Positions 1 through 64,000 of a DNA stretch of 64,000 nt are shown here, one piece after another. The notes below the pieces were generated by a model. That model was not told where the DNA came from, ran no database searches, and worked only from the letters and a program-made list of their open reading frames with translations. A program made the position numbers and the translations under genes. How positions within the stretch are numbered: the first letter of the stretch is position 1; each line of letters begins with the position of its first letter. Location of the stretch: the NCBI GenBank assembly GCA_021740915.1, contig JAIOYW010000004.1, positions 124,001-188,000 on the forward strand. Reading direction: 5' to 3'. The DNA is from Ignavibacteriales bacterium. Its GTDB lineage: Bacteria; Bacteroidota; Ignavibacteria; Ignavibacteriales; Melioribacteraceae.

Positions 1-2300
1 TGTCCGCGCCGTTTAACTTCATCGAGAATCCATTCCCTGATTTTCATAATATCGAAAATCTCAACTTTTGTGTATATCGGCTGACGGTTTGGAGGAGGAG
101 TAGCAATAATCGAGAGATCTCTTGCGCCTAAAAGTGATAGATTAAGTGTCCTTGGAATTGGAGTTGCTGTAAGAGTAAGTGTATCAACCGTAGATTTAAG
201 CTGTCTCAGTTTCTCCTTAGCCATTACCCCGAATCGCTGCTCTTCATCAATAATCAATAATCCGAGATCCTTAAACTCAACATCTTTTGAAAGGACCCTG
301 TGAGTTCCGATTATTATATCAAGTTTCCCTTCTTTGAGGTCTTCAACTATCTTTTTCTGTTCTCCTTTGCTTTGAAAACGGGATATAACGGCAACCTTGA
401 CCGGAAATTGAGACATTCTATCGTTAAAGGTATTAAAATGCTGCTCGGCTAAGATAGTTGTCGGCACAAGCACACATACCTGCTTATTATCACTGACGGC
501 CTTAAATGCTGCACGAACTGCAATCTCTGTCTTTCCAAAACCCACATCGCCGCAGACAAGGCGGTCCATTGGATTCCGGGACTCCATATCCTGTTTAACT
601 TCCTCAGTGACTTTGGACTGATCCGGCGTATCCTCATAAAAAAAGGATGCTTCAAGTTCCTTTTGCCAAATCGTATCCATGCCAAATGAAAATCCTTTTG
701 AAGCCTTTCTTGCAGCATATAATGTGATTAATTCCTTGGCGGCTTCTGCAATCCTCGCTTTGACTTTCTTCTTGGTGTTTTTCCATTCCTTGCTTCCCAG
801 AACTGAAAGGACTGGGACAGAACCTTCCTTCGGAGAGAACTTTTTAACCAGTGAGAGATAGTTAAGATTCACATAGACTATGCCGCCCTCGGCGTAGAGT
901 ATTTTAATGCTCTCCTGCTCAATATTCCCGATTTTGATTACATGCAGTCCGGCATACTGTCCTATTCCAAAATTTTCATGAACAACATAATCGCCATGTT
1001 TTAAGGATGCAAAATCTTTGTACCTCGATTTTTTGATGTTCCTTTTGGATGAAATGCGGGTTCGGTAAGGTTTATTGAAAATTTCATAATCAGAAAGGAC
1101 CATTATCTTCGGGTCACTTACAAAAAAGCCTTTCCGAATCGGAAGTTCGGAAATTCGGATTTTTCCGGTGTCAATAAGGTCGCGCAATTCTGTATTATAA
1201 TCGGACAATAATTCTTCCAATCTGTGACTCTGAATATCATTCTCGGTCGTCAGATATATCACAAAACCACGCGAAGTATAATCTCTTAAAGTATTAAACA
1301 AAAATTCGAAATTTGAATTTATTGATGGGGAAGAGTGCAATTCCAAAGAAAAACATTCATTCCGGGATACTAATTCGGTTTCGATGATCCATCTTGATCC
1401 GGCTTCAAAAAGATCATCAAGTCTCTTCGGATCTGTTTTTACATTGTAAGTATTTGCCTCAGTTTCTTCCGGCTTCAAGTCCTCAAATATTTCGGATATC
1501 AGTTCCGAGTCAAGATCTGCAAAACTGACTTTTAAATTGCTTGTCTTCCCGTGCGCCTTTTGGAATTCTATCAGATCGAATTCCGCAAGAAATGTCACAG
1601 GATCATTAAAATAATCGAATATCGTGCTCTTAAGATCCCCTCCGGAACTCATTGACGAGGCTAAGGTAACATTCTCAATCACAACAAGTGAACGCTGTGT
1701 TTCGGCTTCAAAGTACCTTATTGATTCAAGCAGGTCACCATCAAATTCAAGCCGTACCGGTGATTTTTCGCTGTAAGACCAAAAATCAATGATTGATCCT
1801 CTCACTGCAAATTCTCCGGGATTTTCAACGTATTTTTCCCTTTTGAATCCCAGTTCAACAAGATATTGAATCAACTCGTCATAATTCATTTCAGAGCCGG
1901 CAACAAGAGTATCAGTATTTTTCTGCAGATCAGTTGGGGAAGGCAGATTAATAAGAAGCAATTCATATGGCACAAGCACTATTTTGTTCTCAATACCTGC
2001 AATAGCGGTCAATTTCTCCTGAAGAAGTTCATTTGATAATTCATTGATTGCAACTGTTCTGCTTCCCAAACCCATCATATAAAGTTCTACATTTAATTCA
2101 TTTACGTTTTGCACCGAATCAAGCAGAACGATTATCTCTTTTTCAATTTTGGAAAGACCGCTGATAAAAAAAGATTTGGAGGAGCCAGGGAATTTCGAAA
2201 CTAAAAGCTTCTGATTTTTTCCTAATCTTGATATCTCACCGGTGAGTTGTTTGAATTGCTGTATATTAAAAATTTCCTGAATAAGATGATGAGCAGACAT
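1..2300 (-). CDS. mfd: Transcription-repair coupling factor Mfd (C-terminus cut by the window edge)
   Basis: Mfd is the ATP-dependent DNA translocase that removes RNA polymerase stalled at DNA lesions and recruits UvrA. About 766 codons are visible of a family usually near 1,100 residues; the C-terminal end lies left of base 1. Reading the minus strand from ATG at 2300-2298, the UvrB-like N-terminal region comes first, then the polymerase-interacting region containing LKHGDYVVHENFGIGQYAGL, then the helicase part. Walker A is GDVGFGKT with the lysine near residue 590. The DEEQRFGV Walker B box is near residue 685, followed by LTATPIPRTLNLSLLGARDL. An in-frame TAA lies 51 bases upstream of the ATG. 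It is divergent from the Lon-like gene. Confidence 0.96.
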   Translation of the reverse strand, partial: MSAHHLIQEIFNIQQFKQLTGEISRLGKNQKLLVSKFPGSSKSFFISGLSKIEKEIIVLLDSVQNVNELNVELYMMGLGSRTVAINELSNELLQEKLTAIAGIENKIVLVPYELLLINLPSPTDLQKNTDTLVAGSEMNYDELIQYLVELGFKREKYVENPGEFAVRGSIIDFWSYSEKSPVRLEFDGDLLESIRYFEAETQRSLVVIENVTLASSMSSGGDLKSTIFDYFNDPVTFLAEFDLIEFQKAHGKTSNLKVSFADLDSELISEIFEDLKPEETEANTYNVKTDPKRLDDLFEAGSRWIIETELVSRNECFSLELHSSPSINSNFEFLFNTLRDYTSRGFVIYLTTENDIQSHRLEELLSDYNTELRDLIDTGKIRISELPIRKGFFVSDPKIMVLSDYEIFNKPYRTRISSKRNIKKSRYKDFASLKHGDYVVHENFGIGQYAGLHVIKIGNIEQESIKILYAEGGIVYVNLNYLSLVKKFSPKEGSVPVLSVLGSKEWKNTKKKVKARIAEAAKELITLYAARKASKGFSFGMDTIWQKELEASFFYEDTPDQSKVTEEVKQDMESRNPMDRLVCGDVGFGKTEIAVRAAFKAVSDNKQVCVLVPTTILAEQHFNTFNDRMSQFPVKVAVISRFQSKGEQKKIVEDLKEGKLDIIIGTHRVLSKDVEFKDLGLLIIDEEQRFGVMAKEKLRQLKSTVDTLTLTATPIPRTLNLSLLGARDLSIIATPPPNRQPIYTKVEIFDIMKIREWILDEVKRRG

Positions 2301-2511
2301 GAGAGAATAAAAATCCTTGAACTTAAATTTTGGGAATTGACGGCGGAATTAACCGGGGATCATTAATTTTAATTTGTAAATTTACTATGTTTAAACAATA
2401 TAAATAAATAATGCAGTTCAATTTAAAGTTCTAAAATGCATGTTTAAGTCTATTATCTTTAATATGCTTACCGGAATATGCTCTGCCGGTTAATCACTAT
2501 CCGGAGGATAA
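2301..2511. other. Intergenic region between divergent mfd and the Lon-like gene
   Basis: AT-rich stretch of 211 bases that must hold the promoters of both divergent genes. The only clear element is a Shine-Dalgarno sequence GGAGG at 2503-2507, four bases before the ATG at 2512. I could not place a convincing -35/-10 pair. Confidence 0.5.
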
Positions 2512-4953
2512 ATGCATCGTAAAAACATCGCCAAATATGAATTACCCGCACACGAATTAAAACTCACATGCCATTTGGATGAGTTTGATTTCGAGGACAC
2601 ATCCAAGATATTACCGTTACAGGGAATCGTTGGTCAGGAAAGGGCTCTGAAAGCACTCAAACTTGGAATTGAACTTGAAAGTAAAGGATATAATATTTTT
2701 GTTACCGGACTTTCCGGCACAGGTAAAGCTACAACAATAAAAACCCTTCTGGATGCCATCAAGCCCATGGCGGGTTCCCTGCTGGATTACGTTTATGTTA
2801 ATAATTTTGATGATTTGGACAGACCTTTGCTCTTAACTTTTCCGGCAGGCACAGGGGTAAAATTTAAAGACGAATTTGAAAAATCTATTGATTTTATAGT
2901 AAGCCAGATACCTGTTGTGCTCAATTCTGAGGCTGTGACAAAAAAAAGGGAAAAACTTCTCAATAATCATAACAGACAGCAGGAAAAACTTAAGGAAGAT
3001 TTACAGAAAAACCTTCTTTCGAATAATTTTCAGCTTGGCAGAGTTACAATGGGAGAAATTTCGCGACCCGAAATAATGCCGGTAATAAATAATGAACCTG
3101 TTATGCTTCAGCAGCTTTCAGAATTGGTTCAAAAGAAAAAAATATCCAAAGGTGAAGTAAAAAAAATCGAGAAAAAATATCTCGAAATGCAGGAGAAATT
3201 GGAATTTGTTTTTAAAAAATCTTTTGAACTAACCCGCGAATATCAGAATGAATTATCAACACTTGAGCAAAAAGCAGCTCAGGACCTGTTGGGTGTAACA
3301 TTCGACAGACTTGCTGAAAAATTCGAGAGTGAAAAAGTAATAGCGTTCATTGAGAAAACCGGAACAACAATTCTTTCAAACCTCAATCTCTTCAAACCTC
3401 AGAGCGGCGGAACAGAAAAAGGTGAAAATGAATCTCCGGATTTGCAGATATTCAAAGTCAACCTTTTATTAGATAATTCAAATAACAAAGACCGTCCGAT
3501 AATAATTGAAACATCTCCAAATTTTTCAAATCTTTTCGGTTCAATCGACAAATACTCTGATGGTAAAGGAGGCTGGTACGCAGATTTTACGCAGATAAAA
3601 TCCGGATCTATCCTGAGGGCAAACGGCGGTTATCTTGTATTAAACGCTAAAGATGCTTTTTCTGAACCTGGTGTCTGGAAAACACTCCAAAGAGTTATGC
3701 TGCATGGAGTTCTCGAAATACAGGATTTTCCCGGTACTTTTCAGAGCGGACAAATCACACTTAAGCCTGAACCAATTGAAATTAACACAAAAATAATAAT
3801 GATTGGCAGCAATAAGATATACTCATTGCTCTCAGAATATGAGGATGATTTCAACAAGCTTTTTAAGGTCAAAGCTGATTTTGACTATGAAATCAAACGC
3901 TCGGAAAAATCAATTATGGAATATGCCGGAATAATTAAAAAATTGATCAAATCTGAGAAATTGATGGAATTTGACAGATCCGCAATAGCCAGAATAATAG
4001 ACTATGGAGCGAGGTTTGCCGGAGATCAGAATAAGTTGACAACAAGATTTGCACATATAGCTGATCTTGTGAGGGAATCGAATTTTTGGGCAACAGATGA
4101 TGGTGTAAGTATAGTAAGCGGATTCCACGTTGATAAAGCACAGAAAGCTGCAGCCGAAAGACATGCTTTATATGATGATAAAATTAAAGAAATGATTAGC
4201 GAAGGCACAATGCTAATAGCAACTGATGGCATTCGGGTAGGTCAGATAAATGGACTTGCTGTTTATGAGAGCGGAGCTTTCTCATTTGGAAAACCAGCAA
4301 GAATTACAGCTTCAGTTGGCATTGGTCAGGGCGATATTGTTAATGTTGAAAGAGAAGCGGGTTTGAGCGGGCAGTCACATGATAAAGCAGTAATGATTAT
4401 AAGTGGTTATTTTAGAGAAAAATTCGGCAGAAATATTCCTCTTTCCATAAATGCCAATCTGGTATTTGAACAGGGATATGGTATGATTGATGGAGACAGC
4501 GCATCAATCACCGAAATTTGTGCACTCTTATCAGCAATATCCGGAATCGGGATAAGACAGTCTCTTGCTATTACAGGTTCTGTAAATCAGAAAGGTGATA
4601 TTCAGCCAATTGGCGGCGTAAATGAAAAAATTGAGGGATTCTTTGAGATTTGCAGACAAAAGGGATTAAATGGTGAACAAGGTGTCATAATCCCGGAACT
4701 GAATCGCAGAAACCTTATGCTCAGTGACAATGTGATAGAAGCAGTTGCCGAAAAGAAATTCCATATTTATGCAATCTCCTCTGTTGATCAGGCTGTAGAA
4801 TTACTGATGGGAAAAGAGGCAGGAATTCCAGGCAATAGTGGGAAATACCCTGAGGGAAGCGTCTATTATTGTGTCGAAAAAGAATTAAAAAGAATGTATG
4901 AGAATTCAGGAACTAAAAACATTACGAAACCAAAATCACGGAAAACAAAGTGA
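2512..4953 (+). CDS. LonB-like ATP-dependent protease (AAA + Lon-type Ser-Lys protease)
   Basis: ATP-dependent serine protease of the COG1067 type (Lon-related, without the classical Lon N-domain), expected in the cytoplasm. Of 813 residues, the N-terminal part carries a Walker A motif GLSGTGKATT with the lysine at residue 72. A charged coiled-coil-like insertion follows at about 140-260, then the rest of the ATPase. The Lon proteolytic domain is at about 560-770. The catalytic dyad is Ser663 in DGDSAS and Lys706 in GGVNEK; these are 43 residues apart, the same spacing as S679/K722 in E. coli Lon. A GGAGG ribosome site precedes the ATG. Its stop overlaps the GTG start of pyk by four bases, so the two are probably co-transcribed. 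Substrates are unknown. Confidence 0.93.
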   Translation: MHRKNIAKYELPAHELKLTCHLDEFDFEDTSKILPLQGIVGQERALKALKLGIELESKGYNIFVTGLSGTGKATTIKTLLDAIKPMAGSLLDYVYVNNFDDLDRPLLLTFPAGTGVKFKDEFEKSIDFIVSQIPVVLNSEAVTKKREKLLNNHNRQQEKLKEDLQKNLLSNNFQLGRVTMGEISRPEIMPVINNEPVMLQQLSELVQKKKISKGEVKKIEKKYLEMQEKLEFVFKKSFELTREYQNELSTLEQKAAQDLLGVTFDRLAEKFESEKVIAFIEKTGTTILSNLNLFKPQSGGTEKGENESPDLQIFKVNLLLDNSNNKDRPIIIETSPNFSNLFGSIDKYSDGKGGWYADFTQIKSGSILRANGGYLVLNAKDAFSEPGVWKTLQRVMLHGVLEIQDFPGTFQSGQITLKPEPIEINTKIIMIGSNKIYSLLSEYEDDFNKLFKVKADFDYEIKRSEKSIMEYAGIIKKLIKSEKLMEFDRSAIARIIDYGARFAGDQNKLTTRFAHIADLVRESNFWATDDGVSIVSGFHVDKAQKAAAERHALYDDKIKEMISEGTMLIATDGIRVGQINGLAVYESGAFSFGKPARITASVGIGQGDIVNVEREAGLSGQSHDKAVMIISGYFREKFGRNIPLSINANLVFEQGYGMIDGDSASITEICALLSAISGIGIRQSLAITGSVNQKGDIQPIGGVNEKIEGFFEICRQKGLNGEQGVIIPELNRRNLMLSDNVIEAVAEKKFHIYAISSVDQAVELLMGKEAGIPGNSGKYPEGSVYYCVEKELKRMYENSGTKNITKPKSRKTK

Positions 4954-6386
4954 AAACAAATTTTGCAAAAACAAAGATTCTTGTTACCCTCGGTCCATCA
5001 ACAGATAAGCCTGATATTTTCGAAAAGATACTTGAAGCAGGAGTAGATGCTATCCGTTTGAATTTTTCTCATGGAAATTTCGAATATTTCGAAAACTTAT
5101 TCCGAATGATTAAAGAATTTAATTCAAAAAGAGAAAATGTTATTACAACTCTTGTTGACCTGCAAGGGCCTAAAATACGGATTGGTGATATTGAGAATGG
5201 GAAACTTGAAATTAAGAAAGGGGAGATTCTCGAAATATCGACTGATGACTTTTTAGGTTCGAATAACAGGGTCTCAACATCCTATAAACTGTTAACAAAA
5301 GATGCCAAACCGGGCGATACTATCCTTATTGATGACGGACTGCTGCGTTTCACAATAGATTCGATAAAAGGCAGTTCCTGCTTCTGTCTGACTGAGAACG
5401 GCGGTGAACTGAAATCCAGGAAAGGTATGAATATGCCTGGAATGGTTCTATCCACACCGGCATTGACGGAAAAAGATAAGGCGAACATCGATTTTGCACT
5501 TCAATTCGATATTGATTATATCGCACTTTCGTTTGTCAGAAATGCCGGAGATATCCTTGATCTTCGAAATCACCTTAAGTCAAAGGGATTCACCAAACAA
5601 ATTATTGCAAAAATTGAAAAACCGGAAGCAGTGAATAATTTTGATGATATCCTTGCTGTTTCTGACGGTATAATGGTTGCCCGCGGTGACCTCGGGGTTG
5701 AAATGCGGGAGCATGAAGTCCCTGTAATTCAGAAAAAAATAATCAAAAAATGTAATTCAATCGGAAAACCGGTTATTACAGCGACACAGATGCTTGAATC
5801 AATGATCCACAATCCGGTACCAACGCGGGCAGAGGCATCCGATGTCGCAAATGCTGTTTGGGACGGAACTGACGTTGTTATGCTCAGCGGTGAAACTTCT
5901 GTTGGGAAATTTCCTATTGAAACTGTTCGTGTTATGAACAATATTCTTCTCAGTGCAGAAAGCGAACAGATATTCAGCGCCAAAGTTGAATTCAACCATC
6001 CCGATTCATTCATGGATAATCTGTTTGATGCTGCCGGAAGAGGCGTTGTGGATATCGCCAATCAAATCGGGACTTCAATAATTGCTGTCTTTACAAAACA
6101 GGGGCGGGGTGCCAAATTAATCTCTAAATATAAGCCGCTTGCTCTCATTGCTGCATTTTCGAAAGATATCAATGTTTTGAAAATGCTAAATCTTTATCGG
6201 GGTGTAATTCCATTTTATATCGATTGTTTTGATGATGAACAAAAAGCAGTTGATGAAGCAATCTTAAAACTGAGAAAAACAAAGCTAATCACCAACGAAG
6301 AAATTGTTTTATTTACTGCCGGTTCGCCTGTGTCGGATGGTGGAAACAGGAACTGGTTCAGATTCCATAAAGTAAAGAAGGCTTAA
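4950..6386 (+). CDS. pyk: Pyruvate kinase
   Basis: Catalyses the last step of glycolysis, phosphoenolpyruvate plus ADP to pyruvate plus ATP, in the cytosol. The 478 residues match the usual bacterial length. The N-terminus has the expected LVTLGPSTDKPDIF segment. Substrate and metal-binding motifs are RLNFSHGN, DLQGPKIRIG, AKIEKPEAVNNFDDIL and MVARGDLGVE, with TATQMLESM after them. The B-domain insert lies at about 70-170 and the C-terminal domain from about 350. The start is GTG at 4950 inside the stop of the Lon-like gene (GTGA overlap). amrS begins four bases after its stop, indicating an operon. Confidence 0.97.
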   Translation: MKTNFAKTKILVTLGPSTDKPDIFEKILEAGVDAIRLNFSHGNFEYFENLFRMIKEFNSKRENVITTLVDLQGPKIRIGDIENGKLEIKKGEILEISTDDFLGSNNRVSTSYKLLTKDAKPGDTILIDDGLLRFTIDSIKGSSCFCLTENGGELKSRKGMNMPGMVLSTPALTEKDKANIDFALQFDIDYIALSFVRNAGDILDLRNHLKSKGFTKQIIAKIEKPEAVNNFDDILAVSDGIMVARGDLGVEMREHEVPVIQKKIIKKCNSIGKPVITATQMLESMIHNPVPTRAEASDVANAVWDGTDVVMLSGETSVGKFPIETVRVMNNILLSAESEQIFSAKVEFNHPDSFMDNLFDAAGRGVVDIANQIGTSIIAVFTKQGRGAKLISKYKPLALIAAFSKDINVLKMLNLYRGVIPFYIDCFDDEQKAVDEAILKLRKTKLITNEEIVLFTAGSPVSDGGNRNWFRFHKVKKA

Positions 6387-6390
6387 TTCA

Positions 6391-7422
6391 ATGCAGAATA
6401 TCCGTGAGGGATATAAAGAAGCACGCTGGTGGAAGACTCATGCTACAGGTAAACTTCTTTGCACACTTTGCCCAAGATATTGTACTATCGGTGAAGGACA
6501 AAAGGGATTCTGTTATATAAGGCAGAATTCAGGCGGCAGATTATATTCAACAGGATATGGAAGACCCAGCGGCTTTGCTCTTGATCCGATTGAAAAAAAA
6601 CCATTGAATCATTTTTTACCCGGCAGTAATGTGCTTAGTTTCGGAACTGCAGGATGTAACCTTGGCTGCAAATTCTGCCAGAACTGGACTTTATCAAAAG
6701 CATCTGATACTTTGCGGTTCTCCAGATACTACTCACCTGACCAGGTTGTAAATCTTGCAATTGATAATGATGCGCCTTCAATTGCATATACCTATAACGA
6801 TCCTACAATATTCGGCGAATATGTAATTGATATTTCTCAGTTCGCGAGAGATCGGGGGATTAAAAATGTGATGGTAACTGCGGGTTATATTAACGAAACA
6901 GCAAGGAAAGATGTTTACAAATATATTGATGCTGCAAATGTTGATCTTAAATCGTTTTCCGAGGCTTTTTATCATAAACTCACTTTTTCACACCTGCAAA
7001 ACGTACTTGAAACACTTCTCTGGATCAAACATGAGACAAATATTTGGCTCGAAATAACCACCTTGCTTATTCCTGGAGAAAATGATTCCGCAAGAGAAAT
7101 TGATGATCTCACTCAATGGATATTTTCAAAACTGGGACCAGATGTTCCTTTGCATTTTACTGCATTTCATCCTGATTTCAAAATGCGGAATAAATCCTCC
7201 ACCCCTCAGTCAACAATGTTGAACGCTTACTCGATAGGGAAATCCAATGGATTAAATTATGTTTATCTTGGGAACTGTTTCCTGCCAGGTAAGCACGATA
7301 CCTGCTGCCCTTCATGTGGTAAGCCTGTCATTCAGAGGCGAAACTATTCTACTGATCAAAGTGGTCTTATAAATGATTCCTGTGCAGAATGTGGCAAGGT
7401 TATTCCCGGCATCTTCTCATAA
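6391..7422 (+). CDS. amrS: AmmeMemoRadiSam system radical SAM enzyme (AmrS)
   Basis: Radical SAM protein related to pyruvate formate-lyase activating enzymes. It belongs to the family that co-occurs with AMMECR1 (AmrA) and Memo (AmrB) proteins; the reaction is not established. The iron-sulfur motif is Cys89-x3-Cys93-x2-Cys96 in AGCNLGCKFCQNW. Extra cysteines in the first 41 residues (24, 27, 31, 41) and a C-terminal pair of CxxC motifs (CCPSC and CAEC) could bind a second cluster or zinc. At 343 residues it is of normal length. It sits four bases behind pyk, while its usual partners are 26 kb away at 32442-33822. Confidence 0.92.
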   Translation: MQNIREGYKEARWWKTHATGKLLCTLCPRYCTIGEGQKGFCYIRQNSGGRLYSTGYGRPSGFALDPIEKKPLNHFLPGSNVLSFGTAGCNLGCKFCQNWTLSKASDTLRFSRYYSPDQVVNLAIDNDAPSIAYTYNDPTIFGEYVIDISQFARDRGIKNVMVTAGYINETARKDVYKYIDAANVDLKSFSEAFYHKLTFSHLQNVLETLLWIKHETNIWLEITTLLIPGENDSAREIDDLTQWIFSKLGPDVPLHFTAFHPDFKMRNKSSTPQSTMLNAYSIGKSNGLNYVYLGNCFLPGKHDTCCPSCGKPVIQRRNYSTDQSGLINDSCAECGKVIPGIFS

Positions 7423-7494
7423 TTAATGAATTGCCGGCTGAGCAAGTTTCAATTTAATTAAATTATTAAATTTCAGAAGCATTGATAGCTGATT

Positions 7495-8799
7495 ATGAGC
7501 CAAAAAAAGCATAAAATCCCCCGGAATGTAATTGCTCTGGGAATCGTAAGTCTTTTCACCGATATTTCAACAGAAATGATTTATCCATTACTACCGCTCT
7601 TTATCTCGACTCTCGGCTCCGGAGCTGTTATGTTAGGGATTATTGAAGGACTTGCAGAAACTACTGCTTCAATGCTGAAACTGGCAAGCGGAGTAATTTC
7701 CGATAAAGTTGGTAAGAGAAAATTTCTTGTTGTAGCCGGTTATGCAATATCTTCAATTATCCGGCCATTTACAGGTATAGTCTCAGCCGCCTGGCAAATA
7801 GTTCTGATCCGCACAACTGACAGAATTGGCAAGGGAATTCGTACTTCGCCAAGAGATGCCCTCATCGCCTCTTCAGTGGATGAAAGTATTCGCGGAAAAG
7901 CTTACGGTTTTCATAGGTCTATGGATCATCTTGGAGCTACGTTAGGACCGTTGGTAAGTATTTTGATCGTAACTATACTGATATTCTGGTTCGACTTGAT
8001 TGATATTTCCTCATTACTTAGAACTGTTTTTATAATTTCACTTTTACCGGGACTTTTGGCAGTTCTGACACTCATATTTTTTGTTCAGGATAAAACAGAT
8101 GGTATCAAAAAAGGTGGAAGTTTTTCACTTTCGTATAAAAATTTTGATGCAAATTTTTGGAGATACCTTCTCTCTATTACCATATTTACGCTCGGAAATT
8201 CCTCAGATGCTTTTATGCTTTTCCGTATTCAGGAATCATTTCAGCAAAGTGGGGTTCTGCTTTCAATTGTTTCCGGTATTCCGCTTATAGAATCCATGAT
8301 GCAGAAACTCGGAGATACAGGCACGCAGACAGGTTTTTTAAGTATCCTCTTCCTGCCGTTTATATGGTCTTTTTTCCATATTGTCAAAGTTATTTTCTCC
8401 ACTCCGTTCGGCGCTCTCTCAGATCGGATCGGGAGAAAAAAAGTAATAAATATTGGCTGGGGAATATACGTATTCGTTTATATCGGTTTTGCATTTCTTG
8501 ATATTCTTCCAGGCAGTATGCAAATTCTTGGATCTTTTATTCTTTTTACGATATATGCCATGTATTATGCTTTCACGGAGGGAGCTGAAAAAGCATTCGT
8601 TGCAGATATCGTCAGTCCTGAACTTAGAGGCAGTGCATTTGGACTTTATAATTTTTCAATTGGAATAGCAGCGTTACCGGCAAGTATAATTTTCGGATTT
8701 GTTTACTATGAGCTTGGAGGAACCACGGCATTTGGAATAGGAGCAGGAATTGCGGTGATCGCTATGATCGCATTAAATTTTTTGGTAAAGGAAGATTAA
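7495..8799 (+). CDS. Major facilitator superfamily transporter
   Basis: Inner-membrane MFS permease of 434 residues with about twelve hydrophobic segments. The N-terminus reads SLFTDISTEMIYPLLPLFIS, as in the TetA-like and multidrug-type branches. The loop between helices 2 and 3 has the MFS pattern in SDKVGKRKF, and its counterpart in the second half is ALSDRIGRKK. DRIGKGIRTSPRDALI follows helix 4. The substrate cannot be read from the sequence; efflux of a small molecule is one possibility. It lies 72 bases after amrS on the same strand and ends at a strong bidirectional terminator. Confidence 0.88.
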   Translation: MSQKKHKIPRNVIALGIVSLFTDISTEMIYPLLPLFISTLGSGAVMLGIIEGLAETTASMLKLASGVISDKVGKRKFLVVAGYAISSIIRPFTGIVSAAWQIVLIRTTDRIGKGIRTSPRDALIASSVDESIRGKAYGFHRSMDHLGATLGPLVSILIVTILIFWFDLIDISSLLRTVFIISLLPGLLAVLTLIFFVQDKTDGIKKGGSFSLSYKNFDANFWRYLLSITIFTLGNSSDAFMLFRIQESFQQSGVLLSIVSGIPLIESMMQKLGDTGTQTGFLSILFLPFIWSFFHIVKVIFSTPFGALSDRIGRKKVINIGWGIYVFVYIGFAFLDILPGSMQILGSFILFTIYAMYYAFTEGAEKAFVADIVSPELRGSAFGLYNFSIGIAALPASIIFGFVYYELGGTTAFGIGAGIAVIAMIALNFLVKED

Positions 8800-8807
8800 C
8801 GATAAAG

Positions 8808-8843
8808 AAAACTCCGGGCTGAGATTAATCGACCCGGAGTTTT
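8808..8843. terminator. Bidirectional Rho-independent terminator between MFS and AbgT genes
   Basis: A perfect 11-bp stem (AAAACTCCGGG at 8808-8818 with CCCGGAGTTTT at 8833-8843) with a 14-base loop. T-runs follow in both directions, so it can serve both convergent genes. Confidence 0.92.
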
Positions 8844-8848
8844 TTTCA

Positions 8849-10366
8849 TTATCCGATAAATAGTTTCGCACCTGGTCCGATTGGAAAACCAAGCAGTAAC
8901 CAGATCACCAGCAGAATTGTCCACGAGACTAGAAACAAAATTGAAAATGGAAGCATTGTTGAAATTATCGTCCCGATACCGGCTTCTTTATCATATCTCT
9001 GGAAAAATGCTACAATAAGAGCAAAATATGACATCATCGGCGCGATTATATTTGTCACACTATCTCCGATACGATAAACAAGCTGAGTGAATTCTGGAGA
9101 GTAGCCGAGAAGCATAAACATCGGCACAAAAACCGGCGCCATAATCGCCCATTTGGCGGAGGCGCTTCCCATAATCAAATTGACAAGCGCTGTGATGAAA
9201 ATAAAAGAAATCATCAATGGAATTGTGCCTAAACCTGAAGATTTAAGCACTTCCGCACCTTCGATTGCAAAAATCAAACCAATATTAGTCCAATTAAAAT
9301 ATGCTACAAATTGAGAAGCAAAGAAAACAAGGACAATATAAACACTAAGAGTTTCCATCGATTTTGCCATTCCTCTGATAACATCTTTTTCATTTCTGAC
9401 TGTACCGGCTCCAAGTCCATAAGCTATTCCTGTAATAGCACCCCCTAAAAAGATTAGCGAGACAATTCCCGACATAAATGGAGATCGTAATAAATCACCA
9501 GTCAAGGGATCGCGAAGAAAACCATTCGCGGGAACAGTACCGGCAAGCAGAATCAGCGCCAAAGCCCCGGATGCAATCGAAGCAAATTTGAGCCCTCTTT
9601 TTTCCTCCGGACTAACTTTATCAATTTCAACTGCTCTCTCAGAACCCTTATAATCTCCAAGCCTCGGGATAACGAATTTTTCACTGAACCATGTTCCTAC
9701 TATCGCAAGGAAGAATGTAGAAACTGCCATGAAATAATAATTAGCAGCAGGATTAACTATATATTCTGGGTCTATTATTCTTGCCGCCTCTTCTGTTAAT
9801 CCTGCCAGCAGGGGATCAATTGTTCCTAAAAGAAGATTGGCACTATATCCGGCAGATACTGCTGCAAATGAAATTGCAAGTCCGGCAATTGGGTTTCTGC
9901 CAACCGAGAGAAAAATGATGGCAGAGAGAGGAACCAGAAGCACATAACCAACTTCACTGGCAGTATTTGAGAGAATACCCGACATAACGATTACGAAAGT
10001 AAGTAATTTTTTAGGGGCAGATACAACCATCATTTTAATTGCAGCCGATATAAGCCCTGAACCTTCAGCAATGCCAATGCCTAGCAGAGACACGAGTACG
10101 GTTCCAAGGGGAGCAAAACTTGTAAAATTACTAACCATATTTGTCATTATTCTATGGAGCCCATCAACAGAAAAAAGATTTACTATTGTGACCGAACTCT
10201 TTGTACCTGGATGAATGACCGAAAAGTCAAATAAACTTAGTATGCCTGAGAGAATTACTACTCCTACCGAAAGCATAAAAAACAGCATTGCGGGATCAGG
10301 AAGTTTGTTTCCAATCCGTTCGATAGTCTTCAAGAATTTTAAAGGGAATCCGCTTTGTTTATTCAT
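8849..10366 (-). CDS. AbgT-family transporter (p-aminobenzoyl-glutamate transporter family)
   Basis: Inner-membrane protein of 505 residues, matching the AbgT family length (about 500), with many hydrophobic helices. The N-terminus [20 protein letters not shown] is typical of the family, as are the middle [20 protein letters not shown] and the later [12 protein letters not shown] segments. E. coli AbgT imports p-aminobenzoyl-glutamate; other members have been linked to sulfonamide export, so the substrate here is open. It is a single-gene unit, convergent with the MFS gene and divergent from the DUF1232 gene. Confidence 0.93.
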
Positions 10367-10628
10367 AATAATCCTTTCCTTTCTGTTTAAATAATCATTG
10401 CAGTTTTCGCAGCCTGGAAATAGGAGCTTTTCTACCTCTATCTCACTTCATCATTTATAGATTAAGTGCATTTGATAATCCAGGATTCAGTTACTCCTCT
10501 TTTTACATAACAGGAAAATCTTCCGGAAAGTTTTCTGGTATTCTTTTTTGAGTTAAATTTATACGTTATATCCTGAAGAATTATTTTGTTGTTTCTCAGG
10601 GTTATTTTTCTATCAGCAAAGAGGTATT
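10367..10628. other. Divergent promoter region between AbgT and DUF1232 genes
   Basis: 262 bases without a gene. An imperfect inverted repeat at about 10511-10537, centred on TTCCGGAA with flanking GAAAA/TTTTC arms, lies 90-115 bases upstream of the plus-strand gene and could be a regulatory site. A GAGG ribosome site at 10620-10623 precedes the ATG at 10629. No RNA gene was recognised. Confidence 0.4.
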
Positions 10629-11489
10629 ATGTTGCTTAAGAATTATATGTTGGCAGACCGCGAAACTGGGGCGATAATTGCTGACTTCAAAAAAGAACTG
10701 AATGCCTTAAGGATTGAAGAAATAATGACAGATTATTTCTTCAAGATGAGCGAAGCTTTGATGAGAACAGATTTTTATAATACGATTGGCAGCCAAACGC
10801 TCAAGACGATTAATCTGCCGAGAGATTCTGAGGGTAAGTATTATGTAAAGACAGGGATCAGCACATTAGAGATCCCCGCAAATTTCGAAAAAATATTCGT
10901 TAATACCGCCCGGATCTGGCAGGGATTATCTGAGGTAACCGGACAACTGGGGCTTGACAATTATTTTCCTGAATATACCGCCCATCTTCTTGAATGGATT
11001 AATCATGTAAAAGCCCGAACAGCCGAACAAACCAGCTCGATTCTTGATAATTGCGATATTCTTTATGAAAATTACAAAGCAAGGGTTGCAAATCTTGCAA
11101 AAGAGTCTGTTGAACCTCAATATAATTTTATTGGATTAATCCCGGAATTATTTGCGTTCACATGCAGATTGATCTCTCTTCCGGGAATAAAGCCGGAATT
11201 TAAAGCGGAACTTTCGATGGCGCTTATTTACCTGACATCTCCGGTTGATTTTATTCCTGAAAATATCGTACATCATCCGATTGCTGTCACAGATGACCTA
11301 ATTGTAATGCTTCATGTAATAAAAAAAGGGATTCTTACTGAATATCTTGAACCTGATGTAATTGCCAGGCATTGGAGAGGTGAAACCGGATTTTTCTTAC
11401 ATTTCGATAATCTCATTCTGAGTGTTGAGGAAATTTTTGGTAAAAACTTTTTAAGTATTTTCAGCAATAAACATATCTTTGAAGATTAA
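10629..11489 (+). CDS. DUF1232 (YkvA-like) domain protein
   Basis: A 286-residue protein of unknown role. The only recognisable part is near residues 190-235, where LIYLTSPVDFIPENIV followed by VTDDLIVMLHVI matches the DUF1232 pattern (hydrophobic helix, SPxDxIP, DDL). The first 190 residues are predicted mostly helical and do not resemble a family I know. There is no signal peptide. The start is supported by GAGG five bases upstream. It stands alone, 94 bases before the next gene. DUF1232 proteins are often membrane-associated, but function is not known. Confidence 0.72.
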   Translation: MLLKNYMLADRETGAIIADFKKELNALRIEEIMTDYFFKMSEALMRTDFYNTIGSQTLKTINLPRDSEGKYYVKTGISTLEIPANFEKIFVNTARIWQGLSEVTGQLGLDNYFPEYTAHLLEWINHVKARTAEQTSSILDNCDILYENYKARVANLAKESVEPQYNFIGLIPELFAFTCRLISLPGIKPEFKAELSMALIYLTSPVDFIPENIVHHPIAVTDDLIVMLHVIKKGILTEYLEPDVIARHWRGETGFFLHFDNLILSVEEIFGKNFLSIFSNKHIFED

Positions 11490-11583
11490 TTTCATGAGAA
11501 GTGTATCTCTTTGGTCTGTATCAATATTTTAATTTTCAGTAAATTGTTATATTTAATACCATTAATGTATTTGGGAAAAGATA

Positions 11584-12711
11584 ATGTGTGCTAATAAATA
11601 TTTTTCGAAACCTGATATTCGAATATTTTTTTTATTTCTGTCGTTAACAGCATTTGTTGCAGGATGTAATCCTGCTGATACTGATGATATTCAGGATCAG
11701 CTCGAAATAAGAAAACTCACTAACAGCCTGATTGGAATAAAAGATGCAGCTTACATTGGTGATGGCGGAAAAATTATCTATATAGAGGACATAAACGGCA
11801 CATCGAATTCAATTAATATAATTGATGCCGACGGACTTAACCAAACAAGGATTGTGACTGGAAAGATACTTTCCAACCTCTGTGTTTCAAGAGACAGCAA
11901 AAGTATTCTGTTCAAGGAAACAACAACATCCTCCAGCGGCAGTTCGGTTAAGTTATTTATGTACAATATTGAAACAACTGTTCAAACCGACATTACCGAT
12001 TCAATAACCACAGGCATCAATTATTCCGATTTGACACCGACCGGAATTTCTCCCGATAATAATAATATAGTTTTCGATGTAACATCTAATTCAGGTGGAT
12101 TTTTCTCAAATACGGTTTATGTTTATAATTTCCCGGATGACAGTTCTTTTGCTGTTACTCCCGGTATGGATTTATTTTCGGGAGGATTTTCCCCAGATGG
12201 CTATAAGATTCTGTTGGTTGGTTTTGCTGGCGACAGTAATGCAGGAATATTTACAATAGGAACAGACGGGACTCAGTTCACAACTTTACAGAATGGACTT
12301 GAAATTGTCAGGGTTACCGGGTACTCTCCGCAGGGCTATAGAATAATGTTTTCTGCATCGGTTACAGATTCTTTATCCGGGAATGAGTATGAACAAATTT
12401 TTTCGATGGCATCAGACGGATCGAACAAAAAACAACTCACATCAAGCGCATATGATAATTCTCCTGCCGCATTCTCCAATTCAGGTGGGCAGATATTATA
12501 CTCATCCAACCGCGACAGTTCAAGAGCCGGCAACACAAATATTTATATGTCAGAATCTGACGGAAATTTTGAGAGGCTGCTCATCAATTATAGGGGCAGG
12601 GATATCGCACTGGAATTCTCACCAACGAATAATCAGATTATGTTTTTATCCGATGATTCCGGTATAATAAATCTCTACGTGAAGAATAATCTTAAGCCGA
12701 TCCCTGAATAG
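11584..12711 (+). CDS. Lipoprotein with PD40/TolB-like beta-propeller repeats
   Basis: A 375-residue exported lipoprotein. The hydrophobic leader ends in a lipobox VAGC with the modified cysteine at residue 28. The rest consists of repeats with the PD40 pattern, for example PDGYKILLVG, PQGYRIMFSA and NSGGQILYSSNRDSS, plus a C-terminal SPTNNQIMFLSDDSG, consistent with a six- or seven-bladed propeller. It resembles the propeller of TolB but no Tol/Pal genes are nearby, so a TolB role is not claimed. Function unknown; periplasm or outer membrane expected. Confidence 0.82.
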   Translation: MCANKYFSKPDIRIFFLFLSLTAFVAGCNPADTDDIQDQLEIRKLTNSLIGIKDAAYIGDGGKIIYIEDINGTSNSINIIDADGLNQTRIVTGKILSNLCVSRDSKSILFKETTTSSSGSSVKLFMYNIETTVQTDITDSITTGINYSDLTPTGISPDNNNIVFDVTSNSGGFFSNTVYVYNFPDDSSFAVTPGMDLFSGGFSPDGYKILLVGFAGDSNAGIFTIGTDGTQFTTLQNGLEIVRVTGYSPQGYRIMFSASVTDSLSGNEYEQIFSMASDGSNKKQLTSSAYDNSPAAFSNSGGQILYSSNRDSSRAGNTNIYMSESDGNFERLLINYRGRDIALEFSPTNNQIMFLSDDSGIINLYVKNNLKPIPE

Positions 12712-12740
12712 TACAGCTTTTTAATAAGATTCCAGCAGCC

Positions 12741-13028
12741 TTAAATATTTTTAAGCGAATCCTCGATTTTCTTCGCTAACTCTACAACACCGATTCTCTC
12801 AAGTGTGAGTTTTGAAGACTTTACAATTATAAGAGGTGTATCTCCGCCGTTGTTCAGGTTCCGCAGTAAATTAAAACTTAATCGGTACCGGTCGTTCTGC
12901 ACAGGGATATATTCTTTAAAAGTTTCAATCAAACTATAGACTTTACTTTCATCAGAATTCTCTGAAAATTTCTTAACTTCTGGAGGTGGTAAAGTTGTCA
13001 TATCTAAACCAATAATTTTTGAATGCAA
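12741..13028 (-). CDS. Small hypothetical protein (95 aa)
   Basis: I do not recognise this protein. It is hydrophilic, with no signal peptide, membrane segment or cysteine cluster. The C-terminal third (VELAKKIEDSLKNI) looks helical and the middle may be a small alpha/beta fold. It occupies the gap between the lipoprotein gene and the divergent glycosyltransferase gene, with only 46 bases between its ATG and the GTG of the latter. It fills an otherwise empty stretch and ends in a natural place, so it is probably real. Confidence 0.55.
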   Translation of the reverse strand: MHSKIIGLDMTTLPPPEVKKFSENSDESKVYSLIETFKEYIPVQNDRYRLSFNLLRNLNNGGDTPLIIVKSSKLTLERIGVVELAKKIEDSLKNI

Positions 13029-13074
13029 ATTTTTATTGAGTAAATTTAAGGCTTATTATTAAATAATTAAAATA

Positions 13075-14058
13075 GTGAACGGTACTGTCAGAAAAATTCT
13101 CATTATTCGTTTAAGTTCCCTCGGAGATGTTTTACTTACAACACCTATTATCGGATATTTATCTGATCGTTACAGCTCACCTGAAATCCACTACCTCGTC
13201 AAGTCACAATTCGCCGATGCCATAAAATTTCATCCGGCTCTCAACAAATTAATAATATTTGATAAAAATGATGTCGTTCAATTAAAAAAAGAGATAGCAT
13301 TTGAGAAATATGATTTTATAATCGATTTGCAAAATAATCTAAGGACACGCAGACTGACCAGAGGCATTCAAACAAAAATTTTCCGTTTCAAAAAAAGACA
13401 TCTGAAAAAATTCCTTTTAGTGCATCTTAAAATTAATTTTCTTAAGTCCAAAAATTCCATTACGGAGTTGTATGCTGAAACAATCGGAGCAGCGAAGGAT
13501 ATTATTAATTATCCTGCACGGATATATTTACCTGAAGGGAAATTATCACCGAAAATTCAGCGGAGAATTGGTCTCTGTCCCGGAGCACAGCATTTTACTA
13601 AAAGATGGCCTGAAAAGAATTTCAGCCGACTGAGCACATTACTATTAAACGCAGGCTTCTCAGTATCCTTTCTCGGAGGGAAAAGTGACATTCCCATTAT
13701 CCGTGAATTAACCGGAAGGATACGCGGCACAATTGATGCTTCGACTGAGAATAATTTCATTGAACTTTGCCGAAATATGATTGAATGTGAAGTTGTTGTA
13801 ACTAATGACAGCGGACTAATGCATACCGCAGCCGCTCTTGGAATACCGGTGCTTGCAATTTTTGGCTCGACTGTAAGAGAATTCGGTTTCTTTCCGTTTA
13901 ATATCAGATCTGAGATTATTGAGAACAACAAACTTACCTGTCGTCCTTGTTCCCACATAGGGAGAAAATCCTGCCCGAAAAAGCATTTTAATTGTATGGA
14001 AGAATTATCGGCTGATTTAGTATTTTACCGCTTTGAAAATTTTTACAATTCACTATGA
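13075..14058 (+). CDS. Glycosyltransferase family 9 (heptosyltransferase-like)
   Basis: ADP-heptose:LPS heptosyltransferase-type enzyme of 327 residues, expected to add heptose to the LPS inner core on the cytoplasmic face. The N-terminal KILIIRLSSLGDVLLTTPII is the family signature. The C-terminal donor domain shows CPGAQHFTKRWPEKNFSRL at about 165-185 and TNDSGLMHTAAALGIPVLAI at about 245-265. The start is GTG at 13075. It overlaps waaA by four bases (ATGA), and heptose precursor genes (rfaE1/rfaE2) are at 52-53 kb, supporting a role in core assembly. The exact acceptor (WaaC, WaaF or other) is not determined. Confidence 0.9.
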   Translation: MNGTVRKILIIRLSSLGDVLLTTPIIGYLSDRYSSPEIHYLVKSQFADAIKFHPALNKLIIFDKNDVVQLKKEIAFEKYDFIIDLQNNLRTRRLTRGIQTKIFRFKKRHLKKFLLVHLKINFLKSKNSITELYAETIGAAKDIINYPARIYLPEGKLSPKIQRRIGLCPGAQHFTKRWPEKNFSRLSTLLLNAGFSVSFLGGKSDIPIIRELTGRIRGTIDASTENNFIELCRNMIECEVVVTNDSGLMHTAAALGIPVLAIFGSTVREFGFFPFNIRSEIIENNKLTCRPCSHIGRKSCPKKHFNCMEELSADLVFYRFENFYNSL

Positions 14059-15335
14059 TCTTTCTATTAAGACTATTTTACAGTAATGTTTTCCTACCAA
14101 TCTTTTCTGCTGTGCTGCGCATAGCTGGTTTATTCAATTCGAAGATAAAGGAAGGGCTCAGGGACCGCAGGAAATTATTCGAAAATCTGGTGATTGAATT
14201 ACAGGGAATTGACAAGAGAAAAAAAATGATCTGGTTCCATTCTTCTTCACTCGGAGAATTTGAACAGGCAAAACCAATCCTCGAACAATTAAAAATCGAG
14301 CGATCTGTAAACGTACTGGTAACTTTTTTTTCTCCGTCAGGTTATAAGAACTCAATCAGATACAATAAGGCAGATCTGATCTCATATCTTCCATTCGATT
14401 CCCCTTCCGATGTAAGAAGATTTGTCGGATATGTCCGCCCCTCTCTTGTGATCTTTATGCGTTATGATATCTGGCCAAATCTGGTATATGAGCTTAGTTC
14501 GCGCAAGGTCCCGATGGTAATTGCAGATGCTACAATGCGGACAAATTCGAACCGGTTTCTTCCAGTAAGCAAGAAATTCCACAAACAACTTTTTTCAAAA
14601 TTCTCAAAGATCCTCACGATATCAGATGAGGATAACAATAACTTTGTGCGATTCGGTTTGCCCGGAAAATTGCTTTCTCCTGTCGGGGACACACGGTTTG
14701 ACAGAGTGATGCAGAAAAGTATTGAAGCAAGAGAAAAAATACTGATCCGGGAAGAGATTATTGCCGGAAAGCAGTTGATTGTTGCTGGAAGTACCTGGGA
14801 TGTGGACGAGAATGTAATTCTCCCGGCACTTATTAAAATCCTCATGAAAATGGAAGATGTAATTCTGATTTTAGCGCCTCATGAACCAACTGTTGTGAAT
14901 CTCGAAAAAATTGAAGGACATTTTCCACCCGAAATTTCGACAATTAGGTTTTCTTACGTCAATACAAACTATAATAATGAGAGGGTAATTATTATTGATT
15001 CGATTGGAATTCTTCTCAGCCTATATCGCTATGCTCATATAGCATATGTGGGGGGAGCATTCAGGGCAGGGGTTCATAATGTTTTGGAACCGGCAGTCTA
15101 TGGAATTCCCGTCGTTTATGGTCCCAGACATACAAACAGCCAGGAAGCGGTGAAACTTATTCAGAATGGTGGTGCGAAAGTTATCAGGGACAAAAAGAGC
15201 GCATACAGAGTATTCAGAACAATCCTCACAGACCAAAACATTTCGGCACAAATGGGGAAAATCAATAAAGATTATACCTCCGGTAACACCGGAGCTACAG
15301 AAAAAATTATGGCTGAGCTAAAAAAATTGTTATGA
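14055..15335 (+). CDS. waaA: 3-deoxy-D-manno-octulosonic acid (Kdo) transferase WaaA
   Basis: Transfers Kdo from CMP-Kdo to lipid A precursor at the inner membrane. The 426 residues equal the usual family length (about 425). An N-terminal hydrophobic anchor is followed by FHSSSLGEFEQAKPIL, containing the conserved catalytic glutamate region. The GT30 donor-domain segment VAGSTWDVDENVILPAL is near residue 237. YVGGAFRAGVHNVLEPAVYG is near 330. It overlaps the preceding glycosyltransferase by ATGA. Its last six bases overlap the end of the convergent TPR gene, leaving no room for a separate terminator. Confidence 0.95.
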   Translation: MIFLLRLFYSNVFLPIFSAVLRIAGLFNSKIKEGLRDRRKLFENLVIELQGIDKRKKMIWFHSSSLGEFEQAKPILEQLKIERSVNVLVTFFSPSGYKNSIRYNKADLISYLPFDSPSDVRRFVGYVRPSLVIFMRYDIWPNLVYELSSRKVPMVIADATMRTNSNRFLPVSKKFHKQLFSKFSKILTISDEDNNNFVRFGLPGKLLSPVGDTRFDRVMQKSIEAREKILIREEIIAGKQLIVAGSTWDVDENVILPALIKILMKMEDVILILAPHEPTVVNLEKIEGHFPPEISTIRFSYVNTNYNNERVIIIDSIGILLSLYRYAHIAYVGGAFRAGVHNVLEPAVYGIPVVYGPRHTNSQEAVKLIQNGGAKVIRDKKSAYRVFRTILTDQNISAQMGKINKDYTSGNTGATEKIMAELKKLL

Positions 15336-16481
15336 CCTCTTTGATTTCTTAATTTTCTGAAGATACTCGTTGGCGGTTTTGTAAGATTCTTTATATTCAT
15401 CATAATCAAGAACTGCTTTGAATCTCTGTTCCGCCTCCTTAAGTTTCCCTTCATCAAAATCCATTTCAGCAAGAAAAAGAGTTGTGTTAACTAAGAACCC
15501 GCTCTGAGATTCTTTATCCTCTTCCATTTTTTTCGATAAATTTTCACATTCAAGCAGGTAATGCCTCGCTGCCTTAAAATCGTCAGCGTTTTTTCTATCC
15601 ATTCCAAGATAATAAAGCGCTTCTCTTTTCACCCAGTTGTTAAATCCGGTTTTTTTATTTTCGCATTTCTGAAGAATAGTTCTGAAAATTTCCGAGGCTT
15701 TTTCATAATTACCCATTTTTACCCAAAACTTTCCATAGTAACGCTGGAAGGCAGGATTATCAGGGAATTCTTTCACAAGCCTCGCGGCATGTTTTTCAGC
15801 CGGACGGATATCATCCTCAAAATTCACGATTAGATTTAAGAGGATAAAAGTGGCCTCAATGCTGGCATATCGTCCATTGAGAGCTGCATCCTCAAGTTGT
15901 GCGAGTCCTTTTTCTCTGTTTCCTGGAGGGAAAAAAACCATAAAGGGCTTTACGAATGGGAATTTTTGGGGTATTACTGAGGCATAATAATTGTAAATAC
16001 CAAAGCCTAACTGAATATCTTTATTTTTAGGATCAAGTTCATAGGCTTTAAAGACAAGAGGGAGGGCATCTTTTCCATCAAGCGCAGCATTAAACCAGCT
16101 CTGTCTTACTGAGTACAATCTGCCCCGGAATCCTAATGAACCACCCTTAAAAAAAATAGCATCAACGTTTTTGGGATCCTTGTCCAGAATATTATCGCAC
16201 ATTTCAATAACATTCTCAAGTTTGTCGGTGAATATCTCATCATATTCTTCGTTATCGAAATCGAGCATTATTTTCCACCACCATATCATTGCATCAAAGA
16301 ATTTGCCCGCTGGATGACGCGGATAGTCTTTTGCAACGACACCAAATGTTTTTTCAGCATCTTTGAACTTCAGACTATAAATCTGATGAACCCCGGCATT
16401 CAACAGGGAATCGAACCGGCTTTCTGTTGCGAAAACCGGTATCGAAAAAATGATTACTAGGATGAAAACGTATTTTTTCAA
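15330..16481 (-). CDS. Exported TPR-repeat protein
   Basis: A 383-residue protein with a Sec signal peptide (MKKYVFILVIIFSIPVFA) followed by helical repeat pairs of tetratricopeptide type, e.g. KDAEKTFGVVAKDYPRHPAG near residue 40 and NYEKASEIFRTILQKC near 255. It is likely a periplasmic or outer-membrane-associated scaffold of unknown partner. It follows glyS on the minus strand after 13 bases and may share its transcript. The closing segment is rich in lysine. Confidence 0.75.
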   Translation of the reverse strand: MKKYVFILVIIFSIPVFATESRFDSLLNAGVHQIYSLKFKDAEKTFGVVAKDYPRHPAGKFFDAMIWWWKIMLDFDNEEYDEIFTDKLENVIEMCDNILDKDPKNVDAIFFKGGSLGFRGRLYSVRQSWFNAALDGKDALPLVFKAYELDPKNKDIQLGFGIYNYYASVIPQKFPFVKPFMVFFPPGNREKGLAQLEDAALNGRYASIEATFILLNLIVNFEDDIRPAEKHAARLVKEFPDNPAFQRYYGKFWVKMGNYEKASEIFRTILQKCENKKTGFNNWVKREALYYLGMDRKNADDFKAARHYLLECENLSKKMEEDKESQSGFLVNTTLFLAEMDFDEGKLKEAEQRFKAVLDYDEYKESYKTANEYLQKIKKSKRS

Positions 16482-16494
16482 GTGTGGTCGGAAC

Positions 16495-18009
16495 CTATTT
16501 AATTTTATCGAAAAGGTAACTTCCTGTTTTACTGATACTGATTCTTTCCTGTTCCATCGAGTCCCGTTCTCTTATCGTAACTGTGTCATCAGCAAGTGTT
16601 TGTGAGTCAACAGTTATACAATAAGGTGTTCCGGCTTCATCCTGTCTGCGATAACGTCTGCCGACAGCTCCTTTATCATCATAGAACACTCGGTACGATT
16701 TCATAAGATCGTGATATATCTTCTCAGCAATCTCAGGCATTCCGTCTTTATTCACGAGTGGAAGCACTGCAGCTTTTACCGGTGCCAGAGCAGGATGCAG
16801 CCTGAGGACTGTCCTCGTTTCGTTGTTAACGATCTCCTCATCTAATGCGTTCATAAGGAAAGCCATGAAGGAGCGGCTGGCTCCGGCGGATGTTTCTATA
16901 ATATAAGGAACAAATTTTTCTTTAGATTCTTCATCGAAATATCTAAGCCCTTTTCCTGACATCTGCTCATGCCGCGAAAGGTCAAAATCTGTACGGTTGT
17001 GGATACCTTCCATTTCTCCCCAGCCGAAAGGAAACTCGAACTCAATATCTGTAGCTGCTTTCGCGTAATGTGCAAGTTTATTCGGGGCGTGATCTGAAAA
17101 CCTTAGACTTGAGGCTTTCATTCCGAGATCGATATACCATTGCATTCTTCTCTCTTTCCAGTATTCAAACCATTTTGTATCACTTCCAGGTTTTACGAAG
17201 TACTGCATTTCCATTTGTTCAAATTCCCTTGTGCGGAAAAGGAAATACTTTGTGTTTATTTCATTACGGAATGCTTTCCCAATCTGAGCTATACCGAAGG
17301 GCAGTTTCTGCCGGCTTGCAACCTGAACATTAAGAAAATTCACATAGATTCCCTGTGCCGTTTCAGGTCTCAGATAAATAACATTGCCTTCCTGCTCTAC
17401 TGGGCCAAGGAAAGTTCTGAACATAAGATTAAAATTTCTAGGGGGAGTGAATGTACCTTTATTGCCGCACGTTGGACATGTTAAACCCTGTGCAAATTCT
17501 GCAGCTAATTCTTTATTTTCAAGAATAGCTTCGAAAAACTTGTTTTTATCAGAGTTCTTTGCCGATTCAAATGCTGACCGCAGAGAATCTTTTCCTTCGA
17601 TAGCAGATTCAAATTCTTCAAGTGTTTTTTCTTTCTTCTTTTCGCTCATAGCTTCGGCAAGAGTGTCTAATCTGAACCGCGCTTTACAACTCTTGCAGTC
17701 AACCATTGGATCAGTAAAATTTTCAACATGTCCCGATGCTTCCCAAACTTTCGGGTGCATCAGTATTGAAGCGTCCAGCCCCTCTATATCATCTCTGTAT
17801 GTCATGGCTTTCCACCATGAGTCTTTAATGTTTTTTAAAAGTTCCACTCCAAGAGGACCGTAATCCCAGCATCCATTTAATCCCCCATATATCTCACTTG
17901 ACTGGAATACAAATCCTTTTCTCTTTGAAAGGGACATCAGTTTTTCAAATACTTGTTCAGGTTTGATAGCAATTCCTCCATCTCTAAAAATTAAGTGCAA
18001 ATATAACAA
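16495..18009 (-). CDS. glyS: Glycyl-tRNA synthetase (alpha2 type); true start probably about 17967
   Basis: Class II synthetase charging tRNA-Gly with glycine. Motifs include YGPLGVELLKNIKDSWW, LRPETAQGIYVNFLNV, FRNEINTKYFLFRTREFEQM and ETSAGASRSFMAFL. Paired cysteines in CKSC and CPTC suggest a zinc site in the insertion. Coordinates give the whole open frame, which opens with TTG at 18009. The homologous region begins only at IKPEQVFEKLMSLSKRKGF. The sole good Shine-Dalgarno (GGAGG, 17979-17975) is seven bases before an in-frame ATC at 17967-17965, and no ATG, GTG or TTG lies near it. An ATC (or adjacent ATT) start, or a base error at that codon, is therefore likely. Confidence 0.94.
   Translation of the reverse strand: MLYLHLIFRDGGIAIKPEQVFEKLMSLSKRKGFVFQSSEIYGGLNGCWDYGPLGVELLKNIKDSWWKAMTYRDDIEGLDASILMHPKVWEASGHVENFTDPMVDCKSCKARFRLDTLAEAMSEKKKEKTLEEFESAIEGKDSLRSAFESAKNSDKNKFFEAILENKELAAEFAQGLTCPTCGNKGTFTPPRNFNLMFRTFLGPVEQEGNVIYLRPETAQGIYVNFLNVQVASRQKLPFGIAQIGKAFRNEINTKYFLFRTREFEQMEMQYFVKPGSDTKWFEYWKERRMQWYIDLGMKASSLRFSDHAPNKLAHYAKAATDIEFEFPFGWGEMEGIHNRTDFDLSRHEQMSGKGLRYFDEESKEKFVPYIIETSAGASRSFMAFLMNALDEEIVNNETRTVLRLHPALAPVKAAVLPLVNKDGMPEIAEKIYHDLMKSYRVFYDDKGAVGRRYRRQDEAGTPYCITVDSQTLADDTVTIRERDSMEQERISISKTGSYLFDKIK
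17975..17979 (-). promoter_or_regulatory. Shine-Dalgarno of glyS pointing to a non-standard start codon
   Basis: GGAGG on the minus strand. In-frame codons after it are ATT (17973-17971), GCT and ATC (17967-17965), then AAA CCT GAA. The spacing of seven bases fits ATC best. Confidence 0.6.
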
Positions 18010-18193
18010 AATGATGATAATCGGAAGATGCAGAAAGCAAGTACAAAGTTCTGAAGCAATAAATTTGGAATAAATTGAATGTTAGAAAAAGTTGAAAAAT
18101 TTACGATCTGGGAGAAACAACGGGAACCATCCAATAAAAGAATCGTCTAATTACAATTATTCAATATAATAATACACCAAGCCAGAGGAAAAA
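18010..18193. other. Divergent region between glyS and the M16 peptidase pair
   Basis: 184 bases with no gene. A TATAAT hexamer at 18165-18170 could be a -10 element for the peptidase genes, but no clear -35 element accompanies it. AGAGGA just before the ATG at 18194 is the ribosome site. Confidence 0.35.
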
Positions 18194-19519
18194 ATGATAA
18201 GAAAAACTATAATGATGATTTTACTTTTTGCATCGGTAACTGTATTCGCCGAGGAAAAGAAAATCGAATTTGAGCAGTATAAACTTGATAATGGTCTTAA
18301 CGTAATATTGCATCAGGACAATTCCACTCCAATTGTTGCAGTAACGATTATGTATCATGTTGGTTCAAAGAATGAAGACCCTAAAAGAACCGGATTTGCA
18401 CATTTTTTTGAACATCTGATGTTTGAAGGCTCTAAAAACATTGATAGAGGCGGTTATGACAAAATTGTTCAGAAAGCAGGAGGCACACTCAATGCCAACA
18501 CTTCTTTTGACAGAACATTTTATTACCAGATTCTGCCCGCTAATCAACTTGAATTGGGACTTTGGCTTGAATCGGAACGTCTGCTTCACTTGAAAATTGA
18601 TAGCATAGGCGTTGAAACTCAAAGAAAAGTTGTAAAAGAAGAAAAAAAACAAAGATTAGATAATCAGCCTTACGGATCGCTGCTTGAAAAAACATTTGCC
18701 AATGCCTATAAAGTTCACCCTTACCGGTGGACTCCAATTGGATCAGCTCAGTACATTGATGATGCAACGCTTGATGAATTTCTGGAATTCTATAAAACAT
18801 ACTATGTACCGAATAATGCAACCTTATCTATTGCCGGTGACATTGACATTGATGATGCTAAAGACTTGATCGAAAAGTATTTCAGCGATATTCCTTCCGG
18901 ACAAAGGAAAATGCTCAGACCGGAAATAGTAGAACCTCCGATGGAAAAAGAAGTGAAAGAGATAGTATATGATAATGTTCAGCTTCCATTGATCGTAAAC
19001 GCATATCATATTCCTGCACAGGGTACTGATGATTATTACGCGCTTAGTATGCTCACCACATTGCTTTCCGGCGGAAAAAGTTCGAGGTTATACAAGGAAT
19101 TAGTTGACAATAAACAGGTAGCGTTACAGGCAGGCTCAATTCCATTTGCGCTTGAGGATCCGGGTCTGTTTATAACATTTGCAATCCCGAATATTGGTAT
19201 TGAGCCGGATAGTCTTCAAAATGAAATCGGCAGTGAAATTGCTGCGGTAAAAAAAGACCTGATCACTGAGCGTGAATTTGAAAAACTTCAGAACCAGATT
19301 GAGGCAGATTTTGTGACACAGAATTCAACTGTTGAGGGAATTGCCGAAAGTCTGGCTAATTATTTTGTCTATTTTGGCAACGCCGACCTTATTAACACCG
19401 AAATTGAAAGATATTTGAAAGTAACCCGCGAAGATCTTAAGAGAGTTGCTAATCAGTATCTTGATGAAAACCGTCGGGTAGTTTTATTGTATATGCCAAA
19501 ATCGGCAGAAAATAATTAA
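18194..19519 (+). CDS. M16-family zinc metallopeptidase (catalytic subunit type)
   Basis: A 441-residue exported protease. A signal peptide (MIRKTIMMILLFASVTVFA) precedes an insulinase/pitrilysin domain. The inverted zinc motif HFFEH is at residues 70-74 with Glu73 as the general base. The downstream acidic stretch VVKEEKKQRLDNQPYG, about 76 residues later, supplies the third ligand. The second, non-catalytic half shows the usual LLSGGKSSRLYKELV. It is followed after 26 bases by a second M16 gene without the zinc motif, so the two products probably form a heterodimer in the periplasm, as known for paired bacterial M16B proteins. Confidence 0.93.
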   Translation: MIRKTIMMILLFASVTVFAEEKKIEFEQYKLDNGLNVILHQDNSTPIVAVTIMYHVGSKNEDPKRTGFAHFFEHLMFEGSKNIDRGGYDKIVQKAGGTLNANTSFDRTFYYQILPANQLELGLWLESERLLHLKIDSIGVETQRKVVKEEKKQRLDNQPYGSLLEKTFANAYKVHPYRWTPIGSAQYIDDATLDEFLEFYKTYYVPNNATLSIAGDIDIDDAKDLIEKYFSDIPSGQRKMLRPEIVEPPMEKEVKEIVYDNVQLPLIVNAYHIPAQGTDDYYALSMLTTLLSGGKSSRLYKELVDNKQVALQAGSIPFALEDPGLFITFAIPNIGIEPDSLQNEIGSEIAAVKKDLITEREFEKLQNQIEADFVTQNSTVEGIAESLANYFVYFGNADLINTEIERYLKVTREDLKRVANQYLDENRRVVLLYMPKSAENN

Positions 19520-19545
19520 TCAAATTGAATTCTGGAGATTAAATA

Positions 19546-21621
19546 ATGAAAAATATTAAATTAATAATTGCTGCGGTAGTTCTACTTTTTACCGGATTGA
19601 CAGCTCAGATTGACAGGTCAAAGATACCGGGACCTGGTCCGGCACCGGAGATAAATATCGGAGAGTATAAATCTTTTACATTGCCAAACGGTCTAAAAGT
19701 ATTTGTTGTCGAGAATGATAAAATCCCCAGGGTTACATTCTCCCTCGAATTTGTTTATAACGAGTTCCTTGAAGGAGCGTCAGCCGGATATGGTGAGATT
19801 GCCGGGGATCTGGTTGGAAGAGGCACTAAAAAACGGTCTAAACAGCAGCTTGATGAAGAAGTTGATTTTATTGGTGCCAACCTTGTCACCTCAAAGAACC
19901 GTATATACGGATCTGCACTCAGCAAGCATACAGAGAAATTTGTCGAAATCCTGGCTGATGTGGCAATAAATGCTGACTTTAATTCTGAAGAACTTGAAAA
20001 AGTCAGGAAACAAACCCTTTCCGGACTTGCTTTTTCAAAGAATGATCCGAATACAATCGCAAATAATGTTCGGAACGCCCTTGTATATGGTTTGGATCAT
20101 CCATATGGAGAGCAGGTTACTGAAGAAACTGTCAAGAACATAAATCTCGAAGATTGCAGTAAATATTATGAAACTTATTTCAGACCAAATATTGCTTATC
20201 TTGCTATCGTTGGAGATATCGATTTTGATGACGCTGAAAAACTAATTAAGATGTACTTCGGCAACTGGGTGCAGGGCGACATTCCTAAAAATGAAATTAA
20301 AGAACCAAAACAGCCAATCGTAAGAAAAGTAGCTATCGTTGACAGACCGGATGCAGTTCAGTCAGTAATACATGTCGCTTACCCTGTAAAATTGGAAATC
20401 GGGAATCCTGATGTAATAAAAACCTCTGTCCTGAATACACTCCTTGGAGGCAGCTTCTCCTCACGCTTAAATCAAAATTTAAGAGAAGCAAAAGCTTTTA
20501 CTTATGGAGCCCGATCCTCTTTAACCTCCGACAGATACATTGGCAAATTCGATGCATCCTGTGAGGCCCGTAATTCTGTCACAGACAGTGCGGTTACAGA
20601 ATTTCTGAATGAAATGAAACGAATCAGAAATGAAAAAATAACTGAGGAAGAACTTCAGTCAACAATCAATTTTCAGACAGGAAGTTTTTCCAGAAGCCTC
20701 GAAAGTCCGGAAACCATTGCCAATTTTGCCTTGAATATTGCAAAATATAAGCTGCCCAGGGATTATTATAAGAATTACCTCAAGAATCTGAGTGCGGTTA
20801 CGGTTGATGATGTAAACGCAATGGCAAAGAAGTACATTAAACCAGATAATGCCTATGTCCTTGTTATTGGAAATGCTGCTGAAGTTGCAGAAAACCTAAA
20901 GAAATTTTCGGTTGGGGGCAAAATTGACTACTATGATAACCATGGCGGAAAAGTTGACCTTGCAGCAAAAAAATTACCTGAAGGCCTTACCGCACAGAAT
21001 GTGATTGATAAGTATATTCAGGCACTGGGAGGAAAGGAAAACATTCTTAAAATAAAAGAAAAAACAACCAGAATGAAAGGTTCTGTCCAGGGCTTTGAAA
21101 TTAAACTTGTGATGCATCAGAAAGCGCCGAACAAATTTTCACAGGAACTTGATGCCGGAGTAATGAAGCAGAAAATGGTTTTTGATGGCGAAAAGGGTAA
21201 ATCTTCAGGAATGGGAATGGAACAGAATCTTGAAGGAGAAGAACTTGAGATCATGAAACTTCAGGCGAATATGTATTCATTCTTAAACTACGGTGACTTA
21301 GGTATTACACCCGAACTTACCGGAGTTGAGAATGTCAATGGCAAAGATGCTTATAAAATTAATCTGGTAATGACATCCGGGAAAAAATCTTCAGCATTTT
21401 TTGATACCTCGACAGGATTAAAAATCAGGGAAGTTCAAAACATTAAAACCCCGCAGGGGGCTATGGATCAGATTATTGATTATGATAATTACCAACTGGT
21501 CGAAGGAGTTATGCATCCTTTTAGTGTTTCCCAGCAAATCGGACCAATGACAATTCCACTTGAGGTAACTTCTGTTGAAATAAATAAAGGTTTGGGTGAT
21601 TCTCTTTTTGAAGTAAAATAA
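19546..21621 (+). CDS. M16-family peptidase partner lacking the zinc motif, with C-terminal extension
   Basis: A 691-residue exported protein (signal peptide ending near LTAQ) with two M16-type halves at about 35-255 and 260-470. Where the active subunit has HFFEH this one reads GEIAGDLVGRGT, so it cannot bind zinc in the normal way. The second half retains TLLGGSFSSRLNQNLREAKA. It is therefore most likely the regulatory subunit of the neighbouring peptidase. Residues about 485-691 form an extra domain beginning NVIDKYIQALGGKENILKIK and rich in beta strands, reminiscent of LolA/LppX-like lipoprotein-carrier folds. That resemblance is by eye only. Confidence 0.88.
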   Translation: MKNIKLIIAAVVLLFTGLTAQIDRSKIPGPGPAPEINIGEYKSFTLPNGLKVFVVENDKIPRVTFSLEFVYNEFLEGASAGYGEIAGDLVGRGTKKRSKQQLDEEVDFIGANLVTSKNRIYGSALSKHTEKFVEILADVAINADFNSEELEKVRKQTLSGLAFSKNDPNTIANNVRNALVYGLDHPYGEQVTEETVKNINLEDCSKYYETYFRPNIAYLAIVGDIDFDDAEKLIKMYFGNWVQGDIPKNEIKEPKQPIVRKVAIVDRPDAVQSVIHVAYPVKLEIGNPDVIKTSVLNTLLGGSFSSRLNQNLREAKAFTYGARSSLTSDRYIGKFDASCEARNSVTDSAVTEFLNEMKRIRNEKITEEELQSTINFQTGSFSRSLESPETIANFALNIAKYKLPRDYYKNYLKNLSAVTVDDVNAMAKKYIKPDNAYVLVIGNAAEVAENLKKFSVGGKIDYYDNHGGKVDLAAKKLPEGLTAQNVIDKYIQALGGKENILKIKEKTTRMKGSVQGFEIKLVMHQKAPNKFSQELDAGVMKQKMVFDGEKGKSSGMGMEQNLEGEELEIMKLQANMYSFLNYGDLGITPELTGVENVNGKDAYKINLVMTSGKKSSAFFDTSTGLKIREVQNIKTPQGAMDQIIDYDNYQLVEGVMHPFSVSQQIGPMTIPLEVTSVEINKGLGDSLFEVK

Positions 21622-21630
21622 ACTGATAAT

Positions 21631-21663
21631 AAAAACGGCTGCCTCAAATGTGCAGCCGTTTTT
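21631..21663. terminator. Bidirectional terminator between the M16 pair and the T9SS substrate
   Basis: A perfect 12-bp stem (AAAAACGGCTGC at 21631-21642 with GCAGCCGTTTTT at 21652-21663) and a 9-base loop, with a T-rich tail on both strands. Confidence 0.93.
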
Positions 21664-21671
21664 ATTTTACA

Positions 21672-24218
21672 CTATTTTAACAACATCATTTTTCTTATTA
21701 TATGAGTGCCATTCCCTCTTAAGACCGCATAATAAATTCCTGAAGCTCTTTTTCCTGCATTAAAAGTGAATGAATGAGTCCCGGTACTCAACCTTCCCGA
21801 AAATAATTCAATGATCTCTTCGCCAGAATTATTATAAATTTTAAGCACAAAATCAGCCGGGTATGCAATTTCAGCACTCAAAACAGTCGTAGGATTAAAT
21901 GGATTTGGATAATTCTGTGAGAGACTGAATCTTTTAGGTTTAATATCAGCCCTGTTCAATTTTGTGGGGGGATCAAGCAGCATTGTTTCATAAACTCCGT
22001 TTCCATGAGTTGCTGCTTTAATTGTTCTTGTTGCTGATACAATGCCCAAAGTCTTGATCATCACCGCATCTGGCAGCCCAAAGCTGAATTCCTCCCAGTT
22101 GGCTCCGCTATCAACCGAAGCAAATACACCAAGATCATTTCCAACATAGATAATCTGTGGATAATCGGGATCTACTATTACTGCATTTGCCGGCACATCG
22201 GGTAAACCGGTGCCGATATCTCTCCAGAGAACTCCCCCGCTTTCGGTGGTAAACAGGTGTGAAGTACCGAAGCCGCTGAAAGCAATAAAAACTCTGTTCT
22301 GATTATCTGGATCGAAAGCAATATCCATAGCATAACGATCCGGCAGATTTTTCGTAACATCAGTCCAGGTATCACCTCCATTCGCCGTTTTCATAATTTT
22401 CGAGCGGCCTGAACCAGGTGGAATTCCAACATACACAACATTATCATCAGAAGGCGAGATAGCAATGGAAACAGGCGGATCCTGCGAAAGAGGCACGCCG
22501 TTATTCGTTGCATACCAGTCTGCACCGGCATTTGTGCTTTTATGAACTACTGTTTTGCCGATATATATTTTTTCGGGATCGTAAACGCTGACAGCATAGG
22601 GGCCGATAAATCCTGATGAGCCGGTCTGAGTAACCCCGAACCAACTCCAGTTTTCGCCTCTATTAGTAGAGCGGCTGATGTTCATGTATTGAGATGAGCC
22701 ATAAAGAATATTGTTATCCAACTGATTAATAGCAGTATTTCCCCCGTCTCCGCCAAGCACTCTTATCCAGGAAGCCTGGCCGTCATAAATAGCGGTTGCA
22801 TTATCCTGCATCCCTCCGATGGCAAGAAAAGGATCGGTTATTGAAACAGAAACTTTATTGTAAAATTGTGTGGTCTGGTAACCGCCGTTAAGCCCCTCAA
22901 AAGATTCACCAAAATCAGTTGTGCGGAATATCCCCCCATCATTACCAAAATAAACAACATCAGGAAGTTCAGGATGCGTAGCATAGCAATGATGGTCAGC
23001 ATGGCTGTAATTGAACGGTCCTTCGGGTCCCCCGGCAGCCGGTCTGCCAAAATACCAGAGATACCAATAGGATTTCTGAATAAAATTCTGCCCACCATTT
23101 TCGGATTTATAAACATCAACACCTGCACAAAGAATTTTTTCAGCATCATATTGATTTACGACCACAAGATGAGCAAACCAACCCTGATATGAAGAATAAT
23201 TGAAAGTACTGACAATCTGCCAGGTCGCGCCGCCATCTGTGCTTTTGCAGAGCCAAGTTGCACTATTTGAGGATTCCGAACTATTTCCAATGCTCAGATA
23301 TAAAATATTCGGATCCCCGGCAAATTCACTAAAAAGGGCTTTACCGCCAAAGGTTTGCGGTACACCTGAAATAATTTTACCCCAGCTTTCTCCTGCATCA
23401 GTAGATCTGTAAATCCCATGTCCCTCTGATTGTAAATTTCCGCAGGAGATCAGAATTTTACTCGTATCTGTGGAATTGATTATCAGATCATTAACCATTA
23501 TTGTCGCATCAACTAAACTCCAACTTGAGCCGGCATCATAAGAACGGTAAGTCCCTTCGGTCGTACCAGCCCAGACAGTATTCGGGTTGAGCGGATTGAT
23601 CCTGATTACCCATACTCCCCTTTCCTGGTTGTAAGACCAGTCAAGACTTTTTTGCCAGGTAACGCCTGCATCTGTTGATTTTAGTATCCCGATACCGTAA
23701 GAACCTCTGGTCGTCCTGAAAGTGACGCCCCCGAGCGCCTGCTTATAATTGTAAACCTCTCCGGTCCCGATATACATTATGTTACTATCTGTGGGCGCTA
23801 TTGCAATTGAACTGACTCCGTGTACCGGATATCCTGTGGGAACATATTGCCACGCATTCTCCCCCACACCGTCTGAATAACTTTTCCATAATCCTCCGCT
23901 TGCACTTCCCGCAAAAATTGTTCCAGGATTCTGCGGGTTGAAAACGATCGAGATGGTCCTTCCGCCAATATTATTCGGACCAATTGCCAGCCATTCATTC
24001 TGTTCTGAATGTTTTTCAAGCCTCTGCATCCGGACTTTTTCAAATTCGGAGTAAAATTTATCGGCAGGAATATCGCTATCCGGGTATGCTCTTTCAGCAG
24101 TCCAGTTTTGAAGGGCTATAAGTGCACCACTTGTTTTCGGCGGCTTGTCATTGAAAGAAGAGAAGTAAAATGCAAAAATAAATGCGGTAATAAATGGTAC
24201 TAAAATTTTCAGTTTCAT
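21672..24218 (-). CDS. Secreted BNR/sortilin-type propeller protein with T9SS C-terminal sorting domain
   Basis: An 848-residue protein with a short N-terminal signal-anchor-like hydrophobic segment. Repeated BNR/Asp-box motifs follow, such as STDAGVTWQKS, SYDAGSSWSLV, STDAGESWGKI, STDGGATWQIV and SVDSGANWEEF, as in sialidase- and sortilin-type propellers and glycosyl hydrolase 74-like proteins. The last 80 residues begin LSQNYPNPFNPTTVL and end in a basic IIRKMMLLK, the type A sorting domain that directs export by the type IX secretion system. It is probably a cell-surface or released protein; no catalytic residue set could be assigned. A 24-bp palindrome lies 76 bases upstream of its start. 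Confidence 0.9.
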   Translation of the reverse strand: MKLKILVPFITAFIFAFYFSSFNDKPPKTSGALIALQNWTAERAYPDSDIPADKFYSEFEKVRMQRLEKHSEQNEWLAIGPNNIGGRTISIVFNPQNPGTIFAGSASGGLWKSYSDGVGENAWQYVPTGYPVHGVSSIAIAPTDSNIMYIGTGEVYNYKQALGGVTFRTTRGSYGIGILKSTDAGVTWQKSLDWSYNQERGVWVIRINPLNPNTVWAGTTEGTYRSYDAGSSWSLVDATIMVNDLIINSTDTSKILISCGNLQSEGHGIYRSTDAGESWGKIISGVPQTFGGKALFSEFAGDPNILYLSIGNSSESSNSATWLCKSTDGGATWQIVSTFNYSSYQGWFAHLVVVNQYDAEKILCAGVDVYKSENGGQNFIQKSYWYLWYFGRPAAGGPEGPFNYSHADHHCYATHPELPDVVYFGNDGGIFRTTDFGESFEGLNGGYQTTQFYNKVSVSITDPFLAIGGMQDNATAIYDGQASWIRVLGGDGGNTAINQLDNNILYGSSQYMNISRSTNRGENWSWFGVTQTGSSGFIGPYAVSVYDPEKIYIGKTVVHKSTNAGADWYATNNGVPLSQDPPVSIAISPSDDNVVYVGIPPGSGRSKIMKTANGGDTWTDVTKNLPDRYAMDIAFDPDNQNRVFIAFSGFGTSHLFTTESGGVLWRDIGTGLPDVPANAVIVDPDYPQIIYVGNDLGVFASVDSGANWEEFSFGLPDAVMIKTLGIVSATRTIKAATHGNGVYETMLLDPPTKLNRADIKPKRFSLSQNYPNPFNPTTVLSAEIAYPADFVLKIYNNSGEEIIELFSGRLSTGTHSFTFNAGKRASGIYYAVLRGNGTHIIRKMMLLK

Positions 24219-24293
24219 AATCCCCTCCAGCGAATATCCCTAATTAATAATATTTCGGAGAAAATACAATGGTAAAAAACAGGAATTCACTTC

Positions 24294-24317
24294 ATTTAAG
24301 GAATATATTCCTTAAAT
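24294..24317. promoter_or_regulatory. 24-bp perfect palindrome upstream of the T9SS substrate gene
   Basis: ATTTAAGGAATATATTCCTTAAAT, symmetric at every position, in the 202-base gap before the ATG at 24218. Its size and place suit a dimeric regulator's operator. No T-run follows, so a terminator is unlikely. Confidence 0.5.
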
Positions 24318-24420
24318 ACACAAAAATATAGAATCGGTTAGCTCCCCCTGAAAATTATTTTGGAATTTCCTCAAATAGACAGAATACAGACCATCTGGAA
24401 AATAAAGAAATACCTTAAAC

Positions 24421-24969
24421 TCAATAATAAATAATAAGATAAATCAATGGCAATAAAATTCCTGCTGCTGTTAGCCATTTACCTCTTCCTGTGATACTGT
24501 TTTTTCCTTTGATCATAAATAGACCTGTTATTGCAAGCAGGAGCAAACTGATAGCTAAAGCATCGGCAACATAAGTCCATATACCCTTCGGCACATTAAG
24601 GTGAAGATAATTAGTCTCACGAAACACTTTGCGGCTGTTTACGGTTTCAATATTGGCAGTCTTTTTTGAAATGTCGGCATTTATGGTCTGATTCTCAAAA
24701 AATATCCGAATCTTTGTGGGTGACTGTCTGAAAATAGATTCAGGTATAGCAGCGATACCGAGATCAGCAAGAACACCTGCGGCTATCAGACTGTCAGAGC
24801 CAAGCGAATCAATTTCGCTTTGAAGGGCTTTGTCCTCTTTTTCAATCACATAATTCGGATTCCACTCAAAAGTGTGGTTGACAGCAATACCCGAAATTGA
24901 ATAAATAACAACAAGCCCGAATGCAAGATAACCGAGGTCACGGTGAATTAGTCTTATTATCCTGTGCAT
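24421..24969 (-). CDS. PepSY-associated transmembrane protein
   Basis: A 182-residue inner-membrane protein. The first helix contains RLIHRDLGYLAFGLVVIYSI with the family's conserved histidine and arginine. A periplasmic region of about 90 residues follows, then two C-terminal helices (about 135-153 and 162-180) with ITGLFMIKGK between. Proteins of this type often accompany outer-membrane iron uptake or reductive metal systems, but none is present here. It follows the DUF4920-like gene on the same strand, separated by that gene's terminator. Confidence 0.78.
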   Translation of the reverse strand: MHRIIRLIHRDLGYLAFGLVVIYSISGIAVNHTFEWNPNYVIEKEDKALQSEIDSLGSDSLIAAGVLADLGIAAIPESIFRQSPTKIRIFFENQTINADISKKTANIETVNSRKVFRETNYLHLNVPKGIWTYVADALAISLLLLAITGLFMIKGKNSITGRGKWLTAAGILLPLIYLIIYY

Positions 24970-24986
24970 ATAAACTCCGCAAAAAA

Positions 24987-25019
24987 AAAGCCGGAAGAGG
25001 AAACTCCCCTGCCGGCTTT
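24987..25019 (-). terminator. Rho-independent terminator after the DUF4920-like gene
   Basis: On the minus strand, AAAGCCGG (25019-25012) pairs with CCGGCTTT (24994-24987) around an imperfectly paired interior, followed by a run of nine T (24989-24981). Confidence 0.85.
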
Positions 25020-25037
25020 ATTAAAAATTATTAAAAA

Positions 25038-25544
25038 TCAGATGAATACAATTGCGCCTTTGCCCTTGATCTGGTAAACTTTAGCAGTTTTTGATGAAGA
25101 GCAGCATCCGGCTTCATTCTCTTTTTCGTGTGAAGCATCGGTAACTTTATCAGTACAGGATCCTTCTTTTTTATCACCGGAAGAACAAGCAACTTCTTCA
25201 ACTTTTTTCTCGGTTTCAACAGCATAGACAACGCCTTCAACTTTTGCCTTCTTTCCTTTGGCTTCCATCGGGAAAACAATCTCGCCGTCATTTACTTTGA
25301 CTTTGATTGTCTGATAAGGTTTGTCGCTTGTCAATTCAATCCAGCAGCCACGGCTTGAACAAACATTTACTACAGTACCTTCTACCTGAACTGTTTTTCC
25401 ATCATATTTTTCAGGATGAGCAAGAATTTCCGAAACGCTGGTTTTAGAGTTTAATGATAATTTCTCACCAAACTGTTTGCCGTCGCCGGCATTTATTAAA
25501 ATTGTAACTCCAAGAATCAATGCAAGAAACTGAAATTTTCTCAT
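25038..25544 (-). CDS. DUF4920-like exported protein with cysteine-rich tail
   Basis: A 168-residue protein with a signal peptide (MRKFQFLALILGVTILINA). The core of about 90 residues has an OB-fold-like pattern: VSEILAHPEKYDGKTVQVEG, then VVNVCSSRGCWIELTSD, as in DUF4920 proteins. Residues about 118-150 form an unusual low-complexity insert rich in Cys, Ser, Lys and Glu (ACSSGDKKEGSC, AGCCSSSK), and the protein closes with YQIKGKGAIVFI. The cysteines could bind a metal or form disulfides in the periplasm. The function of the family is not known. It is followed by its own terminator. Confidence 0.78.
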   Translation of the reverse strand: MRKFQFLALILGVTILINAGDGKQFGEKLSLNSKTSVSEILAHPEKYDGKTVQVEGTVVNVCSSRGCWIELTSDKPYQTIKVKVNDGEIVFPMEAKGKKAKVEGVVYAVETEKKVEEVACSSGDKKEGSCTDKVTDASHEKENEAGCCSSSKTAKVYQIKGKGAIVFI

Positions 25545-25702
25545 TTTGCCTCCGATAGATTAATAAAATATTAATTAAATATAAAAATATGTAACGTTTA
25601 AAGCAAACCTTTTGTCCGATTTAATTTTTCCGACAACTTTCTGTAACATTATTTAACTTTAGGGTCATGATAAATATTCTGGTGGATAATAGGGTTAAGA
25701 TT

Positions 25703-26740
25703 ATGGAAAGAAGATCATTTCTAAAAATAGCCGGTATTTCGTTGAGTGCTCCGCTACTTCCCTTTGAGTTACCGGGTTTTTCCAACAATGTTGATGCAAA
25801 AAGAATTAAGCCTCCGGCACTGAAGACAGGGGATAAAATAGAGATCGCTGCACCAGGAAGTTTTATTTCACAGGAGGAGCTGGAGCTTTCTATTAAAAAT
25901 CTGACGGATTTAGGCTTCCAACCGGTACACAGCAACAGCATCCTTTCAAAAGAAGGCTATCTCGCAGGAAGTGATGATTTACGGGCAGGAGAATTGAATA
26001 GAATGTTCGCAGATCAATCCGTCAAGGCTATTTTCTGTGCTAGAGGCGGTTACGGCTGTAACAGAATTTTGCCCCTGCTTGATTATGGAATTATTTCAAA
26101 TAATCCCAAACTACTGGTTGGGTACAGCGATATCACTGCCCTGACATGCGGAATTTACACAAAGACGGGGTTAGTCGGGCTGCATGGTCCTGTGGGGATA
26201 TCAACATTTAATCAGTATTCCGTTGATAATCTCTCAAAAATAATATTCGGAAGTGAGCTCCCAATTATTCAGACAAACTATGGAAGTGAATATTTCCTTA
26301 AAGGTTATCCTATCATTTCCGGCAAAGCAGAGGGTGAATTGTTTGGCGGAAATCTCTCTGTTCTGGTTTCGCTGATTGGCAGTGAATACTTTCCTGATCT
26401 CAAGGGGAAATTGCTCTTCCTCGAAGAAATCGGTGAAGAACCCTATCGAATAGATAGAATGCTAAGCCAGCTAATTCTTTCTGGCGAGTTGCAGAAATGT
26501 TCAGGAATAATACTCGGCATCTTTGAAAAATGCGAAGCAAAAGAGAGAGATCCTGAATTTCCCCGTTCATTCACACTTAAAGAAGTTCTGTACGATCGGC
26601 TTTATAACCTCAATATCCCTGCCGCTTATGGATTTGCTTTTGGTCATGTAACCGATAAAATGACACTGCCGGTCGGTATTAACGCCGCTGCAGATATGAA
26701 TGAGTTCACGATTTCAATTACGGAAAATGTAGTTGTATGA
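25703..26740 (+). CDS. LD-carboxypeptidase (peptidase family S66) with Tat-type leader
   Basis: Serine peptidase that removes the terminal D-Ala from peptidoglycan tetrapeptides by LD cleavage; members also act on microcin C7. The start chosen is ATG at 25703, preceded by AGGG eight bases upstream, because MERRSFLKIAGISLSAPL then forms a twin-arginine leader; an in-frame ATG at 25667 also exists. The nucleophile region is LLVGYSDITAL near residue 140. The acidic partner is in EEIGEEPYRIDRML and the histidine in FGHVTDKMTLPVG. Family members such as E. coli LdcA are cytoplasmic, so the leader is noteworthy. It overlaps priA by ATGA. Confidence 0.88.
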   Translation: MERRSFLKIAGISLSAPLLPFELPGFSNNVDAKRIKPPALKTGDKIEIAAPGSFISQEELELSIKNLTDLGFQPVHSNSILSKEGYLAGSDDLRAGELNRMFADQSVKAIFCARGGYGCNRILPLLDYGIISNNPKLLVGYSDITALTCGIYTKTGLVGLHGPVGISTFNQYSVDNLSKIIFGSELPIIQTNYGSEYFLKGYPIISGKAEGELFGGNLSVLVSLIGSEYFPDLKGKLLFLEEIGEEPYRIDRMLSQLILSGELQKCSGIILGIFEKCEAKERDPEFPRSFTLKEVLYDRLYNLNIPAAYGFAFGHVTDKMTLPVGINAAADMNEFTISITENVVV

Positions 26741-29205
26741 AGTATGCAAATATTATTTTTCCGCTTCCTTTCAATAATGCATTTTCTTATGAAATTCCGA
26801 TTGAAATAAAAAAATCTGTCCAGGTTGGTGTGAGGGTTCTTGTTCCTTTCGGAAAAAGGATTTTAACAGGATTTGTGACTGAACTTACTGATCACCCTGA
26901 AGTTACGAAAGGCATAAAAAAAATTATTGATGTATTGGATGATTCTCCACTATTCGATAGGGATAGTCTAAAATTTTTTGAATGGCTCGCTGAATATTAT
27001 TTATGTTCAACGGGAGAAGCGCTCAAGAATATAGCCCCTTACGGCACTGAACTTGAATCGAAGAGAAGAATTTCAGCCGATCAGGATTTTTGCCAACAAT
27101 TACTCGCTGAAGAAAAAAAACAGACCAGTTCACGATACAAAATACTCCGTGTTCTGAGTAATACACCCACGATAACAATCCTGGCATTACAAAAGGAAAC
27201 CCGGACAAAAAATATATATTCAACATTGCAATCACTCCGGGAAAAAGGTGCTATTACAATTCACAACGAAATTGAGCCTCCCAAAGTCAGCATTAAAACT
27301 GAAAAAGCAGTATCGCTTTTAATGAGTCCGGATGAAATTTTGGAACTGATACCGGAGCTTGAAAGAAAAGCACCAAAACAGGCAGTGATTTTGTTATATA
27401 TTTTTTCCGCTCAGGAAACAGAAATTTCAGCAAAATCAGTGCTGGATAAAACTAGTGCCGGATATGCAACGCTGAACTCTCTTGCAGATAAGGGATTTAT
27501 TCGAATTTTTGATAAAGAGATAGAACGGAAATTCTTAGAAACATTCAGCGAGATTCAAAAAGATATTTCACCAACGATTCAACAAAAAATAGCTATAGAA
27601 TCAGTTTCCGGATCAATAAGCCAGAATGAATTTAAAGCTTTTCTCCTGCATGGCGTCACCGGAAGCGGAAAAACACAGGTTTATCTGGAACTTGCTGCCC
27701 GGGCAATTGAGAACGGCAAAAATGCTTTGATACTTGTTCCTGAAATATCTCTGACTCCTCAGATCACTTCAAGATTCATAAACAGGTTTGGAGATATAGT
27801 TGCTGTTTTACACAGTGGAATGTCGTTAGGTGAGCGTTACGATTCCTGGAGGGGCATCCTTAGCGGAAAGTATCGAATTGTAATAGGTGCACGCTCAGCT
27901 TTGTTCTCTCCGCTTAAAAATCCGGGAATCGTGATTGTTGACGAGGAACACGATCATAGTTATAAGCAGTTTGAAAACATTCCAAGATATCAGGCTCGAG
28001 ATTGCGCAGTTGCACTTGCGAATTTCAATTCATGTCCCGTTGTGCTTGGCTCAGCTACGCCATCGGTTGAGAGCCTTTACAATGTAGAAATTGGTAAATA
28101 CCAGCTCCTCTCGCTGACTGAAAGGATCGATGATGCACAAATGCCGACAATAAATCTTGTCACTCTGAAATACGAAAAAAGCGGTAAAAAACAGGATAGT
28201 TTTATAAGCAATGAACTTCTTGATGCCATTAAAACAAGAATATTAAGAAAAGAGGGAGTAATAATTTTACAGAACCGGCGCGGATTTGCTACACAAATAT
28301 ATTGCCAGGATTGCGGCGAAATAGTTCAGTGTCATAATTGCTCTGTTTCAATGGTACTTCATCTAAATATGAACCACCTCAAATGCCATTATTGCGGCGA
28401 AACACAAAAAACTCCAAAAGCATGTTCAGTATGCGGATCACTTAATCTACGGTATTTTGGAGCGGGAACGCAGAAAGTGGAGGACGAGCTTGAATATCAT
28501 ATTCCGGAAGCCAGAATTGCCAGAGTTGATTCCGATTCCATTGAAGGAAGGGGTAAACTCAGCAGAATTCTTACTGATTTCAGGGATGGGGCTTTGGATA
28601 TTCTCGTTGGGACGCAGATGGTTTCCAAAGGACTCGATTTCGACCATGTTACTCTCGTCGGAGTAATATCGGCTGAATCCACATTATGGTTTCCCGATTT
28701 TCGGGCTGAAGAACGAACTTTTCAACTTTTAACACAAGTCTCGGGCAGAGCGGGAAGGAGCAAAAACCCTGGGATAGTAATAATTCAAACTTATAATCAG
28801 GAACATTTTGTTCTTCAAAAAGTGTTAAGGCATGATTTTGCAGGATTCAGCAAAAGGGAATTAGCATTGCGGGCCGAGGGCGGATATCCTCCGTTTACCA
28901 GGCTATGCCTGATAGAAATAAAAGATGAGGATCAGAAAAAATCATTGGGTGCGATAAACGATTTTTATAAATTCCTACAGCCTTTTGCTAATTCAGTTAT
29001 TATAACACCACCCTCCCCGGCAGTTATTGATAAGTTGAAAAATTATTTCCGGTTCCAGATACTTGTGAAATCAGAGCGTAAAAATGACGCATCCGGGAAG
29101 ATACTCAGAAATGCGGTTCGCGAAGCATTTATCAGATTTAACAGGGAATCCCGTTTCAAAGATATCCGGCTTGTTATCGACATCGATCCATACTCTATGA
29201 TGTAA
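26737..29205 (+). CDS. priA: Primosomal protein N' (replication restart helicase PriA)
   Basis: A 3'-to-5' DNA helicase that reloads the replisome at stalled forks. Of 822 residues, the N-terminal DNA-binding region opens FPLPFNNAFSYEIP. Walker A is LLHGVTGSGKTQVYLEL near residue 310, and the DEEH box is IVDEEHDHSYKQFENIPRYQ near 407. The eight-cysteine zinc region (CQDCGEIVQCHNC and CHYC...CSVCGS) is at about 525-570. VGTQMVSKGLDF and VSGRAGR belong to the second RecA-like domain. The length is typical of the FCB group. It starts inside the stop of the LD-carboxypeptidase gene. Confidence 0.97.
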   Translation: MKYANIIFPLPFNNAFSYEIPIEIKKSVQVGVRVLVPFGKRILTGFVTELTDHPEVTKGIKKIIDVLDDSPLFDRDSLKFFEWLAEYYLCSTGEALKNIAPYGTELESKRRISADQDFCQQLLAEEKKQTSSRYKILRVLSNTPTITILALQKETRTKNIYSTLQSLREKGAITIHNEIEPPKVSIKTEKAVSLLMSPDEILELIPELERKAPKQAVILLYIFSAQETEISAKSVLDKTSAGYATLNSLADKGFIRIFDKEIERKFLETFSEIQKDISPTIQQKIAIESVSGSISQNEFKAFLLHGVTGSGKTQVYLELAARAIENGKNALILVPEISLTPQITSRFINRFGDIVAVLHSGMSLGERYDSWRGILSGKYRIVIGARSALFSPLKNPGIVIVDEEHDHSYKQFENIPRYQARDCAVALANFNSCPVVLGSATPSVESLYNVEIGKYQLLSLTERIDDAQMPTINLVTLKYEKSGKKQDSFISNELLDAIKTRILRKEGVIILQNRRGFATQIYCQDCGEIVQCHNCSVSMVLHLNMNHLKCHYCGETQKTPKACSVCGSLNLRYFGAGTQKVEDELEYHIPEARIARVDSDSIEGRGKLSRILTDFRDGALDILVGTQMVSKGLDFDHVTLVGVISAESTLWFPDFRAEERTFQLLTQVSGRAGRSKNPGIVIIQTYNQEHFVLQKVLRHDFAGFSKRELALRAEGGYPPFTRLCLIEIKDEDQKKSLGAINDFYKFLQPFANSVIITPPSPAVIDKLKNYFRFQILVKSERKNDASGKILRNAVREAFIRFNRESRFKDIRLVIDIDPYSMM

Positions 29206-29292
29206 CTTTGCCTCAATGGAAATTATCTCACGACCATCCAGGCAATCTATTACAGAAATGTTTGGATTTTACTTTAATTTAAAATATGGAAA

Positions 29293-29320
29293 GCGGGAAA
29301 TCCTTCAAGGGATTTCCCGC
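29293..29320. terminator. Hairpin between convergent priA and YIP1-type gene
   Basis: A perfect 11-bp stem (GCGGGAAATCC at 29293-29303 with GGATTTCCCGC at 29310-29320) and a 6-base loop. It lacks a long T-run; on the minus strand TTTCCATATTTT follows, so it probably terminates the minus-strand gene. Confidence 0.7.
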
Positions 29321-29347
29321 CGAAAATAATAGCTTGATGAAGGGATT

Positions 29348-30154
29348 TTATCCCTGATTAACAAATGGCTTTAAAAATGGAAGAGTATCTGCAAGCACAT
29401 GCATTAAAATAGTAACAATTACCCATGAACCCACCATCATACCAATGTATTTACCGGTATTCTGTGATTTGTTCATTTTAGCAAAAGCAATACCTGCAAC
29501 AACATAAAACCAGATTGAAAATGGATCGAGCAGATGATAAAATGCTCCCATAATTCCAGTTGCCTGAATATCCAGGATTGACCCCAAACTGGTCCCCTGC
29601 ATAACTTTTTCCTTCGAGAAAGATATCAGGACGCTGATAATAACCTGAATAATCACAATATAGTGGGGCAGTCCATACGCAATAAGCGCCGATTGGTAAC
29701 CACCTTCCCCTTTCAGCACAAATTTTGAGATCAGCCAGAAAAAGAGTGAGATCAGGAAAAAGAAAATTGTCACAAAAATGACGATACCTATTGAAGAAAA
29801 AATTGCTCCGACTCCGGATTCCATTGTTTTACGGACCATCTCCTTCTGCGTGTCTGCCGCTTCCTGAGGAATGGTTCCTTCATCAGCCATCTTCTGAATC
29901 TGATCAACCTGTTTCTGAATTAACTGATATTTGATCTGAGGATTGCTCATAATTACAATTGAACTGATGATAGTAGATAATAGTACTAACAGCAGCGGAA
30001 TGAGCCAGTCAGAAGATCGTAACGGGAAACCGGATATTTTGGTGAATGTTTTAGCTGGTTCAGTAAAAACTCCAACCAGTTTATCCGTATGACTGAGTTC
30101 TAAATCTTCCTCGGGTTCGATTAACTCATTTTTGGTTTCGTTGAGTTCATCCAT
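29348..30154 (-). CDS. YIP1-family integral membrane protein
   Basis: A 268-residue inner-membrane protein. A charged N-terminus of about 45 residues leads to KLVGVFTEPAKTFTKISGFP, the entry sequence typical of bacterial Yip1-domain proteins. Five hydrophobic helices follow, at about 50-70, 113-140, 155-180, 205-222 and 235-255. A helical loop at about 75-110 is rich in Gln, Lys and Glu. Function unknown. It is divergent from tnaA across a 99-base AT-rich promoter region. Confidence 0.75.
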   Translation of the reverse strand: MDELNETKNELIEPEEDLELSHTDKLVGVFTEPAKTFTKISGFPLRSSDWLIPLLLVLLSTIISSIVIMSNPQIKYQLIQKQVDQIQKMADEGTIPQEAADTQKEMVRKTMESGVGAIFSSIGIVIFVTIFFFLISLFFWLISKFVLKGEGGYQSALIAYGLPHYIVIIQVIISVLISFSKEKVMQGTSLGSILDIQATGIMGAFYHLLDPFSIWFYVVAGIAFAKMNKSQNTGKYIGMMVGSWVIVTILMHVLADTLPFLKPFVNQG

Positions 30155-30183
30155 TGAGACTCCTACAATTATTAATGAAACGA

Positions 30184-30203
30184 TAAAATATAATTATATT
30201 TTA
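30184..30203. promoter_or_regulatory. 20-bp all-AT palindrome in the divergent YIP1/tnaA promoter region
   Basis: TAAAATATAATTATATTTTA is perfectly symmetric and holds a TATAAT-like core on both strands. It may act as overlapping -10 elements for the divergent genes; being pure A/T, chance is also possible. Confidence 0.35.
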
Positions 30204-30253
30204 AGTTAATTTTGAAATATGAAACATTTTTTTCTTAAATACAAAGCGAAAAT

Positions 30254-31630
30254 ATGAAAACAATTATTGAACCTTTCAGAATCAAATCAGTTGAACCAAT
30301 AAGATTTACAACAAGAGAGGAGCGTCAGCAGATATTAACTGATGCCGGTTACAACCCTTTTCTTATTCATGCAGACGATGTACTAATCGATTTACTGACA
30401 GATAGCGGAACATCTGCTATGAGCTCAAAACAATGGGCTGGAATAATGGAGGGTGATGAATCTTACGCAGGCTCAAAAAGTTTCTACAGATTCGAAGCCG
30501 CAGTAAGAAATATTACCGGGCATAAGTATATTATCCCGACACATCAGGGGAGAGCAGCAGAAAAAATTCTCTTTGCAATTACAGGCGGCGAGGGTAAATA
30601 CATACCTAATAACACTCATTTTGATACTACCAGGGCAAATATTGAATATTCCGGTGCAGTTGCTGTTGATATGCTGAATGAAATCGGAAAGCACCCGGAA
30701 ATACGTGCCGATTTTAAAGGGAACATGGATGTTGAAGCACTGAAGAAATTTATTGCGGATCAGGGAGCGGAAAATATCCCGCTTGTCATGATTACGGTAA
30801 CAAATAATTCAGGCGGCGGGCAGCCTGTTTCGATGCAGAATATACGGGATGTGAAATCTGTATGCCGGCAGCATAATATTCCCCTTTTCCTCGATGCCTG
30901 CCGATTTGCAGAAAACGCATATTTTATAAAATTAAGAGAACCGGGTTATCAGAATAAATCGATGCTGGAAATTGCGCAGGAGATGTTCTCCTATGCAGAT
31001 GGTGCAACGATGAGCGCAAAAAAAGATGCGCTTGTAAATATCGGAGGTTTTCTATCCCTCAACGATGATAATCTTGCAATGAATTCAAGGAATCTTTTAA
31101 TAGTTACCGAGGGTTTTCCGACTTACGGCGGACTTGCCGGCAGAGATCTTGAAGCTGTTGCTCAGGGACTTGAGGAGGTTCTTGATGAACATTATCTGCA
31201 ATATAGAATCCGTACTGCAGAATATCTCGGTGAAAAAATACTCGCTGCCGGAGTTCCGATAATTGAGCCGACAGGCGGTCATGCAGTTTATATCGACGCA
31301 AAAAGATTCCTCCCCAATATACCGGGTAAATTTTACCCCGGACAGGCAATTGTTAACGAACTTTACCTCGAAGGCGGGATAAGGGGAGTTGAGATCGGAA
31401 GTGTAATGTTTGGTAAATACGACAAAAAAACCGGCGAGTTAATTTCACCTTCCATGGAACTTGTCAGACTCGCTCTCCCCAGAAGAGTTTATACTCAAAG
31501 CCATGTGGATTATGTTGCTGAGGTTATTATCGAAGTATTTAAGAACCGAGATGCTCTGAAAGGTTATAAAATTACTTATGAAGCCCCGATGCTGAGACAT
31601 TTTACAGCTACCTTTGAGCCATTGTCATGA
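30254..31630 (+). CDS. tnaA: Tryptophanase (tryptophan indole-lyase)
   Basis: PLP enzyme of the beta-eliminating lyase family that splits tryptophan to indole, pyruvate and ammonia. The 458 residues show IDLLTDSGTSAMSSKQWAG, the cofactor lysine Lys257 in MSAKKDALVNIGG and TEGFPTYGGLAGRDLEA. It is separated from tyrosine phenol-lyase by two sites. Ile381 in GVEIGS stands where tyrosine phenol-lyase has Arg (MERG). His449 in LRHFTA stands where tyrosine phenol-lyase has Phe (LRFFTA). Both match E. coli TnaA. No leader peptide like TnaC was seen. It is first in an operon with amrA and amrB, overlapping the next gene by ATGA. Confidence 0.92.
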   Translation: MKTIIEPFRIKSVEPIRFTTREERQQILTDAGYNPFLIHADDVLIDLLTDSGTSAMSSKQWAGIMEGDESYAGSKSFYRFEAAVRNITGHKYIIPTHQGRAAEKILFAITGGEGKYIPNNTHFDTTRANIEYSGAVAVDMLNEIGKHPEIRADFKGNMDVEALKKFIADQGAENIPLVMITVTNNSGGGQPVSMQNIRDVKSVCRQHNIPLFLDACRFAENAYFIKLREPGYQNKSMLEIAQEMFSYADGATMSAKKDALVNIGGFLSLNDDNLAMNSRNLLIVTEGFPTYGGLAGRDLEAVAQGLEEVLDEHYLQYRIRTAEYLGEKILAAGVPIIEPTGGHAVYIDAKRFLPNIPGKFYPGQAIVNELYLEGGIRGVEIGSVMFGKYDKKTGELISPSMELVRLALPRRVYTQSHVDYVAEVIIEVFKNRDALKGYKITYEAPMLRHFTATFEPLS

Positions 31631-32445
31631 AATTAAAAAAAAAATATTCAGCAGCATTCAGAAGGGATATCTGGAACATAAGGATAAGTGGCGAAAAACT
31701 GATTGTTGAGAACAGGGATAAAAATGATGGAATCGCTTTCTTTTCAATTTTCGATCTGAATACAGGAAAATCAATAATCGAAGACTTTCAGTTCGAGGAA
31801 AAGCGAACAATCGGAATTAACCTGATTTACAAAAACATCATGTTCCTTCATTTATTTCCCAAACCGGATTTACCCATTCAGAGGGGAATAATAGCATTTG
31901 ATCTAAACTCAGGACAAACCATTTGGTCTCATCCGGATCTGATCTTAAGTTTCATTTATGAAGATAATGCCTATTGTTATACTCAGGGTTTTGAGGAAAG
32001 GAATTTTCTAATCCTTAACGCATTCACAGGCGCCACTCAGCCACATGAAGATATCAGTTCGGAGAAGATTAACAAGATCAAAGAGTATGCCGATGCAGCA
32101 AATTTCGATCCGGATTACAAATTCCCTGATTATATTGAATTTTCGGATGTCAAAGATCCAATCCTTCAATCCATTGCAGCTAAAAATGACAAAATTATCG
32201 GACCCGTTCAAATAATTAATGAAAGGGATTTTTTCGTGATCTCCTGGCATAAAGAGATATTCCCCGGAAGTCTTGTGCATAAATTGAGCGCCCTTGACAA
32301 AAACTCAGGTAAAACCCTTTTTTCGGAAATCCTTAATGTCAATACTCCACGAATTATTCCGGAAGCTTTCTTTATTTATAAAAATTCATTATTTATTATC
32401 AAAGAAAAGAATAAAATTATTAACATCAGGATAAGTGAAAAATGA
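31627..32445 (+). CDS. Unknown protein, possibly DUF4905
   Basis: A 272-residue soluble protein without leader or membrane segment. Phrases such as FFSIFDLNTGKSIIEDFQF and GIIAFDLNSGQTIWSHPDLI recur in the style of a PQQ/propeller-like fold, each strand set ending in a Gly-Lys/Gln-Ser/Thr turn, with ALDKNSGKTLFSEIL near the end. It resembles the Bacteroidetes family DUF4905 from memory, not by search. It starts within the tnaA stop and overlaps amrA by four bases, so the three are translationally linked. Function unknown. Confidence 0.75.
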   Translation: MKLKKKYSAAFRRDIWNIRISGEKLIVENRDKNDGIAFFSIFDLNTGKSIIEDFQFEEKRTIGINLIYKNIMFLHLFPKPDLPIQRGIIAFDLNSGQTIWSHPDLILSFIYEDNAYCYTQGFEERNFLILNAFTGATQPHEDISSEKINKIKEYADAANFDPDYKFPDYIEFSDVKDPILQSIAAKNDKIIGPVQIINERDFFVISWHKEIFPGSLVHKLSALDKNSGKTLFSEILNVNTPRIIPEAFFIYKNSLFIIKEKNKIINIRISEK

Positions 32446-33002
32446 CAATCAGCGATGAGGAAAAGAAATTATTATTGAATATCGCCAGAAATTCAATACT
32501 TATAAAATTTTCCGGGGAAGAAATTTCCCAGAAAGATCTGCCGGAATCGAATATTCTGAATGAGAAGTTGGGAATATTTGTTACCCTGACTAAAGCCGAT
32601 GATCTAAGAGGCTGTGTAGGGTTTATCTCAACTGATAAACCCCTTTACAAAGCGGCTGCCGATGCCGCATTGTTAGCGGCATTCAATGATTCAAGATTTA
32701 ATCCACTCACGCGTGAAGAACTTGATGAGTGCCAGATTGAAATTTCAGTTTTATCTGCACCCGAAAAAGTGAAAAATTATGATGAAATAGAAATCGGTAA
32801 AGACGGACTTATCCTTGATGAGATTTTTAACAGCGCACTCCTCTTGCCTCAGGTTCCTGTTAAACATGGCATGGGAAGGAGTAAATTTTTGGAAAGTCTT
32901 TGTCGAAAAGCAGGTCTTCCTGGTGATACCTGGAAAACAAAAAAACTGCGATTAAAAAAATTCAGCGCCGAAGTATTTTCAGAAGCTGAAATAGGGTTTT
33001 AG
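32442..33002 (+). CDS. amrA: AmmeMemoRadiSam system protein A (AMMECR1 domain)
   Basis: An AMMECR1-domain protein of 186 residues, the usual prokaryotic size. The near-invariant motif LRGCVG is at residues 55-60, with the cysteine at 58. Other family features are AALLAAFNDSRFNPLTREEL near 80-100, ISVLSAPEKV and LLPQVPVKHG. The biochemical role is not established; the human homologue binds MEMO1. It is followed one base later by the Memo-type gene, the standard pairing, and preceded by tnaA and an unknown gene in one operon. Confidence 0.93.
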   Translation: MTISDEEKKLLLNIARNSILIKFSGEEISQKDLPESNILNEKLGIFVTLTKADDLRGCVGFISTDKPLYKAAADAALLAAFNDSRFNPLTREELDECQIEISVLSAPEKVKNYDEIEIGKDGLILDEIFNSALLLPQVPVKHGMGRSKFLESLCRKAGLPGDTWKTKKLRLKKFSAEVFSEAEIGF

Positions 33003-33003
33003 A

Positions 33004-33822
33004 ATGCAAGGGATAAGAGAATCTGTGGTGGCAGGACAATTTTATCCCGCTTCTCCTTCAAGGCTTAAGAGCGAGCTATCAGAGTTATTTGATATTACAT
33101 CAAATCTCGAAAAATATCCGACCGCAAGAGGAATTATTTCGCCTCATGCGGGATATTTTTACTCCGGTAAAACAGCGGCTTATGCCTTTAATGCTATCAG
33201 TGAAATTGACTTTTCAACAGTTGTTGTTATCTCACCAAGCCATTATGAATATTTTAATGGAAGCTGCATCTTTGATGGAGATGCTTTCGAGACACCTTTG
33301 GGAAATATCCCGATTAATAAGACTCTAAGTGATTTACTGACTGAAAAATCCGGCAACATATTTAAAGGTCATTCGGGTCATAGAAGAGAACATGGCATTG
33401 AAGTGATACTGCCATTTTTACAGGTGATACGTAAAGATTTTTCATTGATCCCAATCGTTATGGGCGATCAGAATGACAGAAATATCAATGAACTTGCCAA
33501 TGCACTTAGATCGATAGACTCAAAGGATATCATTTATATTGCCAGTTCAGATCTTTCACATTTTTATTCCAGGAAAGCTGCCGATAAACTTGATTCTGTG
33601 ATCGAGAATGATATCAGCAATTTTGACGATTTTTCGTTATGGCTGGATATTATATCCGGTAAAACCGAAGCCTGTGGTTATGGTCCCATTCTTTCTGTAA
33701 TAAAAACTCTCAAGGGGGATACAGACACAAAATCTGAAGTGCTTTACCGGACTGATTCCGGCGAAGCAAGCGGTGACATATCCAGAGTTGTTGGTTATCT
33801 TTCTTCTGTTTTTTATGAATAA
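33004..33822 (+). CDS. amrB: AmmeMemoRadiSam system protein B (Memo-like)
   Basis: A Memo-family protein of 272 residues with a class III dioxygenase-like fold. All metal-pocket residues expected from human MEMO1 are present: His48 in ISPHAGYFYSG, His80 in SPSHYEY, Asp183 and His186 in SSDLSHFYS and Cys224 in EACGYGP. GHSGHRREHGIEVILPFLQ is also conserved. The family binds metal (copper or iron has been reported for human MEMO1), but the bacterial function is unknown. It directly follows amrA and overlaps the next gene by eight bases. Confidence 0.94.
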   Translation: MQGIRESVVAGQFYPASPSRLKSELSELFDITSNLEKYPTARGIISPHAGYFYSGKTAAYAFNAISEIDFSTVVVISPSHYEYFNGSCIFDGDAFETPLGNIPINKTLSDLLTEKSGNIFKGHSGHRREHGIEVILPFLQVIRKDFSLIPIVMGDQNDRNINELANALRSIDSKDIIYIASSDLSHFYSRKAADKLDSVIENDISNFDDFSLWLDIISGKTEACGYGPILSVIKTLKGDTDTKSEVLYRTDSGEASGDISRVVGYLSSVFYE

Positions 33823-34744
33823 TCTCAAGTTCACTGATCCAGTCTGTATTATTGGTGCAGGAAAAATCACATTTTCTCTAATTCCGGCACTCCTTAATGG
33901 CAGTTTTGATATCCGGCATATAATTTCACGAAGTAAATCTTCTGCTGAAAATTTGACTGAAATATTTGGCTTAAAAAACTGCTCTGATTCCTTTAACAAT
34001 CTGTCACCTTCATTAAAAATATTTTTTATAGCGGTCCCGGATAATGAGATCTGCAAAGTTGTCAATTCGATAATAACAAGCGGAATTTTCATAAAAAATA
34101 AGTTGTTTGTCCATCTTTCCGGTGCATTAAGCGCAGAAGTACTCTCACCCTTAAAAGTGAAAGGAGCAAAAACTGGTGCAATGCATATTATGCAGACCTT
34201 TCCGCAGAAAAAAGAAAGATCCGTTCAAGGAATCTTTGCCGCTATTGAATCAGATCAGGAAGATGTATTTGAATTTTTATCCGGGACTGCGCGGAAACTT
34301 CAGATGATCCCATTCAGACTCGAATCAAAAGCCAGAGCCGGATATCACGCTGCGGGAGTGTTTGCGGCCAATTTTATTACGGGTAATATCTTTGTTTCTG
34401 AAATATTGAAAGAAAGCACAGGAGGTGCAATTCCAGACGATTCAGGAGTATTCTTACCAATTGCCGAATCCACTTTGGCAAATATTGCCGAACACGGTAC
34501 TGTTAATTCACTCTCTGGTCCTATAGAAAGAGCCGATTTGGAAACCATTGAACTTCACATTGAGTTTTTAAGGAATAATTTACTTGATGAGAAAGGAAGG
34601 CTGATACTCCTCAGTTATCTGACACAATCTCTCATTCTTTGCGACGTAAGTCTTCTGAAGCAGAATAACAAGAATAAAGAATTGATTTTGTTAAAAACGA
34701 AACTTAAAAAGTATTTGAGTGATGATTTTAACTTGATATTATAG
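33815..34744 (+). CDS. Rossmann-fold protein of DUF2520 type
   Basis: About 309 residues from the ATG at 33815, chosen because the nucleotide-binding strand (DPVCIIGAGKI) then lies near the N-terminus; an earlier in-frame ATG at 33773 would add an unlikely hydrophobic stub inside amrB. The N-terminal domain resembles NADP-dependent 6-phosphogluconate/ketopantoate reductase-like folds with IAVPDNEICKVVNSI and HLSGALSAEVL. The C-terminal helical part with GYHAAGVFAANFI is as in DUF2520. Substrate unknown. It is the last gene of the tnaA-amrAB operon. Confidence 0.82.
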   Translation: MNNLKFTDPVCIIGAGKITFSLIPALLNGSFDIRHIISRSKSSAENLTEIFGLKNCSDSFNNLSPSLKIFFIAVPDNEICKVVNSIITSGIFIKNKLFVHLSGALSAEVLSPLKVKGAKTGAMHIMQTFPQKKERSVQGIFAAIESDQEDVFEFLSGTARKLQMIPFRLESKARAGYHAAGVFAANFITGNIFVSEILKESTGGAIPDDSGVFLPIAESTLANIAEHGTVNSLSGPIERADLETIELHIEFLRNNLLDEKGRLILLSYLTQSLILCDVSLLKQNNKNKELILLKTKLKKYLSDDFNLIL

Positions 34745-34768
34745 AATGATTTAATTATTATTACCATT

Positions 34769-34790
34769 ACAAACTAATTTATTAGTTTGT
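34769..34790. repeat. Inverted repeat between the tnaA-amrAB operon and the cold-shock gene
   Basis: ACAAACTAAT and ATTAGTTTGT are exact complements separated by TT, 25 bases after the operon's last stop. It could be a weak AT-rich terminator (TTATTT follows) or an operator for the cold-shock gene. Confidence 0.45.
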
Positions 34791-34888
34791 TTATTTAAGC
34801 AGCATAATTACTTCTTTTGTTTCACCCTTCCGTGAGTATAAAGAGGTCGTTAAGCATTTTTAATAACCTAATAATAAGGGATAGGCAC

Positions 34889-35101
34889 ATGCAGTCTCGT
34901 GAATCCGGCAGCGTAAAATGGTTTAACCAAACCAAAGGTTTTGGATTTATTACCAGGGAACGCGGTGGTGACGTCTTTGTTCACTATACTTCGATCGTCG
35001 GTGATGGCTTTAAGTCACTCAACGAAGGTCAGAAAGTCGAATTTGTCGTCGTTGAAGGAAATAAAGGACCTCAGGCAAAAGAAGTTAGTGTAGTAAAGTA
35101 A
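34889..35101 (+). CDS. Cold-shock domain protein (CspA family)
   Basis: Small single-stranded nucleic-acid-binding protein of 70 residues from ATG at 34889, which has AAGGG eight bases upstream; the frame continues upstream to 34817, but that would exceed the family size. The RNA-binding motifs are KGFGFI (RNP1) and VFVHYTS (RNP2) in an otherwise typical beta-barrel sequence starting [16 protein letters not shown]. The transcribed leader may be long, as in other csp genes. It is monocistronic with a terminator right after the stop. Confidence 0.95.
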
Positions 35102-35106
35102 ACGAA

Positions 35107-35134
35107 AAGCCGCCGGAGTTCGCTTCGGCGGCTT
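35107..35134. terminator. Hairpin terminator between the cold-shock gene and marC
   Basis: AAGCCGCCG at 35107-35115 pairs with CGGCGGCTT at 35126-35134 (9 bp, 10-base loop). The T-tail is short on the plus strand and TTTT on the minus strand, so it may serve both convergent genes. Confidence 0.82.
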
Positions 35135-35149
35135 CATAATTCTCTTCGG

Positions 35150-35788
35150 TTAATCTAAAGTAAGTAATTCCCTTATTATCGGTTTTAATCCTGAAATAAA
35201 AAACTCTACAGCTATTACCATTACTATTAAACCCATAATCCTCATCATAACTTTATTGCCGCTTGGCCCTAATAATGCGGTAATTTTTCTTCCACTAAGA
35301 ATAAAAATCAAAGTTAAAGCGCTAACAAGTACCATGACAAGCACCAATATTCCTTTGTAAACAATCTGTGTTGCATCACTCATCATAACTATTGAAACAG
35401 TGATTGTACCTGGTCCGCAGATCATTGGAATTGCAAGCGGCGTTATCGCAATATCGGATTCGTATTCACTCGCAGTTTCTTCAGTACTTTTTGTTCGAAT
35501 GAGTCTTGCCTGAAGCATATCAAAACCAGCCATAAAAAATATGACTCCCCCAACAATCCTGAGACTATTTGTGGAAATTGAAAAAAAATCAAAAATCGCT
35601 TTGCCAAGAAAAGCAAACAAAAGCATAATAATAAATGCAGTCAAAACAGCCTTAATTGCGACATGTCTTGCCTGTGAAGAATTCATAGCAGATGTTAGAG
35701 AAGTGAATACAGGAATTACCCCGAGCGGATTCACCATGGTAAAAAGGCTCGTGAAAGCTAATAATGCGTAATCAAAAAGTTCTCTCAT
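35150..35788 (-). CDS. MarC-family integral membrane protein
   Basis: A 212-residue inner-membrane protein with six hydrophobic helices. It opens with FTSLFTMVNPLGVIPVFTSL, the MarC signature. A second NPLGVIPVF-like element is the segment ITPLAIPMICGPGTITVSIV near residue 115. The function of the family is unknown; older links to multiple antibiotic resistance were not upheld for E. coli MarC. It is last in a three-gene operon and overlaps the decarboxylase gene by four bases. Confidence 0.92.
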   Translation of the reverse strand: MRELFDYALLAFTSLFTMVNPLGVIPVFTSLTSAMNSSQARHVAIKAVLTAFIIMLLFAFLGKAIFDFFSISTNSLRIVGGVIFFMAGFDMLQARLIRTKSTEETASEYESDIAITPLAIPMICGPGTITVSIVMMSDATQIVYKGILVLVMVLVSALTLIFILSGRKITALLGPSGNKVMMRIMGLIVMVIAVEFFISGLKPIIRELLTLD

Positions 35789-37227
35789 TTATTATCCTCA
35801 AGTTTTTTTACCTGCTCTGTGATGATATTAAATGCAGTATTAACGTGTTGGATTTCCATTTTAATGCCTGAAAAAACGATTCTGATCACAAATTTTCCAT
35901 CAAGTACAGTGTGCGATAAAAATATTCTGCTCGAAGAATTAATAAATTCAAGCAGTTTTTGATTAAGCATGTTAAGTGTACTATCATCTCTCCCGGATTT
36001 AACGTATCGGAAACAAACTGTACTGAAAGGGACAGGAGCCATAACTTCGAAATTATTTGCGCTTTCAATAAGCCTGACGAATTCTCCGGCCATTCCTATG
36101 TGTTTCCTGAGAATTTCTGAAAGTCCCTCTTTCCCGAAATAACGAATGACGAACCAAAGCTTCAGTGAACGAAAGCGCCTACCCAGGGGTATTCCGTAAT
36201 CCATAAGATTATCAGTAACTGAATCAGTCCCGGTTTTAAGATATTCCGGGATGAGTGAAAAAGTTTTCTTAAGATTGTCCTTATCCCTGACAAATAAAAC
36301 GCTGAGATCCATCGGTACAAAAAGCCATTTATGAGGATTTACGACCAGCGAATCTGCAAATTCAATTCCCTCGAAGATGCTCCTTTTTTCCGGCAGCATT
36401 GCCGTAACCCCTGAATGTGCAGCATCCACATGAAGCCAGATATTTTCCCTTCGGCATATTTCGGCTATTTGAAGCAGGGGATCTACTGATGTAGTGGATG
36501 TAGTTCCAATAGTTGCAATAACTGCAAGCGGAGTAATCCCAAGTGCTTTATCAGCAGAAATTGCAGCTTCCAGTTCTTCAGGAATCATTTCATATTTCGC
36601 GTTTGATTTGATTTTCCTGATTCCCTTTGTCCCGGCACCGATAATTATTGCGGCTTTATCCACAGAGCTATGAGCATGTTCTGACATGTACACAGACAAT
36701 CGCGGACATCCTTCACCGCCAATTCCCTCATTCCGGAAATCATATACCACAAGTTTTTCTCTTGCGGCAGCAAGTGCATGAAAAGTTGATGTTGATGCTG
36801 TATCGTAGATTATGCCAAAAAAAATCCGTGGTAATCCAAGAAGTTCAGTCAGCCAATCAAGAGTTATCTTCTCTAATTCGCTTGCTGCCGGGGATGATTT
36901 CCAAAGCATACCGTTGACACTAAGCGAAGCTGTCACTAATTCAGCAAAAATTCCCGGGAAAGATGCGGTTGAATTAAAATATGCCATAAACCCCGGGTGA
37001 TTCCAATGCGTTGTATATGGAATAACTTTATTAAAAGTATCTTCAAGAATATTTTCAAGCGAATCACCTTCAATTGGAAGTTTAAGGTCAACCAGACTGG
37101 TGAAATCCCCGGGTGAACAATCCGGTAAAACTCTTAATTGTTCAATCCCGGCAAAAAAATCAGCCAGATCTTTAATCAAACGTGTACCGTAAACTTCAAA
37201 TTCTTTGGGAGTGAGATCTCTGTTCAT
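35785..37227 (-). CDS. PLP-dependent group II decarboxylase (aromatic-L-amino-acid decarboxylase type)
   Basis: A 480-residue enzyme of the family that decarboxylates aromatic amino acids to amines; the length matches. Substrate-side motifs are THWNHPGFMAYFNSTASFPG and MLWKSSPAASELEKITLDWL. The PLP site is Lys300 in VVNPHKWLFVPMDLS, with LHVDAAHSG upstream for the cofactor aspartate. The precise substrate (Trp, Tyr, Phe or DOPA) cannot be decided from sequence. It is flanked in one operon by ridA upstream and marC downstream, both with ATGA-type overlaps, which suggests a PLP-derived enamine/imine is formed and cleared. Confidence 0.9.
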   Translation of the reverse strand: MNRDLTPKEFEVYGTRLIKDLADFFAGIEQLRVLPDCSPGDFTSLVDLKLPIEGDSLENILEDTFNKVIPYTTHWNHPGFMAYFNSTASFPGIFAELVTASLSVNGMLWKSSPAASELEKITLDWLTELLGLPRIFFGIIYDTASTSTFHALAAAREKLVVYDFRNEGIGGEGCPRLSVYMSEHAHSSVDKAAIIIGAGTKGIRKIKSNAKYEMIPEELEAAISADKALGITPLAVIATIGTTSTTSVDPLLQIAEICRRENIWLHVDAAHSGVTAMLPEKRSIFEGIEFADSLVVNPHKWLFVPMDLSVLFVRDKDNLKKTFSLIPEYLKTGTDSVTDNLMDYGIPLGRRFRSLKLWFVIRYFGKEGLSEILRKHIGMAGEFVRLIESANNFEVMAPVPFSTVCFRYVKSGRDDSTLNMLNQKLLEFINSSSRIFLSHTVLDGKFVIRIVFSGIKMEIQHVNTAFNIITEQVKKLEDNK

Positions 37228-37631
37228 CTGTCCTCCATCACTATTGCATCAGCTTCTATTTCAACAAGCAGCTCAGGAAGCATGAGATTGGAAACTTCAA
37301 CTAAAGTGGCTGCAGGTCTTATGTCCTTAAAAAATTCATTAAAAGCCATCCTGATCTCCGCATAATCATCAATATTTATGATAAATATCCTGATCCTTAC
37401 AACATCTTCAAGTTTTCCGCCCAGTGCTACCAGAGCAGTGTTAATTTTATTAAAAATATATCTGGACTGCAAATAAGTGCTCCCGACACCTTCAATTTTT
37501 TCCTCATCATTAATGGCAGTCGTTCCGGAAACAAAAATCATATTTTCCGCACGCACCGCGCGGCTATAGGCGGTTTCCATTTCCCAACGACTGCCGCTAT
37601 TATAAATTTGTCTGAACATATTATTTCTCAA
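37224..37631 (-). CDS. RidA-family enamine/imine deaminase
   Basis: A 135-residue YjgF/YER057c/UK114-type protein. RidA hydrolyses reactive 2-aminoacrylate-type enamines made by PLP enzymes. Visible elements are AENMIFVSGTTAINDE, the partner-strand segment VRIRIFIINIDDYAEI, and IRPAATLVEVSNLMLPELLVEIEADA with the conserved arginine preceding PAAT. It is first in an operon with the PLP decarboxylase and marC. As the family is broad, a subgroup with another substrate is possible. Confidence 0.9.
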   Translation of the reverse strand: MRNNMFRQIYNSGSRWEMETAYSRAVRAENMIFVSGTTAINDEEKIEGVGSTYLQSRYIFNKINTALVALGGKLEDVVRIRIFIINIDDYAEIRMAFNEFFKDIRPAATLVEVSNLMLPELLVEIEADAIVMEDR

Positions 37632-37752
37632 TTACATTTTTGATGTTTAAAAATATAACAACTTAATTCAATAATGATAGCTTATGGATAGTTTTCTGTT
37701 ACAAAATAAACTGATAAGGTTGTAAAGAGTCCAAAAAATAATCAGCGAAATT

Positions 37753-37872
37753 ATGAAGATGACACAAGAGGCTTCAAATATCAGGGAATTCAAAAAAATT
37801 AGATCGTTATTTGAAAATTTCGATTTTGAACTTGCTCTCAATGAGATCGAAAAGTTGATAGGAAAGATATGA
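37753..37872 (+). pseudogene. Possible 39-residue small ORF or gene remnant
   Basis: The frame reads MKMTQEASNIREFKK followed by SLFENFDFELALNEIEKLI. The second half resembles the C-terminal helix pair seen at the end of histidine-phosphotransfer domains of hybrid kinases, so this may be the tail of a lost two-component gene. The frame is open about nine codons upstream of the ATG to a TAA. There is no clear ribosome site. It may equally be a real microprotein or chance. Confidence 0.25.
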
Positions 37873-37915
37873 CCAGCGGCAAATAAAATACATAAGGGTG
37901 AATTATTTTGAAAAA

Positions 37916-37943
37916 ATTAATGGCGGGTTTCCCCGCCATTAAT
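37916..37943 (-). terminator. Rho-independent terminator of the triplicated-repeat gene
   Basis: A perfect 12-bp stem (ATTAATGGCGGG at 37916-37927, CCCGCCATTAAT at 37932-37943) with a 4-base loop. On the minus strand a TTTTTT run follows. Confidence 0.92.
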
Positions 37944-37954
37944 CCTCAATCAAG

Positions 37955-39655
37955 TCACTTCTGTTCTTTATAAACTGTTATTCCATAGCTTTCTTCATCA
38001 TCCGGTGGTCTTGTGTTCCAGTCCCCGTATGCATGTGAGTCATCAGTCCTGTAATGAAGTCTGTACTTTCCCTTTTTTAATCTGATAACATCATTAAACT
38101 TCCGGTTTTTGTCTGCCCCGCCGGCATGGGTCGTTTCCTTATAACGCATACGCCAGATATCTTCACCAGATTCAGCATTTTCAATCCAGCCATAATCATA
38201 CAATTCATTCCCCTGACCTTCTCCTAATGCATAAATTCTCACATCAAGGTCCTGATCAATTGTGAAGATTTCAGAATATTTTCTGTCGTCCCTCACTCTG
38301 ATGATCTGTGCCAAAGCCTTTTCATTTCTGTAATCTGAAGGATTAAATACTGTGAATTGTGATTTTTCTCCGGGATTGATTGCCCAAATTGTTATTCCCC
38401 ACATCTCTTTTCGGAAAGGTGGTGTATCATTCCAATCCTCATAGGAATGTGAATCATCAGTTTTGTATGCCACGATATAATTTCCCTTCCTGAGGGTGAT
38501 AACCCCTTCGAATTTCCGGTTTTTTGATGCACCTCCGCCAGGGACTGAGTTTTTTGTACTCATTTCCCAGACACGCTCCCTTGTGTCTGCATTATATATC
38601 CAACCGTAATCAGCCATATCCTGGTGACCAGCTTCGCCAAGACAGAAAATCTTTAATTGTGTATCTTTTTCAAGACGAATCCCTTTTGTGATGAATTCAT
38701 CATCCCATACTTTCTTAAATTCAATTATCGGCTCAGCTTCAACAAGTTCTTCAAGAGGTTTAATTTTATCCTTGTCCTGAGGATCGACGGAAAGAATCAT
38801 TCCCCACATCAGTGGATCGTAAGGAGGAAATTCATTCCATTCCTGGAAACTGTGGGAATCATCTGAAAAATAATATGCCCTGTAATCACCAGGTTTAAGC
38901 ACAACGGATGTATTAAAACGTCTGTTCTTTTTGGCACCGCCCCCATGCTCTGATTTGCTTTGCTCCATAGCCCAGACTTCTTTCATATTCGTCTGGTCGT
39001 AGATGGAGCCCAGATCAAACATTTTGTTATCTCTTCCTTCACCATTTCCATATATCTTCACTCTGACTTCGGATTTAACAGAGAACCCCTGTTCAAGACT
39101 CTCATAATCCTTAACCTTTGTGAAGGAAACGAAAGATTTCTCCGTTAACTCCTTAACGGGTGTCTGATCATCGAGTACCTTCAAAAGTCCTTCATCCGCT
39201 TCTAGTTCAATGTATATCTTCGATTTATCTCTTTTCTTAAATCTGCGGTTTTCATCACTGAAAATCTCACCCATCAACGACCTGAAATCACTACCATTAA
39301 AAAACAGATTAAAGCTTGCACCGCCAAGATAAAGTTCATATTTACCAGCTTTCAATTCTTTATTTGTTGAAAATTCAAAAACTCCGTCCCTTTTCTCAAG
39401 TTCAGAATCCGGTATCTCCCAAACAAGTTCACGAGAAGTGGTTTTAAGTATCCATGGTAAAAAAGTCGGCTCCGAATACCTTTTTCCGAATTTTGCCCCG
39501 ACTCCGTTGATGGTAACTTCAGTATCCTCAGTCAATTCGAAGCAGACGTATGCTAATCCGCCTTCGTCGGGCTGGTTAAGCTTAATTGATTGTGCATCTA
39601 TTACTGCGCCGAATGAAAACAATAAAAATATCAGAAGAAAAAATATTCGTTTCAT
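37955..39655 (-). CDS. Exported protein with three copies of an unrecognised module of about 92 residues
   Basis: A 566-residue protein with a signal peptide (MKRIFFLLIFLLFSFGAVIDA). Residues about 22-190 form a unique N-terminal region. Three copies of one module follow at about 198-290, 334-425 and 472-562, spaced by about 137 residues. Each module has a Gly-Glu-Gly/Ala turn, YGWI-like and VW-x-M segments, GGA-x-KNRKF, a KG-x-Y strand and a highly conserved block: SDDSHSFQEWNEFPP, TDDSHSYEDWNDTPP and TDDSHAYGDWNTRPP. Most copies end in MWGI-like strands. The constant Asp-Asp-Ser-His and Asp/Glu-Trp-Asn could be a ligand or metal site. I know no named family for it. It is a single-gene unit with its own terminator. 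Confidence 0.85.
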   Translation of the reverse strand: MKRIFFLLIFLLFSFGAVIDAQSIKLNQPDEGGLAYVCFELTEDTEVTINGVGAKFGKRYSEPTFLPWILKTTSRELVWEIPDSELEKRDGVFEFSTNKELKAGKYELYLGGASFNLFFNGSDFRSLMGEIFSDENRRFKKRDKSKIYIELEADEGLLKVLDDQTPVKELTEKSFVSFTKVKDYESLEQGFSVKSEVRVKIYGNGEGRDNKMFDLGSIYDQTNMKEVWAMEQSKSEHGGGAKKNRRFNTSVVLKPGDYRAYYFSDDSHSFQEWNEFPPYDPLMWGMILSVDPQDKDKIKPLEELVEAEPIIEFKKVWDDEFITKGIRLEKDTQLKIFCLGEAGHQDMADYGWIYNADTRERVWEMSTKNSVPGGGASKNRKFEGVITLRKGNYIVAYKTDDSHSYEDWNDTPPFRKEMWGITIWAINPGEKSQFTVFNPSDYRNEKALAQIIRVRDDRKYSEIFTIDQDLDVRIYALGEGQGNELYDYGWIENAESGEDIWRMRYKETTHAGGADKNRKFNDVIRLKKGKYRLHYRTDDSHAYGDWNTRPPDDEESYGITVYKEQK

Positions 39656-40053
39656 AAGATTTACCTGATTTTATAGTTTTAGACGACGCTGCACATCTAA
39701 AGTTTCAGAAATTTGAATTGTATCTTTATCCATTCCTTATCACTTGATTTTTCATCGCAATAGTATCAGTATCGAAGATTTTACACAGCAGCGATATTGG
39801 TAAAAGAAAAAGAATGTCTGGTTAAACAGGTTCAAAAGATGCGCGATACAAAAGTGGCAATTAGCAGATTAAAAGAATAGTCAGAATTGTTTTCAGCTTT
39901 AAGGTCGAAACGAATATTAATAGAGATATGAGTTTTTTTGGGAGATATTTTTTTTAGAACTCATTTCCGCTAATTTTGGCGGGTGACTCATCGAAATTCG
40001 AGTAAAGGAAGAGATGATAATTACGTTAAGCTCAAAAATTTATGCGCTTAGTT
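39656..40053. other. 398-base gap without a confident gene
   Basis: Holds the upstream region of the minus-strand repeat gene and the downstream region of the Nudix gene. A frame open from 39764 to 39880 on the plus strand encodes a lysine-rich stretch with no ATG near its beginning; it may be debris or chance. No hairpin with a T-run, RNA gene or repeat array was recognised. Confidence 0.5.
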
Positions 40054-40686
40054 TTAGTCAAACTCACAGTTAAGATTAGGGTTGTTATGATGCCGGAATG
40101 CCATTCTGATCTGCTCTGCAGTTGTTCTTGAAACTGATAATTCAGGCAATGATCCTGGATCAAAAAATTCTGCTCCCCCTGTCTCTATGCTTTTGCAGGC
40201 TTCACCTCCTGTGATTTCGCATAAAAAAAACATTTTGTATATGTGAACAAGCGTAGTTATCGGACGGTTGTGCAGATTTCTGTCATGAACTGCAATCAAA
40301 CGCAATACTTTCGATTCGAACCCGGATTCTTCCCTTATCTCCCTTATTACATTTTCTGCCGGGCTTAAATTTACATCAGCCCAGCCGCCGGGTAAAGTCC
40401 ATCTGCCCCCGTCCGCGGTTTCCTTCACAAGCAGAATTTTATTATCCTGAATAATGCAGCCCCGGACATCAACTTTAGGTGTTGCATATCCATGGTCTTC
40501 TTCAAAGATCAATTTAACTTCAGGGATATCTTTATCACTCAGTTCATTAACAATTTCGGCTGAAAGATCAGTAATCTCACGATATCTTTCCACCTCAAAC
40601 GGATTACTGGTAAAATGCAGCCCTGTTTGCGCATTGGCTTTTATTTTACGGAGCAGATCAATAATTTTGCTGGTCAGTTCGGTCAT
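40054..40686 (-). CDS. Nudix hydrolase with N-terminal helical domain
   Basis: A 210-residue hydrolase of nucleoside diphosphates linked to another group. The Nudix box is complete: GGWADVNLSPAENVIREIRE followed by ESGF, near residues 115-140 (G-x5-E-x7-RE-x2-EE-x-G). The first 65 residues are helical and match the Nudix-associated N-terminal domain found in ADP-ribose-type hydrolases. The residue AVHDRNLHNRP segment after the box is usual for that subgroup. Substrate not determined. It overlaps the ybaK-type gene upstream by four bases. Confidence 0.9.
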   Translation of the reverse strand: MTELTSKIIDLLRKIKANAQTGLHFTSNPFEVERYREITDLSAEIVNELSDKDIPEVKLIFEEDHGYATPKVDVRGCIIQDNKILLVKETADGGRWTLPGGWADVNLSPAENVIREIREESGFESKVLRLIAVHDRNLHNRPITTLVHIYKMFFLCEITGGEACKSIETGGAEFFDPGSLPELSVSRTTAEQIRMAFRHHNNPNLNCEFD

Positions 40687-41153
40687 ATCGTTAATTCAAC
40701 TAATCTCGCATTCGTTACTCTGAGAAGACCTTCAACAGGAACTTTTATCTGCATTCCTCTAATTCCTGCGCTGATAAAAATCTCTTTATGTAACTCAGCC
40801 GATTTATCAATATAGGTCGGAAACTGCTTTTTCATTCCGATCGGTGAGCATCCGCCCCTTATATACCCGGTGAGGGCTGTGAGTTCTTTTACAGGGATAA
40901 GGTCTATTTTTTTTGAATTTGTCAGTTTCGCCGCTTGTTTAAGATCGAGTTCGGAATTTCCGGGAATCACAAAAACAAAGTACTCCTTACCGGCAGAAAC
41001 TGCCACCAGTGTTTTAAATACTAATCCCGGCTCCTGCCCGATTTTTGCTGCAACGCTCAGTGCATCTATTTCATTTTCCTTAAAAATATATTCAAGACAC
41101 TCGTACTCAATCTTAAAAGAATCCAGGATTCTGAGTGCGTTTGTTTTTTTCAT
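40683..41153 (-). CDS. ybaK: YbaK/EbsC-type aminoacyl-tRNA deacylase
   Basis: A 156-residue protein of the family that hydrolyses mischarged Cys-tRNA-Pro. Features are the N-terminal KTNALRILDSFKIEYECLEY, KTLVAVSAGKEYFVFVIPG with the lysine expected in the active site, LTGYIRGGCSPIGMKKQFPT with the GGxSP-like turn, and a closing LLRVTNARLVEL. The length is normal. It forms a pair with the Nudix gene (ATGA overlap) and lies seven bases after a lipoprotein gene. Confidence 0.92.
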   Translation of the reverse strand: MKKTNALRILDSFKIEYECLEYIFKENEIDALSVAAKIGQEPGLVFKTLVAVSAGKEYFVFVIPGNSELDLKQAAKLTNSKKIDLIPVKELTALTGYIRGGCSPIGMKKQFPTYIDKSAELHKEIFISAGIRGMQIKVPVEGLLRVTNARLVELTI

Positions 41154-41160
41154 CGGATTA

Positions 41161-41817
41161 CTACCTGCGTTTTAGCAAGAAAATAATAACTACGAAGATG
41201 ACAACCGCTCCCAGATAGTATATCCAACGCGGAGTCTCTTTCAATTTGAATGGAACGTATGTGGCATACAATAATTGTCCGGGTCCGATTTCATCAGAGT
41301 TGAACCGCCAGGTGAGCCTGTTCCTGTAAAGTTCCTGTGCATTATGATTAAAAATCTTGCCAGGCAGATAATAAACGTATTCAATTACGGTGCTTTTATT
41401 GTTTAAGCCGTAACCGGTCATAAAAGGTGGAATTATCTGAGAGAATTTTTTTGTTTTCCCCGGTGCATCCTCCAAAGTAAACTTAGCTCCTGTGAAAGAT
41501 TTTAATGTATTAAGCGAATCAATACTATCAAATTGAAACTCGATCTGAGCGTGAGTTGTTGAATCAGCGTTAAAAACTTCAACTGATTTAATCTTAACCG
41601 AAGCAGCAGTAAATTGTGCAAGAAGAGAATCCTTGTTGAAAAGCCCTGTGGACCCAATTATCAGACTATCCTTGGATGATGAATAAGCAATCCAGTAATG
41701 TATAAACATTTTGCCAGAATTATCCGTCATGATTGTTGTCACCTGTTTATAATTCAAGCAGCCCTGGAGAGAAAAAAGCAGAAAAATGAGGATGAATCGG
41801 GTATAATTTTTATTCAT
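41161..41817 (-). CDS. Hypothetical lipoprotein with C-terminal membrane helix
   Basis: A 218-residue protein I do not recognise. The leader ends in LQGC, a lipobox, giving a periplasmic or outer-membrane lipoprotein. The body is rich in beta-type strands, and residues about 196-214 (LGAVVIFVVIIFLL) form a membrane segment before a basic end (KRR), so both ends may be membrane-tied. It is upstream of ybaK on the same strand. Confidence 0.7.
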   Translation of the reverse strand: MNKNYTRFILIFLLFSLQGCLNYKQVTTIMTDNSGKMFIHYWIAYSSSKDSLIIGSTGLFNKDSLLAQFTAASVKIKSVEVFNADSTTHAQIEFQFDSIDSLNTLKSFTGAKFTLEDAPGKTKKFSQIIPPFMTGYGLNNKSTVIEYVYYLPGKIFNHNAQELYRNRLTWRFNSDEIGPGQLLYATYVPFKLKETPRWIYYLGAVVIFVVIIFLLKRR

Positions 41818-42019
41818 TTATTTGCACCGTCTGAAAAAATATTTCGAATAATAATTTACCGAATATTTATCAGATTTATTCGGCGAATAAATTAAATATT
41901 TTGAATCCCCTCTTCTTTTTTCTTATCTAATAAAAGTGAGAATTTTTGATTTCTGAATTTTTTTGAATATTTTTCTGTTAGCACTTTAACTTATTGAGTG
42001 ATAAATGGGAGTTAATTTT

Positions 42020-42274
42020 ATGCCGACTTATGATTATAAATGTGAAAATTGTGGACACAAATTTGAGTTATTCCAGAAGATGTCGGATACGGCTATAACG
42101 GTTTGTCCGGAATGCAGTGGTACAGTAAAACGACTTATCGGCTCCGGTCTGGCTCCCATTTTTAAAGGCTCTGGTTTTTATCAGACCGATTATAAAAACT
42201 CTTCCACAAATGCTTCCACTCCTGCAAAAACTGAAACCCAGAAAGAGAAGCCGAAAGAATCCGCCGCCGCATAA
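42020..42274 (+). CDS. FmdB-family zinc-ribbon protein
   Basis: An 84-residue protein from the ATG at 42020, chosen because GGAG lies eight bases upstream and the family starts MPTYDYKCENCGHKFE; an in-frame ATG at 42005 is less likely. Two CxxC pairs (CENC and CPEC) make a zinc ribbon. The region up to FKGSGFYQTDY is conserved and is followed by a low-complexity Lys/Glu/Ala/Thr tail. Named after a putative formamidase gene regulator, but function is mostly unknown. Monocistronic. Confidence 0.9.
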   Translation: MPTYDYKCENCGHKFELFQKMSDTAITVCPECSGTVKRLIGSGLAPIFKGSGFYQTDYKNSSTNASTPAKTETQKEKPKESAAA

Positions 42275-42285
42275 TTTTAGATCAG

Positions 42286-42312
42286 GGCTGTCCTTTTCAG
42301 GCAGCCTTTTTT
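42286..42312 (+). terminator. Rho-independent terminator after the FmdB gene
   Basis: GGCTGTC at 42286-42292 pairs with GGCAGCC at 42300-42306 (7 bp including one G-T pair), followed by six T. Confidence 0.85.
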
Positions 42313-42449
42313 GTTTCATATTTCAAATCTAAAATCAAACAATTGTTTCTGCCTTTCCCTCAAAAAAATATCCGGGAAAATTTCTTCTGAGAGAATTTAG
42401 ATAATGATACCCGGGGACTTCTTTAATCTTCCGGCGCTTTGACTAGGAA

Positions 42450-45400
42450 TTAAAAATCAAGACCAATAGACAAATAATACTTCGGAAGTGAAAAATGCTG
42501 CATGTCGAAAGACCAGGCTATATCAAGTTTCCATAAGAAGATAAGATACCATCTGAATCCATATCCCATTCCAAGCAGCAGATCTTTTGTAATAAGATTG
42601 CCGTATTCATCTTTTGCAAAAAGTTGAAGCTGTTTATTGTTACTCCAGGCTGAACCGGCATCAATAAACATATTCCCTAAAATATTCTGGAAAAGTATTG
42701 GCAGCGGACCAGTCAGGAGCGCTCTGATAATCGGCATTCTAAGTTCAAGATTCATTAATGAGTACTTAGTACCCACCTGGGCAGCATAGTCGTATCCTCT
42801 CATCGGCAACGCTGGTGAAAGAAATGCAAAGTCGGAGGCTGATCGGATAGGTATCTCACCGCTGGAAAAAGATCTGTTAATCCAGCTATCAACTCCACCT
42901 AAGAAAAAATTCTGAGGGTTTGCACCGCCGGAATATCCTCCCGAAAATCTTATAACAAAAGAATTATCGTACCAGAATCTCATGTATTTGCGATAATCGA
43001 ATGTAATTGAATAAAAACTTCGTTTTGATTCTCCGAATCCTGGATTTCCTAAAATCCCAATATTGTACCTCGAACCCTGAATTGGGGAATAATACCCAAA
43101 AAGAGTATTATCATGCGCAAAACTTAACGATGGGATAAGGTATGTAACAGTTTCATTTTTTTGAGTGATATCATCCAGATTTTCTGCTGAAACGTTAAGA
43201 TAGCTAAGTGCGCTTTCAAATCTGTAAAATCTGCTAAGCGGCAAGGAAGCAGACAGAATCAATCCATAATTCCTGAATCTGTGAAGATATGCCTTGCCCA
43301 TGTTACTTAAATAAACAAATCTGGCGGTATGAAATGCTTCAACGCCATAATCGATTTTTTTAGCGAGATAATAATAAGCAAGCCCGTAATCCGAATTTTT
43401 CAGATCAACCTGCAGGCTGGTTACTCCGATAAGCCGATGATTGCCGAGGACATCGCTGAAACTCAATACTGTTGTACCTAATAATCCATAGAAAGTACTA
43501 TAACCTGCATTAGCATAGATCAGGTCCGGAGAAAAACTCACCTTGTATTTGTTAAGCAAAAAATTACCATTAGAATCAAGGTTTTCAACAAAGAGATCAG
43601 CCCCGCTCAATTCCCCATTTGACGAATCAGAAGTTATATCCTCTCCAAAAACAAAATTGCGATATTTCGAAGTTTCTGCTCTATTAGTGCTGTCTTCTAC
43701 ATTTTCATACTGTCCCGTGAAAATGAAATTCTCACCCTCGGTCGTTTGAGAACTCGAATCCTTATAAACAATCTCATCATTCGTCAGAACGCTGTCTGAA
43801 AAGATATTTCCCTTTTTGCCGGAAACAAGCTCCTCCATATAGGCAGTCATTTTGATTCCACCATCAATGGTTTTTAATTCGAAGGGATTATTCAGAAGAA
43901 ATATATTGTAACCCGAATTGTAAAGGGCACCAAAGACCAGTTTTTTTCCGTCTTTTGAAAGGGAAAGCTGATTTAATCCGTTCAAAGAATTTGTTATTGG
44001 AGCCGGTTTTTCTGACAGATATGGATCAGCCGCCGTACTGTCATACATAAGTTTTAATTTGAAAATATTATCGATCCCGTTATAATCCGAAACAAAAAGC
44101 ATTTCAGTGCCTTCAGGATTAATAACCGGTGATTTTTCGCTGCTCAGAGCCCAGTCTGTCAGTCTGTAAACTTTTTCATCCTGAAAACTGAACTTATAAA
44201 GATCGGTCTGATTATAATTATGTGAACTCATTTCAAAATCTTCAGGAATCATATAGGGATTAACGAAATCCCCCCGGTCTGAAGAAAAGTATAAGTTTTT
44301 ACTGTCGGGTCCCCATACAGGACTATCTTCTGAGAACATATCATTTGTGATATTTCGCAAAGTCTTAGTTGCGAATTCAAAAACATAGAGATCAGATTGA
44401 GAAGAATTGCTGCCGTTAAAAACAATTTTTTCACCATCCGGTGACCATGAAACACTTTCTATTCCAGGCAACTCAAAATCCAGAAGTGTCTCCTCCTCTG
44501 TATCGGTATCAATAACGTAAATTCTGTCAAATCCTTTACGCTTTACACTCAGTGCAATTCTTTTATTGTCGGGAGCCCAGGTCAGAGACGGGTAAAGAAG
44601 GTTTAATTCTTCAAAGTCATTCGTTAGCCCGCTCTCAACCACCTGTTTAATCACCTTTCCATCAAATGAATTCATTATATAAACATTTAGAAAAATATCT
44701 CTGTCCGATATAAACGCTATTTTGTCACCCTGCGGAGAAATCGCGGGACTGGTGTTATAAAAGCCGCCTGTTTTTTTATTTTCTGTAAGTTGTTTTGCCA
44801 TTTCAGAAGGGTCTTTGCGATAAGCAATTTCAGGCCAGTATGTTCGTTTGAGGTCTTTTTTCCACCTGGTGTTTAGTTCTTCGAGGGTTAATCCGATTGA
44901 TGCTTTTAACCCGGATTCAAGATCGCCTGCTCCCCTGATTTTACTAAGCATCTCACCAACTTTTTTTGGTCCGTACTGACTGGCGATATAATAGAATAAA
45001 GACTGTCCTCCGCGATAAGCAAAATATCCGTCAAGTCTTTCTATATCCGGGAGATATTCGTTAATTATGGCATCCCTGATGAACATATCTGAATTTGTCT
45101 CCCATTCACTAGCGAGATATTCAGCCATTCCTTCGTGATACCAAAGAGGGAGTTGAAGTGATATTCCTTTTGCAATAATATTCTGAACAGTTCCGCCATA
45201 TAACATATCCCGCATTACTGCATGAACAAGCTCATGATGGATTACGTGTTCGAACTTTTGATATGATCCCTCAAATGGGAAAACCACTCTGTTTTTAAAT
45301 GGCTCGGTAAAGCCGCCAATACCCTGACTTATATACGAATCCGAAGTATTTGTTTCAGCAAAATCGTTATGGGAGTTATAAACAATGAGCGAAATACGGC

Positions 45401-45629
45401 TGTTGATTTCATAATCAAGGTCACTTTCGAGATCGGCAAGTGATTCCTCAGCTACCTTAGCTGTAAACTCTGCGATTTCACTTCCGTCAAGCGAAAAATA
45501 AATATCAAAATGTTTTGTCTGGATAAAATACCAGTCATACTCATTAAATTGCACTTTATTCTGACCGAACTGCGCGCTGATATTGAAGGCGCTGAGTAGA
45601 ACAACAAACAAAACAACTTTAAATTTCAT
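42450..45629 (-). CDS. Outer-membrane protein with metalloprotease-like, propeller and BamA-like barrel regions
   Basis: A 1,059-residue exported protein in three parts. After a signal peptide, residues about 30-270 form a peptidase-MA-like (gluzincin) domain with the zinc motif His132-Glu133-x2-His136 in HHELVHAVMRD and the later WYHEGMAEYLA, whose Glu166 can be the third ligand. Residues about 285-570 are PD40/TolB-like repeats, e.g. SWSPDGEKIVFNG and VWGPDSKNLYFSSDRGD. The last 350 residues resemble the Omp85/surface-antigen barrel, with IQGSRYNIGILGNPGFGES and LPMRGYDYAAQ, ending in a phenylalanine (IGLDF). It follows rnr after 47 bases. Active protease status is inferred from the motif only. 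Confidence 0.85.
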   Translation of the reverse strand: MKFKVVLFVVLLSAFNISAQFGQNKVQFNEYDWYFIQTKHFDIYFSLDGSEIAEFTAKVAEESLADLESDLDYEINSRISLIVYNSHNDFAETNTSDSYISQGIGGFTEPFKNRVVFPFEGSYQKFEHVIHHELVHAVMRDMLYGGTVQNIIAKGISLQLPLWYHEGMAEYLASEWETNSDMFIRDAIINEYLPDIERLDGYFAYRGGQSLFYYIASQYGPKKVGEMLSKIRGAGDLESGLKASIGLTLEELNTRWKKDLKRTYWPEIAYRKDPSEMAKQLTENKKTGGFYNTSPAISPQGDKIAFISDRDIFLNVYIMNSFDGKVIKQVVESGLTNDFEELNLLYPSLTWAPDNKRIALSVKRKGFDRIYVIDTDTEEETLLDFELPGIESVSWSPDGEKIVFNGSNSSQSDLYVFEFATKTLRNITNDMFSEDSPVWGPDSKNLYFSSDRGDFVNPYMIPEDFEMSSHNYNQTDLYKFSFQDEKVYRLTDWALSSEKSPVINPEGTEMLFVSDYNGIDNIFKLKLMYDSTAADPYLSEKPAPITNSLNGLNQLSLSKDGKKLVFGALYNSGYNIFLLNNPFELKTIDGGIKMTAYMEELVSGKKGNIFSDSVLTNDEIVYKDSSSQTTEGENFIFTGQYENVEDSTNRAETSKYRNFVFGEDITSDSSNGELSGADLFVENLDSNGNFLLNKYKVSFSPDLIYANAGYSTFYGLLGTTVLSFSDVLGNHRLIGVTSLQVDLKNSDYGLAYYYLAKKIDYGVEAFHTARFVYLSNMGKAYLHRFRNYGLILSASLPLSRFYRFESALSYLNVSAENLDDITQKNETVTYLIPSLSFAHDNTLFGYYSPIQGSRYNIGILGNPGFGESKRSFYSITFDYRKYMRFWYDNSFVIRFSGGYSGGANPQNFFLGGVDSWINRSFSSGEIPIRSASDFAFLSPALPMRGYDYAAQVGTKYSLMNLELRMPIIRALLTGPLPILFQNILGNMFIDAGSAWSNNKQLQLFAKDEYGNLITKDLLLGMGYGFRWYLIFLWKLDIAWSFDMQHFSLPKYYLSIGLDF

Positions 45630-45676
45630 CGAAAATCCTTTATTTAGCTACCAACTCTAAAAATATTGATTTTTCA

Positions 45677-47767
45677 TTAATCTAAAAGGGCAAAATCAAT
45701 CTCTCTTTTCAGAGGATCAGCCCTCAATAATTTAACTTTGACAGAATCTCCCAGCCTGTATTCTTTTCCTGTGTCCTCACCATAAATTCTGTAATTTTTT
45801 TCATCAATGATATAAAAATCATTCTGAATACTACGGTAACGTATAAGACCCTCGGCAAGAGTATTTTTTAACTGCACGAACATTCCGAATCCTGCAAATC
45901 CTGAGATTACAGCATCAAATATCTCACCTATATGATCTTTGAGATACTCGCTCTGTTTAATTTTTACGGACATCCGTTCAGCAGATGCAGCGGTTCGCTC
46001 CCTTTCTGAGGAATATTCACATATCTGTTCAATATCCCTTGAACTCAGAATCGGTGATATTTGTTTCCCATAATGATGCAGTAGTTTATGCACTATAAGG
46101 TCAGGAAATCTCCTGATTGGCGATGTAAAATGACTGTAAAATTTAAAGCCCAGCCCAAAATGTCCAATGTTTTCATTTGAATAAACAGCTTTTGCCATGC
46201 TTCTTATTGCAATTTCATTTATCAGTGATTCTTCTCCGGAACCTTCGACCTGCTTGAATAAATCCTGGAACTTCTTAGATAATTTCCCTCCATTGGGGTT
46301 GAAGGAAAAACCAAGTGAACGGGTAAATACAGAAAACTGTTCTAATTTTTCTTTGTCAGGAAGATCGTGAACCCGGAAAATAAAAGAAATACCCGGCTTT
46401 CTGAAGAATTTGTAAAAGTGCTCAGCCACTATCCTGTTAGCAAGGAGCATAAATTCTTCAATCAGGTTATGGCTTGAATCCGAAACGCTAAGTTTGATAT
46501 TGAGCGGGACACCTTTATCATCAAGTTCAAATTCAATATCCGGAGTACTGAAATTTATACTTCCTTCCTTTGCACGCTTATTCCGCAGCATCGTGGAAAA
46601 ATCATGCATCATCCGGATTTCATCCTCAAAATCGCCTTTTTCCCCTTCAATTATTCTCTGGACTTCCTTATAAGTAAAACGCCTTTTACTATTAATTACT
46701 GTTTTTTTAATCTCATACTCAACCAGTTTTCCTTTGGGCGATATCTCTGCAAAAACAGAATAAGTGAGACGATCTTTTCCTGGTACAAGAGAACAGATAT
46801 TGTTCGAAAGCTTCTCAGGCAGCATTGGAATCACTTTGCCTACAAAATATACGCTGTTACCCCGCTCCTTTGCCTCTTTATATAAGGAGGAATTGAAATC
46901 AAGGTAATGTCCAACGTCGGCAATATGAATACCGACATAGTAATTCCCATTTTCAAGCACCGAAATTGACACAGCATCATCATAATCTTTCGCAGTATCA
47001 GGGTCAATTGTGAAAATTTTCTCATTTCTTAGATCAAGCCTCAAAGATATTTCTTCAGCAGAAATTTTGTCTTCTATTTTATCCGCTTCATCCAGTGTTT
47101 TTTTATCAAAACGGAATGGAAGGTTAAATTCAATGGCAAGAGCATGAAGCTCTGCATCATGTGTACCGGCTTTACCAATTACCTCCGAAATTATGCCCTC
47201 GGGATTCAGATGGTGATCTGTCCAGATAATTCCTGAAACCACAACTTTGTCACCGACCTTGGCTTTCCCTATCTTATCATGAGAAATATAAATATCCCGG
47301 TGTACCATCCCGTCATCCGGATCAACGAAATAAAAAGATTTGGACTTTTTCAGAATACCCGTGATCTCAGATCGCTTCCGTTCGATAATTCTGAGAACTT
47401 GCCCCTCGAGGCTTTTTCCGCGATGCCTCGGTAATAAAGATATTTCAACAACATCTTTATCAAATGCAGTCCCAAGATATTTTTCAGGAATAAATACATC
47501 CTTTATTTTTTTATCTTTCATTACAACAAAGCCATATTCACCTTCATTAAAAATCTGAATCGGCCCGATAAGATTGTCTTCAGTCTGAAGCATCTGGTAT
47601 CGTTTACCAACACGATTCAGAAAGGATTCCATCTCAAGACTATGAAGAAATACTTTAAGCTTGGCATATTCATGCTCATCCTTAATATCAAGGAGGTCTG
47701 CTATTTCTCTTGCTTTGTACCGCGCTCCGGGATTAGACCTGAAAAACGCTTTGATCTTTTTTTTCAT
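45677..47767 (-). CDS. rnr: Ribonuclease R
   Basis: A 3'-to-5' exoribonuclease of the RNB family, 696 residues. An N-terminal winged-helix-like segment (GARYKAREIADLLDI) and cold-shock domains (from about 60 to 200) precede the RNB catalytic domain. The latter opens FTIDPDTAKDYDDAVSISVL with the Mg-binding aspartates and contains HFGLGFKFYSHFTSPIRRFP. The C-terminal S1 domain begins near residue 615 (IGEIFDAVISGFAGFGMFVQ). RNase R degrades structured RNA and takes part in rRNA quality control. Its ATG shares one base with the tamB stop (TAATG), so translation is probably coupled. Confidence 0.96.
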   Translation of the reverse strand: MKKKIKAFFRSNPGARYKAREIADLLDIKDEHEYAKLKVFLHSLEMESFLNRVGKRYQMLQTEDNLIGPIQIFNEGEYGFVVMKDKKIKDVFIPEKYLGTAFDKDVVEISLLPRHRGKSLEGQVLRIIERKRSEITGILKKSKSFYFVDPDDGMVHRDIYISHDKIGKAKVGDKVVVSGIIWTDHHLNPEGIISEVIGKAGTHDAELHALAIEFNLPFRFDKKTLDEADKIEDKISAEEISLRLDLRNEKIFTIDPDTAKDYDDAVSISVLENGNYYVGIHIADVGHYLDFNSSLYKEAKERGNSVYFVGKVIPMLPEKLSNNICSLVPGKDRLTYSVFAEISPKGKLVEYEIKKTVINSKRRFTYKEVQRIIEGEKGDFEDEIRMMHDFSTMLRNKRAKEGSINFSTPDIEFELDDKGVPLNIKLSVSDSSHNLIEEFMLLANRIVAEHFYKFFRKPGISFIFRVHDLPDKEKLEQFSVFTRSLGFSFNPNGGKLSKKFQDLFKQVEGSGEESLINEIAIRSMAKAVYSNENIGHFGLGFKFYSHFTSPIRRFPDLIVHKLLHHYGKQISPILSSRDIEQICEYSSERERTAASAERMSVKIKQSEYLKDHIGEIFDAVISGFAGFGMFVQLKNTLAEGLIRYRSIQNDFYIIDEKNYRIYGEDTGKEYRLGDSVKVKLLRADPLKREIDFALLD

Positions 47768-50700
47768 TAAAACTCGAATTTATATTGAAAACCAATTTCA
47801 CTAATTTTATCTTCAAGACCTGTTGTCTTAACAATCGGGTCTTTTCTCTCCATACGGAAGATGAAATTTTTACTAAACAAATAAGATACCCGGATATTGG
47901 CTTTGGAGAGATTATCAAATATTTCTGTGGTCCCTCCAATCGTGTATCTGAATTTATTATATCTGCCTGATACGTTAAACTTCGTAAATTCTCCTGACTG
48001 GCTAAGCTCAATATTATTGATCAGGTCTCCCACTGCTGAATTTACAAAACCACTTAAAACGGTTCCAAGAAATGAAGTAGCCGTATTTCCAAGAATGCTT
48101 GTCTGATCAACAACCTGCGACTTATCATCCGGAGTGAGATCGCTCTTAAACTTACCCATAATAATAAATGAAACTGCATCAGCAGCATCAAGGGAACGAT
48201 CAGCCGTATTGTTCTGAATATTCCTGCTACCTACATAAACAAGAATATTCTCCGGATCGTTCGAAAGATTTGCACCTAACTGGCTGAGCAGACCATTCAT
48301 TTTAAATTTAACAGCAACTTCCTGGGTTGTTCCCCTCGCGCTTGGGGGATTCGTATAATCACTCGAATATGTTGCAAGAATATCAAGTCGTGGATCGGTA
48401 AGATCACTTTCAAAAGTTATTTTCCCGGTTGCATCAAAAACCTTGAAAAATTCAAGTTTTGAACCGCTTAGCAGCTCAAGTGATCCCTGAGTATTGGCAA
48501 TGCCGTCAGAACTTTCAAATTTTAACTGACCATCAACTTCGGCAATCAGTTTCTGATTTGCAACTCTTGAGAGCAGAAAAGTAATTTTAGCGTTGTCAAC
48601 TACCTCAATACTTACGTCATAATCAAAATACGATTTTTTCTCAATTCCCTCTGATATTTCTTCAATTTCTGTAGCCTTCGACTCCTCAACAATTTTTTCG
48701 AACTTCAGTTTTTCTCTTTTGACAATACTTGAGTCTTCAAGAAAAACATAGTTGATATTATCAGTGCTCGTTGAATAAGTTGATGGTTCAGGAGAAAAAG
48801 TAAGATTGGTGGTAAGCAGTCTAACAACGCCATTAAATTTTGGTCTGTCATTCTCAAGGTTAAAAGTCCATTCTCCACCAGTCCCAATTATTAAATCCCC
48901 GTAAATAGTAGCACTTGGCGATTTAGACCGTGATTCAGTTAAAATCGCAAGATCACCAGAGGTCCGAAAATCGATATATTCCGGCTTAAAATCTTTCAGC
49001 CTTATCTCACCCGACGAGAAAAGTTTCCCTTTATGAGTTGAGCCCCAAAGATTTGATATTTCCAGAGTATCGAAACGAATTGTATTGCCTTCAAATCTTG
49101 TTCTTAGTTCCAGTCCATAATCAAGATTATTTATTTCCGGCCGGAAATATCCTTTCGATATATTCAGATAGCCGGAAAGTTGAAGATCATTCGGTTTTCC
49201 CTTTATCTGAATATCCGATGAAAATGATCCGCTCTGTTTGGAAATATACGGAATAATATTTCCCAGCGTACTCAGGTGGAGGTCGTCGGAAAAGACCTGA
49301 ATATCGATTTCACTCTCAGGATTGAATCGCTGCCCCGCATCTGCAAATGCAAGATCAATTGGTATATCAGCTATAATGCTGAGAATCGTCGAATCCCGGT
49401 TGGCTGTCTGCTTCAGAAATCTGAGATTGCCCTTAAGTTCTTTAGCCTTATAATCAATTTCGCCGGTTACATTACCCAACTTCACATTGCTTATCGTAAG
49501 ATCAAGCATTTCTACATCCGATTCAATTATGGGATCGGATAAGGTTCCCCCAAGATAAATATAAAAATTAAATGTTGCATCAAATAATAATGGATCATTT
49601 AGAAAATTGTCGGCAATTCTCGATCCTTTAAAATTTCTGGTCTTGATAATTAATTCTTGTTCACCCGCTGAATTCACAAAACCGCTAAGATATATTTCAG
49701 CCTCATCCTGCGAAAGAAGCAGCTCTTTAATATCTATGTCGTTATTCCCGATCTCTATAACCGCTGGTTCAGGATTTTTCCATTTCCTGTTATTATAAGT
49801 GAGTTCCAGATCATTGATGGTGAAAATTTGTTTGTTTTCACGCAAATCGAAATCACCCTTTGTTGAAACCGAAAAGAGTGTGTCATATTCCGCTGATAAA
49901 TTAAAAAGCATTGTACTTTTATTAAACAGAATATCCGCCTTTATTTTATTTATGTCGGACCCGGAATAGAATCTTTCAGCAGTTAGAAACAAAGAACCGA
50001 AAAGATTGTCGAAAGATTTGACCTGATTGTTTCTGCTGAAGTTTAAATTAACCCCCATATCCGACAGATAAAGTAATTTATCCGCTTTCCGCTGGATAAA
50101 ATACTCGATAAAAAGATCAGTATTAATCGCGAAGAATGAAGAATCATTAATAATTTTTCCGCTTCCATAACCGGAAATATCCATCATCTCATCCTCAAGC
50201 AGAATCGCGAGGAGATCAAAATCTTTGAACCTGAAATTAAAATTGATATCCATCGGATTAAAGATCACTGAAGATGTATCAGACAAGAATAATTCCGTCT
50301 CAGTGCTTGCCGTTAAATCATCCAACGGATTAATTTTTTCAATTTTTTTCTGGATGATATCCCCAATTGTCGTTCCCTGTTCAGCGAATAATGCAATTGC
50401 ATCGGTAAGCTTAAACCTGCCTGAAAATCCTGCGTCGATAACATCGGATTCAATATTAATCCGCCTTTCCACACTGTCCACTTCCATAACAAGATTTAAT
50501 TTCGAATCTCCGATCCTTAGATCGTTTACCACTGACTCTTCAATGTCGAGGCTGGCATTTAAGCCCATCGAATCAGGATTAAGTCCATTACCCTGCATAG
50601 AAAAATTCAGATTAATATCGCTGGGATTTCCAAGCCCGAAATTCTTAAGATTCAGTTTTTGGAATCTCCCTGTCAGATCGAACAGAGGATTGTGTCCCTC

Positions 50701-52248
50701 TGAAAAATCAAGCTTCCCATTAACGTTTATCATCGCGTGCTGAATAACGGAATTGAGGTCAATATCTATTTTTTTCTGCTTTGCCGCAGATTTCAGAGAA
50801 AGACTATCAATAAAAAATTCATCATATTTTGACTGCTGTAAACTTATTTCAATATCAGAGTTAAATTCCGCAGGTGTAAATCCTTCACCGACGATACGAG
50901 TAGTCAGATTAAGGTCTGTCCTGGTTCCGGTAATCGGAAATATATTTAAATTTTTTGTTTTCAGACTAACATCATATTTTGTGATATCCTCACGAAAATC
51001 GAATTTAGCTTCGCTTATTAATTCTCCATTGTTTAAAACAGTATTTAATCCGGCATCAAACTTGTCAATCCTGCCTCTGTAATATGCATCAATATCTGAA
51101 AGGAGCAGATTACCATAGTCAGGTATCTCAAGTCTGGGCAAAAGATAATTAATATCGGAATAGAGTAATTTCCCGTTTGAAATTTGCGCGTCAATATACA
51201 TATCAGAAGGCCGGTTCAGGTTTGTGATCCTGCCCTTCAGCGAGAGCTTCGTTTTATTCACCCGCGCTGTTATCTCTCTGATATTCAGGTTGCCATAATC
51301 TCCATCAGCCTCAAGATGAATTTCCGGCACACCTGTGAGAAAATCGAGTGACGGAAGCAAACCACTGAGGTCCCTGAAATCAAATCTTTTAATATCGGCT
51401 TCAAGTCTGACAGGATAATCATAAAAGTCTTCATATACAACATCTCCGAAAATGTTCAGACTATCCATTCTCGCATTCAGAAAAAACTCAGTCCGTTTGG
51501 TTTCAATATGAAAGTTCGTAATTTCGGCAAACCAGGGAGTGATTTCAATTATTCCTCTAAGATCATAAAAATCATAATCTTTGATATTAGTTCTGGCAAA
51601 AAGATACTCAATGTTTGCAAAGTACTCATTGTCTTTTAAGTGTACTTCTGCCGCAAGCCGGAGATTTAGGTTTTTGATTCTGATATTTTCTGTGTTAAGT
51701 GAATCCTGCTTAGAAAAATCTCCCAGATTGGGAAAAGTTACCATATTAAAAGCAGCATCAAGAAATTCAAGATCAGAAACAACTATCGTGAAAGGAAATT
51801 CACCCGAAGTAGTATCCGTTTCAGTTTCGGAGGGAGGCAAAACCTCACCCAGATTCCAGGAGCCATCTTCTCTGCCTGCAAGATTCAGATTCAGATCAGA
51901 AATGAGGATTTTTCTTACATAAATAGTTTTCAGAAATATTCTCATAGGACTGAACTTGACTTCGATTTTTTTTGCAGAAATCACAGTATCAGTTTTTGAT
52001 GTTAAAAGCAGATCATCAATTTCAATTGATGTGAATATCGTTCCCTTAAGTTCGCCGATTGAGACTTTTCCATTAAGCTGGTCATTTAGAATTTCCACGA
52101 CCATATCTTTAGCGAAATTGCGGAATGTAGATGTTTGTGAAATTCCAATAAAAAGAAGAAGTATAAAAAGGAGGGCTATCCCCGTGTAAAGGAAAATATT
52201 TATTATACGCCGATATAACGGCTCACTGTGTATAAAATACTCTTCCAA
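47767..52248 (-). CDS. tamB: TamB-like translocation and assembly module protein
   Basis: A 1,493-residue protein with one N-terminal membrane anchor (about 15-38, IINIFLYTGIALLFILLLFI) and a very long periplasmic region of repeated beta strands, ending in the DUF490/TamB domain with IIMGKFKSDLTPDD and SQVVDQTSILGNTATSFLG. The C-terminus is FQYKFEF. TamB-type proteins bridge inner and outer membranes and are implicated in outer-membrane protein insertion and phospholipid transport. It is 1,493 residues long versus about 1,260 in E. coli. No TamA is adjacent, but bamA is in the same gene run. It begins directly after the rfaE2 stop. Confidence 0.93.
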   Translation of the reverse strand: MEEYFIHSEPLYRRIINIFLYTGIALLFILLLFIGISQTSTFRNFAKDMVVEILNDQLNGKVSIGELKGTIFTSIEIDDLLLTSKTDTVISAKKIEVKFSPMRIFLKTIYVRKILISDLNLNLAGREDGSWNLGEVLPPSETETDTTSGEFPFTIVVSDLEFLDAAFNMVTFPNLGDFSKQDSLNTENIRIKNLNLRLAAEVHLKDNEYFANIEYLFARTNIKDYDFYDLRGIIEITPWFAEITNFHIETKRTEFFLNARMDSLNIFGDVVYEDFYDYPVRLEADIKRFDFRDLSGLLPSLDFLTGVPEIHLEADGDYGNLNIREITARVNKTKLSLKGRITNLNRPSDMYIDAQISNGKLLYSDINYLLPRLEIPDYGNLLLSDIDAYYRGRIDKFDAGLNTVLNNGELISEAKFDFREDITKYDVSLKTKNLNIFPITGTRTDLNLTTRIVGEGFTPAEFNSDIEISLQQSKYDEFFIDSLSLKSAAKQKKIDIDLNSVIQHAMINVNGKLDFSEGHNPLFDLTGRFQKLNLKNFGLGNPSDINLNFSMQGNGLNPDSMGLNASLDIEESVVNDLRIGDSKLNLVMEVDSVERRINIESDVIDAGFSGRFKLTDAIALFAEQGTTIGDIIQKKIEKINPLDDLTASTETELFLSDTSSVIFNPMDINFNFRFKDFDLLAILLEDEMMDISGYGSGKIINDSSFFAINTDLFIEYFIQRKADKLLYLSDMGVNLNFSRNNQVKSFDNLFGSLFLTAERFYSGSDINKIKADILFNKSTMLFNLSAEYDTLFSVSTKGDFDLRENKQIFTINDLELTYNNRKWKNPEPAVIEIGNNDIDIKELLLSQDEAEIYLSGFVNSAGEQELIIKTRNFKGSRIADNFLNDPLLFDATFNFYIYLGGTLSDPIIESDVEMLDLTISNVKLGNVTGEIDYKAKELKGNLRFLKQTANRDSTILSIIADIPIDLAFADAGQRFNPESEIDIQVFSDDLHLSTLGNIIPYISKQSGSFSSDIQIKGKPNDLQLSGYLNISKGYFRPEINNLDYGLELRTRFEGNTIRFDTLEISNLWGSTHKGKLFSSGEIRLKDFKPEYIDFRTSGDLAILTESRSKSPSATIYGDLIIGTGGEWTFNLENDRPKFNGVVRLLTTNLTFSPEPSTYSTSTDNINYVFLEDSSIVKREKLKFEKIVEESKATEIEEISEGIEKKSYFDYDVSIEVVDNAKITFLLSRVANQKLIAEVDGQLKFESSDGIANTQGSLELLSGSKLEFFKVFDATGKITFESDLTDPRLDILATYSSDYTNPPSARGTTQEVAVKFKMNGLLSQLGANLSNDPENILVYVGSRNIQNNTADRSLDAADAVSFIIMGKFKSDLTPDDKSQVVDQTSILGNTATSFLGTVLSGFVNSAVGDLINNIELSQSGEFTKFNVSGRYNKFRYTIGGTTEIFDNLSKANIRVSYLFSKNFIFRMERKDPIVKTTGLEDKISEIGFQYKFEF

Positions 52249-52722
52249 TTACTTATAGACTGATAAAATTTTATTTATTATTTTTGATGTTGACTGATCG
52301 TTCACAAACTCGATTCTTACTACTTTTCCTCCATGAGATTCGACTGTTTCTCTTCCGACAATATTTTCAATAGCCCAGTCAGCTCCTTTTACCAGCACAT
52401 CCGGTAAAACTGCATCTATTATTTCAGCAGGTGTATTTTCGTCAAAAAAAGTCACAATATCAACAGAACGAAGGTTAGAAAGCACGAAAGCCCTTTGATT
52501 TTCTTCAACCAGTGGTCGTTTTTCTCCCTTGATTCTTCTGACTGAGGCATCCGTATTTATTGCGACAATCAATATATCACCTTCACTCCTGGCTTTATTT
52601 AAATAATCGACATGACCTGCATGAACAATATCGAAACAACCATTAGTCATTACAACTTTTTGCCCTTTCTGTCTGAAACCATTCCGTAATGAAAGTAACT
52701 CTGCCAATTCCCTGACTATCAT
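52249..52722 (-). CDS. rfaE2: D-glycero-beta-D-manno-heptose 1-phosphate adenylyltransferase
   Basis: Makes ADP-heptose from heptose 1-phosphate and ATP, for LPS core. The 157-residue protein has the nucleotidyltransferase motif TNGCFDIVHAGHVDYLNKAR, including HxGH, at about 25-45 and KGEKRPLVEENQRAFVLSNL further on. The ESHGGKVVRIEF segment is also conserved. It is separate from the kinase, unlike the fused HldE of E. coli. Two bases separate it from rfaE1 upstream, and tamB follows without a gap. Confidence 0.95.
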   Translation of the reverse strand: MIVRELAELLSLRNGFRQKGQKVVMTNGCFDIVHAGHVDYLNKARSEGDILIVAINTDASVRRIKGEKRPLVEENQRAFVLSNLRSVDIVTFFDENTPAEIIDAVLPDVLVKGADWAIENIVGRETVESHGGKVVRIEFVNDQSTSKIINKILSVYK

Positions 52723-52724
52723 AA

Positions 52725-53720
52725 TTATAATTCCTCCATAACTTCGCGGAAAAGAACTTCGCTTTCAATCGGTACAATACCAACTTCGCCGCAAACCAGC
52801 CCACCTGCAAAATTGGCAAGATAAGCAGCTTCCGTAATATCCGCGCCAGAAACAAGCGCCATCGTCAAGGTTGAGATAACTGTATCTCCGGCACCGGATA
52901 CATCGGCAACTTTCCGGGCTTTAGTCGGCACTTGTTTTTTTGAACTGTTATCACCGAAAAGCGCCATTCCTGCTTCACCAAGAGTAATCATAACATATCT
53001 GGATTTTAATTCATCCAGAAGTTTATTTCCATAAAAATCGAGATCGCCGGAACCCGAAAATTTAACCCCAAATGCTTCTTCGGTTTCTTTTTTGTTAGGC
53101 TTAAAAACTGTAACATTTTTGTATTCAAAGAAATTATGAAATTTGGGATCAACCGTTATCACCAGCCCTTTCCTATTGGCAATTTCTATTAATTCTTTTA
53201 TCACAGTTTTTGTGAGTACGCCTTTATTATAATCCTCAAGAATCAGAGCATCAAGTTCATCCGCCTTCGATTCAAAGTATTGCAGCAGTTTATTCTCTGT
53301 TTCGGAATGAATATCCTCCTTACTCTCCTTGTCAATTCTTACTACATGCTGACTCCCGGCTATCACTCTTGTTTTAGTTGTGGTAGGCCTCGCAGAATCG
53401 CAGATGATTCCTTCATCAGTGATCCCTGACTCATTTAGCAGCTTCTTAAAAAAACGTGAATCATTATCCTCACCTATAACTCCAATAGGAACTGGAATTC
53501 CCCCGAGTTTGAGAATATTAAGCGCAACATTTGCAGCACCTCCGAATCTGAAAAATTCATCGTCAACTTCAACAACAGGAACAGGTGCCTCCGGAGAAAT
53601 TCTTTTCACTTTTCCCCAATAATAACAGTCGAGCATCATATCGCCGACAACAGCTACCCTTTTACCGCTAAAAGCAGCCTTTAATTCATTCAATCTCTTT
53701 TTAGTAAATTTTGGATTCAT
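52725..53720 (-). CDS. rfaE1: D-glycero-beta-D-manno-heptose-7-phosphate kinase
   Basis: PfkB-family sugar kinase of 331 residues from ATG at 53720, which makes heptose 1,7-bisphosphate in ADP-heptose synthesis. This start forms an ATGA overlap with the upstream propeller gene and gives the usual N-terminus (KKRLNELKAAFSGKRVAVVG); the frame extends to 53783 but that part lies inside the neighbour. Motifs are RFGGAANVALNILKLGG near 60 and the catalytic VSGAGDTVISTL near 275. It sits with rfaE2 in the envelope gene run; gmhA and gmhB were not found in this window. Confidence 0.94.
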   Translation of the reverse strand: MNPKFTKKRLNELKAAFSGKRVAVVGDMMLDCYYWGKVKRISPEAPVPVVEVDDEFFRFGGAANVALNILKLGGIPVPIGVIGEDNDSRFFKKLLNESGITDEGIICDSARPTTTKTRVIAGSQHVVRIDKESKEDIHSETENKLLQYFESKADELDALILEDYNKGVLTKTVIKELIEIANRKGLVITVDPKFHNFFEYKNVTVFKPNKKETEEAFGVKFSGSGDLDFYGNKLLDELKSRYVMITLGEAGMALFGDNSSKKQVPTKARKVADVSGAGDTVISTLTMALVSGADITEAAYLANFAGGLVCGEVGIVPIESEVLFREVMEEL

Positions 53721-54781
53721 TTCCAGTCTGCAAATTTGTTTCTGATTTCTATTTTTGAAAGCCCTGTCGAAGAGCCAAGCCACATTGAATTGCCGTCGAA
53801 GTACATCGCATAAATTGTTGAGGCAAGTTCAGGGTGATAGAGTGTTGTCACTTCTTCAGAAAGTATATCAATAAGAACCAATCCGCGTCCATAAATTTCT
53901 TTATCCCGGGTACTGAACTGGTAGAGAGATACCCATAGCTTATTCCCTGTTCTTTCTATCGCATATATTCCGTTAGCTGACAACCCGTCATTTTTATCAA
54001 AACGTATCCATTCATTTTTTCTGTCATACTTATAGAGACCGCCAATATTGTATTCCGGATTTTCGGCTGTGAGGAGTTCGTCAAGTCCGATCCAGATATT
54101 CGATTGCTCAAAAAATATTGCGGAGATAGACACTTCTTTTCCTTCTCCACGAAAATAATTCAGTCGGTTATCAAAAAAGTATAATGATTCCTCGTCTTTC
54201 AGGTCACGGGATTTATCGTATTTGTGTAAACCTGCTTCCGTGCCAAACCAAACCAGGCTGTCTCCATCCACCGAAACTACTTTAATTGTATTAGTTTTGA
54301 TATTATCTCTAACAGTCATATCATAGTCAATAAATCGCCTTCTTTTCACATCATACTTAGTAAGATACATAAATCTGCCGATCCAAACCACATTCGATTT
54401 TGCATCATATCTGACTGAACGTATCCAGTTCGATAACTGACCGCCCTTTCCAAATTTCCTTTTTGTCCAATTGCCTGACTTCCGGTCATAAATAAATAAA
54501 CCGTCAATTGATCCGGCAAAAATATTTTCCGGGGAAACAGCAATACAGTAGAAAAAATCAAGTGATACTTCACCTCCGGCAGAGGAAAAATTTTTGACTT
54601 TGCCATCCTTCCGGTTTATTCTGTATATCCCGTTCCCGTTACTGGCAGCCCAAATCTCTTCCTCATCGCCATCGATTGAGGTAACCTGAGCGCCTTTAAG
54701 AATCTGCTGCAATGAGATTGCATCTTCGGCATACAAAACATTTGCTAAATAAAGAGTAAAGAGTAATAAATATCTGATCAT
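53717..54781 (-). CDS. Exported two-component-regulator-type propeller protein without a kinase
   Basis: About 354 residues from ATG at 54781, where a signal peptide (MIRYLLLFTLYLANVLYA) begins; the frame upstream to 54850 overlaps panB. Repeats of the Reg_prop type are visible: EEIWAASNGNGIYRINRKDG, NVVWIGRFMYLTKYD, SLVWFGTEAGLHKYDK, NSMWLGSSTGLSKIE. Such propellers normally form the sensor half of hybrid histidine kinases, but here the protein ends after the propeller. It probably lies in the periplasm or on the membrane. Function unknown. It sits between panB and rfaE1 with tight overlaps. Confidence 0.8.
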   Translation of the reverse strand: MIRYLLLFTLYLANVLYAEDAISLQQILKGAQVTSIDGDEEEIWAASNGNGIYRINRKDGKVKNFSSAGGEVSLDFFYCIAVSPENIFAGSIDGLFIYDRKSGNWTKRKFGKGGQLSNWIRSVRYDAKSNVVWIGRFMYLTKYDVKRRRFIDYDMTVRDNIKTNTIKVVSVDGDSLVWFGTEAGLHKYDKSRDLKDEESLYFFDNRLNYFRGEGKEVSISAIFFEQSNIWIGLDELLTAENPEYNIGGLYKYDRKNEWIRFDKNDGLSANGIYAIERTGNKLWVSLYQFSTRDKEIYGRGLVLIDILSEEVTTLYHPELASTIYAMYFDGNSMWLGSSTGLSKIEIRNKFADWK

Positions 54782-54797
54782 AAATAAAGGAAAAGAG

Positions 54798-55613
54798 TTA
54801 ATAACTTTCTTCGTCTGTCGGGAAATTCCCGGCACGGATATCTGACACATAATTTTCGACAGAGTTTTTAATTACTTCAGAGAGTTCGGCATATCTCCTT
54901 ACAAATCTTGGAGAAAAGTCGGTAGTTAATCCGAGCATATCGTTTGTCACCAATATTTGCCCGTCACAGTGCATCCCGGCACCAATTCCGATGGTCGGAA
55001 TCGATAATATGCCTGTAATTTCTTTCGCAAGATTTTTGGGAATTTTTTCGAGTACCACAGCAAAAGCACCTGCTTTTTCAAGGGCTTCTGCATCCGCAAT
55101 AATTTGTTTCGCCTCATCCTTGTCTTTACCACGGGCTTTGTAGCTGCCAAACTGATGAATACTCTGCGGGGTCAATCCGATGTGTCCCATTACCGGAATA
55201 CCTGCTTCTGTTATCCTCTCAACTTTTGGAGCAATTCTTATTCCGCCTTCCATTTTTACTGCGCCTGCAGGAGTTTCTTTCATTATCCTTCCGGCATTTG
55301 TAAAGGCTTCATCACTGTTTCCCTGATAAGACATAAAAGGCATATCAACAATTATCATTGCGCGTTTTGCACCTTTGGCAACAGCCTTTGTATGGTATAT
55401 CATTTCATCCATTGTTACAGGCAGCGTTGTTTCATTCCCCTGGAAAACATTACTTAGAGAATCCCCAACGAGAATAATATCTATTCCCGCTTCATCAAGA
55501 ATTTTAGCTGTAATGAAATCATAGGCAGTAAGAGCAGAAATCCTTATGTCCTGCTTTTTAAGCAGTTGAAGGCTTTTGGTTGTTACTTTTCTGAAATTTG
55601 CTTCAACGCTCAT
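54798..55613 (-). CDS. panB: 3-methyl-2-oxobutanoate hydroxymethyltransferase (pantothenate synthesis)
   Basis: Converts 3-methyl-2-oxobutanoate and methylene-tetrahydrofolate to ketopantoate. The 271 residues match the family. Features are [40 protein letters not shown] with the metal-binding Asp, [44 protein letters not shown] and [20 protein letters not shown]. It overlaps the lipoate-ligase-like gene by 11 bases (ATGAGCGTTGA). No other pan gene is nearby. Confidence 0.97.
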
Positions 55614-56361
55614 AATTTTTGCTTTCCTGATTTATATCTACGAAATTAATGCCCCAATATTGGGAGAATCCTTCAATAATACAATCAGTTAAGTAATTAT
55701 AATTAACCTTTTTCTGTAATATCGTTTCTATCTCTATTGTTTTTTCGGAAAGTTCCGCAGAGAGGGAATTCTTTGTGTTCTCATCCGAACGAAGATAATA
55801 TGGAAGTTTTCTATGGAAAGTACCGCAAAGAATTGAACCATGCTGCAGGATATTCTTATCAATCCTTCTCTGAGCACTTCCGATAAGTTTTCTGCCTGAA
55901 AATTTCACTTCACTTTTTGCTGCACTTGCAAAACATAAAACCCCGGAAGGTTCTTTCAATAAATCGGGGAAATTTGGCTGATAGTCTTCGAGTTCGGCAT
56001 CTGTAAGAGTTGAATCATAAATTGAGAGACCTTTCAGCAGAGCGTTGGAAATTTCTGAATATAGCTGTTTTGCACTCGAAAGTGATTCACCAGGATAAAT
56101 CACAGAATAAGTTATCTCTTCAGAATGAAGAATAGCCCGTCCCCCGGTTGGTCGTTTTGTTACCTCCAGCCCGTCTGCAGCAGCGAGTCCGATATCAATG
56201 TCATCATAACTCTGGTTAGCTCCCAGGCTGATGCAGTAAGGTTTCCATCGATATATCCTTAACCAGGCATCATCAGGATTACATTCCCTCGCCAATCTGA
56301 TATCCGTCTGCATATTGATCCTGCCGGTCTGAAAACCATCCCGGATCAAATGCCATTTCAT
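55603..56361 (-). CDS. Lipoate-protein ligase A / octanoyltransferase family protein
   Basis: A 252-residue member of the biotin/lipoate A/B ligase family (LplA or LipM type). Motifs are [20 protein letters not shown] near residue 12, [20 protein letters not shown] with the Trp/Ser/Gly-rich strand, [20 protein letters not shown] with the RRxxGGxxVxH-like loop, and [11 protein letters not shown] with the lysine expected to bind the acyl-adenylate or acyl thioester. Whether it uses free lipoate or octanoyl-ACP is not decided. It overlaps lpxA by four bases and panB by eleven. Confidence 0.88.
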
Positions 56362-57137
56362 CCTCTGAACCCGCGTCTTTTTGAGGATTCAATAAAATTA
56401 ATAATTTCCTCTGAAAGAGCATTTCCTGAAAATTCAAGATTAAGTATCTCTTTAGCCTGAGCCCAATTATTTCCGGAATTATAGATAATTGTATAAATCT
56501 GTTTGAGCTGGTTCAGTTCATTATTGGTAAAACCTCTCCTCCGTAAGCCAACGAGATTGATGCCGCTGTATTTCAGAGGTTCGCCTGCAGCAAGAACGAA
56601 AGGAGGAATATCCGAAGTTGCTCTGAAACCGCCTCCAATCATAGCATGTCTGCCAACTTTCACAAACTGATGAATCGGAGTTGTACCTCCGACGATGACC
56701 CAGTCTTCAAGATGCACATGACCACCAAGTTGAACTGAATTTGCAAGTATTATATTATCCCCCAAAACACAGTCGTGTGCGATATGAGCGTAAGCCATAA
56801 TGAGACAGTTTTTCCCTAATTTTGAAAATCCTGTCTCAACTGTACCGCGGTGCAGCGTAACGAATTCACGTATTGTTGTATTGTCGCCAACGTAAAAGAG
56901 GGTTGGCTCATTGGCGTATTTCAGATCCTGAGGAAGATTCGAAATTGAAGCTCCCTGGAAAATTTTAACTCCGCTGCCTATTCTCGCTCCGTTATATATA
57001 CAAGCTCCCGGTCCGATACTGCAACTTTCACCAATTTCAACATCCTCCTCAATATAAGCAAATGGATGTACTGTAGTGTTATTACCAATTTTGGCTCCGG
57101 AGGAGACATTTGCTAATTTGTGAATATTGGAATCCAT
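56358..57137 (-). CDS. lpxA: UDP-N-acetylglucosamine acyltransferase LpxA
   Basis: First enzyme of lipid A synthesis: transfers a 3-hydroxyacyl chain from ACP to UDP-GlcNAc. About 259 residues from ATG at 57137, selected because the family starts with KLANVSSGAKIGNNTTVHPF and this ATG lies ten bases after the lpxC-fabZ stop; an in-frame ATG at 57173 is inside that gene. Left-handed helix hexapeptide repeats fill the first 190 residues. The catalytic histidine is in AYAHIAHDCVLGDN. The C-terminal helical domain begins FTNNELNQLKQIYTII. It is part of a lipid A gene block with lpxD and lpxC-fabZ. Confidence 0.96.
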   Translation of the reverse strand: MDSNIHKLANVSSGAKIGNNTTVHPFAYIEEDVEIGESCSIGPGACIYNGARIGSGVKIFQGASISNLPQDLKYANEPTLFYVGDNTTIREFVTLHRGTVETGFSKLGKNCLIMAYAHIAHDCVLGDNIILANSVQLGGHVHLEDWVIVGGTTPIHQFVKVGRHAMIGGGFRATSDIPPFVLAAGEPLKYSGINLVGLRRRGFTNNELNQLKQIYTIIYNSGNNWAQAKEILNLEFSGNALSEEIINFIESSKRRGFRG

Positions 57138-57147
57138 ATTATTTCTT

Positions 57148-58554
57148 CTATTTTGTGGTTGTCCTATCGACAATTGCAGCCATCATTTCGGCTTCACAAA
57201 CAAGTTGGTTGTCAACAAGTGCTTCGCCGCGGATGAGGACCATGTTGCGTTTTTTACTTATCAGGTGCGCTTCCAGGATTAATTGATCTCCCGGAACAAC
57301 CGGTTTTCTGAATTTGGCGTTATTAATTGAGGAAAAAAACACAAGTTTTTCAGATGGATCGATAAATGAATTAAGAAGCAGAATTCCGCCAGCCTGGGCA
57401 AGGGCTTCAATAATCAGTACTCCGGGCATCACAGGCTGACCTGGAAAGTGTCCCTGAAAAAAATGCTCATTCATTGAAACATTTTTAAGACCGATTACTT
57501 TTTTATCGAGCTCAAGGTGAATGATCCTGTCCACAAGAAGGAAAGGATATCTGTGAGGCAGAATTTTCGATATTGCGTTAATATCGAATACTATTCCCTC
57601 TTTTTTAACATGCTGATATTTCTTAACTAATTTTTTCTGCTGATATAATTTTCTAATTTTCCTTGCAAATTCCACATTGGCTTTATGCCCCGGTCTTGCC
57701 GCAAGTATCTGAGCTTTGAATGGAACACCAATTAGTGCAAGATCACCCATAAGGTCGAGCAATTTATGACGAACCGGTTCATTTCGGAACCTGAGAGATT
57801 TCTCATTAAGAAACCCATTCACTCCAACTGTAATCTCATCATTCAGTTCGAGTTTCTGCTGAAGTTTTGAAAGCTCCTCTTTATTAATTGGATGATCAAC
57901 TATAACAACAGAATTATCAAGATTTCCGCCCTGAATAAGCCCTTTATCAGCAAGCATTTCTACTTCACTTAAAAAACAGAATGTTCTTGCAGGTGCAAAT
58001 TCATCTGCAAATTCCTTTTCCAGGTCAAAAAGACCTGAATGCTGACTGCCGAGTGCCGGATTCTGATAGTCAACCATAACAGTAAGTCTGTAACCATCGA
58101 GTGGAAGAGCAACGATATCCACCTGATCTTCCTCACTATGATGAATGACAGTTTCATCGATGATGAGATAATCTTTCGGGGCATTTTGAGCCTCAAACCC
58201 GGCTTCCATCAGCATCTTTACAAAAGGTAATGAGCTTCCGTCACCAATAGGCGGTTCGATACCGTCAAGTTCAATTATAAGGTTATCAACCTGCATTCCG
58301 ACACAAGCCGCAAGCACATGTTCAACTGTATGAACTCTTGCGTCACCAACTCCCAGAGTTGTCCCCCGGGCAATTTCAACTACATAATCAACATTTGCCG
58401 GTATCTCAGGATTCCCTCCGAGATCGACCCTGACAAATCGAATACCATAATTGACAGGGGCGGGTTTAAAGGTAAGTGTACATTCCGTTCCGGTATGAAG
58501 ACCGATTCCTGACATAGAGACAGGCTGTTTTATAGTTCTTTGAAGCTCTAACAT
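57148..58554 (-). CDS. lpxC-fabZ: Bifunctional LpxC deacetylase / FabZ dehydratase
   Basis: A 468-residue fusion. The N-terminal 300 residues are UDP-3-O-acyl-GlcNAc deacetylase, the committed lipid A step, with the zinc motif HTVEHVLAACVGMQ and a second pair in RHKLLDLMGDLALIG. After a basic linker (about 300-318), residues about 325-465 are 3-hydroxyacyl-ACP dehydratase with ISKILPHRYPFLLVDRI and the catalytic block HFPGQPVMPGVLIIEALAQ (His and Glu). The fusion is a known trait of the Bacteroidetes/Chlorobi group. It is 11 bases after lpxD. Confidence 0.97.
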   Translation of the reverse strand: MLELQRTIKQPVSMSGIGLHTGTECTLTFKPAPVNYGIRFVRVDLGGNPEIPANVDYVVEIARGTTLGVGDARVHTVEHVLAACVGMQVDNLIIELDGIEPPIGDGSSLPFVKMLMEAGFEAQNAPKDYLIIDETVIHHSEEDQVDIVALPLDGYRLTVMVDYQNPALGSQHSGLFDLEKEFADEFAPARTFCFLSEVEMLADKGLIQGGNLDNSVVIVDHPINKEELSKLQQKLELNDEITVGVNGFLNEKSLRFRNEPVRHKLLDLMGDLALIGVPFKAQILAARPGHKANVEFARKIRKLYQQKKLVKKYQHVKKEGIVFDINAISKILPHRYPFLLVDRIIHLELDKKVIGLKNVSMNEHFFQGHFPGQPVMPGVLIIEALAQAGGILLLNSFIDPSEKLVFFSSINNAKFRKPVVPGDQLILEAHLISKKRNMVLIRGEALVDNQLVCEAEMMAAIVDRTTTK

Positions 58555-58565
58555 TGTTTTCCTTA

Positions 58566-59609
58566 TTAGTCTTTGCCGATAATTTTTTCCAGTTCAGCCA
58601 GTTTTTTCTCCAGCGTCTTGATTCTTTCCAGATATTCAGGCAAACTCCGGATATGACCTTCAAGACGAAGACTTACTCCGATATCTTTCGCCGGGCTGCC
58701 AAAATATTTTCCCGCTGACTTAAGCGATTTAGAAACTCCCGATTGTGCACCAATCATAACGCCATCAGCAATTTCAATATGACCGGAAACACCAACCTGC
58801 CCGCCCATAACCACATGACTGCCGACCTTTGAACTGCCGGCTATTCCCGTCTGAGCCGAAAGTGCGGTATGTGCCCCGATCTCAACATTGTGAGCTACCT
58901 GGACGAGATTATCAATTTTCGTTCCTTTGCGGATAATTGTTGAACCGAGCGCCGCACGATCAACTGAAACATTCGAACCAAGTTCTACATCATCTTCAAT
59001 TACTACATTCCCGATCTGAGGTACTTTTGAGTATTCACCTTTTTCATTTGGAATGTAACCGAAGCCATCGGAACCGATAACGGTTCCGGAATGAAGGATC
59101 ACCCGGCTGCCTATCTCAGATTTTTCCCTGATTGTCACATTTGGATAAATCAGAGTATCATCACCGATCCTGCAATCATCCAATATCACGGTGTTATGCA
59201 TTATTACCGAATTATTTCCGATAATCACATTATTACCGATAACAACATTTTTACCTATTGCACAATTATTTCCGTAAACAGATCCGTTACCTATTGATGC
59301 GGTCGGATCAATCCCGGAAATATCGGGACGGTACTGGAAATATCTGACAATTATTTTCTGCAGCGCATGATTAGGATTTGCAACTTCAATATATGTTAAT
59401 CCGGCGTTGGTTTTAGGAATATCCGGATTGATCAGAACTGCAGTAGCATGAGTACTCTCGAGAAATTTAGCATATGCCGGTAAATACAAAAAAGTGAGAT
59501 CACCTTTTCGTGCCTCACTTATTTTTGCAACTGCTTTAATCTCGGCATTTTCATCACCAATGAGTTTGCCGGAAACTAATTCCGCAATTTCCTTTAACTT
59601 TATTTTCAT
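58566..59609 (-). CDS. lpxD: UDP-3-O-acylglucosamine N-acyltransferase LpxD
   Basis: Third enzyme of lipid A synthesis, adding the second 3-hydroxyacyl chain. Of 347 residues, the N-terminal uridine-binding domain is at about 1-100 ([20 protein letters not shown]). The hexapeptide-repeat helix is at about 100-310, rich in GN/GNN/IG turns, with the catalytic histidine expected in [22 protein letters not shown]-terminal coiled coil follows ([19 protein letters not shown]). The downstream order lpxD, lpxC-fabZ, lpxA is typical of this group. It overlaps the skp gene upstream by ATGA. Confidence 0.97.
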
Positions 59610-60130
59610 TCTTGAGTTTGTAGTTTTTCAAGTACTTTATTTGTAAGGTCGTGTTCATCTTTGGCAAACAGGAAGATAATATCACCGCTTCTATCAAAGA
59701 TATAATCGAACTCTTCTTCTTCAGCGATCATTTGAATAGCGGTAAAAATTTTATTCTGAACCGGTTTCATCAGCTCTTCCTGATTCTTGAATAATTCCCC
59801 GTTAACGCCGAACTTTTTCTGACGATAGTTCGTAATCTCATCTTCAAGTTTTACCAGTTCTTTCTCGGTTTCAACTCTTTTGGCATCACTCATAATAAGC
59901 TTTCTTTTTTCATAATCATCGTATTTAGCTTTCCATGAATTTTCCAATTTTGTCATCTCCTCCTGCCATTCGGCAATCAGAGCATCGAGCTTCTTCTGGG
60001 CGTCCTGTGCATCTGAAAGTTTGTCCATAATTGCATCAGAATCGATGAATCCTATTTTAAGCTGGGCATTTAGTTCGGTATATCCCGCAAATATACAGAT
60101 CAGACTTAGAACTAAAACAAACTTTCTCAT
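59606..60130 (-). CDS. Skp/OmpH-type periplasmic chaperone (copy 2)
   Basis: A 174-residue protein with a signal peptide ([20 protein letters not shown]) and the OmpH pattern: [20 protein letters not shown], a long coiled coil rich in Lys and Glu (about 45-115) and a C-terminal strand [20 protein letters not shown]. Skp holds unfolded outer-membrane proteins on their way to BamA. It is the second of two tandem paralogues; the pair lies between bamA and lpxD. Division of labour between the copies is unknown. Confidence 0.92.
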
Positions 60131-60146
60131 AATGATATTCCTTTAA

Positions 60147-60677
60147 TTATTTTCCTCTTTTGAGTTTATCGAGGACTTTGAAGGTGATGTCATACTGATC
60201 ATCAGCATGAAGCAGAATAGGGAAATTTTCGTTTTTATCAAAAACAAATGACATACCTTCAGCCTTCGATACATCTTCGATCGCTTTTCTTATTTTCTCC
60301 CTGACAGGGGCAAAGAGTTCTTCCTGCCTTGCATATGCTTCGCCATTAGGCTGGCCGAATTTCATCTGGCGGTATTTTTCCATGTTCTGCTGTTTATTGA
60401 CGAGAATCTGCTCAGATTCTTTCCTTTTGTCAGGAGTCATCGTCTGCGCCTGCTGCTGATAGCTGTTATATGATGTCTGCAATTCATTCTGCATACTGTC
60501 CAGAACTGTCTGCCATTTAGCGAGCATTGCATCGAGATCGCTCTGAACTTTTATTGCTTCAGGCAACTGTTCGAAGATTGTCTGTGAATTTACAAATCCC
60601 ATTTTTTGATTGCCCTGGGCAAGAACAACAGCTGACGCCGCAAAGAATAAAACGATTGTAATTATTGTTTTACGCAC
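60147..60677 (-). CDS. Skp/OmpH-type periplasmic chaperone (copy 1)
   Basis: A 176-residue paralogue of the next gene: signal peptide (MRKTIITIVLFFAASAVVLA), KMGFVNSQTIFEQLPEAIKV, a coiled coil rich in Gln and Lys (about 45-115) and the closing FVFDKNENFPILLHADDQYD. It is expected to be a trimeric tentacle-like chaperone in the periplasm. It starts 18 bases after bamA and ends 16 bases before copy 2. Confidence 0.92.
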   Translation of the reverse strand: MRKTIITIVLFFAASAVVLAQGNQKMGFVNSQTIFEQLPEAIKVQSDLDAMLAKWQTVLDSMQNELQTSYNSYQQQAQTMTPDKRKESEQILVNKQQNMEKYRQMKFGQPNGEAYARQEELFAPVREKIRKAIEDVSKAEGMSFVFDKNENFPILLHADDQYDITFKVLDKLKRGK

Positions 60678-60695
60678 TATAACCTCATTAAATTA

Positions 60696-63185
60696 TTAAA
60701 ATCCGCGCCCGAACTGGAAATGGAACATCCACTGAGGATCGGCGCCATCCACAGCCTTTCTGTCAAAACCGTAACCGTAATCAAAGCCGATAAGACCGAT
60801 TGGATTTATTAGAATTCTCGCTCCAAATCCAACTGATCGTCTAAGTTTCGAAAAATCTGTTTCCTTTAAGCTGAAAAAAGTATTTCCCGCCTCAGCAAAA
60901 GATAACAAATAAATCGGGATTGGGTCAAGGGCTAGCGCTCCTCGTAATTCGACAGTATATTTTGTTGAAACCCTTCCACCAATAATATCACCATTCACGT
61001 TACGCGGTCCCACAGACCTGTCGTCGTAACCTCTGAGCGGAGTTGTTGCTATTATCAGACCGTTACCGCCCATGTAAAAGAATTCGAAGGGCTGTATTGT
61101 TGTTCCGGATCGCAATTCATCGAGATATCCCACATTGATGCCTGTATATAGAGCTATACGGTTTGAATTGAGAAGTCTCTGATACCATTCCGAAGCAAAT
61201 TCAATTTTATAATAATCAACATCGCCGGGCAGCAATGCGCCGCCGGACAATTCACCATTGAGAGAAACCTTGGAACCCTTTGATGGAAAGATCGGATTAT
61301 CAAGATCGGTTCTGCTGATTGTTGCACCGAGTGTGTATTGTCGTGATATGCCTTCAGCATAAAAAGACCGCCCATCAATTACGTCATTATACTGAAATCT
61401 GAAAAGACCCTGAATATAAAAATAGTTATCAGGCCATTTAAGCCGGCGTCCAACACGAACTGTTCCACCGGACTGCCTGAGATCATAAACGTACCTCTGT
61501 CTGGTATCGAATACCTCAAAGCCGACCAATGTCGGTGTATCCATAAACCATGGCTCGGTAAATCCAAGAGTAAATGTTCTGAAATAATTGCCGACACCGA
61601 ACTGCCAGTTGAAGTTCAGAATCTGACCACCGCCAAGCTGAAATGGTTCAGTAATTGAAAAATTAGTAAGAGTCACTCCAATTGAGCCGCTGAATCCAAA
61701 TGCTCCGCTATAACCGATGGATGCATTAAGATAATCACTCGATTTTTCTTCAACCGAATAGATCAGATTTACGGTGCTGTCATTTGACGGACGGTAATCA
61801 ACTCCGGTCTGGTAAAGTTTTTCGACATTAAAATACTGCAGGTTGGCAAGCTGCTGAATACTTCTGAAAATATTATTCCGGCTGAAATAGTCACCAGGAA
61901 CGGTATATAATTCTCTCCGGATTACTTTTTCTTTCGTTTTCGTATTTCCTGTAACATCAACTTTACCTATCCGGAAACGATTATTTTCAGCAATCTGAAT
62001 ATCTATATCGAGCGAATCTTCCCCAATGACGGTTTCAGCGGTTTCCAAACCAAAGGTAAGGTAACCCCTGTCCTGATAAAGGGAGGAAACATCTGTCTGT
62101 TTCTCATTAAATCTTAAGTTCTGATTAAATTTCTCCAGATCATATATGTCGCCTTTTTCGAAATCCAGCCGTTCGGACAAAACATCACTTTTAAATACGG
62201 TATTTCCGCTCCAGCTAATATTTCTCACTTTATATTGAGGACCTTCATATACATTCAAAAGAACGTCAACATATTTCTTGTCTTCGCTGTATGAAAGAGA
62301 ATCCTCTTCAATTCTAAAATCGCGGTAACCGCTTTTCCGGTAGAAATTTTCTACCGCGGCTTTATCCTTTTCAAAATCCTCTGTCTTAAAATTAGCAGAT
62401 GACCAGAATCTCCACCAACGGTCCTCTTTTGTTTCAGCAAACTCATCCTTAATGTCATCTGAATCAAAAGCCTTGTTCCCTAAGATTTTAATTTCACGCA
62501 CTGTAACCTCATCCCCTTCTTCGATCTTCCACATAAGCAGCGTTCGGGATGTTATTTTCGGAATAATATTCGATGGTTTATCCGGGTCAAAATCATAAAC
62601 TGTCTCATATTCCTGAGTAAGATCAGTTTTTAATCGCCATGTAACAGTAATTCCATCATCAGAAGTATCTGCAGCAAAAAATTCATAATGATGAGGAGTT
62701 ATTTCAGCATTGAGATAACCTTCCTCTTCATATAGAGCTTTAATTTTATTCTTTATTCTGAAAAGTTCCTGTGGTTTCAAAGTCTGACCGGGAATAAGTT
62801 CGGCTTCCTTAAGGATTTCATCTTCATCAATTTCATCCTCGCCTTCAATAACAACCTTTTCAACCCTGTCGTGTTCTTCAACTTTAATCATCAGAAACAC
62901 ACCATTATCAACACGTTTATCGATTACGATCTGAACATCCTTAAATATATTGAGTGACCATAATCGGTTTACGGCTTTTTGTAGCTGATCTCCGTTAGTC
63001 TGAACTTCATCGCCTACACGTAGCCCACTGCTTGCTATTACAGTTGATGCATCAGCAGATCTGTTCCCTTCCACAGCAATTCCGAGTATTTTATAAGATA
63101 CTGTCGTCAGCTGTGCTTGAAGCGGAAATGTAAATAATAATAAAAGGAATGCGGTTTTAAGCGCTTTGGGAAAGTTTAGTAACAT
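60696..63185 (-). CDS. bamA: Outer-membrane protein assembly factor BamA
   Basis: An Omp85 protein that inserts beta-barrel proteins into the outer membrane. Of 829 residues there is a signal peptide to about 24, then POTRA domains to about 440, e.g. GNRSADASTVIASSGLRVGD, ILGNKAFDSDDI, WSGNTVFKSDVLSERL and VTGNTKTKEKVIRRELYTVP. The 16-stranded barrel follows with GGNGLIIATTPLRGYDDRSV (the RGYD loop 6 motif) and a final FQFGRGF. Its start overlaps the end of uppS by 29 bases. The DEDE-rich stretch in POTRA 1-2 (EGEDEIDEDEIL) is notable. Confidence 0.97.
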   Translation of the reverse strand: MLLNFPKALKTAFLLLLFTFPLQAQLTTVSYKILGIAVEGNRSADASTVIASSGLRVGDEVQTNGDQLQKAVNRLWSLNIFKDVQIVIDKRVDNGVFLMIKVEEHDRVEKVVIEGEDEIDEDEILKEAELIPGQTLKPQELFRIKNKIKALYEEEGYLNAEITPHHYEFFAADTSDDGITVTWRLKTDLTQEYETVYDFDPDKPSNIIPKITSRTLLMWKIEEGDEVTVREIKILGNKAFDSDDIKDEFAETKEDRWWRFWSSANFKTEDFEKDKAAVENFYRKSGYRDFRIEEDSLSYSEDKKYVDVLLNVYEGPQYKVRNISWSGNTVFKSDVLSERLDFEKGDIYDLEKFNQNLRFNEKQTDVSSLYQDRGYLTFGLETAETVIGEDSLDIDIQIAENNRFRIGKVDVTGNTKTKEKVIRRELYTVPGDYFSRNNIFRSIQQLANLQYFNVEKLYQTGVDYRPSNDSTVNLIYSVEEKSSDYLNASIGYSGAFGFSGSIGVTLTNFSITEPFQLGGGQILNFNWQFGVGNYFRTFTLGFTEPWFMDTPTLVGFEVFDTRQRYVYDLRQSGGTVRVGRRLKWPDNYFYIQGLFRFQYNDVIDGRSFYAEGISRQYTLGATISRTDLDNPIFPSKGSKVSLNGELSGGALLPGDVDYYKIEFASEWYQRLLNSNRIALYTGINVGYLDELRSGTTIQPFEFFYMGGNGLIIATTPLRGYDDRSVGPRNVNGDIIGGRVSTKYTVELRGALALDPIPIYLLSFAEAGNTFFSLKETDFSKLRRSVGFGARILINPIGLIGFDYGYGFDRKAVDGADPQWMFHFQFGRGF

Positions 63186-63990
63186 TATGATTTTTCTTTG
63201 GTTTTCTAGTTAACTGCTCGCTTACTAAGCCAAATCGTCTTTCTCTGCTCTGATAATCTTTTATTGCCAAAGCTAAATCCTTGAAACCGAAATTAGGCCA
63301 CAAAACATTGGTTATATATAACTCTGAATATGCTATCTGCCATAAAAGGAAATTACTGATCCTGTTTTCACCACCACTTCTGATGAGCAGATCCGGATCA
63401 GGTGTATCGCTAAAACACAAATTTTCAGAAACGATCTGATCGGTGATATTTGAAATATCTATTTCACCGTTTTTTACTTTACCGGCGATTTTCTTAACAG
63501 CCTCGGTAATATCCCACCTTCCGCTATAGCTGAGCGCAAGATTAAGAGTCATCTGAGTGTTGTTTTTTGTTTTTTCCATAGTTGCCAGAAGCTCATCCTG
63601 AACAGATAATGGTAAGCTACTTAAATCACCTTTTGCTGTAACTTTTATGTTGTTTCCGTGAAGTTCTTCGGTTTCATTCCGAAGACTCCTGACGATAAGC
63701 CGCATAAGAGTATTGACTTCGTCTTCAGGTCTTCTCCAGTTTTCTTTTGAAAAAGTGTAAATAGTAAGATGTTTTATTCCGATATGCACACACGTTTCAA
63801 CAATCTCACGAACTGTCTCAACACCACGATGATGACCTGCTACTCTTGGTAATCCTCTTTTCTTTGCCCATCTGCCATTACCATCCATGATAATCGCAAC
63901 ATGTTTTGGTACATCAGTATCAAAATTAATTAATCCGTCAATAATTTTCTTATCGGCATCTCTTAATCGTCTTTCCAAACTAAAACTCAA
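63157..63990 (-). CDS. uppS: Undecaprenyl diphosphate synthase (isoprenyl transferase)
   Basis: Cis-prenyltransferase that makes the C55 lipid carrier for peptidoglycan and LPS. The 277 residues open with a short extension, then HVAIIMDGNGRWAKKRGLPR with the catalytic Asp and GHHRGVETVREIV. FSKENWRRPEDEVNTLM and LLIRSGGENRISNFLLWQIA are also diagnostic, and the latter contains the conserved substrate arginines. The basic C-terminal tail overlaps the start of bamA by 29 bases. It is the first gene of the long envelope run visible here; the window ends ten bases beyond its start. Confidence 0.96.
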   Translation of the reverse strand: MSFSLERRLRDADKKIIDGLINFDTDVPKHVAIIMDGNGRWAKKRGLPRVAGHHRGVETVREIVETCVHIGIKHLTIYTFSKENWRRPEDEVNTLMRLIVRSLRNETEELHGNNIKVTAKGDLSSLPLSVQDELLATMEKTKNNTQMTLNLALSYSGRWDITEAVKKIAGKVKNGEIDISNITDQIVSENLCFSDTPDPDLLIRSGGENRISNFLLWQIAYSELYITNVLWPNFGFKDLALAIKDYQSRERRFGLVSEQLTRKPKKNHNVTKLSQSA

Positions 63991-64000
63991 GAAAAATTAA

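Follow-up and report, generated by a model that had tools for sequence, protein, structure and literature searches.

CUB domains (PF00431; cubilin, C1r/C1s, MASP, TSG-6, PCPE-1) are extracellular eight-stranded jelly rolls that occur in tandem arrays and carry acids on two loops, one joining strands 3 and 4 and the other strands 7 and 8. In the Ca2+-binding CUB domains, loops L5 and L9 serve both for the ion, which their acids hold, and for the ligand (PMC8051872). The PPC or clostridial collagen-binding domain (PF04151) is a beta-sandwich of bacterial exported proteins, present in tandem copies in ColG. A third point of comparison is provided by signalling proteins, namely Reg_prop/Y_Y_Y hybrid sensors and SpoIIE (RsbU-like) phosphatases. 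The protein described here is an exported tandem array of a module that shares extracellular setting and, by prediction, strand number and loop acids with CUB, and approximate size, export and tandem arrangement with PPC; some of the sensors and phosphatases carry one copy of it in their propeller part, but our protein, unlike the Reg_prop/Y_Y_Y sensors, lacks a propeller, a membrane segment and an output domain.

Gene, repeat architecture and distribution

The gene lies at 37955..39655, minus strand, of the window (the whole 64-kb stretch of DNA analysed) and encodes a 566-aa protein in which the ORF, a module profile and a model of the mature protein together delimit a signal peptide, a degenerate module 0, a helical linker and canonical modules 1-3. 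The initial annotation had proposed an exported protein encoded by a stand-alone gene with its own terminator, and both proposals held up. The open reading frame matches these coordinates exactly and begins with a Sec-type signal sequence, MKRIFFLLIFLLFSFGAVIDAQS, ending ...VIDAQS; by direct reading of the sequence the signal peptide was placed at residues 1-21 (MKRIFFLLIFLLFSFGAVIDA; 39593..39655, minus strand), and inspection of the N-terminus found no lipobox. The whole protein has only two cysteines. Upstream, 398 bp separate the gene from a NUDIX gene, and shortly past the stop codon lies an intrinsic terminator (37905..37945, minus strand), a perfect hairpin of the form ATTAATGGCGGG-GAAA-CCCGCCATTAAT followed by a T-run. 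RNA folding of 37900-37960 gave -25.8 kcal/mol (z -6.4), a stability that none of 200 shuffles matched. A consensus terminator scan missed this hairpin, apparently because its stem is extended into the T-run by G-U pairing.

The module profile, seeded with the three obvious repeats and iterated across related loci, recognized four copies of about 120 residues, at residues ~20-119, 171-295, 306-430 and 444-566 (its match numbering counts the five residues preceding the start codon). Modules 1 (38771..39145; E = 4e-42), 2 (38366..38740; E = 6e-48) and 3 (37958..38326; E = 4e-49), all on the minus strand, share a string of site residues that reads EDGKNDHNPG, represented in module 1 by E206, D214, K243, N244, D265, H268, N274 and P278, in module 2 by E341, D349, K378, N379, D400, H403, N409 and P413, and in module 3, the most conserved copy, by E479, D487, K516, N517, D538, H541, N547 and P551. 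The three canonical copies have in common the motifs GE-x7-D, GG-x-KNR, DDSH-x[FY]-x2-WN-x2-PP and VW/IW-x-M. Thus the triplicated, motif-bearing repeat first noticed is real, its profile E-values being far beyond chance, but the length of about 92 residues then assigned to it was too short, as the invariant Glu (E206, E341, E479) recurs with a period of 135-138 residues. The N-terminal region, first described as unique, is instead a divergent fourth copy: module 0 (39299..39598, minus strand) matches the profile at E = 3e-11 and keeps the fold residues, having lost the polar motifs and other site residues. In most orthologs its E-value falls between 1e-15 and 1e-28, and it is present in all of the four-module orthologs, so that a separate unique N-terminal domain is ruled out by the profile matches.

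No named domain had been recognized in this protein at the outset, and database searches bore this out. Pfam, NCBIfam, PHROG and PDB sequences gave nothing above cut-off for the whole protein, the module profile or 38 diverse modules; plasmid tblastn likewise gave no match. CUB was not matched by the protein at E<=10 or by the 38 modules at E<=1, and PPC had no Pfam profile match to either. The sole Pfam match for the whole protein, AMPK1_CBM/CBM48 (PF16561; 17.1 bits against a cut-off of 26.8, E 0.0064, 30 residues), was rejected as chance-level, the likeness being limited to a short strand-turn-strand L-x-x-G-x-Y segment. In a comparison with periplasmic lysozyme inhibitors of the PliG/PliI type, an NCBIfam lysozyme inhibitor was weakly matched by two of the 38 modules (best E 0.03), and the structural Z to PliG (4dzg) was 6.8. 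Literature searches on the motif letters, on SpoIIE with propeller regulators and on bacterial CUB domains returned nothing about the module. The module is a genuine uncatalogued family, absent from the databases searched.

The window's own genome has a single gene of the four-module type. Four-module proteins of 38-45% identity came from 11 of the 57 other relatives sampled (in one case a contig-end fragment), and the record titles from a contig search placed the gene in Melioribacteraceae, Ignavibacteriales, Calditrichota, KSB1, Zixibacteria, Gemmatimonadetes, Neomarinimicrobiota, Chlorobiaceae and Rhodothermales, that is, in the FCB group. Of 395 sampled genomes, 67, from across the phylum, had a match to the module profile itself. 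In a tree of modules, module 0 formed one clade (support 0.989) and the modules fused to sensors another (0.98); modules 1 and 3 mostly stood apart and module 2 was not resolved. These clades indicate that the multiplication is old rather than a recent duplication.

Predicted fold and comparison with CUB and PPC

The AlphaFold model of a single copy (module 3) is a confident eight-stranded beta-sandwich (mean pLDDT 96.7, pTM 0.89), with the strands at 3-8, 15-22, 26-37, 40-49, 55-58, 73-82, 85-92 and 114-119 and the site residues on loops of the predicted model. In the model's module numbering, which differs from that of the 125-column profile used below (E35/D43/D94 here are E36/D44/D95 there), E35 and D43 are at the 3-4 hairpin, G68, G69, K72 and N73 on the 5-6 loop, and D94, H97, N103 and P107, up to G114, on the 7-8 loop. 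Judging by strand order, these three loops would share one pole of the sandwich. The mature-protein model had a mean pLDDT of 87.3, and within it module 0 was mostly above 70 outside the linker.

Foldseek with the single module found no match in the PDB at E<=0.001, and with the full-length model its top match was the four-CUB tandem of cubilin (E 1.9e-9), with poor global superposition. With VIA-align the best matches were tied at Z 8.1, a PPC collagen-binding domain and the Kremen CUB domain, followed by other PPC, CUB (PCPE-1, C1r/C1s) and GOLD domains, GOLD being nearly tied. These nearest folds are binding modules, but models of this fold type commonly reach a Z of about 8 as background. 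The fold class is therefore the safe statement: the module is predicted to be a CUB/PPC/GOLD-type beta-sandwich.

PPC resembles the module in its superposition (Z 8.1 to 5sv5, 2.9 A over 91 residues) and in its strand order with an L-x2-G-x-Y turn, but there is no profile match and the site residues are not common to the two. For CUB the likeness may extend to the loops, since by strand count those that bear E35/D43 and D94 (3-4 and 7-8) are L5 and L9, and a cubilin CUB domain has the same Glu-x7-Asp spacing. A CUB-type E...D...[ST]D...G motif, whose last element was widened after seeing the module, occurs in 55-89% of canonical and 81% of sensor-borne copies, as against 0/56 of module 0 copies, 0/7 of PPC domains and 0.18% of shuffles. 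On the strength of these motif statistics and of acids on CUB-equivalent loops, the module may, by analogy, work like a Ca2+-binding CUB domain without being filed as one.

A stronger form of this comparison is that the module is a true, highly diverged CUB family with a conserved Ca2+ site, for which one may cite the equal strand count, the equivalent positions of the acids, the E-x7-D spacing, the motif statistics and the cubilin tandem as top full-length match. This is a claim of ancestry, compatible with Ca2+-dependent binding, and we consider it rather doubtful. Profile-profile comparison (hhalign) scored 14.8 against CUB and 15.5 against PPC, both marginal, with 7 of 150 column shuffles doing at least as well in each case; because the scores were tied and equalled by shuffles, membership of neither family is claimed. 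Z 8.1 is below the 8.7-13 seen among CUB domains (PMC8051872), no Pfam CUB match was found, and the module has extra invariant loops (GG-x-KNR and WN-x2-PP), bacterial sensor contexts and no cysteine pairs, although a bacterial CUB domain at locus L141 also lacks conserved cysteines. We assert homology neither to CUB nor to PPC.

Site residues and fold residues

The initial annotation had taken the retained polar residues to bind a ligand or metal and not to serve in packing alone, and comparison of copies supports a putative site. The comparison set comprised 56 four-module proteins (168 canonical and 56 module 0 copies) and 21 copies from sensors; the 56 proteins are related, so that the conservation counts below represent non-independent events. 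Ten site positions (E36, D44, G70, K73, N74, D95, H98, N104, P108 and G115 of the profile) were set against seven fold positions (F21, W47, I48, W58, L83, G86 and Y88). All ten site residues were present in 145 of the 168 canonical copies (47/56, 49/56 and 49/56 at positions 1-3) and in all 21 sensor copies, with per-position frequencies of 97-100% in the canonical copies (88% for K and N104) and 100% in sensors. Module 0 had none or one of the ten in 52 of the 56 proteins and at most three, the frequency at each position being 0-5% (G70 18%, N104 9%, G115 7%). The fold residues were kept in every copy class, at 93-100% in module 0, with all seven present in 48/56.

Since module 0 keeps the fold set without the site set, the fold does not need the latter, which disappeared from this copy all together. 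Judged from these alignments, the seven residues build the module fold, and module 0 serves as a natural control that separates site from packing residues; in the model the site residues fall on loops at what would be one pole. In one divergent lineage, represented at five loci, K73 and N104 vary together and E36, D44, D95 and H98 mostly stay, a joint change that hints at a contact between K73 and N104.

The same residues could instead make a metal-independent glycan-binding module resembling the carbohydrate-binding (CBM) families, with W-N, D-x-S-H and K-N-R contacting sugar and the acids hydrogen-bonding ligand or loops. The predicted grouping of Trp, Asn, Asp and His at the same pole would suit such a role, the structural matches of the sandwich include CBM6, CBM35 and a porphyran-binding CBM, and the hosts of the module include Reg_prop sensors, relatives of which in gut Bacteroides sense oligosaccharides. 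No CBM family was found above cut-off, however, and in some sensor copies W is swapped for F, whereas E, D, N, D and H are invariant there, a pattern that favours the acids over an aromatic platform. We regard glycan binding of this kind as unlikely and prefer a cation-dependent site.

Sensor fusions, gene neighbourhoods and proposed role

Single site-complete modules were found between the propeller repeats of Reg_prop/Y_Y_Y proteins of ~1250-1325 aa, with a SpoIIE phosphatase as output at five loci (L062, L070, L116, L118 and L119) and a histidine kinase at two (L106 and L107); a 1506-aa Reg_prop-module protein (L067) has a histidine kinase with receiver and AraC domain. At L062 (G020:C38:167000-186999) four tandem genes of ~1250 aa (2975-18574), each encoding a Reg_prop propeller with inserted module, Y_Y_Y and SpoIIE, form a lineage-specific sensor array. 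At L065 the module is the C-terminal part of a beta-lactamase-fold (serine) hydrolase. A beta-lactamase-like ORF of 357 aa at L101 (3916-5491, minus strand) overlaps a one-module ORF of 173 aa in a different frame, and given the single protein at L065 we take this as a split gene or frameshift. In every sensor or hydrolase host the Pfam models leave the module uncovered. The near-invariant polar set and the presence of the module within sensor proteins together make a new ligand-binding domain its probable identity. That E, D, D, H, K and N might form a catalytic centre, as strictly conserved charged residues with one His could suggest, is very improbable: the module is a small sandwich made up of beta strands only, the domains that match it closely in structure have no catalytic function, and it is always accessory beside catalytic or propeller domains.

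Gene neighbourhoods also included signalling genes. At 11 Rhodothermales-type loci (four with Rhodothermales in the title, the others grouped by the same neighbourhood) the four-module gene is divergent from a GAF-SpoIIE phosphatase gene, accompanied by a STAS protein in seven and an RsbW-like ATPase in six, and in other lineages a gene for a histidine kinase or sigma-54 regulator takes this divergent position at several loci. No signalling neighbour lies beside the gene in the 64-kb window. Its neighbours there (NUDIX, tRNA-editing domain, RidA, PLP decarboxylase) do not recur beside orthologs and were therefore not used to infer function. The window's genome has 12 SpoIIE phosphatase genes, three of them clustered on contig C7 (20298-25923), and SpoIIE adjacency elsewhere could be partly due to chance or shared ancestry. 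With so many SpoIIE genes and no signalling neighbour in the window, adjacency is supportive only and the fusions are the stronger evidence. Also within the window (42450-45629, minus strand) is a gene for a 1059-aa protein in which Peptidase_MA_2 and a PD40 propeller are accompanied by a long C-terminal part left uncovered; its relatives occur near the four-module gene at two other loci.

Another group of neighbours could suggest an envelope role. At nine loci of other lineages an Omp85-like gene lies near the four-module gene on the same strand, and LiaF/DUF4097-type genes adjoin it at some. The Omp85-like protein at L050 (117-1736) and its relatives at eight further loci combine an N-terminal repeat region with an Omp85-like barrel, and at L036 (4117-4968) and L052 (4098-4967) a LiaF-like (cell-wall stress) gene sits between the two. 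Together with a four-module layout that is fixed across phyla, such neighbours would suit a structural or adhesive repeat, an envelope scaffold with no specific ligand whose polar set is a stabilising Ca2+ or a loop hydrogen-bond network. This too seems improbable to us, as module 0 folds in the model (at the pLDDT given above) without the site residues, and single modules are fused into hydrolases and, with all ten residues kept, into sensors.

We return to ligand binding, and put at about one half the probability that the gene product is a secreted, multivalent, probably Ca2+-dependent ligand-binding protein. After Sec export it would be soluble in the periplasm or at the surface. In modules 1-3 the E/D of loop 3-4, the K-N-R of loop 5-6 and the D/D-x-S-H/W-N of loop 7-8 would form one polar site at one pole, most likely occupied by a divalent cation. 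By analogy with Ca2+-binding CUB domains this ion is probably Ca2+, and it would in turn mediate binding of a polar or charged ligand, for example a glycan, an envelope fragment or a basic peptide; module 0 would be a scaffold or docking copy. As a site-complete module is built into periplasmic-type sensors, we take it as the putative ligand-recognition part of these signalling systems, with the four-module protein as a soluble multivalent binder that possibly feeds such sensors. A broader proposal, which we advance tentatively and hold to be less probable than the binding role itself, is that the module is an FCB-wide ligand-recognition domain, used both as secreted multivalent binder and as plug-in receptor of Reg_prop-SpoIIE/histidine-kinase sensors, and a bacterial, cysteine-free counterpart of the Ca2+-binding CUB domain.

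The profile provides a clean description of an unnamed domain, whose host proteins have either no annotation in family databases or annotation confined to their other parts, and because the four-copy protein includes its own control (the fold without the site), the site can be tested directly. Should the module be the receptor part, its ligand would name an input for SpoIIE partner-switching and for Reg_prop kinases that have no known signal; and if it is indeed a counterpart of CUB, that ligand would constitute a new input for partner switching.
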